Source: Watersipora subatra
Lineage: Eukaryota > Bryozoa > Gymnolaemata > Cheilostomatida > Watersiporidae
Assembly: GCF_963576615.1 (NCBI RefSeq)
Contig: NC_088714.1
Coordinates: forward strand, 42,254,072-42,318,071
Direction: 5' to 3'
Length of the DNA stretch: 64,000 nucleotides
In this document: piece after piece, positions 1-64,000 of the stretch
Layout: each line of letters starts with the position of its first letter
Position numbering within the stretch: position 1 is the first letter of the stretch
Notes under the pieces: model-generated
What the model was told of the DNA's origin: nothing
What the model saw: the letters and a program-made list of their open reading frames with translations, nothing else
The model's database searches: none
Made by a program: the position numbers and the translations under genes

Positions 1-65
1 ATATAACATGAAAGCAGGTTCAGTGTGAAGGATTTTGACAACATGGAACTGTTAGAGCTGTCTTA

Positions 66-248
66 GGCCACTAGTATCTCCAGCAGGTAATTATTAGGCT
101 ACTAGTATCTCCAGCAGGTATATATTAGGCCACTAGTATCTCCAGCAGGTATATATTAGGCCCCTAGTATCTCCAGCAGGTATATATTAGGCCACTAGTA
201 TCTCCAGCAGGTATATATTAGGCCACTAATATCCCCAGCAGGTAATTA
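66..248. repeat. 31-bp minisatellite (~6 copies)
   Basis: Tandem copies of a 31-bp unit containing CTAGTATCTCCAGCAGGTA, with a few substitutions. The array is just outside the left Helitron-like copy. Confidence 0.9.
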
Positions 249-324
249 TTTGTGGTTGTAGAGACCAAGAGGCAATAAAGATATACTTTCACTAATTGCT
301 ATTTTACATGTGTTTATTTATTCT

Positions 325-1010
325 GACACATGACCCGGGTAATAAAAAAGTCTTTGGTCAGAAAATTGATTTGTATTTGACATATAACAACATTTGCCAT
401 TCTAACTTTCAAACTACACATCATGAGAAAAGTGTTTTGTGTAGTTGAAATAATTTAATAGAAAATAAAAACAACTGTAAAGGTCTGCAAACTTTGTGAA
501 AGAATTTTTAAACTCATATTTCCTCATAACGTGAGGAAAATGTTTCGTGAAGGTCAAATAAATTAAAAAAAAATAAAACGACTATAAAAAGGTTTAGATG
601 TAAATGTGAAATAATTAGCAAGTAATAGCTAAATTAAGTCGGTTATGCTACGATTTCAATAAAATATGATTCGGTAACGATGCAATTAATACGAACTGAG
701 AAAACAAAATAAAAATCCTGAATATGTAGAATTAATAATAACAAGTCTTGCATAGAAGTGTGTGTTTGTGTGTATAAAAAGGTTACTGTTCTACGAGAGA
801 AGCTATCTCTCAAAACTTTGAATACGGAGGCACTCCTACTCTACGGAGACTCTTCCCACGGAGACTATGTAATTATCCACGCGAGAAGAATTGGCCTTGA
901 CCTCGGATATAGTAATTGAACCTTACAAGAAATATTTCTTAACAAGGGCATTGTAACGCGTGGCCGCATAGGTAAAATAATCAGCGTGGGCTATAGCTAT
1001 ATGTATAGCC
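325..1010 (-). mobile_element. Helitron-like non-autonomous element, minus orientation
   Basis: The reverse complement aligns by eye with copies at 23700-24528, 30780-31225 and 56145-56353: CTTTACAGTTGTTTTTATTT, then a Leu/Lys-coding AT-rich stretch, then AAAGACTTTTTTATTACCCG. Here the 3' end stops inside the terminal hairpin (CCCGGG at about 335), so it is 3'-truncated. The 5' limit is uncertain; similarity to the 23.7-24.5 kb copy persists to about 930-1010. No coding sequence. Confidence 0.6.
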
Positions 1011-2340
1011 GGAATGACAGGCAGACTTTGAGAAATATATATATAGATGTATATATATATAGAGTCATATCTCTACATACGAGTGCCCCAACATACAAGA
1101 AACTCGACATACGAGTAGAATTTTAAGCAAGTTTTTTTCTTGAGATGCAAGTAATCTTTGAGATTCGATTAGCCGGTTCTCGATAGCCACTATATGGCCA
1201 AGTATACGAGAAGCCTTTCCCGAGAACAGCATCGCTCCGTCTTTCTCCTCGAATCCATTTTTAAAATTTTTTTAAAAGGTTGGCTCAGTTGAGGCAAAAC
1301 GTGATTAACCAGAAACAGATGCTAAAAACAAGACGAAAAATTAAGTTTTTGTAAAAGATTAAAACTTATTTTCAAGTGTGTGTTTAGTAAGCTAAAGTCA
1401 TTTAAGTTAAATTCAGAGTTTCTATTATGTAGGATTACAAAAGTTTAGTGTACTGAACGCGTTTCTCTCTAGTCTCTTTCAGACAGCTGTTATCCACAAC
1501 ATCTGTCTCGACGGTAAAAACTCCATAAAGTAGTGTACATAGTGACAGTGACATACTGTGGTGGATCGTATCCACCTACAAACCAAGCCACAGCCGAGCC
1601 AAGCCGAGTCCAGCCTAATCAAGTGGAACAAGAGACGGGGCCTACCCGCTATATAAGCCTGAAAATTTGTGTTAGAGAGCAGAGCTGTTTTGTTTGGGCC
1701 TGTTCATTGCATGTGCTTGATTACCCTTGTACTCTTATGAACGAAGCAGGAATACATGTATAAACTTATGCATCGAGTCTTATACTGGTGGGGTAAGTAA
1801 GGGTAGCACAAAACCTTTACAATACTACATTGTTACTTTTTTTATTGCATGTACTAAATTACAACAATTAAAAACACATTTTTTCTCCATAATATTCAGT
1901 TTAGGCTTTTTTTTCTTAGTATGCTAACAGATTAATTTGTACTTGGATATTTTATATAGGAAATAGTGCCTTGAGATGAGAGTAAATTGACATAAGAGTT
2001 ACATATGAAGTTAGCAATGGCTGAAACATAATGGAATCAAGTGCTAATCCACAATGCTTCATGACCCCTGATTACACGTGGTACGGGTATCTCCTCTAGA
2101 GACTAATTCCTCGAGTAGCTAGAATCGATGCACAATCCATTCAGAACAGGGCCCTAACAGTTGAAGAAAATGGAAATGGTTAATTTCCAACTCATGATGG
2201 TTTGAGTGTTTAGCTGGCATGAAGTGAGCCACTGCTCCAGCCGCTCACATAGAAAACACAGTAGCAACACATGAATAATATACTGTAACTGTCTCCAACA
2301 AAATATCTAGGTAACAAAGAAACAGAAAACTATTGATAGC
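1011..2340. other. No gene found; AT-rich sequence
   Basis: Short open frames at 1533-1763 and 1727-1927 overlap and show no family motif. Apart from a short AT run near 1040-1065 nothing structured is visible. Confidence 0.5.
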
Positions 2341-2353
2341 TCTGACTACCTAC

Positions 2354-5300
2354 CTTGATGCCACAGCGTCCCATACTGCTGTCATGTCTGAACAGCTTGT
2401 CTCGTGCCTGCAAAACAGAAACTGAAGTGGTATTAAAAAGCCGGAATGCATCTACTTGCCTTGCATCATAAAGTTGCATGCAAAGGTGTCAGTTTATTCA
2501 GAGCAGCACACTGCTGAGCTGCAATAGGCGGGTGATCGTTATTTCAATGCAATAGTAGCAATCAGCAACAACACATGTAATCAGCAACAACACATGTAAT
2601 CAGTAACAACAACACATGTAATCAGTGACAACACATGTAATCAGCAACAACACATGTAATCAGCAACAACACATGTAATCAGCAACAACACATGTAATCA
2701 GCAACAACATATGTAATCAGCAACAACACATGTAATCAGCAACAACACATGTAATCAACAACAACACATGTAATCAGCAACAACACATGTAATCAGCAGC
2801 AACACATGTAATCAGCAATAACACATGTAATCAGCAACAACACATGTAATCAGCAACAACACATGTAATCAGCAACAACACATGTAATCAGCAACAACAC
2901 ATGTAATCAGCAGCAACACATGTAATCAGCAGCAACACATGTAATCAGTGACAACACATGTAATCAGTGACAACACATGTAATCAGCAACAACACATGTA
3001 ATCAGCAGCAACACATGTAATCAGCAATAACACATGTAATCAGCAACAACACATGTAATCAGCAACAACACATGTAATCAGCAACAACACATGTAATCAG
3101 CAACAACACATGTAATCAGCAGCAACACATGTAATTAGCAGCAACACATGTAATCAGCAACAACACATGTAATCAGTGACAACACATGTAATCAGCAACA
3201 ACACATGTAATCAGTAACAACACATGTAATCAGTAACAACCATGTAATCAACAACAACACATGTAATCAGTGACAACACATGTAATCAGCAACAACACAT
3301 GTAATCAGTAACAACACATGTAATCAGCAACAACAACTTGCATGTAAGTAATTATAAAGAGCTGCTTATTCAAAGAAAATTTACCATATTTAATGTTACG
3401 GTTTTGGTACTAACATGTTTCAACATGTTAAAAACAATGCTGTTCACACACTTGATTCATAACTGATATATATATATATATATATATATATAATGGTTTC
3501 CTCACCCCAGATACCCCGTATGGGTGGTAAATTCTGCTCTAACTCGGGTCTCCTACCAGAGACCTGGGAGTTTGAGCACTCGCCTCAAGATCTTAGCTGT
3601 TCCCAATAGCGCACTTATATATATATATATATATATATATATTTGATAGATTTATAACTGATCGCTTCAATTTTCTCACAATTTGCTTAAGGTAACTTAT
3701 GTTATTGTTTTATTGGAAAAAAAAATCTAAAAAGGTGTGAGATATTCTAAGCGGAGCTCCGTTATTTTATAAATTTATTTCTTTAACAACTAAGACTGCA
3801 CTTTAGATCAGGATTGTTACACTATTGTAGTATTACGACTTGTCACGTTTGAAATGAATCTGGTTAGTTTCTGAGGACAAAGACTTTACAGCTACAGAAA
3901 ATAACCGTACATGGCAAAGCTAGAGCAAAGAAATGTTAGCAACTAGCTGAATTTTTATTTAATATAGTTGAAAATGAACTTACACAACATTTTTGTAGAT
4001 TTTATCAGAAAGTATCAGTATTTTTCTACTATTTTTTATTTATTTTGATGTTTGAAGTGATATGATTGGCAGGATGTTTCAGAATCAATATCAACAAAAC
4101 TTGATCACAGTTGAAACGCTCAGAAAAAAAGAAATGCAAAATGATGTCACTAGTCGTTATCATTGCGATAGTTGATATCAGCTATTGCATTCAAGTTGCA
4201 GCGTTACTCATCTCTATTCTGTCGGTCTCTTCGCAACTATAAACATCACGATCGCTTGATCTGAGGGTTTTAATCGCAATCAAGTTTTGTCGATTTTAGT
4301 CTTGAAACACCCTGACAGTCAGATCACCTCAAACATCAAACAATCACAAATAGTAAAAATACTGATACTTTCTGATAAAATCAACTAACTACAATTTCGT
4401 GCAAGTTCGTCTTTAATCGCTGAATCGATTCTTTGCATTGAAATAACTTTTCAGCTGCCTTCAACATGGTGAGTGTGTTGAGAGACAGTAAGCCACACAG
4501 AGCAAATGAGACTTCAAGCAAAACAAACATTCAACCAACATAATATTATTTGCTAGCAATGTTCCAGCTGGAAGACAGATCAAATATGTTATTACCCTAG
4601 TCCCTAGGACACTTATGTATTCGCCTCATCTAACTTTCGCGTTTTCGCGGAGTCATCCTCTCGCGAAAACTTCATGCGCAAAACTAAACTATCATAACGA
4701 ACGAGCGAAAACGCGAAATTAAATAGCTTTGTTCATTGATATAGTCAGGCCGGTATTCACTGGTTGCAAGTTGAGGCGGCGAATTTTAGACTACTAGTTA
4801 TGAACACCTAGGGTGTGGAGGCGACGGTGTAAGCCTCCAACAGGTTTCTCTCATGTAGGGCCTCAGCAGGGCCTCTCGTGTGAAGTTTTAAAATTTTTTA
4901 TCGGAAAGTATCAACATTTTTCTATTTTTTGAGATTTGTTTTAGGTGATATGACTGATGAGACGTTTTTAAATTAAAATAGGCAAAACTTGACCGCAGTT
5001 AAAATGCTCAGAAAAAAAAACATCTTTTTCTTTTGAGCGTTTTAACAAAGATCAATTTTGCGGATTTTATTTTAAGTTCATTCGGAGGTTGTTACGCTTT
5101 CGATGGGACATGGCCAAGCGGGTGTTTGGTAAAACTTGATCTTTTGCAAGCCTTTATAAAAGTCGTTAACAAGAATATTTTGCCGCTGATGAAGATAATA
5201 ATGACGCCTAAGAACTACTAAAAGTTGATGTTTATCTCTATGGCTTGGAATGAAGTGATATTCTACAGCGATAAAAACCGTGTCCATGGCCGTCGGGCAA

Positions 5301-7809
5301 ATAACTTTTCGAATAAATGATGTTGAGGTCGAGTTATCTGAAGCAATTTATCATTGCGTTGGAACTGACCAACCAAATCCATTCGAGTTAACCTTGTGTT
5401 TGAGATGAAATGTTACATTTTATCCGAGGGCGAGTTATCCGAGTTGGACTGTACTTAGCCGTGAAAAATCCCAAAAATTTGGGGCGGCCCAGCCGCTCCA
5501 GGGAATACGGGCCTGTTGATAGTCCAAGAAACAAATGGCAGCAAGCGATCAAATTGCATTATCGACCTTGCCCACACCATTCTACCTGCGGTTCACAATT
5601 ACAAACTAGTTGCAAATTGAAATTTTTTTATCGGTGAACTGAGCCTGAAGAATCTAATTATGTTTGTTCCACTGCATTTATTTTCACATCACTATATTTT
5701 CGCACTCATCAGAGCTGCGAAATTAAGTTGCTGCGAAATTTTACTCTGTATGCTACTCACGAAACTAAATACTAGCGAAATACAGTCAAACATGGATAAC
5801 TCGAACTTCACGGGACCGAGCGAAAGTGTTCGAATTATCAGAGCGTTCAAGTTATCAGAGCACTGTCACAAGTCCATGTATTTACTTATTTATTAGTAGA
5901 TACATGTACATATACAAACTATAATATAAATCAAAAGCACAAATGGCTTGTTTCAAATTAAATGCTTCTAATGTAAAATTTAAAACGTTTTTATCAAAAA
6001 GTATAGAGATTTTTCTATCACTTGAGATTGGTTTGTTGTTTGAGGTGATGTTATTGCCAGGACGTTTTTTAGATTGACATTGGCAAAACTTGATCGTTGT
6101 TGAAATGCTCAAAAGAGAAGAGATTTTTTTTTTGAGCGTTTTACCCACGATCAATTTTGCCGATTTTCTTGAAGTTTATGCAAAGATTACCTCACTTTAC
6201 CTTGCTTCCGAAGGGCGATCGCTAAGTGGATGTTTGGTATAAATCAAATTTCACCAAACCTTTAGAAAAGTCGTTGACAAAAATATTTTGCCGATGGTGG
6301 TAATAACGACGCTTATGAATTATGAAAAGTTGAGGTTTACCTCTATGGCTTGGAATAAAGTGATTCTCTAAAGCGATAACAACCGTTTCGGTAGCCGTTG
6401 GGCAAAAAATCGTTGGAGTTAACAGAGTTGAGTTCGAGTTATCTATAGCAATTTATCATTACGTCGGAACGGACCAAAGAAACCGTTCGAGCTAACCATG
6501 TGTTCGAGCTATCCGTGGGCGAGTTATCCATGTTTGACTGTATAAGTGTCCTAGGGTAAACATCCACAAGCAAAACAAGGAATGACAAAACATAAAGCAA
6601 TATCTTACCACATGTTTTAGATTTTCATATATAGAACCATTCAAAATACTGCATATTTCAAAGAAACTGCTATGTCCTGTCATTAACCACATTTTGCTGG
6701 AATTCCAATTGTATTTGTCATGCGCTACTTTTCCTTCTACAATAATGCTAACATGAAAAATGAATTGCCATGTGACAATTGACAACTTCATTACTTTCCC
6801 CTACTGACACACAATTACTGTGACACACTATATTGTTACGACCAAGCTAGAACTGACACATGATGGCAGGTTGTTACTACCGAGCCAGAACTGACACATG
6901 ATGGCAGGTTGTTACTACCGAGCCAGAACTGACACACGATGGCAGGTTTTTACCAACAAGCAAGAACTGACACACAATGGCAGGTTGTTACCAACAAGCC
7001 AGAACTGACACACGATGGCAGGTTGTTACCAACGAACAAGAACTGACATACGATGGCAGGTTGTTACCAACAAGCCAGAACTGACACACGATGGCAGGTT
7101 GTTACCAACGAGCATGAACTGACACACGATGGCAGGTTATTACCAACAAGCAAGCCAAAAAAGCGCCATAAGATCTGACAATGACACGTAACCTACAGCC
7201 ACAAGAGCCAGTCTCCTGTCGTGGCACCTGTAGAGGCTTGAGTCTGATGCTCAAATGTATCATCAGATAATTGAATTACATTGGACTTCATGTTGCGTGA
7301 CACCCACTGACCAATCTCCTCTCTGTTGAACCTCATGTTCAGATTCGCTACAAGTTTAATTAGGTACCACGTGACTGGCCAGACATAGATATATAAACAT
7401 ACTAGTACCCTGGCAGCCCAGTGTGCAGTGTCAAACTGATCACCTTGTCCATATGAACAAAAAACTAGTTAGTTATCATAGCCATTCAAATTGTTGCATA
7501 GGTTCAAATAGGAGAAACACTCAGTAGAGTGATAACTCGTTACTGAGCGATGGCCGCAACAAACAGCTCTATTAAATTACATCTAACTGGTATATGTCTT
7601 CTAAGCATATAAAAGTGTAAAGAAAACATTGCCACAACAAAACATCATGTTCACCTTATGACTGTGAGTACCCTTTTGTATCTAGAATGTTTCAGTTCAA
7701 GTATATTTACAAGCACACTGGTGTTTCGCTTAATGAAAGAGGAAGTTGCGTACAGCTAACATGACACAACCTGGAGACCTGTCCTCCCTGCTACTAACAT
7801 AGGATGGCG

Positions 7810-7883
<74 letters not shown>

Positions 7884-10800
7884 TTCCATTCCTTCCCCTC
7901 TCTCAGCCAAACGCTAGCATTTTTTTGAATTACAGGAGTTGCCAAGTTCACCAACAAGGTCAAGGTGAATGTCGAATACATAGTCATATACTCACCGCCA
8001 TCATAGACTATGGGCCTTCCTTGCCGATACAGGACCAAGTTGGGACAACCCTTTAAACTATACTTTTTCTCATAGGCTTTGTCCTTGAGTCCAGCTGTCA
8101 CAACACCTCCTGCAGGAGTCCAAAAATGCACAAATATATTTCATGTTCCATTATAAACAATAGAGTACAGATATCTCAGACATTCCTGCACAGATATCTC
8201 AGACATTCCTGTACAGATATCTCAGACGTTCCTGCACAGATATCTCAGACATTCCTGTACAGAAATCGCAGACATTCCTGTACAGATATCTCAGACATTC
8301 CTGCACAGATATCTCAGACATTCCTGTACAGATATCTCAGACATTCCTGGACAGATATCTCAGACATTCCTGTACAGATATCTCAGATAACTTGATGAAT
8401 GGAGTATATTCCTGTAGACACTATTGCTGCATTAAGTTTACCGGTGACCTAGCTGACAATATCACTCAACCAATAGTTTATGAAAGTTAACCTATTCTAT
8501 TCTACACCCTGCCTCAGCTAGTACCTGCTAGTACCTGCTATGTCAAACTCATCTTCAGCATATTTCCCAATCTCTGCAAGGACTTTAATCATGGAAAGCT
8601 TGTCAATAATCTTCTCACATCTCTCATCACTGTTTCCATCTAAAATACATTTTCAGATGACAGGAGGCATCAAGATCAACACACAAGATGTGTTATTATA
8701 AAACTACTCGAAGCCAGTTCCCCATAGCAGTCAGATCACGTCTTCATATGGCTATTAAACGATAAGGATACAGACATTAGCACCCCAAAATAGTCAAATC
8801 GCCTCTTCCTAAGGCTATCAAACGCAAAAGCTTACTGGCTTTGTATTATGGCTGTTTGTTCTCTGTTACTTCCAGTTATATTAATCACTGTAATAGTTGA
8901 TGCCTTTGTTAATGATAAAGCCCTGTGTCTACACTCTACACCATTGTTCTCAACATGCGATGTAACTTTAATAGAGGTATGGCATAGCTGTCAAAAAGAA
9001 GAATGTTGCTAGGCTGCAAAATTTTTCAAAACTGATCCTTTGAAATGCATATACATTCAACAAAATTGAAACACTAAAAGAGAATAGACTTAGATTTAAA
9101 GAACTCACCGACTGTGATCTAATTAATCAGATTTAATAACCAATTTGCTTAAAAAACTTGCTTAAAATATTGATTAAAATTATTAAGACATTATTAAAAT
9201 ATGCTTATTAAACTTATGTCGATGATTATGATGCAAGTGGCTATAATAATCACCAGAAATTGTCAACTTCCAGATGATTCAAGTGGTAAAGAATGCAACT
9301 TCATAGACAAGAAGACCAATTCTTAAGAGACAAAAGGCAATTTGTGATGTTCCTTGTTAATTTAGACATGTATATTTCAAGTATTGTCAGAGTTTTAATA
9401 GTACTCTGTCTAGATTACAGCCAAGACACTGGCCTAAGGCTACCTGATGTCCTAACATTAAATAAGAAAATGCAAAAACACAAAAATGCAGTTAAAGTTT
9501 TTTATTTCACAGCCCGGTGGCAGACTTGACTGCTAGAAGCAGGTTGTCAATTGCATAGAATTGACTTTTCGCCAGTAACAAGATAACGCCTAGAGAAGCT
9601 TGTACACTTATTGTACTCAGTCAGGACAGTCTGCTAAGCTGAAACTCTACACTAAGCAAAGCGAATTAGCAGACTGCAACTAGTTCTGACACCAATGCAC
9701 AGGTTTGGTCTGCGAGGCAGATTCATACAAGCCTCATAAGCGGGTAATACTTTTGGCTCTGACAATGGAGCACGATGAAGTAATTACAATATACAGAGCT
9801 CTTCTGGTACAGCTAGGATCAATATATAAAATGAACTAGTTTAAATGGTATCAGCGTCTACTTTCCTCGCTATCTAGCCAACAACACAAAAAGAACACAA
9901 ATCGAGCAGTAACGTAAGATTCATAGGCATTTACAATACTCATATATTTAAAAGGACAGTACTGTTGAATGGTTAGTAAAATGTATCGTAATGGTGAACA
10001 GTGATCGGTGCTTTTTGCTTTCACTAATCAAGTAGAGCACTTCAAGAGAGGATGCAAAAGATGTGCTTGCGTGCCTCCTCTATGCCAGCCAACCATATAA
10101 GCATAACCATGTCTATCAGCTTTACTATGATGTGAATCAGAACTCATGTGATTCAACTTGATGATGCTGATTAGACTCTTTGTTTAACTTGAACCATAAC
10201 TGTCACGTACAACTTTTATTGTAATTTCTATGTAAATCAGACACGCTGATTCCGATTTTGCACTCAAAATAAAGATTAGTCCACTAACTTTCAGAGTATT
10301 GAAGGCTTTATTACAGTGTTTTAATATCGGTCTCGAAAACAACACAATCGGCATAACAAGCTCCGCCCATAAATATGTGACGAAACCTAGCTTTTTCAGG
10401 AATAGAAGTTAGGGATGTTTAATCCGATTTAGAATAATAGAGATGGGTGTCTTAAAACCCGTTATTAACTAAATCCAGCCTGTAAAATAATTTCAGTCTT
10501 TTATGAAAAGTATATAAACTATTTAAAATTGCTCGTAGCTTGTTACATGATGTTTAAATGGGCTGAATGCCAGGAAAAATGAGCTCAAAAAAGCGCGATT
10601 TTATCACAAGCTTGCTTTGTTATCACGCTTTTTTGAGCTCATTTTTAAATATGCAATGTTAAATAGTTTATTTACCTTTCAGAAAAGACTGAGATTATTT
10701 TTAAAACTGAATTTAGATAACAATGGATTTTAAAACACCCATCTCTATTATTCTAGATCGGTCTAAACATCCCTAAATTCCGTTTCTAAAAACCTAGGTT

Positions 10801-13800
10801 ACATCACGTATTTATGGGCAGAGCTTGTTATGCCGAATGTGTTGTTTTCGAGACCGATATTAAAACGCTGTAATAAAGCCTTCAATACTCTGAAAGTTAG
10901 TGGACCAATCTTTATTTTGAGTACAAAACCGGAATCAGCATGTCTGATTTACCTAGTAAATACAATAAAAGTTGTACGTGACAGTTATGGTTAAACATAA
11001 AACTTGCATCACCATGTGTGGTAATTACAGAGTTCTAGTTGATCGTGTTTTTAATATGTCTGACTTTAGCAGACAGCATAGAGAAAAGGGTCTGGCCGGT
11101 GGTCGGAAACTTATCTATTATTGGTTGATACAAACTTTGTCAGTTGTTACCGTGTAATCTATAGTAATCCGACATCTAGAATCATTTTGCATGAAAATCT
11201 TTCCTTTATACAACGTTTGCCTGCCAATTATTTGATTGACTTTGATGATTTATTTTTGAACCATGTATCACTACATCTCCCCTCGTAGGTGCATTGTATT
11301 GTATTGCAGCATTCGTAGGAAGGTCTTGGTATGGCTGTGAAAGATGAATAATAATGTGAACTTAATCAAGCAATGCACAGAGACTTGGAAGCCTATTCCA
11401 TGAAGTAGTCCTTATACCTCGGTGGTAGGACCTCTAGGATTGGTTTTAGCTAGATACTGGAGTGAGTCTGACACACTTTTGCAGGTGTTAGCAAGTATAT
11501 AAGAAACACACGGCACTATCAGGTGCTTTAGGAGGTGCTATCAGGAGGATAACCAACAGCAGTCAGTTGGGTCAACATGGAGTTAGTCTTACATGAATCT
11601 TAAATGCTATCACTCAATGGTTGACTTCAACAATAGCAGGTTACAATGATATACATTTATGTTACCAGCAGATCACTACATATAGTACTGTCAAACAGTA
11701 ATTCTGCTGAACTGAAAGTGTCGCCTGTGAATAGAGATCTAAGACGTGACCTGTAGATATTTTCTTCTTTTCAGACTCCTTCAAAAAAGATTTTATGGTC
11801 TGAACATACTGTTCTGCCATTCCCCTGAACTTAGGGAAATGAGGAACGGAGGTCACAATTGTAAAGCTTCAATCAGTTGTGAATCTTTATATGATTTGAC
11901 TATGAAAAGGCATATTGCTAGCAAAAATCGCCATCAGTGCTTCAAATTGCTTTGCAAATACGTGATTGTAAAGCAGTCGCATATCTTAGAGCCAGAATCA
12001 CATCTACAGCAAGTTTTCTGCCGAGTAATCTCATTTCCGTGTAATGAGTGTCACAGTCCACCACCACTAGATAGTCTCTGTTCTTATATACCAATATGTC
12101 AAACGTACTTTATTACAAGGTGGACTGGAGATATGTAGCCTATCATTAATGGTTTTTCTGATGATGCTTGGAGAACTTAGCACAAGTGAAGTAGTCTGTG
12201 AGCTCATACTGAATGTCTGTAGATAGTTGAGACAAAAATGGATTTACAGGCACATCGCTGATACCTACGAACATAGAAAATACAGGAGTAAAGTCGGAAT
12301 GAAACTCTTAACATACCAAAACAGAAACTATCTGGTCATAGTCAACTACCTTTGAGTGTGAAACCTGAGTGAAACATCATCAAAAGAATTCATATGCATA
12401 TGCAAGACATCTGCCAGATTAGGCATCCCAGACGTAGCCCGGTCTGATACTGGACTTCCATTTACTGCATCTGAGTTCATACTTTTCAGTAACAAATAGA
12501 GGATTAACTATACTACCAGTTCTCCAGCACACCCTGAGTGAAATGGTAAAGCGGAAACTATTTGAGTAAAACTAGAACCTATCGGGTCAAGATTCTCAAA
12601 CAACTCATGAAATGCTCAGACGATCTCTACCTACTCTGTTGTTCACTCATAGAAAAGATTTTCAGGTTTACCAGGTTTACCAGGTGTGAACTTCATACTG
12701 GGGAAATTCAGGTCAAACCTTCAAACTTACTGACCTTGCAAGAGATAGGTTGAAGCTTGTAATTGAGAGAAACTATAATCGGTCTGCCAAGGATCTAGAG
12801 CCTCGAGCAGTAGCCTACTCACCAAAAGCTTAAATCAGAGTAAGAATAAATGGACGAGAGATAAGGTCATAGAACAACTGTCTGACAGATCTTAAGCAGT
12901 GTTGAATGAAGACAGGGGCAACGTTATACGGGGAAACAGTTGATATACTTCTGAGACCTGAAACCCATCGCAGAAACTGTGCAGTCGATGAGTAACAACC
13001 CTCCACCAACTGAAGACGCATTAGAGCCCCCACAGCCAATGCTTGAACTGAATGCCTCACCAGACACTAGTCAAAAAAACGCTCACTATTCTAAAGATCT
13101 AAAGAGTTTTGTATATATCGAATCTCTCCAACAAGTTTTGTCATGTGAAAGGGGACGTTGATGTTAATACAATAAGAGTTGAGTTCTCGTTATTGATCGT
13201 TGCTTTATATTTGGAGTTGTGATTTCATACTCTGGTATTTACAGCTGGATATGTTTTATCCAGTTTGAGTATGTTTTAAGCGCCATACTGCTCCCCTTGG
13301 CTCTATGATTCGTTGTGTGTTTACTCTGTCCTGATACACCCTCCGGCTTAATGTATAAGTCTGGAACAAAATTAAAATAACGAACGCTTTAATTCTACAA
13401 GCTTGATTAACCGTATTCAAAGTTATAATACCACCTATCTTAACACTTTTTTCCTGACTATTATTGCTTTAAAATTTTGTTAGTTATGTATTTCAAGTGT
13501 TGGACTAGTAGAAATAAAGTTGTTTCCTCGACTGGTACATATTGATATTGCTTATAGCTTGCACACTCATCAGTGTCTAAAGTTCACACACCTTAGCAAA
13601 AGTCTCGCAAACAAACCATAGTTTAAAATAAAATAAGATGAAAAAGCAAATTCATCACTGACGTTTAAAATAAGGCATAAACCATAGCCAAAACGTGTAA
13701 CTTCCTAATACACTCATACATACCAACCAAACATACCGTTTATTTTATCTTTCAAATATAAAACTATCTAGCGTAAAAAACTCTTAAAATATGATACTCA

Positions 13801-13964
13801 CATGAGAGAATTGCGGCAGCCCTAAACTCGACGTATTGTAGGTTTTCAAAAAGTTCTTCTTCGGAATTAAAAATAGGCCCGTCTGAGTCCTCTGCTTCAA
13901 TCCTGCAAACGACGCAGTAAATTTTGGAAAGTATTAACAACGGCGTTAACTTTCCAAAGTTCAT
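2354..13964 (-). CDS. Thioredoxin/PDI-like protein, partial multi-exon gene
   Basis: Five minus-strand exons were found: 13802-13964, 8535-8639, 7996-8109, 7197-7347 and 2354-2407. The first four join with matching phases (1, 1, 1; the fourth ends in phase 2) and give about 177 residues. The start used is the ATG at 13964, followed by a hydrophobic stretch ([20 protein letters not shown]) that could be a signal peptide; an in-frame ATG at 14015 is an alternative. Exon 3 has the thioredoxin-fold core [18 protein letters not shown] followed by YDG. Exon 4 reads [12 protein letters not shown], then [20 protein letters not shown] and DW, the typical entry to a second thioredoxin domain. The 2354-2407 exon (phase 0/0, 54 bp) encodes MGRCGIK, which fits the segment just before a cis-proline loop. 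The first domain has no CxxC. I could not find the exon that should carry the second domain's active site, so the model is incomplete. Family knowledge suggests ER redox folding or a redox-inactive relative. The fifth exon's membership is inferred. Confidence 0.6.
2560..3338. repeat. 19-bp minisatellite (~41 copies)
   Basis: Tandem unit AATCAGCAACAACACATGT with scattered variants (GTGAC, GCAGC, AATAA). It sits in the intron upstream of the 2354-2407 exon of the Trx-like gene, about 150 bp from its acceptor. Confidence 0.95.
3468..3642. repeat. Unique block bounded by two (TA)n tracts
   Basis: (TA)n runs at about 3468-3491 and 3617-3642 flank a roughly 125-bp GC-richer block (CCCCGTATGGGTGG, TACCAGAGACCTGGGAG). 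The block resembles part of a short interspersed repeat, possibly tRNA-derived; no second copy was seen in this window. Confidence 0.4.
3972..4412. mobile_element. TTAA-flanked foldback MITE, copy 1
   Basis: Terminal inverted repeats (AAATGAACTTACACAACATT left, AATTTCGTGCAAGTTCGTCT right) are followed inward by long imperfect inverted arms (ATTTTATCAGAAAGTATCAG matched by CTGATACTTTCTGATAAAAT). TTAA is present on the right flank and TTGA on the left. Two other copies, both 450 bp, lie at 29733-30182 and 62135-62584. Non-coding; TTAA duplication suggests mobilisation by a piggyBac-type transposase, an inference. Confidence 0.7.
4875..5451. mobile_element. Partial copy of pogo-like MITE
   Basis: This block aligns with 5955-6540: the same order of an AAGTATCAACATTTTTCT-like arm, CAAAACTTGACCGCAGTTAA, a GATCAATTTTGCGGATTTT arm and the right end GGGCGAGTTATCCGAGTT ending in GGACTG before TA. 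The left terminus of the 758-bp element was not found. Sequence divergence from the full copy is substantial. Confidence 0.55.
5783..6540. mobile_element. pogo/Tigger-like MITE, complete
   Basis: The element begins CAGTCAAACATGGATAACTC and ends with the exact inverse, GAGTTATCCATGTTTGACTG, and is flanked on both sides by TA. CAGT-type ends and TA duplication are typical of pogo/Tigger elements. The 758-bp interior carries no transposase; its middle (about 5960-6180) resembles one arm of the TTAA foldback family. Confidence 0.75.
6835..7150. repeat. 38-bp minisatellite (~8 copies)
   Basis: Tandem unit containing AACTGACACACGATGGCAGG and GTTACCAACAAGC. It lies in the Trx-like gene intron starting about 45 bp downstream (gene sense) of the donor at 7196. 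Confidence 0.9.
7812..7879. repeat. (TA)n microsatellite
   Basis: About 34 uninterrupted TA dinucleotides, about 115 bp after the donor of the 7996-8109 exon in gene sense. Confidence 0.95.
8165..8392. repeat. 23-bp minisatellite (~10 copies)
   Basis: Unit CAGATATCTCAGACATTCCT plus three bases, in the 425-bp intron between the 8535-8639 and 7996-8109 exons of the Trx-like gene, about 55 bp from the acceptor of the latter. An 89-residue plus-strand frame across it is a by-product. Confidence 0.9.
8640..10188. other. Intron sequence of the Trx-like gene
   Basis: No tandem array or recognisable element. A 78-residue plus-strand frame at 9293-9529 has no motif. Confidence 0.5.
10193..10992. mobile_element. 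Foldback element FB-1, copy without array
   Basis: A long inverted repeat occupies about 800 bp: ACCATAACTGTCACGTACAA at the left and its inverse near 10970-10990, with pairing maintained across both arms (GATTCCGATTTTGCACTCAA, AACAACACAATCGGCATAAC, CAGTCTTTTATGAAAAG). The centre is a tight hairpin around GAGCTCAAAAAAGCG (about 10580-10642). TTAA lies at the right edge and TTGA at the left. No coding capacity. It sits in intron 1 of the Trx-like gene. Confidence 0.8.
11010..11860 (-). mobile_element. Gypsy-type retrotransposon 3' fragment, minus
   Basis: On the minus strand a gypsy integrase C-terminal segment can be read ([20 protein letters not shown]), ending at a stop near 11662. Further downstream, GAGGGGAGATG (about 11273-11284) resembles a polypurine tract followed by TGTAGTGATAC, the probable start of a 3' LTR that would run toward the foldback element. 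A TATAAAGG lies inside the presumed LTR. The 5' portion of pol and gag is absent. Degenerate and inactive. Confidence 0.5.
12310..13300 (+). mobile_element. Gypsy-type retrotransposon 3' fragment, plus
   Basis: Frames interrupted by stops and shifts resemble the end of gypsy integrase: SSPAHPE, then a stop, NGKAE, then [19 protein letters not shown], then [12 protein letters not shown] and a degenerate C-terminal domain. GTGAAAGGGGACG near 13144-13158 resembles a polypurine tract and is followed by TGATGTTAATAC, a possible 3' LTR start. No 5' LTR, RT or gag found. It points away from the minus-strand fragment. Confidence 0.5.
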
Positions 13965-14522
13965 AATGGCTAGGTGTTTATGTGCATGCGTATATTTTGT
14001 GCGGAAAAACCCCAACTTTACAACGCGGCAACCCGTCTCGTTACACGTGGCGAATCTGTTTCAGTATAAGACTATCGCATGTTGAACAATTGTCTACCGT
14101 TTGCATTGCTTTTAGTTGGAAGCAACATCTTGGCTGATGATAAGCGCATGGGAACAATGCAACCTGTTTTGAAATTGTTTTGCGTAGCCCCAATCAAAAT
14201 GGTGCATGTGAAACTATTATGTTGTTTTAACAAGGTCGAGAGCGAACTACAAGCCGACGATTTGGTTTGTATTTCAGATATTGGATTGACAAAATAATAC
14301 ATGAATATTGCTCAAGTTAATTGTAGTGCATTGCTATCGTGTCTATGATTTGTCGCATTGTGAGTATTGAATGTGATTAGCACCAATTACGGCTAGCACA
14401 AATAATGGAATGTTCTGAAACAGTTTAGCTCTTCGTTAGATACGACACTTCGCACCGGAAACAATGCTTTGTCCTTACCTTTTTGTTCGGGCTTGTGTTT
14501 GCATGGAATAATTGTAACAACG
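13965..14522. promoter_or_regulatory. Divergent intergenic region (Trx-like gene / DUSP12)
   Basis: This 558-bp gap lies between the start codons of two divergent genes. It is less AT-rich than the surroundings and contains no tandem array. Position suggests a bidirectional promoter. No TATA box stands out on either strand. Short open frames here overlap on both strands and have no recognisable content. Confidence 0.4.
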
Positions 14523-17500
14523 ATGGTCGTTCAAGTATTGGAACACTTATATTTAGGTTCTTTTGATGACGTGATGAAGCACATCGAATTATCTGAAAAT
14601 CATGTACATGTACAGGCCGTTTTGACTGTCGATTTAAAACCATTAAACTGTGAGGTTTCCGCGCAGTTCTGTTACAAACATATTCCAATACTCGACATGG
14701 AAAACGAAAACCTCTTAGTCCACTTAGATGACGCAGTCAGTTTCATGGATAACCACCGACTCGACAACAAAGATGTTATTGTTCATTGGTAGGTGATAGG
14801 TGATTTATGTCAAGACAAACAGTTTGTGTACTTTCTTTATCAAACATTTTGAATGCTTCAGATATTTTACAACGATCTCTTGTTGAACGCTGAAGTTAGC
14901 GTCGATAATCACGAGAACACAACTCTGACTCAAACTGGCTGCGCTCCCAGCAGAGGCAGGCAGTTCATGCAACACACGCAACATCTTGTCTCAGTGCCCC
15001 TTTCACTGTTTTAAAGCCTAAATTACTAACAAATTGAGAAAAAGTTCTTTCAATTTGCTAGTTCTTGCAAATTGGAGATATTATAGAAGCCGCAAATGAG
15101 CATCACAAAGACATACATCATATGCTAATCACTAATTCACTAAACTCAAAAATTACTTGATTGTATGAAGCCCTAAAATAATAAATAATTACAATGCTCA
15201 AGACTTTACCAGAAGACAATAAAAAGCATTCAAGTTAAGGTAGGATGTACTGATTGTCACTAACATTGAATCTCTGCATTACTCAGTCTCTCAATTGGTT
15301 GGTTGTCAATCCAGTTCTATAGCCTTTGGTCACCAGAACCTCGCATGTTTTACGTGTTGGCTTATTGTTCAGATCAATCAATCAATCATGTCGGTTACAC
15401 CTTTGAAGGATTTTGCCTAGTTGAATTCATATACTGTACTTGGAATTCAGAATTTCAAATTCTTCAACTGGCTTGGGTTCACAAAAATCATTTTTCAAAC
15501 AATCTTAGGAATGTAACAAAATATGATGAGGCATTTTGTAGTGTTTTCTTTAGGAACCTGCTCTACTATGTTTGCTTCTCTTATCAAATTGTGTGCTGTT
15601 CTCATAATACTAGGACAAACTGTCAGCTTGATCTTATTTGAAACAGTTATTTTCATTCCATCAAACTTTTAGGTGATTATATCTTTGCTAATCTGTCACG
15701 CTTGTGACATTTTGGATGGGATAAAAATATGTGCAAGATTATGTTTGCTACTAGAATAAATTGAAACTGTAACTTTTAGTCTGGATTGTACACATAAATA
15801 TACTGTTAGACTACAAAACAACAGAAAATAACCACATCAAGCTATGATGTAATAATAAGCAATATATTCGTTATATATGGTTATGACGGACATAACCATA
15901 TATAACAAATAAGTCCAATATCTACATTTGGAAGTAAGAAAGTGGGTTAAGATTCCATCAAATTATTGTTAAATTCTAAATGTAACTATAATAGTCCCAC
16001 GACCAAACACGAGCAAAGCGAGTGTTTGGGAGCTTTATGATAAATGCATAGGCGCACACAACTCCCAAAAAATTATCCGTCAACGGCCGTAACCAAACTC
16101 TTGTACCGAAATCTCATCAAAAAATTTAACCATTTTTGTGTAGAGTCGTTTAAGTATAATAATGATACAAAACACATATAAACCTATTTAAATATGTTGC
16201 CAAGTCTTTGAAAAGTTGAGACAATATCCTAAAACTTACCCATCTGATCGGGTAACACATAACTAGACAGATTAATTTTGCCTAAAATCGCCATTAAAAC
16301 CTGACAACCCTTTTTTAATCAAAATTAAGACCGGCAAACAAAACGCCAATGAAGCTGTGCAACAGATAGTAGAACTATTAAGCCGTGCACATTTCACGAG
16401 AAAAACGTGCACATTTCACCAGTCTATGGCATTGTCCAATTGCCGAAGGTTTCTGTAATTAACGTAGAAGTACTGAAAGGTAATCGTTTCTTTTTTGAAA
16501 TCGTTTCGATTTAATTATAAGAATAATCATTCGAATTTACAAGATCGAAGTATATAGTGACCGATGGTGTGCAATATGTTACTGTTATTATTTTTCTAAA
16601 GATTTTGTTGATGATATTACGGCTGTGCTTAATATCGAGGTACTGTCACGCCGTTTTTAATATCTGCAAAATTAAGTAATAGGCCTACATTTTCTTATAG
16701 ATATACAGCTATTTCTATGACAACCAACTAAAATCTGTTTAGATTTTTAAATTTAGCAGCTGGCCATTTTATTTTTAATGTTGTATTTCTCCTACTGCAG
16801 GGGAAAGATATAAACATATAATCTTTTCCTTTCATTATTGCTGTTTGTTGTACATACTAACACCCAGTACGTTACAGCTACCATTGCAGTTCTCCTATTG
16901 CACTGCAGTGCCATTTGACTGCTAATATTGCATTTCTCAGCCAGCAGTACCCTTACTTTTTTCCAATATCACTTTGATCGTGGGCTGTATGACAGGCGAA
17001 TTTCTAGTTAGTGTAGAAAAAATGTTTAATACTATCAACCAGTGTCAGTAAAGTTCAGTAATGTCAGTAAACCAACATCAGTAAATTTATAGCATGTAAC
17101 ATTTTTCAAATAACTTATGCGTCTCTTCAACTTCATCAATCCGTTTGGATAAGCGGAAGAAGTTTCCCTAGAGGTACCGTTGTTCCAAGTTAGATCCAGC
17201 ATCTATTACCAAGTTGTGTACTGTGCTAGTTTCTGATTGTTCTAGTATCTGGATGGGATGTATGAATGGCGACAAACGAATAGATGTTCCGGTCAGTTGA
17301 TTTGGTTTATTCACTTTATTCGTTTGTGCCGTGAATACAGCAAACCATGCATATAAACATAAAAATAATGTGCAAAATATTAAAAAATAGATATAGGGTG
17401 ATTAGTAAAAACCAGGCAAATGCATTAACTGAGTTGTACATATGGTATTAGCACTTACAATAGTTAGGAGATATCCTCCAAACACTAGTAAGACTTGTCT

Positions 17501-20500
17501 CAGTTCAAGTAGTTTAGATATATTAAAGACTAGCTGTTGTGAATCATATGGCCAATAGAGATAGTATTCTGGCATATAACAATCAAGTCCATTTTAGTAC
17601 TTGTGTGTGCAAAAAGACATTAAAAAAGTGCAAAATTACAGACAGTTAAAGTAGAAAAAAATGAACTTACTATGAATTCGAATGTTCCTTATGATGAGAA
17701 GTTGGGAAACCAGCACAATTTCAAATAATCCTTTGAGGTGGCCTCGCAAAGCAACTAGTGACCAGTGCTGGATGTTACAGTGTTTATATAAGCTAAAGTC
17801 ATCGATAACCTCAATGCTTGTGATGAAAAGCCAAGCTTATTAGTTTGATGATACGCAATGACACTGCTTGTAGTAAATCTGATACAGTGATGTCTACTTA
17901 AATTTTTCTGATATCTCGGAGAAGTATGACATTTTACGTTTATTCTCTAGTATCACTTCTTAATAGCTATAATGCCTAATTTCAGCACTGCTGGCCAATC
18001 ACGGAGTGCAGCTGTTGTGATTGCATACTTGATGTGGAAACTCCAGATGGATTACAAAGATAGCTTCGAGTATTTAAAGAAACTAAAACCTGATATTAGG
18101 TTAGTTGTACTGTGAACTGTTCTACTGTTAACTGCTTTACTGTGAACTGTTCTACTGTTAACTGCTTTACTGTGAACTGTTCTACTGTTAACTGCTTTAC
18201 TGTGAACTGTTCTACTGTTAACTGCTTTACTGTGAACTGTTCTACTGTTAACTGCTTTACTGTGAACTGTTCTACTGTTAACTGCTTTACTGTGAACTGT
18301 TCTACTGTTAACTGCTTTACTGTGAACTGTTCTACTGTTAACTGGTCTACTGTGAGTTGCTATACTGAGAACTGATATACTCTGAACTGCTGTACTGTGC
18401 GCTGCTATACTCTGAACTGCTCTACTGCGAACTGGTATACTGTGAACTGGTCTACTGTGAGTTGCTATACTGAGAACTGATATACTCTGAACTGCTGTAC
18501 TGTGTGCTGCTATACTGTGAACTGGTGTACTGTGACCTGGTCTACTGTGAGCTGCTCTACTGTGAACTGCTCTACTGTGAACTGCTCTACTGTGAACTCT
18601 TCTACTGTGAACTGATATACTGTCAACTGCTATACTGTGAACTGATATACTGTGAACTGGTATACTGAGAACTGATATACTGTGAGCTGCTATACAGTAA
18701 GCTGCTATACTGTTAACTGCTAAACTGTGAGCTGATATACTGTGAACTGCTATACTGTGAACTGCTATACTGTGAATTGTTACACAATGAATTTCTATGC
18801 AATAAGCTACTATGCATGTAAATTCTATACTGAAATATGTGTTGACAAAAAGACAGTCAGATTTATCCACGTAACTTTCAATATTTGCCTCAGTGTTAAA
18901 TTCGTCTATAAGGTTGTTCCAGCCAGGCAAGTAGTTTATTTATGGCATTATAGAAAGTACATTTGTTAATCTGTAGACCAAATAGAGGATTTGAGGAGCA
19001 ACTGACAATGTATGAACACATGGGTTGGAGGCTGGACAAAACAAACAAAGCCTACAGACAGTTTGAGTTGGAGAGAATCGGAGCAATGGTCACTTCTGGC
19101 CGAGGTCGGTACAGCACATCTGTTTTTTTATTAACCTTGTCATTGTCATCAAACTTTGAGATGCTCGACTCTATTTTACACTGTTTCCTGTTTGCCTGCT
19201 GTTAGAGATCCTTCCCTATTCGCTGCAATGATACTCGAAATCTAGTCTGCACTTTTGCAATGCTGTGGGACATTCTGAAGGAGTAAAAGTAGAATATCTC
19301 TGACTGAGCAATAGACTGCCTTTACCGTTAAAACCATTTCTATTTCTGTCATCTTCGAAGATAATTTAGAATTCAATTTGGAGTGGAGTGTTTGCTTACC
19401 GTATATAGAAAATGGTTTATATTTGTTTTTCACGCATACATGTGTGCTTACATAATGCATGCTAAATCAGTATTTGCTCCTGAGAGATAATAAAGTGACC
19501 ATAACAGGTATTGAGTAGTTTATGCATTTGTAAGATTAACTTGTGAGAGGAAGTAAGGACCTTGAGCTAAGTTAGCTACTCGTCTGTGTAGAAGGAAGTT
19601 CTGCAGATCCTTTACTGATGTTAAAGTCAATAGAGTAACTTGTTGAAGCTCTAGTATCGCTCAAAGTATTTGTAATTGGCTAAAATCATTGGAAGTATTC
19701 TTAGTATAATAACATCTCAACTTTGAAAATTTTGGCGCTTGTCGTTAGTAAACCATAGTTGCTGCCTATTGATTGGCTGAGCTTTTTGTCATCCTGTAGA
19801 AATCACTGAGCTGGGTGAGTTTTTGAATGGTGTGGAAGATGTTAGGAGTCCCTCAAATTCTTTGACATACAAGTGTAAGAAGTGCAGGTAAGGTTTCCTG
19901 TATGTAAGGGTCTGTGTAGAAAAGGTTGCCTGTAGGTAAGGATCACTGTAGGTAAGACTCACTGTAGATAAGGATCACTGTAGGTAAGGATCACTGTAGG
20001 TAAGGATCACTGTAGGTAAAGATTACTGTAGGTAAGAATCACTGTAGGTAAGGATCACTGTAGGTAAGGATCACTGTAGGTAAGGATCTCTGTAGGTAAG
20101 GATCACTGTAGGTAACGATTACTGTAGGTAAGGATCACTGTAGGTAAGAATCATTGTAGATAAGAATCACTGTAGGTATGGATCACTATAGGTAAGAATC
20201 ACTCTAGGTAAGGATTTCTGTAGGTAAGGATCATTGTAAGTAAGGATCACTGTAGGTAAGGATCACTGTAGGTAAGGATCACTGTAGGTAAGGATCACTG
20301 TAGGTAAGGATCACTGTAGGTAAGGATCACTGTAGGTAAGGATCACTGTAGGTAAGGATCACTGTAGGTAAGAATCATTGTAGATAAGAATCACTGTAGG
20401 TATGGATCACTATAGGTAAGGATCACTGTAGGTAAGGATCTCTGTAGGTAAGGATCACTGCAGGTAAGGATCACTGTAGGTAAGGATCACTGTAGGTAAG

Positions 20501-23500
20501 GATCACTGTAGGTAAGGATCACTGTAGGTAAGGATCACTGTAGGTAAGGATCACTGTAGGTAAGAATCATTGTAGATAAGAATCACTGTAGGTATGGATC
20601 ACTATAGGTAAGGATCACTGTAGGTAAGGATCTCTGTAGGTAAGGATCACTGTAGGTAAGGATCACTATAGGTAAGGATCACTGTAGGTAAGGATCACTG
20701 TAGGTAAGGATCACTATAGGTAAGGCTCACTGTAGGTAAGGATCACTGTAGGTAAGGATCACTGTAGGTAAGGATCTCTGTAAATTAGGATTCCTGTAAA
20801 TAAGAATTTGTATAGATAAAGGTTTTCGTAGGTAAAGATTCCTGTGGGTAATGGTTCCTATAGGTAAGGTTTCCTACAACGGGAAGGATTCGGGTAACAT
20901 TCTAGTCACGATAAAAATACAGGTAAACTATTTTGTTTACATTCTGTTGCCTTGCATAGTAGTCATTTTCTCTAATGATATTCATTAGTCTATCGAAACC
21001 ATTCATCGGCATGCATCTATCACTATTGCTCTCCTGAAGATCATTTCATAAATCTGCTTATACAGTAGTTAGTTGTATACAGGGGTAACTATTTCATAAT
21101 GACTCCATGCTATAACTTTTATATATAATACTTTGTTGGCAATAATTTCATTTCAAAAATAGACATGTCTTTCAATTTAGGCCATACAACAATAATACAG
21201 AAACAAATGGCAACGGTTATCCACTAAAATCTAATAGATAGTTTGACAAATATTGTTTAAAATTCTTTTCTCTGCTAAGAGAACGGATATTAGGTGGAAG
21301 ATTGGTAAAGTAGCCGGCGATGATATTTTCAAAATAATTGTTAGTGATTGTATGCAATTTGTTCATATCATGTAAGTTGAAATGAGTTGAGTTATAAACC
21401 TTAGTGAAGTGTGGCAAGGCGGTCGATGGGTGGGACCGAAAGTCTACACACACCGGGGATGGAGTGTTGGTCTATCAAGACAAAAGTCACGAGTTCGAAT
21501 CTCGCGAAAAGCAATCTTTTTTCCTAATTTTTGAGTGTGGCTTTGGACAGACGATGAACAGTCATGGCTATTATTATAGTAAAGATGATAATAAAGGTTA
21601 CTACAATTATGGTGGCCGTAAGCAGTAACTATAATATAAATGTAATGTATTCTCAATTTGACCATTACAGACAGACCTTGTTCTCTGAAGCAAATGTCAT
21701 ATATCATATGGCTGGAATTGGTAATGAAGCCTTCAGCAAACCATGGCAGAAGATGACAGCTAATACTGGCTCTGATTGTAAAAGTGGACTGTTTATTGAA
21801 CCAATGAAATGGATGGCTGGTTTGGGAGAGATTACTGGCAAGGTAGAAGAGTGTACACTGTCTTGTTTGTACGTGTATATCTCATCAAGTATTTTGTCTT
21901 TATGTGTATATCTCATCAAGTATTTTGTCTCTATGTGTATGTCTCATCAAGTATTTTGTCTCTATGTGTATATCTCATCAAGTATTTTGTCTCTATGTGT
22001 ATATTTCATGAAGTATTTTGTCTCTACGTGTATATCTCATCAAGTATCTTGCGGATCATAAATTAGTATGTTCAAATAGTTGTTGGACTGTTTTAGATTG
22101 GCTGTATGAAATGCTCTGCTAAGGTTGGCTCATGGAGCTGGTCTGGTAAGTGCTGCCATTGTGTCTTATTGTTCTGCCTTCCTTAAACCATAACTGCCAC
22201 TTACAACTTTTATCGTTTTTACTAGGTAAACCAGACACACTGATTCCGATTTTTTACTCAAAAATTAAAGATTGGTCCACTAACTTTCAAAGTCATGAAG
22301 ACTTTTTTAAAGCGTTTCAATATCCATTTTAAAAACAACACGATTGGCACAACAAGCTCTTCCCATAAATATGTGACGTAGCCTAGCTTTATAGGAACGG
22401 AAGTTAGGGATGTTTAGTACGATTTAGATTTATAGAGATGGATGTCTTAAAAACCATTATTATCTAAATTCAGCCTTCAAAATAATCTCAGTCTTTTATG
22501 AAAGGTAGATATACTATTTAAAATTGCTCGTAGCTTGTTACAGGATGTTTAATAGGCTGAACTCGCTGAACTAGTAATACGTTTAATAGGCTGAACTCGC
22601 TGAACTAGTAATACGTTTAATAGGCTCAACTCGCTGAACTAGTAATACGTTTAATAGGCTGAACTCGCTGAACTAGTAATACGTTTAATAGGCTGAACTC
22701 GTTGAACTAGTAATACGTTTAATAGGCTGAACTCGCTGAACTAGTAATACGTTTAATAGGCTGAACTCGCTGAACTAATAATACGTTTAATAGGCTCAAC
22801 TCACTGAACTAGTAATACGTTTAATAGGCTGAACTCGCTGAACTAGTAATACGTTTAATAGGCTGAACTCGCTGAACTAGTAATACGTTTAATAGGCTCA
22901 ACTCGCTGAACTAGTAATACGTTTAATAGGCTCAACTCGCTGAACTAGTAATACGTTTAATAGGCTGAACTCGCTGAACTAGTAATACGTTTAATAGGCT
23001 CAACTCGCTGAACTAGTAATATGTTTAATAGGCTGAACTCGCTGAACTAGTAATACGTTTAATAGGCTGAACTAATAATCGTGCTTTTTTGAGCTCATTT
23101 TTTAATATGCAATATTAAATAGCTTATTTAACTTTCAGAAAAGACTGAGATTATCTTGAAGTCTGATTTTAGATAATAATGGGTTTTAAGACACCCATCT
23201 TTATCATTCTAAATCGGAATAAGCATCTCCAATTTCTATTCCTGAAAAACTAGCATACGTCACATATTTATGGGCGGAGCTTGTGCCGATCGTGTGGTTT
23301 TCGAGACGGATATTAAAACGCTGTAAAAAAGCCTTCATTACTCTGAAAGTTAGTGGACCAATCTTTATTTGGAGTACAAATCGGAATCAGCGTGTCTGAT
23401 TTACCTAGAAAATACGATGAAAGTTGTACATGACAGTTATGGTTTAAGATTGTGATTCGGTCTCATATATGTTACCTTGGTGGCAAACTTTCAAACTGCG

Positions 23501-25743
23501 AATCTCAAATCTATATTCCTTAAAGTTTGCTGTCTGTCATCATCCGTTTGAACATCTGTTTGCTCGGCTATCGCTATCAGAATCTTGGAATTAAAATCTC
23601 ACAACCTGCTGGATTTGAACTCACGATTATTGCAACCGCAGTTAAGCAATCCAATTGTCTATCCACCATTCCACGAAGGCTCATACAATTGTAAGCCCTT
23701 ACTATATACTGTATACGGTCTTTGTCCTGATTTATCACGCTAAATGACATAATAATAATCGAAACTCTATCAACTTTATGAAACATGATACGATGCTTTT
23801 TCATCTTTTTGTGAACTTTTATTTTCGGTTTTTCATAAGGTTCAATTACTAAATCGGTAAAGGCCAATACTTTTCAGTTGGCCGGATAATTGTATTATCT
23901 TGAATAGGAATAGCTCTACATTCTCTCTCCGTTCGTTTTCTCTCTGTTCGGTCAGACAGTCCTATATCTCATTTTACATTTATACCAGTATTAAGAAATA
24001 CCAGTATCGTCGTATTCAAAGTTTTTATAGTATCTTCTGCTGGAACAGTAACATTTTTTATATACACACACACTTCTATGCGGCTGATTACTATTATTAA
24101 TTCAACTTATTCAGGATTTTTATTTCGCTTTCTCAGTTCGTATTAATTGTATCATTACCAAATCATCTTTTATTGTAATCATAGCAAAACAGACTTAATT
24201 TAGCTATTACTTGCTAATTATTTCACATTTATATTTAAATGTGACTTACAACTTTTATAATTGTTTTATTTTATTTCTTAGTATATGTGATCTGCACAAA
24301 ACATTTTCCTCATGATATGAAGTTTGAAAGTTACAGTTGTTTGACAAAATTTGAAAACCTTTACAGTTGTTTTATTTTATTTTTTTAATTTATTTAAACT
24401 GCACCAAACACTTTTCTCAGGATATAAAGTTTGCAAGTTAGAATGGTAACTGCTGTTATATGTTAAATAAAAATAAGTTTTCTGTGCCAAGACTTTTATT
24501 ACTCGGGCAATGCCGGGCATTCACCTAGTACTCCGCTACATGTTAACATTTAATTGTTGTTGTTCTCGGTACAAGAGAGTTATTGATGTTATTAATAAGC
24601 GAGTAAAACAATATAAACGTACCCAAACCAATGGCAGCGGCAATGGAACTGTTCAGTGGATAATAATATCAGTGATTGGCAACCACCATCTTATTTTACT
24701 TATGATCTAGGAGTTGTACCCTCGTTTCATAGTTGGATGTTCAGTCTAGGATTTATTCATTGCTATAGTAGCGGATATTTCAGTGTATAAGTCGAAAATT
24801 GGATACGAAATTTCAAGCTTAGAAAGTCTATTCTTGACTTATACGGTGTGACATTTTTTATGAAACAAATGCTAGTAAATTCAAATGTACGAAGACCATC
24901 GCAAATCAAAATAATATGATATGACATATAGGAATTTATTACAAAATAGTAAAATACTAGTAATCCTACTCAACATGAGATCAAATACAAAGTCCCATTC
25001 TTCATCATTTAAATTGTCATAGCACAGGTCATCTTTGTGAGCAGTGTTTTTGTTTTGAATTTAGCGCTATTTTTTGTAGTATCCGCCTACGACCCCACAC
25101 TTCGATAATCCATTTGACATATTCACTATCGTTCATCCATCTTTTTTCTTCTATATGAATCAGCATTTCTGGCAAAAATCTGTCATGTTATTCCTGTTTT
25201 TTCAAAAATGTATTATCATAGGTGACAGTTTCATTCTATTGGCGAGGTGATCCAATGCATTGATGAAGTGTTGTCTTTCGTGCCATGTGATCTTCACCAG
25301 AAACGTTTTCTCTCACACTCTTCATGGTTGTAATACTCATGGCACCAAAAACATCGGCAATTTCGCTGTTGATGCAGTTGATTGCCATTTCTTTAGCTAC
25401 ACATCGCCTGCTTCTGAAAGACCGAAATATTCTGATCAAGTGATTGGAGGAGTCATTTAGATTTGCCAGTGGTCGACTTATACGGCAGGCGCGTGTCAAA
25501 ACCAAACTTACAGACTTCAACTTACACGCCATGTCAACTTGTACACCGGAATTTACTCTATGTATATATTTGTTGCATTATAACTATTTAACTAATATTG
25601 CTGCTCAGGACTCACCCATCCCTGTACAAAGATGTTTGTGTGTGATAGGGGAGCGATGCTGCTGTGGCACATGGGTGACACCCGCCTTTCACATCGATAA
25701 CAAGAAGGTAGACAAGAGCGTCCCGGTGAGACTACCCTCCTAG
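14523..25743 (+). CDS. DUSP12: DUSP12-like dual-specificity protein phosphatase
   Basis: Seven exons: 14523-14788, 17986-18099, 18977-19104, 19800-19887, 21671-21842, 22097-22145 and 25649-25743. They total 912 bp, or 303 residues plus stop, and phases agree at all six introns (2, 2, 1, 2, 0, 1). Exon 1 opens MVVQVLEHLYLGSFDD and carries the presumed general-acid loop (PILDMENENLL). The catalytic signature is split by intron 1: VH + C gives HCTAGQSRS, an intact HCx5R loop. Exon 3 (GFEEQLTMYEHMGW) is the conserved phosphatase C-terminal helix. The DUSP12-specific C-terminal zinc region follows: YKCKKCR (exon 4-5), FIEPMKWM (exon 5), CMKCSAKVGSWSW (exon 6) and CCCGTWVTPAFHI (exon 7). Family members dephosphorylate Tyr and Ser/Thr substrates and have been linked to ribosome biogenesis; that role is from the family, not this sequence. 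The protein is slightly shorter than the human one (340). An AATAAA lies at 26013, about 270 bp after the stop. Introns 2, 4 and 5 begin with minisatellites. Confidence 0.9.
14789..15865 (+). other. DUSP12 intron 1, first part
   Basis: No array or element recognised. An open frame at 15303-15641 has no motif. Confidence 0.5.
15871..15907. repeat. Perfect 16-bp-arm hairpin
   Basis: GTTATATATGGTTATG and its exact inverse CATAACCATATATAAC are separated by five bases (ACGGA). It lies in DUSP12 intron 1. Possibly a transposon terminus or footprint. Confidence 0.8.
15990..17985 (+). other. DUSP12 intron 1, second part
   Basis: Starts with a GC-richer motif (CCACGACCAAACACGAGCAA then AGCGAGTGTTTGGG, a short imperfect inverted repeat) that may be the edge of a dispersed element; no other end was found. 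The remainder up to the exon 2 acceptor shows nothing identifiable. Confidence 0.35.
18104..18790. repeat. 15/30-bp minisatellite hugging DUSP12 exon 2
   Basis: The first 240 bp are near-perfect 30-bp units (TACTGTGAACTGTTCTACTG, then TTAACTGCTT); the rest is the 15-bp monomer TACTGTGAACTGCTA with many variants. The array starts within about five bases of the intron 2 donor (GTTAGT at 18100). It produces open frames on both strands (for example 292 codons on minus) that are low complexity. Confidence 0.95.
19905..20870 (+). repeat. 16-bp minisatellite of splice-donor-like units
   Basis: About 60 tandem copies of GTAGGTAAGGATCACT in DUSP12 intron 4. The true donor (GCAG|GTAAGG) is at 19888 and the array grades into it through degenerate copies (CTGTATGTAAGGGTC). 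Each unit contains TAGGTAAG, a close match to the 5' splice-site consensus. A roughly 200-bp higher-order block (with ATCATTGTAGATAAGAATCA) recurs at about 20150, 20370 and 20565. Confidence 0.95.
21455..21505 (+). repeat. tRNA-like SINE fragment candidate
   Basis: GGTCTATCAAGAC followed by GAGTTCGAATCTCGCG resembles the anticodon-to-T-arm half of a tRNA-derived SINE with a B-box. No intact A-box and no second copy seen. Confidence 0.3.
21868..22050. repeat. 31-bp minisatellite after DUSP12 exon 5
   Basis: About six copies of a unit containing CTCATCAAGTATTTTGTCTC, starting about 25 bp after the donor at 21843 and ending about 45 bp before exon 6. It fills nearly the whole of this 254-bp intron. 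Confidence 0.92.
22183..23447. mobile_element. Foldback element FB-1, copy with internal array
   Basis: Same inverted arms as the copy at 10193-10992 (ACCATAACTGCCACTTACAA left, inverse right near 23420-23442), with TTAA at both ends. Instead of the central hairpin it carries about 15 copies of a 34-bp unit. Located in DUSP12 intron 6, starting about 40 bp after exon 6. Non-coding. Confidence 0.82.
22552..23068. repeat. 34-bp minisatellite inside foldback element
   Basis: Unit contains AATAGGCTGAACTCGCTGAA and CTAGTAATACGTTT; about 15 copies with only a handful of substitutions (GCTGAA/GCTCAA). Confidence 0.95.
23605..23675 (-). repeat. tRNA-like SINE head candidate
   Basis: On the minus strand GTGGATAGACAATTGG (A-box-like) is followed 30 bases later by GTGAGTTCAAATCC (B-box-like). 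Suggests a tRNA-derived SINE or tRNA pseudogene; it adjoins the Helitron-like copy. Confidence 0.35.
23700..24528 (+). mobile_element. Helitron-like non-autonomous element
   Basis: Ends with a GC hairpin (CTCGGGCAATGCCGGG) followed by CTAG and a T, as expected of Helitron 3' termini. The body matches the reverse complement of 325-1010 and the copies at 30.8-31.2 and 56.1-56.4 kb. The 5' end is not defined. It lies in DUSP12 intron 6. Confidence 0.6.
24530..25648 (+). other. DUSP12 intron 6, distal part
   Basis: Contains a 98-codon minus-strand frame (25236-25532) of normal composition but no recognised domain; possibly a transposon remnant. No array. Confidence 0.4.
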
Positions 25744-26012
25744 TCCTCAGCTACCACACTTACATGTATTGTCGGGTCTATGCTTTCTCCACAGTCATTT
25801 GCTATGGTGCCCAGGCTACAATCCTGGCAAGACAGAAAGGCACTTGGAAGGATATCGCTACAATTGATCAGCTTTGGAGCTCCAGTGTTAACATTCTCTC
25901 ACATCTCCCACCTCCTGGCCAGTGGTGGCTCCTCAATGTCTTTTTAACATCAGTTCAATGACATGAATTATTTATGTAGCCCTGATCTAGTTTTGGCAAC
26001 ATTTGTATATAC

Positions 26013-26018
26013 AATAAA
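26013..26018 (+). terminator. Poly(A) signal candidate for DUSP12-like gene
   Basis: AATAAA lies about 270 bp after the DUSP12 stop codon and before the 3' end of the convergent oxidase gene. It is the first canonical signal on the plus strand after the stop. Confidence 0.45.
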
Positions 26019-26290
26019 TAACTAACATTGTGCCTCAAGCTAATCAAAATTGTTAACTTTTTCATTACTTCTTCATTATTGTATTATTATAATGAATAAA
26101 CATTATTTTCATTGCATTTATCCTCGTTGTGTGGCATAATGTTTTATGAAACAGCAGTCTTCATTTTGTGAAGGGATTTTCTAATAAACTTCAATGTTAG
26201 CCTGAATTTTTCATTTCAATGGGAAAGTTCTTATAAGTTATTGTTTCATTGACATTGGTAGATAGCCTTAGACCTTTGATTATAGTCGTT

Positions 26291-29200
26291 TTATAGTCTA
26301 GTCATCATGCTCTCGTGTATGACGAGCCCCTTCCTTAGCTTCTGTACATCTGTCTCCCCTGCAACAGACACAAGAGGTAAGTCTATATCAGCTGCATAAA
26401 CATTGTAAGCGGGGAGTTATCTGTCTCTGATTAGAGTGCACGCACTGAATTAACCTGAAGTACGGATAGAGTCCTTGAAGTCCTTCAAGTACAAGGAATG
26501 ATAGAGTAAGTGTTCTTTGCTGGGGTTTTCTTTCTCATTTACATTTAAACCAAATTTACTGCGAAAGTAGTGAATTTAAGCATTAATGAAGAAAAGACAG
26601 GTAATTCTACCTATATCCTTTTGTCATGCCATGTGCATTCCAAGAATAGTCATCGTAGTATCTTTGCAATGGAGTTTGTGGTAAGCTATTGCAAAGATAT
26701 TACACAAATATGCACAGATTCAGTTAGTCTTACATATGTTGGTTCTTTTTAGGCTATCTTATACTCTAGTCTCTAACAATTCTACATTGCAGTAACAAGT
26801 TAAGAATTTAGTACAAGCTAGGCTAGTTCGGTCAGTTTTAGGGCAGCATAATTGCTTGATGATCCATTGTTTCTCGCTGTGAAAAGTCTCACTTAAAAAT
26901 GGATTCACTCAATAACACAGTTTTAAAGAATGCTTATATCAGTGAAGAAGCCAAGGGCCAATTTTATCAGCATATTTTTGCAAAGGATGGATATACAATT
27001 ATACATGTAAATGGAAATTTTAGAAATTAATTTACCTACATAGAATGAGACAAAGTTAAACCGACAATATTTAACAAAAAAATGTCAAAATCTACATACG
27101 GTGCTCGGTATGTAAGCTAAATAATGTGTGAGTTTGCATATAATAAATACCGTTAACCAGTTAAGTTGAGGTATTTATACTGGTGCGAACTGTTGAGTCC
27201 ACATGTTGCGCTCTACATAAGATCGTCCTAGTTCATAGCAGAACATAAAAGAGTACAAACATCTGAGAGTAGACAGTAGTTGTTCTCTGACCTACACACC
27301 TGTCTACTTTGACATACATGCACATGTGTTCCCTGACTAACTCACTGTAGCCTAACATTAGCCTGCCATTAAATGGCTCTAATTTCTGAACCTCTCCACT
27401 GTAACCACATACACTAAAGTAGTAAATTTGAAAGGGGCTGTAAAAGCTAAGGCCCCTCATAGCTCATCAGGTTACGCCTACCTGACAGCTGCATGGCAAG
27501 CTTGAGTTCCTTCTTCAGAATGCTAAGGATGTCTGTGACGCCTTGTTCACCCTAAACCATATTTAAACATGTTGCTCAGAAATCACTCTATCTTTGGCAA
27601 ATAAGCAATTTAGTCGTGTTTTATATCAATTGCGGTAATAGCAAACCGGTAACTGATTATGCATTTACATAGACATGGAGTAGTCATGCTTGAGAAGATA
27701 ACTCCGATAGACAACTCTTCAAATAGAGCAAGACATCACAGTGTAGTGATTTTTTACACAGTCACTACGGATAGCAGGAAGGTAATATAGTTGGCTCAAC
27801 TTACCCCAACAGCCAGACCATAGAGAGCAGGTCTACCGATGAAAACAGCCCTAGCTCCTAGTGACAAAGCTTTTAGCACATCGGTACCTTTCCTCACCCC
27901 ACCATCTAAGTAAACTTCTACTCGGCCTCGCACCTGCGCTACCACTTCCGGCAAAGCTATTATCTGAAAAGAAATTCATGGTCATCTTGCTTTTAGGCAA
28001 CAAGCTGCTGCAACGGAAAATGTGAATAATGTTCTGGTGGCCAGTGATTGGTCAGTTTAGTAGGTTGTGAAGTAGTCAGTGGTCAGTTGTGATAAGTGGA
28101 CTAACATTCTGTTTAGTGCCAGTTCAGAGTCAGTGCATTAGTTTATTTTCATGGTAAGCATACTGATCAGTCTAGTGTGCAGTGGTCAGTCTAGTGGACA
28201 GTGTTTAGTTTAGTGGGCAGTGGTCAGTCTAGTGGTCAGTTTAGTGGACAGTGGTCAGTCTAGTAGGTAGTGGTCAGTCTAGTAGACAGGGGTCAGTCTA
28301 GTAGGCAGCGGTTAATTTAATAGATTGTCTCTTGTGATTATATTGAGCTTATGACAATTGGGGTTCTCTCCTACAGATAATGTATGACAACCAATTTGTC
28401 TCTCTCAAACATATAGTTCATAAATAACATCAAATATGTCTCCAATAAACATCCAGTACATAATGGTACAGTTTAAATACCATTTTTTTAACTATTTGTT
28501 AAAATGATTGTACGCCAAAATCCAAGTTTGGAAAACAGAAAATCTTTAAAGTCTGAACGATTCTTTTGTCCTTCAAGATTGGCTGCAGCTCTATCTTCTA
28601 GTTAAAAAGTCTATGCTAGTACTCTTTTTGTGAATTTTGGACAAAGAATTTTTAGTTTTAGCAGAAGAAATTACATAGATGTGAGTACAGTCGAGTAGTG
28701 TCTAGCTAGGAAAACTGCTTGATAACATTTGCTCGCTAAAACATATTCAAACACGCTTCCGCTAAGGTCATATTCTGGCTGCAAACATCTTTTTGTAGTA
28801 ATTCAGTACAGTAAAAGGCACACTTTGTGATACGTTAGGAGTGTCAGATGTTGTTTCTGAGAAGATCGACTGTGGATCTTTTACCATACCTTTAACGTAG
28901 TGATAAAAAGACAATTTTACCGTAGAAAAAACTCCATCAAGTTGCCTTGCTCCATGATTTGATACTATGATTGCATCCACTCCTGCCTCGATTGCCCTTT
29001 CTGCGTCTTCACCTACGATACACGATGCCAAAGGCTTAGTGATATTACATGGCAGCAAACTTGACTATTTCTAACAATTTATTTTTTCCATTTGATTATT
29101 TCTCTACATTCCATTTACACTCACTTCTTCGGTTGCAAAGCTTATTATTTACCGGTCATCTCTGTTCTTGACTTGCAAAATGTCATTAAGAAGAGATTTG

Positions 29201-32200
29201 AAATTTGAATTAAGGCAAAAAGACACAAAGAGGAAGCAATCCCATTGGTTGTTGGCTGTATGGAGCAAAGAGGAAGCAATCCCATTGGTTGTTGGCTGTA
29301 TGGAGCAAAGAGGAAGCAATCCCATTGGTTGTTGGCTGTATGGAGCAAAGAGGAAGCAATCCCATTGGTTGTTGGCTGTATGGAGCAAAGAGGAAGCAAT
29401 CCCATTGGTTGTTGGCTGTATAGAGACGTTGAAGAGAATATTTTTAGGAGAAAAGTGAAGAAGGTCTCAATATAACAGATTCTGTAGAGAGGTGCAAAGG
29501 ACAACTATGATGGAACTGGAGAGTGTCAATGTAGTGAATGCAGACTAAGAAAGGAAAACTACCAGTAATAGTTGGTCGTAACTTGCTGAGAGCGACCTCA
29601 TTAAGACTGGTATCATACTAGCATATGCAGCAGGTGTGACAGAGAAATGAGTAAAAACATCAAGAGATGCAAAGCATGAAATACAAAGCCAGGATGAAAA
29701 TAAACATTGTGCAAGAAAATACAAGGAGTTAAAGATAAACTTACACAAAACCTTAGTAAATTTTATCAAAAAGTATGGATGTATTTTTATCATCTACGAT
29801 GGTTTTTAATGTTTGTGGTGATCTGACGGCCAGAATGTTTCAAGATTAAAATTGACAAAACCTATTCGTGGTTAAAGCGTTTAGAACAAGCGAAAGCGCG
29901 AGTATGACGTCTCATAGCTGCAAAGAGACCGACAGAATAGAGACGCGCAAAGCTGCAACTTAAATGCAATAGCCGGTATCAGCTATAGCAATGATAGCAA
30001 CTAGTGATGTTTTTTTGGAGCGCATTTTTCTTCTGAGCATTTTAACTGCAATCAAGCTGTCAATTTTAATATTAAAACATCTTCGCAATCAGAACACCTC
30101 AAACGTCCAAAACAAATCGCAAATGATAAAAAAAACCAATACTTTTTAATAGAATCTACTAAAGTTTTGTGTAAGTTGATCTTTAAACGAGACGAGAGTA
30201 GGTTGAAGAAATGCTGAAACAAAGAACATGGAGGACCCAATGTTAGTTAGGGAGGACCCTAGCAATACCCTAGCATGTTAGTTAGGGTAGAGAGAAAATA
30301 AAACATCAGGATAAAAGGCTATGACATAGTTAATGATTTGTAGCAAAACCTTCAAGCAACGACTTAGAAAATTGAAAGACCTTAAAAAAGTGAGAGACAC
30401 TTTATAGAGAGCTGAATGGTTCATTACAATTGAAAATGGTTTGACAGGAGCCTGCTCAGTACTGCCAGACAGGCAAATGACAGACAGGCAGGTGACAGAC
30501 AGGCAGGTGATAGACAGGATGAGCTAGTACCAGGAACAGATTTTATCAAAGGAACAAACATGGGTGCATTGAGTACACTTGAGAACATCATGAATAAAAT
30601 GGATGAGATCAAAGAAAACGAGAAATGAATTTCGTCTAAAATGTGAAGAAAGTTATGAAGACAGTTCTGAATAGGAGGTATAGTCAAAACTATAAACTCA
30701 TGGGCTATTTCAGTAGTCCAACCATAGAGTTATCTTCCCTGGACATCCTTGCTTGATGTAAGCAAGCTAAAAGTTTGAAAGTTAGAGACGCAAATGTTGT
30801 TATATGTTAAATAAAAATAAATTATACTTAATTAGACTAAATTATAATTATATAAAAATAAAATAGACTTCTTTATTACTTTATTTATTAAATAACTTTT
30901 TATTGTAATTATAGCTAAACAGATTATATTTAGCCATTACTTGCTGATTATTTCACATTTACATTTAAATACATTTGCAGTTTCATTTTTCTTCCTAATA
31001 TATTTCAACAAAACACTTCTTTCATGATATGAAATTTAAAAGTTGTAGTTGTTTGAAAAAGCTTGAAAACCTTTACAGTTAGTTTTTTTTTCCTCTTAAT
31101 TTATTTGAACTGCTTAAAAATATTTTCTCATGATATGAAGTTTAAAAGTTAGAATGGTAAATGTTATATAAAAATAAATTTTCTGTCCAAAGACTTTTTT
31201 ATTACTCAGGCAACGCCGGGTTGTACAGCTCATAGTTGATGGCAATCGATTAGCTTCTCATCACACTAATGTAATACAACCCAGTATGACTATCTATGTT
31301 ATCTATGAGTAACTGATTGCATTAACTCACTTACTTAACACTATCTATTCAGTGCCTTTGCAAGTCATGTAGGTATGGAATTGCTTTAAATAATAAGCAT
31401 ATATTAGAGTAATAAACTTTAATCATCATTTCTTTAATATGAGCATTAATTACTATCTTAACTGTGGAAATTCATCATCATTGTTTAACTATTTTCATGG
31501 CTGATGTTATTGACCTGGTCAATCACTACGACTGACTAGCACAAAAAAGGGGCGCGGCCTAAACGCTCCTTGTTGGCTTCGGAAACGCTCGTGTAGTTAT
31601 CACTCTAGGGGGAGATAACTCTATGGGTCCCACACACATCTAGAATGCTCTGGAATGTTCTGGAATGTTCTGGAATGTTCTGGAATGTTTGGATAGACTG
31701 CAAGACAAACAGTGCCAATGCATAAGGAGCTCATGTGCTGTATACCATGTACTCTGACTCGTGTACCACAAAAAGATGTTGGTTAAGAAAACGGATAGAA
31801 GACGAAAATCATTTCTAGTGAAAACATGTTACCTCGTTCAATAGATTGTAACTCTAAACCCTAAGAGGGCTGCACTGTCAAATATTGCCAAATCAAGCCT
31901 TAGGCCGTAATCTTTGAGAAAAAGAGTTGCACCATATGAGATTTGAACCCACAACGTTTGACTCCAACACCCAGCACGCTACCACCAGCACTAATCCTTC
32001 ATCTTCTATTGTGTCATAATTATTGTGCATATAATTATTTTGAGCACACCTGACGATTTCTCATGGTGCTCAAGATTGCATGGGTACCAGTATGAATAAT
32101 ATTAGCAATAAATATGAAGAGAATACACATTCACCAAATATATAAATTATTGTTGCTGAGGTTTAGTTGTTAATCCAAGGTACAACACGAAAGGTTCAAC

Positions 32201-35200
32201 AGGTAACAATTGACAAAATTTTACTTTGACTTTTTGATTTGACAAAAGATTCACCTGTGAGAATGCCTTTAGCTACAACCGGCAGCGCCGTGATGCTTTT
32301 GAGCCAGGCCACATCCTTCCAGGTAACCGATGGATCAAAGAAAGTGTCTGAGAAGAAGTTCAGTCCGGATCCTCCTGAGTTGTTGGCCATTCCTGACTCC
32401 ATAGATGGAATGCCGTCAAAATTGGCCATGCTTGAGAACAGAGCCATTTTGTTATGAGTCTTATAGACCGCACTATAGATCACACTATATACTACACTAT
32501 AGACCGCACTATAAATCACACTATATACTACACTATAGACCGCACTATAAATCACACTATAGACTGCGCTATAGACTGCACTATAGACCGCACTATAGAC
32601 CGCACTATACACTGCACTATAGACTGCACTATAGACTGCACTATAGACCGCACTATAGAAGGCACTATAGACTGCACTATAGACTGCACTATAGACCGCA
32701 CTATAGAAGGCACTATAGACTGCACTATAGACTGCACTATAGACTGCACTATAGACCGCACTATAGACCGCACTATAGACTGCACTATAAACCGCACTAT
32801 AGACTGCACTATACATTGCACTATTCCCAAAAAAGAATAAATGTCATTATAGGCAGTGTGTAAATTTACTACTTCTGCACTCCTTAAGAAATTATATTAT
32901 ATCATGTCATATGATGCTACAACATATTATAATTTCTATTGTATTAAATTTACTATATTATCACATTATTATATCATATCACATTATATCATGTTATACT
33001 ATATTATATCATACTGTACTTATTGCAACTATGATACTGAAAAGCTATTTCTCAAGTAGTTTAGTGAAGTATTAAGTTTTTTGTCCATATCAACATTCAG
33101 TCTAAGCATTCAAATGAGTATCATTGTTAGCAACAACAAAAAATACGTTAATTAAAAATTGCAAGTTTTCTTTGTTCATAGCATAACCATGATGTTATGA
33201 ATGGTTGAAAAACATGCTTCTAGATTTAAATATGCAGATTTGTGATGAGACTTCCAGTTGTCAGCGATACTACTAAGATGAGCTCGTACTCAACTGTAAA
33301 TAGCCTCTGGCGATGCTAGTATTGACTTACCGGAGGTGTTGTGGCACTTTAAACTTGATTCTGGTGTCGGAATAGCGAGTACCAAATGTGGGTGTGTCTA
33401 CAGTCAATACTAAAGCCTTGAATCCATAGACTTCAGCCCTTTTTACCATTTTTTGTGTGATTGCTCGATCTCTGTAGACATGCATAGTTTTAGATGCTTC
33501 AAATAATAGCCCTTTTTGATAGCCCTCTTTTAATTTATTCGTGCAGTTGCTGATCCAGTTTTACACAATTAAGCTGCCAAATTATGCACAAAAGTCACAT
33601 AAACGAAACAAAAGAGGCATGAGGCAAATCGCCAAAGTTAAATATTAATTCTTTGCAATTTTTGGTAAATTTGTCTCTTATTTATGAGTTTAGTTAATAT
33701 GCAATAGGTGTGCAGCGGGTGTGCAGATGGTGTGCAGCGGGTGTGCAGCAAGTGTGCAGCGGGTGTGCAGTGGGTGTGCTTGCGAGTGTGCAGCGGGTGA
33801 GCAGCAGGTGTGCAGCGGGTGTGCAGCAAGTGTGCAGCAAGTGTGCAGCGGGTGTGCAGCGGGTGTGCAGCGGTTGTGCGGCAAGTATGCAGCGAGTGTG
33901 CAGCGGGTGTGCAGCGGGTGTGCAGCGGGTGTGCAGCGGGTGTGCTTGCAGGTGTGCAGCAAGTGTGCAGCAAGTGTGCAGCAGGTATGCAGCAGGTGTA
34001 CAGCAGGTGATGAGTGTTAAGTATCGATATGCTTGGTGGTCTGATACTCCAAAATTCACAGAGATGGCGAATAACAAAGTTTGTCATATTAGCTTTGCTG
34101 CAGATGTAAGGCTAGTCAACATCAAGTTCTAGACAATAACTATTAGCAGTTTCATTATGACATAAATACACCCAAATGTCGATTTTGTGTGATTTCTGCC
34201 TATACAATTTGGTTTCTGCTAAAGTATCTTTATTTACTTAACCTAGTAAACTACTTTAAGGTTCTTCACTGTTGCCTATATACCATATGTAACATGCCAA
34301 TATAGCATATGTAACATGCCTATATACCATATGTAACATGCCTATATACCATATGTAACATGCCTATATACCATATGTAACATACCTATATACCATATGT
34401 AACATGCCTATATACCATATGTAACATGCCTATATACCATATGTAACATACCTATATACCATATGTAACGTGCCTATATACCATATGTAACATGCCTCTG
34501 AGGTTAACAGCTGTAACATCAAGTATAAGATACGTGCATGCTTTAACATATGTCAACTGTTAATAGGTATATCTAACCTCGTGATGTACAGTTGGTACCA
34601 TCTAAGAGAGTTAGGAACATGTTCAGACAACTCTCTCGCGCTGGTTGTTGCTATGGTGCTTAAGACAAAACAGGTATTCATTGCTTCAGCAGCTGCAATA
34701 CAGAGATGGTAGGAAGAAACGATTCTTTTACATGCTTTAGTCATTACAAGGTTTCCCTTAGATATAATAATTAATTAGACACGCATTATTAGGACAATAA
34801 CATACTATTGTTCTAATAACTATTAGAACAATAATATATTGATAATTTTGAGTTCTATTAATTATTAGATGACGTAATTAATGACATAATTATGACACGC
34901 AAATAGGAATAAGTGAGCTGACGTTTAGTAGGGTATGGTGGCAAAGTGATATAAGGTTAAGTGAATAATAGAATAGGGAGGATAGCGAAAAGAAATATCG
35001 GATAGAGATGCAGGTGAATAATCAGGTAGATAGGCAGATGAATAATCAGGTAGATAGGCAGGTGAATAATCAGGTAGATAGGCAGGTGAATAATTAGGTA
35101 GATAGGCAGGTGAATAATCAGATAGATAGGCAGGGGAATAATTAGGTAGATAGGCAGATGAATAATTAGGTAGATAGGCAGGTGAATAATCAGGTAGATA

Positions 35201-37613
35201 GGCAGGTAAATAATCAGGTAGATAGGCAGGTGAATAATTAGGTAGATAGGCAGGTGAATAATCAGGTAGATAGGCAGGTGATTAATCAGGTAGATAGGCA
35301 GGTGAATAATCAGATAGATAGGCATGTAAATAATTAGGTAGACAGGCAGATGAATAATTAGGTAAATAGGCAGGTGAATAATCAGGTAAATATGCAGGTG
35401 AATAATCAGGTAGATAGGCAGGTGAATAATCAGATAGATAGGCAGGTGAATAATCAGGTAGATAGGCAGGTGAATAATCAGGTAGATAGGCAGGTGATTA
35501 ATCAGGTAGATAGGCAGGTGAATAATCAGATAGATAGGCATGTGAATAATTAGGTAGACAGGCAGATGAATAATTAGGTAAATAGGCAGGTGAATAATCA
35601 GGTAAATATGCAGGTGAATAATCAGGTAGATAGGCAGGTGAATAATCAGATAGATAGGCAGGTGAATAATCAGGTAGATAGGCAGGTGAATAATCAGGTA
35701 GATAGGCAGGTGAATAACCAGGTAAATAGGCAGGTGAATAATCAAGTAGATAGGCAGGTGAATAATCAGGTAGATAGGCAGGTGAATAATCAGGTAGATA
35801 GGCAGGTGAATAATCAGGTAGATAGGCAGGTGAATAATCAGGTAGATAGGCAGGTGAATAATCAGGTAGATAGGCAGGTGAATAATCAGGTAGATAGGCA
35901 GGTGAATAGGTAGGTAGATAGGCAGGTGAATAATCAGGTAGATATGCACGTGAATAATCAGGTAGATAGGCAGGTGAATAATCAGGTAGAGAGGCAGGTG
36001 AATAATCAGGTAGATATGCAGGTGAATAATCAGGTAGAAAGGCAGGTGAATAATTAGGTAGGTAGGCAGGTGAATAATCAGGTAAGTATGCAGGTGAACA
36101 ATCAGGTAGATAGGCAGGTGAATAATCAGATAGATAGGCAGGTGACTAATCAGGTAGATAGGCAGGTGAATAATCAGGTAGAGAGGCAGGTGAATAATCA
36201 GGTAGATAGGCAGGTGAATAATCAGGTAAATAGGCAGGTGAATAATCAGGTAGATATGCTGGTGAATAATCAGGTAGATAAGCAGGTGAATAATTAGGTA
36301 GATAGGCAGGTGAATACTAAGTAGTTAGGTACAGTAATTGATTAACCAGGTCAATAGGTAAATGAATAGGGTTGCAGATGGGTAGGTGGAAACACTGGTA
36401 AGTGGGTAGGGGAGAAACATAAAAAAAGAGTTGGCAGACAGGCAGTTAAAAAGGTAGATGTGCAGGTGGCGTTGATGGTGAGTTAATAGGTTTACAAGTT
36501 GATAGGTTGTGAGCATGTGGTTACTTCAAGTACATATACAGGTACTCTCATCGAAATATGACCATTTTAGCAGCCAATTATTGTTTGTCCAATCATTCAA
36601 TTATACACGTCTTCTAACTGACAGACATGTTGGCCACTATTATTTAAATTTGTTAAAGCTTTTATCTATTCTCTGATTTAATGGTAGTTAATGGCGAAAG
36701 AAAGCAATTAATAAAAATTCAATATTTTTTAACTGATGTTAGCAAAAAATTGATATCAGAACAACATCTGTCTGTTGTTTTATTAATTCCTGCGATACCT
36801 CTTGCATTGGCTATTTCTCCAAGGGGGTGTGCCATTCTTTGGCTAGCAGTCGGAGCAATGCAAATAGGCATCGATATTCTTTCGCCTAAAATGGTTGTCT
36901 CTAATCTTACTTCGGATACATCTGTGAGCATTCTCGGTCGCAGTCTAAACCTGTAACAGCAATGAGACTATGCGGTAATAAAGCTAATTGGTGTAACAAG
37001 GTGGCACAACTCTCATTTGAGGTCAAATGCTAATGTACATCCTACGAGCATAATAAGCTCAGGCACAAACAATGATATAACCTGAATATTCTAATGAATG
37101 AACCAAGGCAGCATATTAACTACTCGTGAGAAAAAGTCCATTAGCTTACTAATACCAAGTCAAAGATGGAAGGCTAGGGCTGGTCTAAACAATTAAGAGT
37201 TATCTTCCCTTAGCACAGTGAAAATACAAACCTCAGCTATCAGTTGAAACGTGCTTCATCTGCGAATGATGTTAATTTTCAAGAAATGTAAGCTGCAGGA
37301 GGTAGTAGAGAGATAAAAAAGCAAAGTACGTATTACTAGTAAAAATGGACTATGACCCGAGGCCAGTGACATTGGCTATATATAAGATTGTGAAAGAGAA
37401 CATTGGGTGAGAGACGTGAGAGTAAATAAGGTGGCCTGCCTTCATATGAAAATAAGGAGTTTATAAACTTTACCTCTTGAAGTCATTAATGTTGTCATGG
37501 AGAGTCTGTTCATCATTTGCTCCTGATTGATAATAGGAACTGGAGTTTCTGTCTAGTATGGCTAGTGCCTCTTTTTCATATTCGTTAAGGCATACTAGCT
37601 GTTTGCTAGACAT
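26291..37613 (-). CDS. HAO1: 2-hydroxyacid (glycolate) oxidase, FMN-dependent
   Basis: Nine minus-strand exons: 37474-37613, 36799-36950, 34578-34692, 33331-33471, 32255-32430, 28921-29012, 27805-27963, 27482-27551 and 26291-26358. They total 1113 bp, giving 370 residues plus stop, the usual family length, with every phase consistent. The enzyme oxidises glycolate or other 2-hydroxyacids to 2-oxoacids with O2, producing H2O2, normally in peroxisomes. Motifs in order: [12 protein letters not shown] (N-terminal active-site Tyr), [24 protein letters not shown] (second active-site Tyr), [15 protein letters not shown] (FMN-contacting Lys), [13 protein letters not shown] (catalytic His and substrate Arg), [20 protein letters not shown] and FIGRP (FMN phosphate site). 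The C-terminus is MMTRL, a weak match to a PTS1 signal (usually SKL-like). Most introns are long and several contain tandem arrays. HAO1 versus HAO2 orthology cannot be settled here; the symbol is a best guess for the family. Confidence 0.92.
26380..27470 (-). other. Oxidase gene last intron
   Basis: Between exons 8 and 9. No repeat array; short frames have no motif. Confidence 0.5.
28165..28320. repeat. ~20-bp degenerate tandem repeat
   Basis: Imperfect copies of GTGGTCAGTCTAGTGGACA in oxidase intron 6. Confidence 0.75.
29229..29421. repeat. 40-bp perfect tandem repeat (~5 copies)
   Basis: Period exactly 40 with essentially no differences between copies (AGGAAGCAATCCCATTGGTT, then GTTGGCTGTATGGAGCAA), implying recent expansion. 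In oxidase intron 5, about 215 bp upstream (gene sense) of exon 6's acceptor. Confidence 0.95.
29733..30182. mobile_element. TTAA-flanked foldback MITE, copy 2
   Basis: TTAA lies on both sides (29729-29732 and 30183-30186). Ends AGATAAACTTACACAAAA and TTTTGTGTAAGTTGATCT. It is 450 bp, the same length as the 62-kb copy, and its asymmetric core (GACCGACAGAATAG) runs opposite to the other copies. Confidence 0.78.
30440..30520. repeat. Short GACAGGCAGGT tandem
   Basis: Four or so copies of GACAGACAGGCAGGT; minor array in oxidase intron 5. Confidence 0.7.
30780..31225 (+). mobile_element. Helitron-like non-autonomous element, degenerate
   Basis: Matches the family body and ends near CTCAGGCAACGCCGGGTT; the CTAG terminus is mutated (CTCATAG). 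In oxidase intron 5. Confidence 0.55.
31226..31920. other. Intronic sequence without recognised element
   Basis: Only a short repeat of TCTGGAATGT (31650-31690) stands out. Confidence 0.45.
31930..31995 (-). repeat. tRNA-derived SINE / tRNA-like sequence
   Basis: Minus strand: TAGCGTGCTGGG (A-box-like) and, about 25 bases on, GTGGGTTCAAATCTC (B-box-like). No convincing full cloverleaf, so a SINE head is more likely than a functional tRNA. Confidence 0.4.
32461..32826. repeat. 12-bp minisatellite beside oxidase exon 5
   Basis: About 30 copies of CACTATAGACTG/CACTATAGACCG. On the gene strand it ends about 30 bases before the exon 5 acceptor, so it occupies the branch-point region of intron 4. 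Being a multiple of three it gives long open frames on both strands (YSAV repeats on minus). Confidence 0.95.
32880..33060. repeat. AT-rich low-complexity (ATATCATATT)
   Basis: Degenerate TATATCACATTATATC repeats in oxidase intron 4. Confidence 0.7.
33700..34012. repeat. 11-bp minisatellite (~28 copies)
   Basis: Unit GTGTGCAGCGG with AAG/AGG variants, GC-rich against its surroundings, in oxidase intron 3 about 230 bp from exon 4's acceptor in gene sense. All three frames on both strands are open and low complexity. Confidence 0.95.
34275..34496. repeat. 22-bp minisatellite (~10 copies)
   Basis: Unit CATATGTAACATGCCTATAT plus AC, in oxidase intron 3, starting about 80 bp downstream (gene sense) of exon 3's donor. 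Confidence 0.95.
35009..36320. repeat. 24-bp minisatellite with higher-order structure (~54 copies)
   Basis: Unit GGCAGGTGAATAATCAGGTA plus GATA. Marker variants (GTGATTAATC, GGCATGT, GACAGGCAGA, AATATGCAGG) recur in the same order 216 bp apart, for instance 35281 and 35497, showing duplication of nine-unit blocks. It lies in oxidase intron 2. A 330-codon minus frame and two plus frames are by-products. Confidence 0.96.
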
Positions 37614-37628
37614 GCTTTCATCTGCTTA

Positions 37629-38045
37629 ACAATAAATGTATATGTATACATATATACATATATACATGCATACATGTATACATGTATACATGTATATACA
37701 TATGTGCACGTGTATACATATACACATGCAGTATATATGTATACACATGTATACATAGCAATATATATGTATACACAGTATATATGTATACATTTGTATA
37801 TGTATACGTGTATATATACACGTATACATATGTACATGTAAACATATATGCATGTATTATACATGTATATATGTACATACATGTATGTACATATATACAT
37901 ATGTACATATGTATACATATGTATATATATGAACATATGTATACATATGTTCATATGTATACATATGTACCATCATGTATACATATGCACCATCATGTAT
38001 ACATATGCACCATCATGTATACATATGCACCATCATGTAGGTATG
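37629..38045. repeat. TA/TG-rich complex microsatellite
   Basis: Interrupted TATACATATGTACATG sequence with a terminal 19-bp periodic part (CATCATGTATACATATGCAC). It begins about 15 bp upstream of the oxidase start codon in gene sense, so it occupies the presumed 5'UTR/promoter. Confidence 0.92.
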
Positions 38046-38184
38046 TATACCTATGTACATGACGATGTACATGAGGCAACGGCGATGTACATTATGTTAC
38101 ACATCATCATTGCCGGCATTCAACTAGTAATATATATCTATACTACTGAATGCTAGAAGTTGCGCGGGTAACACGAAAAGTTTT

Positions 38185-38440
38185 TGAGTAACTTAAGAAT
38201 TTGTATGAATTCATAAATACAAATAAATACATGAATTGTATGAGTTTGAGTAACTTGAGAATTTGTATGAATTCATAAATACAAATAAATACATGAATTG
38301 TATGAGTTTGAGTAACTTGAGAATTTGTATGAATTCATAAATACAAATAAATACATGAATTGTATGAGTTTGAGTAACTTGAGAATTTGTATGAATTCAT
38401 AAATACAAATAAATACATGAATTGTATGAGTTTGAGAAAC
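38185..38440. repeat. 62-bp tandem repeat (4 copies)
   Basis: Near-identical copies with period exactly 62 (GAATTTGTATGAATTCATAA, then ATACAAATAAATACATGAAT). Confidence 0.95.
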
Positions 38441-39045
38441 TTAAGCTAGTAACTTGAACTAGTCTAAATCTTTACTATAAGAAAAGCCGTGTCCATCCTT
38501 TCCTCAGAGCATAAAGAAAAAAGATCGCCTCTTACAATAAGCAAACCCATACGTTCACATACAAGAATGTTAAAATAAGTACACTACCACTACATTATGC
38601 GGCTACCTTGCCACAGCTTGGAATAATCCTTACATTTCATGATCTCCACGGCGCATCAGACTGCAAGCGTTGTTTTTGGGAAAGTTTGGACAGGTTTTTT
38701 TATAGTAGTTCAAGCGTGAGTATTTGAACCAATCGTTACAAACTGGACATACAACAGACAAACAAACACTTGGATTTATATATATAAAATAAATAAAATA
38801 TATATAATTTTATTATATATGTATTATATATTATATATATATATATATTTATATATTATATATATATATATTTATGTGTTGACTAGTGTTGAGACGCTGA
38901 CTAGGAGTCAATGGGATCATAAGTAAAGATCAATGGCTGGGTGCATATGTAGGTGTATTTAGTAGTCATAATGAATTATTTTCAGTGTACAGCAGCTGAG
39001 AAGAGTGGAGGTGTTCAACAGAGCCATAACATATCATCTATCACT
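38441..39045. other. Intergenic; AT microsatellite at 38785-38875
   Basis: A TATATAATTTTATTATA-type run is the only structure apart from unidentified single-copy sequence. Confidence 0.5.
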
Positions 39046-39059
39046 TGGTGCATCATTAA

Positions 39060-39300
39060 AAAGCTATTTTCATTACTACTAGCACACCCTCCTTATAGTC
39101 CAGATCTGGCATCAAGCAATTCTCATCTTTACATACCATTAAAAAACCACCTGAGAGGCCAGCATTTCACTACTGATGCACCCATCATTAAAGCTCTCTG
39201 CATAGATGTTTTAGAATCCAGATGCCAGAATGTTATTTTGCAGCAATTGAGAATTATGTAGGAAAGTGGAACAAGTGTATAAAAAAGAGTCCATCTTGAA
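39060..39300 (+). pseudogene. mariner transposase C-terminal fragment
   Basis: The frame reads AHPPYSPDLASSNSHLYIPL then KNHLRGQHF, the mariner block around the third catalytic acidic residue (PYSPDLAP in intact enzymes). After a frameshift near 39235 it continues AAIENYVGKWNKCIKK, the usual C-terminus. The N-terminal helix-turn-helix and first two catalytic residues are absent and no terminal repeats were identified, so this is a dead 5'-truncated copy. Confidence 0.75.
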
Positions 39301-39884
39301 AGTGAAAAACAATGTGAAGCTTTATCCTATTGTAATAAAATGTTATGACAAAATTTCCACTACTTATTGACTGATCATCCTATATCATAGGATAATGTCA
39401 TAAAAGCTATCCTTGATTTAGAGACTACAGTAAAAGATGACTGACAAACTGTTTAAGGTTTGTTCCCTAATACAAAGGTCATTGCTTCTTTACACAATTC
39501 CCTCTGTATACAGATTACCCTGTAGATTCATTGTAGGAAAACATACAGATACCTGCATAGTAAATTCAGGTCTAGTCAGTACTTACGCACAAATTTTAGC
39601 TCGCAGACAAGTATCCAGTCTTCAGGATGACACCGGCTGCCCGTAATAGATAAACTCCAGGGTGAGCATGTCACTATCCCTATAACAGCTCAGTCTAGGC
39701 GTGTATATGTCACTAGCACAATCTTATTTACCCTGCATTTTATCAAATGTCTCGGCTGTGTATTGAAGAATGCAAGCATGCTGCTATTGTGCTTTAGAAA
39801 GTATACAAAACTTTGTAAACATTTGTAAACTTCTTTCATTCTGAGTCAAGCTGCGCAATTAGTTTAGCTTCTGCTGGGACGCCT
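39301..39884. other. Intergenic, nothing identified
   Basis: Short frames only (39437-39646), no motif. Confidence 0.45.
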
Positions 39885-40065
39885 TCCATCTTGCTTGTGA
39901 ATATACGGAATATGACTTCTTTCATGTATTGTCGTGAAAACATGCAATATAGCTTCTTTTGCATATCATCATGAATACATGCAAAATGGCTTCTCTTGTG
40001 TATCATCATGAATACATTCAAAATGGCTTCTCTCATGTACCGTCATGAACACATGCAAAAATTTC
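39885..40065. repeat. ~36-bp degenerate tandem repeat
   Basis: About five diverged copies of a unit containing CATGCAAAATGGCTTCTCT. Confidence 0.75.
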
Positions 40066-40689
40066 AAAACTTGTTGCAATACAGCAGACCTATTTGTCTG
40101 CTTGGAGTTTAGTCCCTAAATATGCATATAGCAGATAACTCCAACTTCATGAACTAATATACTACATGTATTTATATCTCTGTTCTAGTGTGTTACTAAA
40201 TGAAGTGCCAATCCTGTAACAAAAGGTTTTCACTTTAGCATATAAAAGGCTTTTGTCAATGTGCCCACCATACATTCTGTGAGGAGAACTGCATCAGAGC
40301 TTATTTTTTCCTTACTAACATAGAGCGGATCAGTTTTACCGCTGGAAAACTTATAATGACTACAACATCCACTTTACCTTAGCAAACCTTGCTGTTAGCT
40401 GACTTGAAGCAGCGAAGGTTACAGATTAAATACCAAACCAAGGAGTTAATATTTCAATGTCTCTTTAGCTGATAACACTCACGCTGTTTCGTGCCATAGT
40501 ACCATCAGTGTGTTGGGCAATGTATGTCATCGTCTCAGCATTGTCTTTCAACACTGGAGTACCATCCTGATTTATGAAGTTAAAAAAGAAACTACACGCT
40601 GTGATGATGAAACACTTGAGGGACATTATGAAAGTCAAGTGGCAGCACAAGATCATAAATGTAGAAATCTTCAAACGGGTAGGCCTATC

Positions 40690-40920
40690 ATCAATGGCTG
40701 ACATCCTTATTGAAACAAAGTCTTAGATGGTTGGGCCATGTACACAGAATAAAACAAGACCAGCTTCCACATCAACTATTGTACTCTCAAACTATGTGAT
40801 GGTAAATGGAATCAAGGAAGACCTAGACTATGCTGTAAAGATGTAGCTAAGAGGAGTTTAAAATGAAGTCAGATCAATGGAAACTCATAGCAGATGACTG
40901 TTTGTATTCGAGCTGACTGG
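40690..40920 (+). pseudogene. LINE ORF2 3'-end fragment
   Basis: Interrupted frames give SLRWLGHVHRI, then PHQLLYSQ, a frameshift, CDGKWNQGRPRLCCKDVAKR, a stop, and finally RADWR. This is the typical post-RT tail of CR1/Jockey-type LINEs (RWLGHVxR ... GRPRLRYKDVCKRDL). A related scrap is at 57690-57800. Confidence 0.65.
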
Positions 40921-40984
40921 AGATCTGCTAGCATATATATGTAAGCCCAACCATAAACAGTCATAATCACCTCAACTGACTGCC

Positions 40985-41250
40985 AGAGAGAGAAAGAGAG
41001 AGAAAGAGAGAGAAAGAGAGAGAAAGAGAGAGAGGGAGGGAGAGAGAGAGAGGGAGAGAGGGAGGGAGAGAGGGAGAGATGGAGAGAGGGAGAGAGGGAG
41101 GGAGAGAGGGAGAGAGAGAGGGAGAGAGGGAGGGAGAGAGGGAGAGATGGAGAGAGGGAGAGAGAGAGGGAGAGAGGGAGAGAGAGAGGGAGAGAGAGAG
41201 GAAGAAAGAAAGGGAGAAAGAGAGGGTAGAAGAGAGGGAGAGGGAGAGAG
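40985..41250. repeat. Purine microsatellite (GAGAGGGA)n
   Basis: About 265 bp of almost pure purine on the plus strand, GAGAGAAA then GGGAGAGA variants. Open frames on both strands are artefacts. Confidence 0.95.
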
Positions 41251-42048
41251 ATCATCGATATGGTACAGTTTCAATCTGGTTATGAAGCAAGGTAAAGTGG
41301 ACTCTTTCCAAAAAGAAATTGTTCAAGTTCGGTTCATGTGAAGAATGATTAAAGCCTGAAGAACGGACAAAGCCGTGATCTATTCTATGGAACGGAACGC
41401 ATTAGCATTTCCTGTCACAAGTATTTTTTGTTGTGGAGAGCACCCTTAATCAGGGGCAATTGTAGGAGATCATTTATTTCCCAAGATTTGCCTTAATTAA
41501 AACGCATTTATCGTCAATGTGGGGTTTAGGATAAAGCGTGCGTGAGCCTAGTAATTGTTTCAAAGAAAGGCATTCATTATACTGTTATTACACGTGCAGG
41601 TTGTGAGTGCCTCATTGCTCATCACTTCCACTTCCTGCCATAGTCACTGTTCTACATTTCTACCTTGCCTTGAGTCCGGCTCTACCTGAGATCTAAAATG
41701 TGTTGAAAAAAAGTTTGCTATTACTACAATGCTTAGTGAATCCTTTAGCGAGTATTGCTTACGTTAGACAAATTGCTTCCTCCATGCCTAGAAAAAGCCT
41801 GAATATTATAAACCAACCAAGTTCTTGTGTTGTTGTGAAATTAAAGTTCAACTCAAACAAAGCAGAGAAAAACTTTTGTAAAATGATTTCCCCAATGTAT
41901 AGCATTTTTTGTAATTTATCAACTAACTCCTGTCTTAAGAGAAAGAGACAAAAGAGAGTGGAAAGCGATGTCTTCATCCAACAAACTTTTGAATTCTGAT
42001 AGTGTGAATTCTATAAAAAATATTAAAGAGATAAAGCTTAAATTGTGA
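41251..42048. other. Region upstream of GPCR, nothing identified
   Basis: A 99-codon frame (41700-41999) overlaps antisense frames and has no domain. Confidence 0.4.
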
Positions 42049-42060
42049 TATATAAAAAGG
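42049..42060 (+). promoter_or_regulatory. TATA-like box upstream of GPCR
   Basis: The string TATATAAAAAGG lies about 355 bp upstream of the GPCR start codon and matches a TATA-box consensus. In an AT-rich window such matches arise by chance, so the assignment is tentative. Confidence 0.25.
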
Positions 42061-42414
42061 GGCAAAGGCTCTCTCAATGTCATGGCAATTATGGTATGAT
42101 GAGGCAGGCTTGTGGTTTCTAGTAGAGCTGTTACATTACCTATATAGAGCACGCAGGGTTGGTTAGTATGCCTGTACTGCGTGCTCATAGCTGACCAATC
42201 AAAAAGCTTCTGCCACTAGAAACACCAATCTTTTTTGTCCGCATTAATCCATCTGTCGTATCAATTCTACCTATAATACATACAGAGATATGAATGAAGC
42301 TAACACTGGCCTGCTCGCGTGTCAGTATGTAATGTATCTGCTGGTCGATGACATAACTATACATTCCAGCATTCGGTGTAAGACGTTTGAGACGGAACAG
42401 TCTGAAAACTCAGC

Positions 42415-45400
42415 ATGGGTAACAATGCTACTATCGAATATAACCCAAGAGAAGGTCTTGATAACCTTCCCCAAGGATTTCGAACATTTTGTATAGTTTT
42501 TCAGAGCCTTCTGTCGCTCACTGGAACTTTAGGAAATTTACTAACTCTGGTCGCTGTGTTCTCGTGTAAGAAGCTTCGACGGACACACAACGCTTACATA
42601 GCTCACCTCGCCTTCGTCGACCTGCTTATAAGCGGTTTTTTAGTTCCGACTAACATATATGGCTTATCGCAAGAGAAGATGCAGGACGATTCAATATCTT
42701 GTAAAGTAGTTGGAATTATCTCTCTCGCAGCTTTAGTCGCATCAATCCTGAGCCTGTTTATGGTGGCACTCAATCGCTATGTGCTGATATGCAAGGGAAT
42801 GCAAACGTATATTAAGATGTACAATAAGATGACAATACCGATCAGCATTGGCCTTATTTGGGTATGGGCTTTCGCTGTCGTCTTGCCTATGCTCACCTTC
42901 AACGGCATCGGATGGAGCATTAAGACCCACTACTGTTTTTTTATAAATTACGACTTTATAACTTTTATATACATCTGCGTTGGCTTAGCGCAGGCTGGAG
43001 TCATCATTCCGGCGGCTGGTACTTCCATCTGTTATTTGCTTATTATTAAGAAGCTGAAGGCCACTGCCCTCAAGTTGGCGCCAAAGTCAGGGAGCAGTGC
43101 GGCTAAGGAGGTGAGAGAAAATTGTTGCAAATAATTCTTTGTAATAAAAACATTATAACACTATAAATCATATAAGTAAAGCTGTATTACTTAGTCTTTT
43201 GCATGCAGCAAAAACCAACCAAGTGTGGTCAGAGATGTCGATTGTTCTAGTAGATAAACTTGTTGTTGACTGCGGTAGTGAAAGTTGTAAAAAATGAAAT
43301 ATAGCATTTTTATTACTGATTGCCAAGGAGATTTTTTTACTAGCAAATTTTTATGCGTCGCTCATAATGTATCACTTACCACAGCCTCTCCTTATATCAC
43401 AAAAAACTAAACTACAAGTAAAATTTTAACACCTTGTATGATGCCATCTTAAGCGAATGCTTAATAAATTTATTTCAAGGCAGCTCCTACCAGTTGAAGT
43501 GCCTTTCGTTGGCGCTTCAACTGATGGGAGCTGAACTCTATTATGAAATTTGAATATCGACACTCCTTTTAGCCACTCTAAAAAGCATTTACACCCCTCT
43601 CAGATACTCTAAAACAATTTACACCTTTTCAGCTCCCCTAAAAAGCATTTGTACCCCTCCTACTCGCTCTAGAAAGCGTTCACACCTCTCAGTTCCTCCA
43701 AAACGAATTAACACCTTTTTAGCTGCTCTAAAAATTTACTACACCTTTTCAGCTGCTCTAAAAAACATCAAACTTATTTTCAAAAGCATCAGCGAGGTTA
43801 ATTTAAATAACAACTTTATTTCAAAACTAAACGTCGTAGCGGTAGTTAAAAATAGTACAAAACATGCAGTTGGACTTGCTATTGCTTTACTTGTTATTAG
43901 CGCTGTCGGTCTCATATCTACGGTTGAAGCCGTTCTCAAAAAAGCTTATCAAGCCTATTTAGGTACTTACTATAGACCCAATGTTTTTACTTAACCATTT
44001 GTAACACCTGGATAGCTGAGCCTTGCTGGACTAGGGATGTTACACTCAACTAATATACCATTGCAACTCAAACTATTCTAATGGTCTAGAAAATATTTGT
44101 AAAATGTTTCGTCGCGCTTATTTGAGATAAGAAAGCACACTCGAGCGAACACCGTTCTGAAAAGTGGATCTTTGTGAGCTTCTGAATTTACCTATACTCC
44201 TTTCATAACTTGCTTTGATTTTTCTTACCTTTTTGATTTTCTTCATCAATTGCCTTGGTTACTACATAAAATTGAATAAGGGGCTGAGCACCACCACCCC
44301 TTATGATAGTCTCATAAGGTTGATGGTTCTGAGCAGGGCTGAAATTTGAGTTGAATAAAAGTGAATGATGAAATAATGACAGGTTCTTGAAACAGCAGGA
44401 GGAAGCATGATGTACTCCATATCTTGGTCATGTCAGAAACCAAGAATTCCTCAAACTGATATCTCTCTGAGTTCGGCGCCGTGAGCTCCATAAATAAACT
44501 ATAGGAAAATTCTCTAGTGAATATTCATGAGCTGGAGAAGCCAAAGTGACAAAGCTCCCGCGGGTTATATTCTTATCGCTTGTTTTAGTGTCCAATTTTG
44601 AGGGCCTACCCATTCATAATTGTATCACTTCATCAACACAACTGTGTGTAACGAAGCCGGTCATTGTCTCTACAACTACAAGTGTTGTATTGCTGTGAAT
44701 AGTGCATGAAAAATGATAAATTATATATAAATTTAACCGCAAACGAATATCTATTTTCTGTCACATGTTACAGCTATCGGCGAGTAGATACCTTCACCAT
44801 TCATATACTTTACAGCGGGCAGCAGCGGGTCGCAGCAGGCAGCAGCGGGTAGCAGCGGGTAGCAGTGGGTAGCAGAAGCAGCGGTTTGATACTGCTATTC
44901 GCTTGTACAAATGACTCTTAGTTGAGACAATTAGCGTTTTTATGAAACTGTCAGAAAAAAGGTATTTAGCATCTGATTGTGTGCAGAAAATTTAAATTTT
45001 CTCCAAAATCAAAAAATCAAAAATCAAAAAATCTCCAAAATTGTTTTAATAAATGTCTGAATGTTACAGTGTTTTGCTAAAACTTGGCTTGGCATTCCTA
45101 TTCAGTAAGGATTATGAGATAAGTATGTAAGATGAACAGTATTTCACACATCTGACAATAATAATATATCTGTAATATGTATGTCTGTAATATGTATGTC
45201 TGTATATATGTGTGTAATATCTATGCCTGCACATGTCTGTAATATTACTTACTCCAAGCAGCAGAATAGAACATATAACATAGATAAATATTTTCTTATA
45301 GAATTTCTCTGTCTACATTTGCTCATAGTTACAAGAATGGGTTTTGTAATAGAAGAAACAGAAAACACCTACGAGGTTGTATGTACAGTGTGTACAGTAT

Positions 45401-48400
45401 TGTATGTACAGTATGTATCACTTTGTAATGGCATTGGCAATCATCAACAAAATGATGTTTTTTGTTACGTGCCAAAAGCAAAAAAATGAAAAGACAGAAA
45501 CCATAAATTATTGAGTGAGTTGAACAAAAGTAATTTAAGTTGATAATCTAATGGTATTGTGGAAGTGTTGGGAATGTGAACTGAAGCAATGATATACAGC
45601 CCCTGATATACAGGGGGCTGTATATCATTGATTAAAGATTGTAGTGACAGAAAGTTCATAAACTGAAACATACGATGGCGGATGCAGCTGTATACATATT
45701 GTAATGGATGCATATTGTGGATGTTGAATGCATATGTTTGTCATGTATAGAAGTATAAATAAAAGTATTTAGGACATAGTTTATGTAGTATCGTAGAACC
45801 TTTAATACAAATGTGGAAACAAACAACTTTGGAATAAGGCAATATGTTGAAAGATTTTGTGATATGATTGGTGGAAGTGTGGTAAGCTGAAATACGTGAT
45901 CGGTAGTAAACAAATCTTAATATAGATTTCTGTAAGAGGAATATCCTTTTTTGCTGTTGATATGGTAAGACAGAGAAATATATATCAACGCCATTGATTC
46001 AGAAGAGGTGATATCGGGAAATCGCTTACATATCTTTGTACTTGTTAGTATAACTGAATAACTGATAGACATAATCCTCAGTTGATGTGTAATATCTGTA
46101 TGCATACACAAGGTGTGTATCGCTCTTACGTCATCATCAGTCTCGCTCATCCAATTCACCTCATTTATTAATTTACTCTATTTTTGTTCTTGCACCAGAT
46201 GTTTGATTGAAAATCGTAAATAGGCTTTTGTGTTCATTTATCGCTGTCGGTGATACAATAGAGCGCTGTTTGAAAGGCTAGTTTATGTGAAAGCTCGTGG
46301 GTGACCAGTACTCTCCTAGCGCATGTTTGCAGTCAATATGCCTGCGTCAAGTGTGTATAAATGCAAGAGTAACTTTCAATGGGTTTCCTTTTTTCAAACA
46401 TTTAAACATTAAAGTCTTCTTGCTCAAGTCGAATTCGGAGCAACAATTGTATAATCAATAATTGTGAAATTCCCTTTAGAGCGTGCTTTTGAAAATACCA
46501 TTTCCGTTAGACTTGTTAAGCGTGAGATTAACACTTGCTTGAAAAGAAGTGGACAACAGCGAGCGTGTGCTAATCTCCCCGTTATAGCTTCAGACTTTCG
46601 CATTCTGCAGCTACACCAGACTTGATACTCGCTTGCAATATGTTAATTGGGTCACAAAACACGATATAACTTAATTGTCTTACAAGTAAATACTTTTCAA
46701 ACCGCATTATTACATTATATTTTATTATATAAATGTATTGTATTATAATATATCATATTGTATTATATAATATAACATTATATAATATATATTATATTAT
46801 TATATGATATAATTATATAATAATATAATGTATTATTAATATTTTATTTATATTATTAATATAAATATAATTTTAATGATAATATTATATTATTATTAAC
46901 GTTATATAATGATATATTATAGTATATTACAATATATTATAATATATTGATTACATTACAATATATTATAGTTTACCAGGTTATATGATTTTACAATATA
47001 TTAATAAAATATATTATAATATCATAATATGTTACATTATGTTATGCAATACTATAAACGAGCTGCTGTGGTCTACAGTGCCTGTCTTGGTAAGCAGAGG
47101 TTGGGCTCTGATTACCAGAAAGGCCATTTGTGATGACTGGAAGGCATCCAACTTTAAACTGCTCTTTCATATACATATCACTCTTGTGAGATATTATGTT
47201 GTATCGTATTATGAAGATCGCTATATGTTTACACGGTAACAAACATTTAGGTCAAGGAAGAAATAGAACAGTTCATAGGAGTGAGGACAGTAAAGTCATT
47301 ATACGTAGTAGGCGCTAGCTAGTTTTGTTTCAGCATGTTTTCAGACGGTATGAATCTTGTATTTCAATTGACTACACATCGTATATAAATCTTGTATGTC
47401 ACATAACTACGCACATCATATATGGGTCTTGTATGTCATATGACTACACACATCATATATGACTCTTGTATGTCATATGACTACACACCTCATATATAAA
47501 TGTAATGAGAATCATGTCACAAACGGTGTAACTGGATATTGATCAAGCAAGTGGCTGGCATTTGTCCTGACCATATCGTTATTTTCACTTGACTCCTTAA
47601 TAACCTGAGTAACATGGCAACAGCAGCGGCAATCATTTTTCTGGCTCTTACAATAAATGTTTGTTGTCCTTCAAGCCATGTTAACAAAAAACATGACACT
47701 TCCTTGACATACGAGTCAGGTGTGAACTACACATAGTTTAATCACAAATAAACACAGATAATGAAGCTAATAATGAGCATCAATTGTACAGGCTATGACA
47801 CCGAGCAGCAGCAGCAACGGCGGACATGAAATTTCTCAGCTGCCGACAGCAACTGACATGTCAAGTTTTGATGAGGAAGATATCGATGAGCAGGAGCAAT
47901 TAGAGAGCAAGATTGAACATACAAATAATAAAAGTATGCCCTTACCTTATTCTGTTTTCTATGCCCTTACCTTATTCTGTTTTCTATGCCCTTACCTCAT
48001 TTTTACTAGCTTTGTCCTTATGTTATCTGTGAGGGTTTTGCTCCTGCCTGATTTAGTTAGCAAATGGTATCAGTTAGCAACTGTTTGTCACAATTATCGC
48101 AAGAACATCCTTTACTTTTATAAAGAATTTTCATTGAAGTACATGTAGCTATGAAAAGCAAGCGACATCTGCAATTAAAAAATAAAACATTTAAAAAGTC
48201 TTCATATTTCAAGGGAATTAAGGGCATTATCACTTTTCAACTTGAAAGTTACTAAAGCCTTTCTTAAACAGAATTATCATAGTCAACTTGTATTTTTAGT
48301 AAGAAGTTCACAACTCGAGGCTCAGGCTTTGCTCGTGCCGAATACGCCAACCCAATTTCATTCTATTTTGATCTAAATCACACACTACCAAAGCACAAAA

Positions 48401-49735
48401 ATCAAGATTGCGGCGAACATATTCCTCAAGCTGTAGATTGGCCTCAGGACTCATTAATACTCTTGACAAAACTAAAGTATACACTTTCTATTGATTTCAG
48501 ATTTTGCTCATCTAGTTACTTAGCAACCAAACACTTTCTACCAGCATGAGAGTGGGCTGAAGCCGAGATACAAGCATTGGAGTTGTCTACTCATGCATGG
48601 TTTTTTCATTGGCTCTATTAAAACAATCCGTTAAGACCCCATTGTTAAGTAGAATCTTATAGTAAAAACAGTGAATTTTAGGTAATTTAAAACCCTAGTT
48701 CTCTTGTAACTTGCTAAAATGTCCACTCGTATTTAACTAGGGCTCAAAACACGACTTTTCACATGAACATATTGTTAACTGATTGTTTCACATGAACATG
48801 GTGTTAACAGATTGTTTCACATGAACATGGTGTTAACTGATTGTTTCACATGAACATGGTGTTAACAGATTGTTTCACATGAACATGGTGTTAACAGATT
48901 GTTTCACATGAACATGGTGTTAACTGATTGCTTCACATGAACATGGTGTTAACAGATTGTTTCACATGAACATGGTGTTAACTGATTGTTTCACATGAAC
49001 ATGGTGTTAACAGATTGTTTCACCTAAATACTGTGTTGACAGATTGTTTCACCTGAACATCGTGTTGACAGATTGTTTCACCTGAACCGTGTTAGCAGAT
49101 TGTTTCACCTGAACATGGTAATAACAGATTGTATCACCTGAACATGGTGTTAACAGCTTGTTTTAAATTAACATGGTGTTAACAGATTGCTTCACATGAA
49201 CATGGTGTTAACAGGTTGTTTTACCTAAACATGGTGTTAACAGGTTGTTTTACCTGAACATGGTGTTAACAGCAAAAAACCAAAATCTTAATAAGACGTT
49301 GACATTGCCTCAAATAATTCAGCTACCAGGAAGCTCGGCAAAATGACTTTGAGTTATGAAAATTATAAATATAGTAGATTTCATTGCTATTGTGTTTTAT
49401 TCTTTCTTGCAGATAAGCTTCAAGTCCCTCATTTCAACGCACAGCTAAAGAGACAAAGGGCTAAGCAAAGAGCCCACAATCGACGCGTTCTTGGACTCAT
49501 CGCTATTTTCACAATATTTATGATCTGCTGGTTGCCGATTGCTGTCACATTTACTATCGATTATAAGCAGCAGCTGCCAGGACTTGTCTATGTGGCTCTT
49601 ATCTCCGTCGCATGGATTAATTCTTCAATTAATGTCTTTCTTTACGCTTTTACCAATCAGACATATCGTCAAGCCTTCACTTGCCTTCTCAAATGCCGCT
49701 TTTCTGAAATTAATTCAAACTTTCTGCCAAAATGA
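42415..49735 (+). CDS. Class A GPCR, melatonin-receptor/Tre1-moody-like
   Basis: Three exons: 42415-43110, 47792-47933 and 49413-49735, giving 386 residues plus stop. Phases are 0 then 1, so the short middle exon is needed to join exons 1 and 3 in frame. Exon 1 has a start with an N-glycosylation sequon (NNAT), TM1 with GNLL, TM2 with LAFVDLL (Asp 2.50), Cys 3.25 (ISCKVV), an NRY motif at the end of TM3 in place of DRY, TM4 IWVWAFAVVLP, an ECL2 cysteine (HYCFF) and TM5. The middle exon encodes an acidic, Ser/Gln-rich part of intracellular loop 3. Exon 3 has TM6 with CWLP and TM7 WINSSINVFLYAF, where NSxxNxxxY replaces NPxxY, then a palmitoylation-type Cys after helix 8. NRY and the NS/N TM7 motif resemble melatonin receptors and Drosophila Tre1/moody; the ligand is unknown. 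An AATAAA lies near 50220. Confidence 0.85.
43482..43534. repeat. 53-nt near-perfect hairpin in GPCR intron 1
   Basis: Arms CAGCTCCTACCAGTTGAAGT/GCC and GGCGCTTCAACTGATGGGAG/CTG pair over 23 positions with one mismatch and two G-U wobbles, loop TTTCGTT. The flanks do not extend the stem. Could be a MITE remnant or a short miRNA-like hairpin. Confidence 0.7.
43565..43768. repeat. ~29-bp diverged tandem repeat
   Basis: About seven old copies of CTCTAAAAAGCATTTACACC plus CTTTTCAG in GPCR intron 1. Confidence 0.75.
44815..44882. repeat. Short AGCAGCGGGT tandem
   Basis: About six copies of a 10-bp GC-rich unit. Confidence 0.85.
44883..46710 (+). other. GPCR intron 1, middle
   Basis: No exon recognised. 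Contains a perfect hairpin at 45587-45630: CAATGATATACAGCCCC and its exact inverse around a ten-base loop. Confidence 0.5.
46715..46990. repeat. AT-only low-complexity tract
   Basis: Degenerate TATATTATAATATAT, about 275 bp almost without G or C. Confidence 0.95.
47345..47500. repeat. ~35-bp tandem repeat (~4 copies)
   Basis: Units containing CTTGTATGTCATATGACTAC and CACATCATATAT, about 290 bp before GPCR exon 2. Confidence 0.85.
48755..49272. repeat. 29-bp minisatellite before GPCR exon 3 (~18 copies)
   Basis: Unit GATTGTTTCACATGAACATG plus GTGTTAACA. Copies at the left are nearly identical and those at the right (49020-49270) are more diverged. The array ends about 140 bp before the exon 3 acceptor. 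Confidence 0.95.
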
Positions 49736-49739
49736 TCTC

Positions 49740-50690
49740 ATATATATATTTAATAACATGTCAATGTGTTGTTATTAATGGCGGATACAATGAGTTAACA
49801 TGAATCAGTATAAATGTTATTCTTTTTATTATTATTATTTGACCTAGTGCAATATTTAATGCAATGGAAATTCAATCTTTTAGTTGAGCCTTTGATTAAT
49901 TTTATATTATAATTTCATATTATAAAATATGAAGTAATAGTAATGACAGTCATGTAAAGTGAATACAAATGCTGTGAACTCAAATGGTTTTGTAAATGAC
50001 AACACTTGTAGTATTATCTCAGACAACAAGAGTGTCACACTCTAATATTATGTCGAGGTCCTGTGCTCAACATCCAACATGGTTTAGTTAGGTTACCAAA
50101 TCATAAAATTTTTGATCTTCTGTTAAGATACCTCTTCAGTTCAGATGTTGTTTTCTGTTTCTCATTATATAACTATCTGTTATTATCAACCAAGTCTTAG
50201 CATGATTTGCTTCTGCCTGAATAAATTATTTTCTATGTTTTGTAAATGACAATTGCCAACTCTCCAAAAAATACCCTGTATGTTATAAATTAGGGTTTGA
50301 AAATTTTGGATGGACAGTAATTATTTTGTGTCAGTGAAATGCTGCAATGCGTTATCTTATTTTGAGTAGTGGTTAACCTACAGGTGTCTGTAAAAACCTA
50401 AAGTTATCAGCTGTCAGCATACGTCAGCGCCCTTGTCAACACTACAATCTCAACCTGATAAGCCCAATGAATGTACATGTACAGTAGCAAAGGGTCATAT
50501 TTGACTAGCAATTAGTTGGTGATCAGAAAATTTTCCACAACATTTGCTTTGTAGAATATGAAGCACTCCCGACTTGAGAGTGTCACAGTTGGCTGACTAC
50601 TACAGTAACTACATTTTTAAAAAGTAGAACATTATCATGTTCTCTGTCCGTGCTAATTACCCAAAAGTAGACTAGCGGCTATTCTAATGA
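49740..50690 (+). other. 3' flank of GPCR
   Basis: Includes the AATAAA near 50220; otherwise AT-rich with nothing identified. Confidence 0.45.
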
Positions 50691-50738
50691 CAGAATTGGA
50701 CAGTGCAGTACTGTCAAATTGCAGTGCAGTACTGTCAA

Positions 50739-50773
50739 AGCTACTAACACCTGGTAACCAGGTGTTAGTAGCT
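50739..50773. repeat. Perfect palindrome at the edge of the 45-bp array
   Basis: AGCTACTAACACCTGGT, one base, then its exact inverse. The right arm is part of the array unit (CAGGTGTTAGTAGCT) and the left arm is the same piece inverted. Confidence 0.9.
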
Positions 50774-50774
50774 T

Positions 50775-51570
50775 ATCTAATGATATAAATGGACAGTGCA
50801 GTACAGGTGTTAGTAGCTTATCTAATGATATAATTTGACAGTGCAGTACAGGTGTTAGTAGTTTATCTAATGATATAATTTGACAGTGTAATACAGGTGT
50901 TAGTAGCTTATCTAATGATATAATTGGACAGTGTAGTACAGGTATTAGTAGCTTATCTAATGATATAATTTGACAGTGCAATACAGGTGTTAGTAGCTTA
51001 TCTAATGATATAATTTGACAGTGCAGTACAGGTGTTAGTAGCTTATCTAATGATATAATTTGAAAGTGCAGCACAGGTGTTAGTAGCTCATCTAATGATA
51101 TAATTTGACAGTGTAATACAGGTGTTAGTAGCTTATCTAATGATATAATTTGACAGTGCAGTACAGGTGTTAGTAGCTTATCTAATGATATAATTTGAAA
51201 GTGCAGCACAGGTGTTAGTAGCTCATCTAATGATATAATTTGACAGTGCAGTACAGGTGTTAGTAGCTTATCTAATGATATAATTTGACAGTGCAGTACA
51301 GGTGTTAGTAGCTTATCTAATGATATAATTTGACAGTGCAATACAGGTGTTAGTAGCTTATCTAATGATATAATTTGACAGTGCAGTACAGGTGTTAGTA
51401 GCTTATCTAATGATATAATTTGAAAGTGCAGCACAGGTGTTAGTAGCTCATCTAATGATATAATTTGACAGTGCAGTACAGGTGTTAGTAGCTTATCTAA
51501 TGATATAATTTGACAGTGTAATACAGGTGTTAGTAGCTTATCTAATGATATAATTTGACAGTGTAAATAA
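50775..51570. repeat. 45-bp minisatellite (~18 copies)
   Basis: Unit GCTTATCTAATGATATAATT plus TGACAGTGCAGTACAGGTGTTAGTA in pieces. A variant unit (GAAAGTGCAGCAC plus GCTCATC) recurs at about 51062, 51197 and 51422, that is at 3- and 5-unit spacing, indicating block duplication. A 306-codon minus-strand frame of 15-residue repeats runs across it; it has no start context or splice support and is probably not a gene. Confidence 0.95.
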
Positions 51571-51579
51571 ACATCAATA

Positions 51580-52840
51580 AATTTATATCTCACGCACAAC
51601 TAAAAAGCACTTTTGGGAAATTTCATGGAATAGACTGCTGCCGTAAAGATCGCTATTTGTTAAAAATGTATGGCGTTTAGTTAAATTGTTTTGCATAAAC
51701 TTTAAAAAAGAAAGAGACATCACTGGTGTAGACAGGTTTTTTGCAGTCCCTTTTCTTTGACCAATGTTTCTACATGTATTTGGGTGTGGATTTTATTTCA
51801 TCAATTAGTAAAAAATATAACAATAAGCAAAAAATAAATATAGTTACAATACTGATTTGGTGATAAAAATTAAAGCTTTATTTTGACGTGAGTAAGGCTC
51901 GATGAGACGCGTATGCACAGTAGCACTGCAGCTAGTTTGCGCTCTGCCCACAGAAGTTGGTATGACGTGATAATGAAAATAACATTTACTATCTCATTAC
52001 AATTAGAAAACTGGGTGGTCTTGGTTAATTTATGTTTAACAAGTAGCTCATGACATCTCTTTTAAAGTTATTAGGTATTGAAGTATTTAGGTTGAGCTGG
52101 CAGCATTGTGTGTGTCTGTTCATGCCCTCCTCTTCTCGCTGTAGGCCAACTCACTAGTGGATAGCGTGCAGTTAAAAAAGGAAACATTTTTATGCTTACC
52201 TCTGCATATTGCTCGATGAATAGGTTACAAGCAGGTCATTTTACAAAATCTCGCAAGTTTTAGTATTGATTTTTGTAGCTGGCGAGGGTAACGGACTGCA
52301 GGGATTCGCGCCAAATGGTTCTAACAAATACAATATGCATTCACATCTCCCAAATGATTTATGAAAAGTAGTTATGTGATCATCAGGCAAACCATAAAAT
52401 GCATTATGGGATACAGTCTTATAATAAATTTGTCCTAAGAAACATATCTAACAGACCAGACAGGGGCAGAAATTGTAACCCTTGCCCAATGTGCATCTAA
52501 TGTCCACTCAGTTAGAAGAATGAAGATATGAAGAATCGTTTAAGAGAAATGGCAAGCATGACTTTAGTGTTAAAATGAGATTTAACTGATACCCAGCAGC
52601 AAAAACAAGTGATGCTCTATTCTAGCATTCTCATCAGACCAGGCATCAAATTACCTGTGCACTTTCATACGAGCGCGTATATATTTAGTAAGATTTTACT
52701 CTAATTGGTAACTTTTTTATGATGTAATGAATCTTGATTTAATTAAAATGAAACTTGGAAAGGATTTTGAAATTCTAAAAAACTTTTGTTAATAAAACCT
52801 TCACTGAAAGGCCAGTAGTTTACATGCAAACTTTCAATAT
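51580..52840. other. Intergenic, nothing identified
   Basis: No array, element or motif-bearing frame. Confidence 0.45.
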
Positions 52841-52844
52841 GGTG

Positions 52845-53150
52845 AGGAACAAACTATCAGACTACTGGATATGGTAAGGAATAAACTATCAAACTACTAG
52901 ATATGTTAAAGAGTACACTATCAGACTACTAGATTATTAAGAAGTAAACTATCAAACTACTAGATATGTTAAGGAGTAAACTATCAGACTACTAGATTGT
53001 TAAGAGGTAAACTATCAAACTACTAGATATGTTAAGGAGTAAACTATCAGACTACTAGATTGTTAAGAGGTAAACTATCAGACTACTAGATATGGTAAGG
53101 AGTAAACTATCAGACTACTAGATATGGTAAAGAGTAAACTATCAGATCAC
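52845..53150. repeat. 31-bp minisatellite (~10 copies)
   Basis: Unit GTAAACTATCAGACTACTAG plus ATATGTTAAGA, with an alternating ATTGTTAAGAG/ATATGTTAAGG pattern suggesting a two-unit period in the middle. Confidence 0.92.
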
Positions 53151-53159
53151 CAGAGATGT

Positions 53160-54220
53160 TGTGTACCAGTTGTGCCAATTATGAGATCTGTTCAAGTGAC
53201 CATAATTTAAACCATAATTCAGCGTCATTGCAGTGTAACATACGTTACTATGACATTTCGCATGCATTCATTCACGTGGCTTCAACAATGCTAACTGTCA
53301 ACATATATAAGTTAAGCTTGACTCTAATGACCTGATTAATTTAAACACATTTAACTAGGTGACAAGTTCAACTCATCAGGTTCAACTCAAATACATGTAA
53401 CCCTATTTAGTTGTTTGAATGACATTTAAACAGCCTTTAAAGTCAGCGCACTCCGCTTCAACAAAGAGTAGCTACTAAAATTCTGAGGTTTTATTTGGCT
53501 TCGCATTAGGTACTATGCGCTTCTCCATCTAAAAATATCAAACATTCATTCTGGAAGCAGCCTTCGCTGTACGACTGATGTATCGTGCAGTTATGTATGT
53601 TCAGTTGCTCATACTTATGCAAATGATTGAGCGGAGTGAGCTTTAAATCATCAACGGAGTCTCTCGTGACAAGCGAGCAGATGTAGTGACACAATATCAT
53701 CGCCCTTGCCAGATGATCATCTCTCTAGACAAATGGGAGAATAAATTAATGTTATAGGAATACTGTGATGTTAGCAGTTTTTTCAAGCTGGAGGAAGGGT
53801 ATACATTAATTAGACTTATTCTAACATTCACCAGTATGCTTTTTGAACTGTTGATGTGGGAGGAGAAAAAAGGAGAGATAGCCAAGCACGTTTTTTTACA
53901 ATCCTCCTTCGTAATTCTGTACTATAAGGACAGGGGACCACATGTCCAGTCTTAAAACTTTATGTTTGCTAACTGAAACCAAGACTTGTCTATACACTGT
54001 ATAATGGGAATATGATGAAGCTCCTCCTTTGCATTTTTAATACTGTAATTAGATTTGATGGAACTTAAATTCCTAGAAAAGGGTTGCAGATAGAAGAAGA
54101 GACTATATTAACCAACTCTACATAGAAAAGCAAGAACATAGAATTACACAAAAAATATATTTCAGATGAGATTGTCCAAAAAGTTATAGAATGATTTGCC
54201 ACTAGCAAGTATCTACAGGT
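53160..54220. other. Intergenic; minus frame of normal composition
   Basis: A 64-codon minus frame (53506-53700) has balanced composition but no recognised family or clear splice acceptor. Confidence 0.3.
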
Positions 54221-54224
54221 TTAC

Positions 54225-54645
54225 AGCTCTACTAGTCACTCACTCGCAGGAGTCTGCTGGTCAACAGTTCTAGTAGTCACTCTCTAGCAGGTGTCTGCTG
54301 GTCTACAGCTCTAGTAGTCACTCACTAGCATGTGTGTGCTGGTCTACAGTTCTACTAGTCACTCACTCGCAGGTGTCTGCTAGTCTACAGCTTTAGTAGT
54401 CACTCACTAGCAGGTGTCTGCTGGTCAACAGTTCTAGTAGTCACTCTCTAGCAGGTGTCTGCTGGTCTACAGCTCTAGTAGTCACTCGTTAGCATGTGTG
54501 TGCTGGTCTACAGTTCTACTAGTCACTCACTCGCAGGTGTCTGCTGGTCTACAGCTCTAGTAGTCACTCACTAGCATGTGTGTGCTGGTCTACAGTTCAA
54601 CTAGTCACTCACTAGCAGGTGTCTGCTGGTCTATAAGCTCTGCTA
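54225..54645. repeat. ~41-bp minisatellite (~10 copies)
   Basis: Unit contains CTAGTAGTCACTCACTAGCA and GGTGTCTGCTGGTCTACAG. Variants recur in blocks of three units. Confidence 0.93.
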
Positions 54646-54659
54646 GTCAGTAGGACTGT

Positions 54660-56140
54660 AGGTATGATCTCAGGTTCTATGACAGAGTTTTGCCAAGAGT
54701 AAAACAAACAATAGGCTCTGGTTAATTGTCAAACTACAGTGATCCATAATTCAAAAGTCTGACTGCGAGCAGACGGCCTGAAGTCTATCACAAGGTTCTC
54801 TGTATAGTTATATCATTGCAGGCAAACAAACTGCATTTATCCCAACTGCATATCAGGGTCCAGCAAAAATTCCATTATCGCATAATTTGTGGTTCATACC
54901 ATCCTTTGAGGTCAGCACCTGTTTACTTTTATAATTTAGTGCCTTTGCCTATCCTAAACGTAGAGATGTTTGTAAAACAGAATTTCTCATCCACAAAGCA
55001 AGCTGCTACGAAATATGCTGGGCACATAAACTTTCAATGCCATAATAGCTTCTACGAAACAAAGCAGCTTAGATTTTGAAGCCAAGATTTCGCAATAGAA
55101 AGTTAATATTTTGCAATTATTTGTACATCTAAGATTATAACGTTACAGTTTTTACAAGCAAAAAATTATCTGCTAATATTACAATTACAATGTTTTACAT
55201 GCTTATTGCGTAATCATAATTTAATGACAAAAACTACACTGTTTTCTTGTCAACACCTGATATGTCTGATCGTAGATTACTTGCATAACCACTTATTTTA
55301 TTACTTATGAGTAGGTCAAAATGTCAGCAAGCAAAAGGTGAAACAGATTGAACAAAGCCTGTGCTCCATAAACTTATCAGCCAAAAACATGCCGTATTAT
55401 TTAACCTCACCAAACATTTGTTTCTTATTGCAAAAGCTTGTATGTCATTTTACCATATAAATAGTTTCATTGGATATTAACTTGGCGTGTAAAAAATGCC
55501 AAGTTGTGCGTATTATTGTGTAAATCTTCTATATGAGTTTGCTGCACCTAGTTCACAGCTATCACTTTTATTAAACTGTGATTTTAAAAGGACAAATGAG
55601 AGCAGTAGCATACATGCGAGGAACCTATATATATCTATATATACTCATGCTACAGACAGTACTGTTTCGGCTATTGAAGCCTCATCAGTGCAGCTCAGAG
55701 CTTTGGCAAGGGACACAAATCCCATTACCAATGAGAGTTGACTTCCTGCCATGAAACAACTAGGTTGCCTCACAGACTTTAAGAAAGTCAATGTGCTGGC
55801 ACTAGAGTGCTCAAATCACAAAAGTGATGAGCTTTGCACAAAGGCTAATAGTGCCGCACCTCTCACAGAGTGCTCAACCAAACCGAAGTGAGGGAGCATA
55901 TATATATCTATATATATATGGAGGAGGAATATATATGCGAGGAATCTATATATATATATATATATATATATGTCTCAAAGTATGTCCGTATGTGTATTCT
56001 AGGTTTGATTGTCCGGCTATAGCAATTATTAGAATAGTTGTAGCTGGACCACAATGCAGACGCAAAGTCATGGCTTACCGCCATTAGGAGCCCATCTTAT
56101 TAAGCAGCTTACTAGAATTTTCCATTGGCAATGTGCTTGG
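54660..56140. other. Intergenic with small AT tracts
   Basis: Two TATATATCTATATATA tracts (55622-55645 and 55898-55970) each follow GCGAGGAA. No gene recognised. Confidence 0.4.
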
Positions 56141-56144
56141 CTAA

Positions 56145-56353
56145 CAGCTTGAAAGTTAGTTGTTTGACAAAGTTTTAAAACCTTTACAGTTATTTTTATT
56201 TTTCTTTTAATTTATTTCAACTACACAAAACACTTTTGTCATGATATGTAGTTTGAATGTTAGAATGGGAAATGTGGTTATATGTTAAATACAAATCAAT
56301 TTTCGGTCCAAAGACTTTTTTATTACCCGGGCAACGCTGGGTAGCACAGCTAG
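56145..56353 (+). mobile_element. Helitron-like element 3' end
   Basis: Contains AAAGTTTTAAAACCTTTACA, AAAGACTTTTTTATTACCCG, a terminal hairpin CCCGGGCAACGCTGGG and CTAG at 56350-56353 followed by T. Best-preserved 3' terminus of the family in this window. Confidence 0.65.
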
Positions 56354-56359
56354 TAAAAG

Positions 56360-57230
56360 TATATTTCTTGCAATGAAAGCTATCCACAGTGCTGCCACCT
56401 TGCAGTAAAAGCAAAAACGCTTGAGACAGTATTGTGACTCTCCTCATGTGTGAAAATGGGTTTTGTTCGAGGTTGAAGTAAATCCCCTGGCTGGCTTTCC
56501 TCACAGCATGGCATCTTGTTCAAACATGCATATAAATTGTTGTAATAAGGAAGCGCATTAGCCCCTAGACCCGACCAAAATATGCATGTAATAAATATTC
56601 AGAAATGTTAATGTAAATTTTAGGTAAAACAATCTAGTCTAATCGGATTTGTGTTTAACTTTTAAATGATTATATGGGCAAAACTGGAGCACTTGTCTTA
56701 TGAATTGCATGAAAGATGAATGACCCCAGATTAAGTTCTTGCTAATCGTGCAAATATTCGCTTTTTTGTTTTTGTTTGGGATAATCGATGAGTGAGCAAG
56801 CGCTGTTCTCTGCTTGCTAATCCATGTCCTGTCAAGTTAAACCACATATCTATCTCTATATTCTGGTAAGCCTAGACTCAGCTTTCAAAATAGCTTAATT
56901 CTTAGTGGTGCAGTGCTCTGGCCAATTGAAGGACATATGTAGATGGTGCAAGCCTAACCCCACCGTGCAAAACACTCCATGCTGTGAGTGGCCAGACCAC
57001 AAGTTACTGCAACGACGAGCTCGAGGAAGGCAAAAATAATTAACGTTTCCACACTTCAAATGCTAAAGGATTCCTGCAAGCTCTGCCAATCAACCTCCTC
57101 TTTACCAAATAGCAGCATGTTGTCTGTTTTTATACTCATTTGGAATACAACCGCAATTACAAGAAATTCTGTATCAATACCAAAAGGTATGATTCACATT
57201 TTGGACCAAGAATTTGAAAATTTGAATAAT
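56360..57230. other. Intergenic, nothing identified
   Basis: An 88-codon plus frame (56988-57254) has no motif. Confidence 0.4.
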
Positions 57231-57231
57231 T

Positions 57232-57470
57232 TTGCCACAGCTGTGGGGTTTTAGATGATTTATGTGATGCGTAGTATATCTTTGTGCCACACATCGACCG
57301 GGCACTTGGATCAGCTAAAAAACAAAGTTAAAAAGTTTTGATTATCCAACCGAAAGGTTTTTCAGCTGGATGATCCAAATGAATAATCAAAATGGCAAAC
57401 TCAGCCAAAACTACTAAAATAATGCTGTGTGCACATTTAGGTATAAAAAAACCTGTACGAGCTGCAAAAA
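57232..57470 (+). repeat. Dispersed direct repeat, copy 1
   Basis: Matches 58270-58480 in the same order: CACAGCTGTGGGGTTTTAGA, TCAGCTAAAAAACAAA, AATGGCAAACTCAGCCAAAA, ATAATGCTGTGTGCACAT, CCTGTACGAG. Copy 1 has an extra 30-40 bp around CAACCGAAAGGTTTTTCAGC. Confidence 0.65.
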
Positions 57471-57684
57471 AAGTAACCTTTGACCTTTTGCTAATCTAGA
57501 CGCACTAATAGTTACGATGGTGGCAAGTTCTAGCCAAATAGTTGTAGGATGAGCATAGTTTTAAGCCATAACACAAAAGGATTTCACACCCATCAGAATT
57601 ATCCTCAAAGATTTAATATAAATATTATTGTATAATTTATGTGTGATGTTTATTTATATCTGTTAGTTTTTTACAAACCTTAGG

Positions 57685-57810
57685 AAGGAAAGAGGAACCA
57701 GGGCAGACCCAGACTGAGATACAAAAATGTAGTGAAGCGTAACACGAAGTTGAGAGAGACACAAGCAGTTGGCAAGAGAAGTTGAAAAACAGAGCAGCAT
57801 GGAAGTCAGT
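57685..57810 (+). pseudogene. LINE ORF2 3'-end scrap
   Basis: One frame reads NQGRPRLRYKNVVKRNTKL, matching the conserved tail also seen at 40690-40920. Truncated on both sides. Confidence 0.55.
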
Positions 57811-58269
57811 GATGAAACCTCAACCATAAAACAGTCTTTGTCGAAATGACCGACTGCAAGAAAGCTTTACTTTCACCAATTGACGCTAGTTTTTTATACC
57901 TTTTGACACATTAAATGCGGCATAACGCCGCTTAAGTTTTTTAGAAACTTTATAATGCTAAGTTATAGTTTATGTTTAATATAATATATTTTTTTGAATT
58001 TTTTGAATTGATACGTATGTAAACATACATTAAACTGACAAAATGCATCCGCTGGATGTGGTCACTAACTCTGTAGCTGTAAATTTGTGTATTGGTGGAG
58101 CAGAAATATGATTTGGACCATGAATTTTGACAATTGGCTACCATTATTGGGTAGTTTCTTCATCTGCTCCAAACCAAAAAATGTCTGTACTTTGATGTGT
58201 TATGTTTATGAGGCCAGTTTAGATTGAGTTGACATGCGCTTTTTTATAACGCCATATAATCGCACAGTA

Positions 58270-58480
58270 AATAACTTTGACACAGCTATGGGTTTTGAGG
58301 TGATTTATGTAACCTACAGTATCTCTTTCTGCCATGTATTGACCACAAACTTGTGTCAGCTAAAAAAACAAAATTTTTTTTTGAAAAGTGGGTAATCACA
58401 ATGGCAAACTCAACCAAAACTGCCAACATAATGCTGTGTGCACATGTGGGTATAGAAGCACCTGTACGAGTTGCTGAAAT
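58270..58480 (+). repeat. Dispersed direct repeat, copy 2
   Basis: Second copy of the 57232-57470 repeat, about 1.04 kb away, diverged by scattered substitutions. Confidence 0.65.
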
Positions 58481-58489
58481 TATTGCAAG

Positions 58490-59310
58490 GAGGCAGCAGT
58501 AACATATCGGTTGACCTCTTTGTCTGTGTGACCTACTCGCTGCTTTTTAATCAGCATATCAAGATGAATGCATTATCAACCATACTTATGCAAGAAATCT
58601 CAAGAAAACACGGCTCGACTCTAATAATAGATAGCCTCGCGTCACTTGACAACGAGCGTTAAGGTGGCGCTGCCCCGAGAGACCCTGACACGAGTATGAC
58701 ATTTCCGGCTGCTCTTGTCTCCCGCTTGTCAAACCTTATTCAATGAAAGGGTCTTAAGCTTGTCCTGTTAAGAACCGTTTGACCATCCCATTGCAACTGT
58801 TATTTGACACGTATTGAGGTTGCTCTCAGCAGTAGACCAATGTAACACTAAGTATGTACATGTATTATAACTATGCAAATGAATACTGATAATTTGCTAG
58901 GAGAAATGAACCTCTAAAAGAACAAGACATTGCCTCTGCAGATGATGGTTTGCCCTTGTTTCATCTATTTGCACATCACCTGAGAATAAAAAATTCAACT
59001 AGTGAGAGGAAAGACAGATGGGCTTTAGCCTTCAACCACAGCCCACAATAAAAATGGACATCAATTGGCTACCAATTTTCTGAAACCAATCTCTGCAGCA
59101 ATTAAGGTTCTGGCATCAATCAATATTTTATTTCCTTTATATTGTACTTACTCTATCCTGCTCATGCAACAGCATAGCAAGAAAGGACACATGTATACAT
59201 ATATGTAGAAACCTGTACATTAGTTTCACTGCATACTTCAAATATTAGCTATGAATTGAGCAATGCAAGATTACAAGTATAGTTCCATACGAATACAGCT
59301 CATGGCTGTT
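58490..59310. other. Single-copy sequence, nothing identified
   Basis: A 63-codon plus frame (58471-58662) has no motif. This would be downstream of the unidentified terminal exon at 59312. Confidence 0.4.
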
Positions 59311-59311
59311 A

Positions 59312-59469
59312 TTACTTTTTCTGAGTGGTGTTGGTTTTTTGCTCGACATCGGCAGGGTAGGTGGTGAGAGGCCCTGCGGAGACCATCCCAAACAGGTAGT
59401 TGAAGTGAGGCTTAAGATTCTCAATTTGACAGTGTGAAGGGCAGATACCTACCAGCAGACTATCTTTTC
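59312..59469 (-). CDS. Probable terminal exon of an unidentified gene
   Basis: On the minus strand an acceptor (TTACTTGTAG) precedes a 158-bp open stretch that enters in phase 1 and ends at a stop at 59312. The predicted peptide has balanced amino-acid usage (for example PHFNYLFGMVSAGPLTTYP) and ends in QKTNTTQKK, unlike the low-complexity frames around it. I do not recognise the family. No upstream exon was found in the next few kilobases of this window, which are dominated by an 18-bp array. It could also be a chance frame. Confidence 0.35.
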
Positions 59470-59836
59470 CTACAAGTAATCGAGACGATATCAGCCATGT
59501 CCACACACATGACTGATTTTAAACAGCTACATGATACAGGTAAGCTAGTCATCCTCTAGCCATATCTGCTGGTCACAATACCAACACAAACTTGTTCAAC
59601 TCCCTTCATTCTCCATGTCAGCTTACGCCGCTAGAAATCCAAAATTAAGAAGTGAAACTGCTCCAGCTATCAACCCGGTTACAGTAAACTGCTTTTGAAC
59701 ATTACTCTGACACTAAAAGGGAAACTTCGCTAAGATCAGCTCCAAGGAAAATGCTTTAAAGCTATAAGTAAAACATAAAATACGAGTGTTAAAAAAGAGA
59801 CATGACTTTCTGCGGAGGCCCTGGTAGTTTATGTAA

Positions 59837-60893
59837 ATGCTAAAACATGAAGGTGGGCTAAAACATGAAGGTGGGCTAAAACAAGAAGGTGGGCTAAAAC
59901 AAGAAGGTGGGCTAAAACAAGAAGGTGGGCTAAAACAAGAAGGTGGGCTAAAACATGAAGGTGGGCTAAAACATGAAGGTGGGCTAAAACAAGAAGGTGG
60001 GCTAAAACATGAAGGTGGGCTAAAACATGAAGGTGGGCTAAAACAAGAAGGTGGGCTAAAACATGAAGGTGGGCTAAAACATGAAGGTGGGCTAAAACAT
60101 GAAGGTGGGCTAAAACATGAAGGTGGGCTAAAACATGAAGGTGGGCTAAAACATGAAGGTGGGCTAAAACAAGAAGGTGGGCTAAAACAAGAAGGTGGGC
60201 TAAAACAAGAAGGTGGGCTAAAACAAGATGGTGGGCTAAAACAAGAAGGTGGGCTAAAACAAGAAGGTGGGCTAAAACAAGAAGGTGGGCTAAAACAAGA
60301 AGGTGGGCTAAAACAAGACGGTGGGCTAAAACATGAAGGTGGGCTAAAACAAGAAGGTGGGCTAAAACAAGAAGGTGGGCTAAAACAAGAAGGTGGGCTA
60401 AAACAAGAAGGTGGGCTAAAACAAGAAGGTGGGCTAAAACAAGAAGGTGGGCTAAAACAAGAAGGTGGGCTAAAACATGAAGGTGGGCTAAAACAAGAAG
60501 GTGGGCTAAAACATGAAGGTGGGCTAAAACATGAAGGTGGGCTAAAACAAGAAGGTGGGCTAAAACAAGAAGGTGGGCTAAAACAAGAAGGTGGGCTAAA
60601 ACAAGAAGGTGGGCTAAAACAAGAAGGTGGGCTAAAACATGAAGGTGGGCTAAAACAAGAAGGTGGGCTAAAACAAGAAGGTGGGCTAAAACAAGAAGGT
60701 GGGCTAAAACATGAAGGTGGGCTAAAACATGAAGGTGGGCTAAAACAAGAAGGTGGGCTAAAACATGAAGGTGGGCTAAAACATGAAGGTGGGCTAAAAC
60801 AAGAAGGTGGGCTAAAACAAGAAGGTGGGCTAAAACAAGAAGGTGGGCTAAAACAAGAAGGTGGGCTAAAACATGAAGGTGGGCTAAAACAAG
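59837..60893. repeat. 18-bp two-state minisatellite (~58 copies)
   Basis: Unit GGGCTAAAACAAGAAGGT. Almost the only variation is a single A/T position (ACAAGAAG versus ACATGAAG); three units have GAT or GAC instead of GAA. Eighteen bases being a multiple of three, frames of 372 (plus) and 403 (minus) codons run through it; they are low complexity and probably not coding. Confidence 0.97.
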
Positions 60894-61119
60894 TTTTCAC
60901 CTTTAAACTGAGTGGAGCATACAATTTGAAAGTAATTACTAGTATTAATACCTGATATAGATGAGGGTTAATAAGTGCAACTGCTGGGCTGATTGGCTCA
61001 CTCTAACTTAAGACCAGAAAAGTAAATCATTTTCCAAGGTTCCAGTGAGGAGGCGCTATGATCCGCATTAACTTAAATTTTTTGTGAACAAATTTTGAAA
61101 CTCAAATCTAATTATTTTC

Positions 61120-61440
61120 ATACATGTACATACCTTATGAGTACATGTACATACCTTATGAGTACATGTACATCCCTTGTGAGTACATTTACATACCTTG
61201 TGAGTACATGCACATACCCTGTGAGTAAAGGTACATATGCTATGTGAGTACATGTACATACCCCATGAGTACATGTACATACCTTGTGAGTACATTTACA
61301 TACCTTGTGAGTACATGCACATACCCTGTGAGTAAAGGTACATATGCTATGTGAGTACATGTACATACCCCATGAGTACATGTACATACCTTGTGAGTAC
61401 ATGCACATACCCTGTGAGTACATGCACATACCCTGTGAGG
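61120..61440. repeat. 21-bp minisatellite (~15 copies)
   Basis: Unit GAGTACATGTACATACCTTG plus T. A longer block (with GAGTAAAGGTACATATGCTA) is repeated at about 61220 and 61330, giving a higher-order period near 110 bp. Confidence 0.93.
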
Positions 61441-61611
61441 GACACCTTGAAGTCAAACAGTGGAGAGGAGATGTACACAAATGTATATACTGCTCTATTA
61501 CATGTAAACCATTATGCAACAAATATTTATTAGAAATATTGGTCAAATAACCCTTGCAATGACCTGTTCACGAACACTGCAAGAATAATTGAAAATACAG
61601 ATGTTATATCC

Positions 61612-61915
61612 ATTTTAATAAATTTACATGCAGGAATTATATCTATACTAATAGAGGTACGTGTAGAGGTTATATCTATTGTAATAGATATACATGCAGG
61701 GGATATATTCAGTGTAATAGAAGTACATGCAGGGGTTCTATTTATTGTAATAGAAATACTTGCAGGGATTATATCTATTGTAATAGAGGTACATGCAGTG
61801 GTTATATCTATTGTACTAGAGGTATATGCAGAGGTTACATCTATTACCATAGAGGTACATGCAGAGGTTATATCTATTGTAATAGAAGTACTTGCTGATG
61901 TCACATCTATTGTAA
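61612..61915. repeat. ~33-bp minisatellite (~9 copies)
   Basis: Unit contains TATATCTATTGTAATAGAGG and TACATGCAGGGGT; each unit holds the small inverted repeat TCTATTGTAATAGA. Confidence 0.92.
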
Positions 61916-62134
61916 TAGATGCATTTTCTGAGGTTGAGCCTGCAAAACTAATCTATTCATCTCATCAATAAATCTGGTATTTATGGGAATAAGTGACCGA
62001 AAGGCTGAGTTAATCATGAAAGTGTATTTACACTGTCATTAACCCTAACTCTCTCACAAACTCTATTCTTCTGTCATGCTGGCATCCGCTGCCAACAATG
62101 ACCTTACTATCTACATTATATGTCAACCACTTAA

Positions 62135-62584
62135 AAATGAACTTACACAAAATTTCACTAGATTTTATCAAAATATATCAGTATTGTTCTATTGTTTGTG
62201 ATTGTTTTTGATGTTTGAGATGATCTGACTGCCAGGATGTTTCCTGATTAAAATCGACAAAACTTGATCGCGGTTAAAGCATTCAGAAGGAAAATATGTG
62301 CAAAATAACATCACTAGTTGTTATTATTGCTATAGTTAATATCGGCTATCGCGTTCAAGTTGCAGCGTTACCCGACCTTATTCTGTCGGTCTCTTTGCAA
62401 TTATAGAGGTTATAATCGCACCTTCGCTTGATATGAGCATTTTTAACGCAATCAAGTTTTTTCGATTTTAACTTTGAAACAACCTAGCACTCAGACCACC
62501 TCGAACCTAAAAAAAAATCACAAACGATAGAAAAATACCGATACTTTCTGATGAAATCAACTAAAATTTTGTGTGAGTTCACCT
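62135..62584. mobile_element. TTAA-flanked foldback MITE, copy 3
   Basis: TTAA at 62131-62134 and 62585-62588. Ends AAATGAACTTACACAAAATT and AATTTTGTGTGAGTTCACCT. It is 450 bp long. Long imperfect inverted arms and the asymmetric core CTGTCGGTCTCTTTGCAA as in copy 1. Confidence 0.8.
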
Positions 62585-62589
62585 TTAAT

Positions 62590-63235
62590 TAAGCAATGGC
62601 AGGCGGATGAATGACAGAACGTCCAATATAATAAAAATATCGAGGTTGACGCGCTTGTGAAGACCATTAGACCGGATTAGCACTTTTGGTATTTATCATG
62701 CTTTCTGTGTAAAGCCATTACAAGCGGCTCTTGCCAAAGTTTGAGACATTAGCTGGAACATAGTGAGTGCCTCTTTGTTTACAGAGGTGAGAATTATCAG
62801 TTTTATGGTTGACTCTGTTCATAACAAGTCTTATGCGAATCACCTCGCATCAAAAAACATGTCATAACAGAGGGTCTACCGTGACTAATGTCTATTCATC
62901 TGAGTGTGCACACTTTCCCTAATGGTCGTTAAGACAATCACACAATGAATCACTATGAAGACAACTTGTCGTGTTTCCGGGTTACCTTAATGTGAGGGCT
63001 ACATGTGTTCTGATTCTAATCGCACACCCTTCACATGCAGCAGTGCATGCTAAAAATGTTTATCGCACTCGTTGGTGGATCACCAATAGAATATTTACCA
63101 TGTTGTTCGCGCGTTGCTGAAAGCGACATGCAGTAAGCAACTCCAAATTTGTGGATCAGTGTAGTACTAAAAGAATTTGTATTGTAGACCCCATCCACAA
63201 AATATGTTAGTTGGATATGTGGCTCTTATCCCGCT
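62590..63235. other. Single-copy sequence, nothing identified
   Basis: No gene motif, array or element seen. Confidence 0.4.
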
Positions 63236-63239
63236 AGTA

Positions 63240-63950
63240 GGAAATAGTAGTAGGAGTACCCCTCTAGGGTAGGAGTACCCTCTAGGGTACGAGTACCCCT
63301 CTAGGGTAGGAGCACTCCTCTAGGGTAGGAGCACTCCTCTAGGGTAGGATTACCCCACTAGGGTAGGAGCACTCCTCTAGGGTAGGAGTACCCCACTAGG
63401 GTAGGAGTACTCCTCTAGGGTAGGATTACCCCTCTAGGGTAGGAGTACCCTCTAGGGTAGGAGTACCCTCTAGGGTAGGATTACCCCACTAGGGTAGGAG
63501 CACTCCTCTAGGGTAGGATTACCCCACTAGGGTAGGAGTACTCCTCTAGGGTAGGATTACCCCGCTAGGGTAGGAGTACCCTCTAGGGTAGGAGTACCCT
63601 CTAGGGTACGAGTACTCCTCTAGGGTACGAGCACTCCTCTAGGGTAGGAGCACTCCTCTAGGGTAGGAGCACTCCTCTAGGGTAGGATTACCCCACTAGG
63701 GTAGGATTACCCCACTAGGGTAGGATTACCCCACTAGGGTATGAGTACCCCACTAGGGAAGGAGTACTCCTCTAGGGTAGGATTACCCCTCTAGGGTAGG
63801 AGTACCCTCTAGGGTAGGAGTACCCCTCTAGGGTAGGAGTACCCCTCTAGGGTAGGAGTACCCCTCTAGGGTAGGAGTACCCCTCTAAGGTAGGGGTACC
63901 CCTCTAAGGTAGGGGTACCCCTCTAGGGTAGGAGTACCCCTATAGGGTAG
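63240..63950. repeat. 19-bp palindromic-unit minisatellite (~37 copies)
   Basis: Unit GGGTAGGAGTACCCCTCTA with variants GGAGCACTCCT, GGATTACCCCAC and a shorter GGAGTACCCTCTA. Many units contain the perfect palindrome AGGAGTACTCCT or a near match. It stops about 50 bp before the window end. Confidence 0.95.
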
Positions 63951-64000
63951 TCACTCCTAGTTGACTCTTTGGCCTCTGCTAATCTACTATTTCCAGCATT

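Follow-up and report, generated by a model that had tools for sequence, protein, structure and literature searches.

The donor of exon 4 of the DUSP12 gene in Watersipora subatra is itself the first of 62 consecutive 16-bp units, which occupy 19886–20877 in exact register with zero indels. Positions are those of the window, the whole 64,000-nucleotide stretch of DNA that was analysed. The array is probably an expanded and mostly passive minisatellite of an exon boundary, of the type known as 'mirage', in which the first donor wins and the products of the decoy donors (the 61 later units) decay.

The DUSP12 gene and the layout of the array

The DUSP12 gene is real. Its model has seven exons, whose GT/AG joins give a single open frame of 303 aa plus a stop; the catalytic part is similar to a solved DUSP12 structure (E 1.7e-24) and the C-terminal part to yeast YVH1 (E 1.6e-17). 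Exon 4 ends in the coding sequence ...YKCKKC followed by the AG of a split Arg codon, and its donor reads AAGTGCAG/GTAAGG. As the YVH1 alignment crosses the exon 4/5 junction with no residue gained or missing at the join, this boundary seems unmoved. Third codon positions in DUSP12 are 47% GC, and the window is approximately 36% GC. A codon-usage exon finder added little, and ARAGORN found no tRNA.

Table 1. Exon 4, intron 4 and the parts of the repeat array in DUSP12
Feature	Position	Strand	Details
DUSP12 exon 4	19800..19887	+	88 bp; in-frame seven-exon join; YVH1 alignment spans the exon 4/5 join
Unit 1, authentic 5' splice site CAG/GTAAGG	19886..19901	+	12.39 bits, human donor matrix
DUSP12 intron 4	19888..21670	+	1783 bp; acceptor CATTACAG/ACAG
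In-frame TAA on exon 4 read-through	19889..19891	+	overlaps donor; 5' of every decoy donor
Degenerate 5' edge (units 2–3)	19902..19933	+	units 3 and 1 both have CC at unit positions 12–13
Homogeneous core, 53 units around AGGTAAGGATCACTGT	19934..20781	+	three-unit variant motif at 20142, 20366 and 20558
Degenerate 3' edge, units 57–62	20782..20877	+	last unit AGGTAAGGTTTCCTAC has 14/16 identity with unit 1

The array, to which the TRF rows 19886–20782 and 20829–20876 belong, shares just two bases with the exon, the final AG of exon 4. The count of 62 bears out the preliminary description, which gave about 60 tandem units after the exon 4 donor; TAGGTAAG, which it placed in each unit, is present in only 43 of them. 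A GT is found at the donor position in 54 of the 62 units and AGGTAAG in 45, including 44 decoys. With up to two mismatches allowed, the core unit has 53 matches in the window, every one within the array (0.03 expected). Within the core, a three-unit variant motif is repeated at 20142, 20366 and 20558 (14 and 12 units apart), a mark of block duplication.

Among the core units, the AGGTAAG half is less variable than the remainder (10 variant cells out of 371, compared with 30 out of 477; Fisher P 0.014, the cells not being independent), and it holds 6 of the 27 inferred variant events (P 0.017, events counted by eye from the unit list). The decoy donors are thus undecayed, which is the opposite of what is expected under selection against decoys.

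Long 16-bp arrays are difficult to assemble, and the length of this one may be wrong in the assembly. That the array itself is an artefact, or its copy number wrong, is nevertheless very improbable, given that many distinct unit variants occur in a structured order, unlike a simple copied error, and that further long arrays are found throughout the window.

Evidence for common descent of the donor and the array

In the preliminary description, the grading of the true donor into the array was taken to indicate that the donor was the seed. Both ends of the array degenerate (units 2–3 and 57–62), so the grading by itself gives no indication that the seed was the donor. The donor is unit 1 and carries a variant restricted to the edges. 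Of the nine edge units, six have a C at unit position 12, as do none of the 53 core units (P 1.4e-6, with the position and the edge limits picked post hoc, after inspection of the units). The flank 5' of the core contains units 1–3 and aligns to the array consensus with a score of 37 (random mean 10.2); 0 of 2000 random pieces are equally good. No such match to the core unit or consensus is seen for the 30 bases of exon 4 that precede its terminal AG (P 0.31).

In addition, the last six units resemble unit 1 more closely than would be expected had core units decayed independently (0 of 20000 simulations). In plain resemblance, unit 1 has a mean of 11.8/16 to the last six units and 12.5 to the core; since this favours no link between the edges, it is the shared variant that bears the argument for kinship. 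A search for a second copy following the donor, with a probe of 12 bases, gave only P 0.0595 for intron 4, which reflects the shortness of the probe, and showed no excess of two-copy duplications at the other 13 donors (P 0.89). Because the donor stands in exact register and the variant is confined to edge units, donor and array appear to descend from a common ancestor, the edge variant being supporting evidence. Expansion may have begun at the donor, or the donor may have been provided by an array that already existed.

The proximity of arrays to donors was assessed in 14 introns (six in DUSP12, seven in an HAO-like gene and one in a GPCR gene) by re-placing their 39 hand-merged arrays randomly within their own introns 20000 times. 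An array lies within 31 bp of the donor in 3 of the 14 (0.98 expected, P 0.049) and within 10 bp in 2 (P 0.037); without DUSP12 intron 4 the counts are 2 of 13 (P 0.22) and 1 of 13 (P 0.28). At limits of 50, 100 and 150 bp there is no significant excess with this intron (3, 4 and 4 of 14; P 0.15, 0.21 and 0.47) or without it (2, 3 and 3 of 13; P 0.44, 0.48 and 0.74). On the acceptor side, 1 of 14 introns has an array within 31 bp (P 0.67) and no limit is significant. A general rule of arrays at donors in the window is therefore not shown, P being 0.22 without DUSP12 intron 4. When boundaries were compared with array units (eight rows, seven boundaries), the match was clear for DUSP12 intron 4 only; that of HAO intron 3 was weak (P 0.0095), with degenerate units extending toward the donor, and the other five boundaries had none. 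Among the four donor-side arrays tested, the DUSP12 exon 4 donor alone is a clear unit.

Donor-like motifs are frequent in other minisatellites of the window. Relative to non-array DNA of equal length, 8 of 30 units score at least 6.5 (2.31 expected, P 0.005), 4 reach a threshold of 8 (1.06 expected, P 0.0225) and 1 a threshold of 10 (0.33 expected, P 0.29); the DUSP12 intron 4 unit is excluded from the 30, microsatellites were omitted beforehand and the thresholds were chosen by the analyst. With the DUSP12 array included, 9 of 31 units reach 6.5 against 2.8 expected from shuffled units (P 0.0017), and a reversed-order matrix finds 1 of 31 at 6.5 (2.6 expected). Each of the 31 units, which were picked by hand, is the consensus of one of the 39 merged arrays; eight AT-rich or short few-copy rows were omitted. 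Five of the nine donor-like arrays lie in known introns, four antisense to the gene and one, that of DUSP12 intron 4, sense, although these numbers are small.

The array could be a chance neighbour of the exon: an ordinary minisatellite with a donor-like unit may have chanced to lie where intron 4 begins and been homogenised as far as the exon, or one of its units may have been adopted after loss of the original donor. This fits the abundance of minisatellites, which make up 20.5% of the window (hand-merged TRF rows), the donor-like motifs that 8 of the 30 other units have on one strand or the other, and two further DUSP12 arrays that adjoin donors without containing them. It is an unlikely explanation, however, in view of the exact register, the edge variant held in common and the continuous YVH1 alignment over a junction that seems unmoved.

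Donor strength and splice-site choice

Donors were scored in bits with a human 5' splice-site frequency table. The real donor scores 12.39 and the modal unit 10.11; one of the 61 decoys ties with the real donor and none is stronger. At least the median of the 14 authentic donors in the window (6.81 bits; the GPCR donor has 10.16) is attained by 47 of the 61. A donor as strong as that of the modal unit arises, on one strand, in 0.81% of mono-shuffled units and in 0.25% of random 16-mers of window composition. As unit 1 is the joint-strongest unit, sole use of the first donor would fit best with the sequence.

The preliminary description placed a stop within about 20 codons of read-through from exon 4; the TAA is in fact immediate. 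It was right that downstream donors would give truncated products: the stop precedes all of them, so any downstream donor would lead to a truncated protein.

From the observed gene structure, register, edge variants, scores and stop, we infer the following course of duplication, donor choice and decay. A 16-bp stretch beginning at the last AG of the exon and including the donor (ancestral type about AGGTAAGGTTTCCTGT) would have been duplicated in tandem, and the copies expanded and homogenised to 62 units by slippage or unequal exchange, as the unit sequences suggest. Homology goes no further than the exon boundary; coding constraint may bar its spread beyond that point. In the RNA, the first donor, which is joint-strongest and adjoins the exon, would normally be chosen. 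Most decoys have UAGGUAAG instead of CAGGUAAG, which would weaken U1 pairing at -3, and the same change creates a UAGG motif, of the type bound by hnRNP A1. This protein is reported to favour intron-distal (exon-adjacent) 5' sites (PMC5585400). A transcript spliced at a decoy would always keep the stop at 19889 with exons 5–7 downstream, and would be expected to undergo nonsense-mediated decay. The array would be a mostly tolerated passenger.

A broader proposal is that donor-like sequence, on either strand, seeds minisatellites in this genome and that sense arrays are mostly purged; that of DUSP12 exon 4 would survive, with the cell telling one donor from dozens by position and one exonic base (CAG versus UAG). 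This is doubtful.

Alternatively, the array could be an active regulator. U1 bound to decoys would delay or misdirect splicing of exon 4, and an intron-retaining fraction, set by copy number, would end at the TAA and either decay or yield a protein with the catalytic domain only. The decoys are strong and their donor core is conserved; the stop at the junction makes all decoy products equivalent, and truncation removes most of the YVH1-matching C-terminal part. Nor are the decoys hidden by structure in the stretch that was folded, 19840–20140, which includes the early array: its folding is poorer than that of shuffled sequences (z +2.37), of which 99 in 100 do equally well or better, and structure therefore has no decoy-hiding role there. 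Even so, regulation by the array is quite unlikely, as the joint-strongest site is the real donor and the amphioxus mirages reported leave splicing undisturbed (PMC3087553, PMC3902484).

Other roles were considered. Concealment of decoys by RNA structure is unsupported in 19840–20140, the only part folded. Depletion of the U1 supply in trans by a single locus is implausible. Protection by U1 from premature polyadenylation is also unsupported, intron 4 having one AATAAA and no ATTAAA. An AG is present at the site in 57 of the 62 units, with pyrimidine fractions of 0.31–0.50, against 0.44–0.88 (median 0.62) for the 14 real acceptors. Recursive (ratchet) splicing is unlikely given such poor pyrimidine tracts, though for 13 of the 57 the fraction is as high as at the weakest real acceptor.

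Relation to known boundary repeats

Mirages are minisatellites of exon/intron boundaries in amphioxus, reported for Adh3, the globins BflGb6 and BflGb9, and TnC, and similar splice-site repeats are described in PGBD5 (PMC3087553, PMC3902484); the founding paper is Canestro et al. 2002, as cited in PMC3087553. As in these, the DUSP12 units include or abut the splice site, many carry AG/GT signals, and the interior is homogenised while the edges are divergent (PMC3087553, PMC3902484). Three features of mirages, a unit including the boundary, AG/GT signals within units and a concerted interior with excluded edges, are thus found in DUSP12. Other marks of mirages are length instability between alleles or cells, undisturbed regular splicing and recurrence at several boundaries of one genome. 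By this analogy, the array appears to belong to a known class of repeat, of which it is a long representative. It comprises 62 copies of a 16-bp unit, and its donors match the consensus strongly, whereas BflGb6 is reported to have 6 or 3 units of 150–160 bp, BflGb9 a 157-bp duplicate and Adh3 units of 10–72 bp (PMC3087553). Regular splicing is reportedly unaffected by the Adh3 and globin mirages, and the authentic site still works in the published amphioxus cases (PMC3087553, PMC3902484). Among the literature matches listed, mirages by that name are restricted to amphioxus, and the AGGT duplicates of fission yeast are related (PMC4974935).

Those 24-bp duplicates are described as spanned by introns, and potato RdRp is given as another example; they share with DUSP12 the tandem AG/GT units at an exon edge (PMC4974935). 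Unlike in intron gain by AGGT duplication, the DUSP12 unit takes in nothing of exon 4 but its final AG, and the unit AGs mostly lack a good pyrimidine tract. There is no sign that intron 4 originated from the array, the comparison being with the last 30 exon 4 bases before the AG. DUSP12 also resembles the competing 5' sites of DOK7 intron 4, which lie 11 nt apart, in that donors compete behind one exon (PMC5585400); it differs in having up to 53 decoys with a GT at the donor position, not one, and in that all lead to the same stop.

Boundary minisatellites may extend beyond amphioxus to another animal, with a unit number far above that of the published globin cases. Studies of how the spliceosome chooses among donors usually involve a small number of competitors, and the array raises the question of how the cell selects the correct site among repeats. 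DUSP12 is a natural gene with a real donor and 61 tandem copies of it, so that donor discrimination would be testable in a natural setting.

The DUSP12 exon 4 donor and its array

The seven exons of DUSP12 join into a single 303-aa frame closed by a stop, in which the catalytic part matches a solved DUSP12 (E 1.7e-24) and yeast YVH1 gives a match to the C-terminal part (E 1.6e-17). The YVH1 alignment crosses the exon 4/5 join without a gap (KCKKCR|QTLF versus RCKKCRTKLA), and 19887 is therefore taken as the true end of exon 4. The window is nuclear DNA, of an animal to judge by its genes and introns, at ~36% GC and dense in minisatellites, with 68 TRF rows and hand-merged arrays amounting to 20.5% of bases.

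From the last AG of exon 4, an array runs into intron 4 in 16-base steps without a single indel. Counting in this register gives 62 units, which bears out the preliminary count of about 60. Unit 1 is the authentic exon 4 donor, AGGTAAGGTTTCCTGT; the core (units 4-56) is centred on AGGTAAGGATCACTGT, and the array is degenerate at units 2-3 and again at units 57-62. GT is present at the donor position in 54/62 units, AGGTAAG in 45/62, TAGGTAAG in 43/62 and TAGG in 49/62. With up to two mismatches allowed, the core unit occurs 53 times in the window and never outside the array, compared with 0.03 expected by chance. A three-unit variant motif recurs at spacings of 14 and 12 units, which points to block duplication.

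Positions of genes and repeat arrays in the window
Feature	Position	Strand	Remarks
23-bp acceptor-like array	8165-8387	-	
Thioredoxin/PDI-like exon	7996-8109	-	weak PDB matches, best E 0.012
DUSP12 exons	14523-14788, 17986-18099, 18977-19104, 19800-19887, 21671-21842, 22097-22145, 25649-25743	+	GT/AG joins
30-bp array (15-bp half-unit)	18108-18781		starts 8 bp past DUSP12 exon 2 donor
Exon 4 array	19886-20877		
31-bp array	21873-22051		DUSP12 intron 5
34-bp array with flanks	22250-23460		DUSP12 intron 6
HAO-like (FMN_dh) gene	27468-37601	-	eight exons recognised
HAO-like intron minisatellite	32462-32824		stops 31 bp short of acceptor
Rhodopsin-family GPCR	42406-49735	+	two exons, 6.3-kb intron
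25-bp minisatellite	47935-48001	-	GPCR intron

Shared descent of donor and array

The donor had earlier been proposed as the seed of the array because the units grade away from it. Grading at the donor end is present, but both ends are graded, as expected if homogenization spares the edges, so grading alone is silent on the seed. The argument for descent is carried by a variant at unit position 12, where C occurs in 6/9 edge units (units 1-3 and 57-62; unit 1 and the last unit included) and in 0/53 core units (P 1.4e-6, with both the position and the edge limits picked after inspection of the units). Overall likeness does not carry it, since unit 1 is no nearer to the last six units (mean 11.8/16) than to the core (12.5/16); its identity to the last unit, 14/16, is equalled by unit 60 and by one core unit. 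The flank preceding the first core unit, which contains the donor, aligns to the unit far better than chance, with 0/2000 random pieces reaching its score. No match to the unit was obtained for the 30 bases of exon 4 that precede its final AG (alignment against random pieces, P 0.31). We conclude that donor and array are of common descent and that the repeat ends at the exon edge; a donor that preceded the array would be the simpler order of origin.

Decoy strength and the consequence of mis-splicing

By a human donor matrix, on which the highest attainable score is 12.82 bits, the authentic exon 4 donor reaches 12.39. On the same matrix, the modal unit (10.11 bits) lies above 9/14 authentic donors of the window (DUSP12, HAO-like and GPCR introns) and above 4/6 within DUSP12. 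Among the 61 units after unit 1, here termed decoys, 47 are at or over the authentic-donor median (6.81); one ties with the exon 4 donor and none is higher. The authentic donor has C instead of T at -3, which is synonymous there (TGC/TGT, Cys). Because the modal unit has T at this position, decoys read UAGG, a motif bound by hnRNP A1. This protein is reported to favour the intron-distal 5' site (PMC5585400). Hypothetically, hnRNP A1 on the decoy motifs could steer donor choice.

Folding of the stretch 19840-20140, which takes in the start of the array, is poorer than that of shuffles (z +2.37), which argues against structural hiding of decoys there. There is also no sign of decoy elimination in the 53 core units, in which the donor half is less variable (10/371 cells) than the remainder (30/477; P 0.014, although cells are not independent).

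The stop previously placed within about 20 codons of read-through from exon 4 is in fact much closer, with an in-frame TAA at 19889-19891. Because this precedes every decoy, decoy use or intron 4 retention would yield one identical product. It is predicted to end right after KCKKCR and to lack the remainder of the C-terminal domain. Three exons follow the stop, and such transcripts would be expected to undergo decay.

Mirages and other repeats in the window

The name mirages was given in amphioxus to tandem duplications that lie at exon/intron boundaries; they are described there in globin genes and Adh3, with AG/GT in many units, regular splicing seemingly undisturbed and length instability (PMC3087553). 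A further mirage in TnC and similar repeats in PGBD5 are mentioned in another report (PMC3902484), and a third reviews AGGT tandem duplication as an intron source and includes fission yeasts, which have multiple duplicates of 24 bp (PMC4974935). The DUSP12 exon 4 array has those mirage sequence features that could be tested; it differs from the amphioxus globin mirages in having far more units. No comparable array outside amphioxus was recognised among the matches listed, in literature short of most subscription journals.

An array lies within 31 bp of the donor in 3/14 introns of three genes (0.98 expected, P 0.049). At 50 bp and 100 bp, with DUSP12 intron 4 included, proximity is not significant (P 0.15 and 0.21). 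A local mirage rule is not established: without intron 4 the 31-bp figure becomes 2/13 (P 0.22), and of the four arrays tested on the donor side, that of intron 4 is the sole case in which the donor clearly forms a unit. The flank of the exon 2 donor shows no match to the unit of the 30-bp array beyond it. The 31-bp array takes up most of the 254-bp intron 5, leaving 30 bp on the donor side and 45 bp on the acceptor side. At 14787-14805, two copies of TAGGTGA (period 7, 10/12 bases) follow the intron 1 donor, possibly a chance match. In intron 6, the flanks of the 34-bp array resemble mutual inverted copies by eye, like a foldback element.

Donor-like motifs occur in 8/30 minisatellite consensus units (exon 4 array excluded) versus 2.3 expected in equal-length other DNA (P 0.005). 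The excess weakens at higher thresholds (P 0.0225, then 0.29), and a reversed-order matrix gave no donor-like excess on the window's minisatellite units. In known introns, 4/5 donor-like arrays are antisense, the exon 4 array being the only sense one. This enrichment, post hoc and from a single window, is suggestive.

The GPCR intron contains eight tandem arrays (merged list). Its 25-bp minisatellite carries three strong donors (GAG|GTAAGG once, AAG|GTAAGG twice), and no exon before it was recognised by eye. Minisatellites also occupy several HAO-like introns. Upstream of the thioredoxin/PDI-like exon, units of the 23-bp array carry acceptor-like CTGTACAG|GA or CTGTGCAG|GA; the presumed acceptor, CCTGCAG|GA, lies ~75 bp beyond, and its flank has no significant match to the 23-bp unit.

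On the sequence evidence, the DUSP12 exon 4 array is a genuine, unusual example of the already known mirage kind, and is most likely a tolerated passenger in intron 4. It is valuable as a natural test of how a single donor comes to be selected from dozens.
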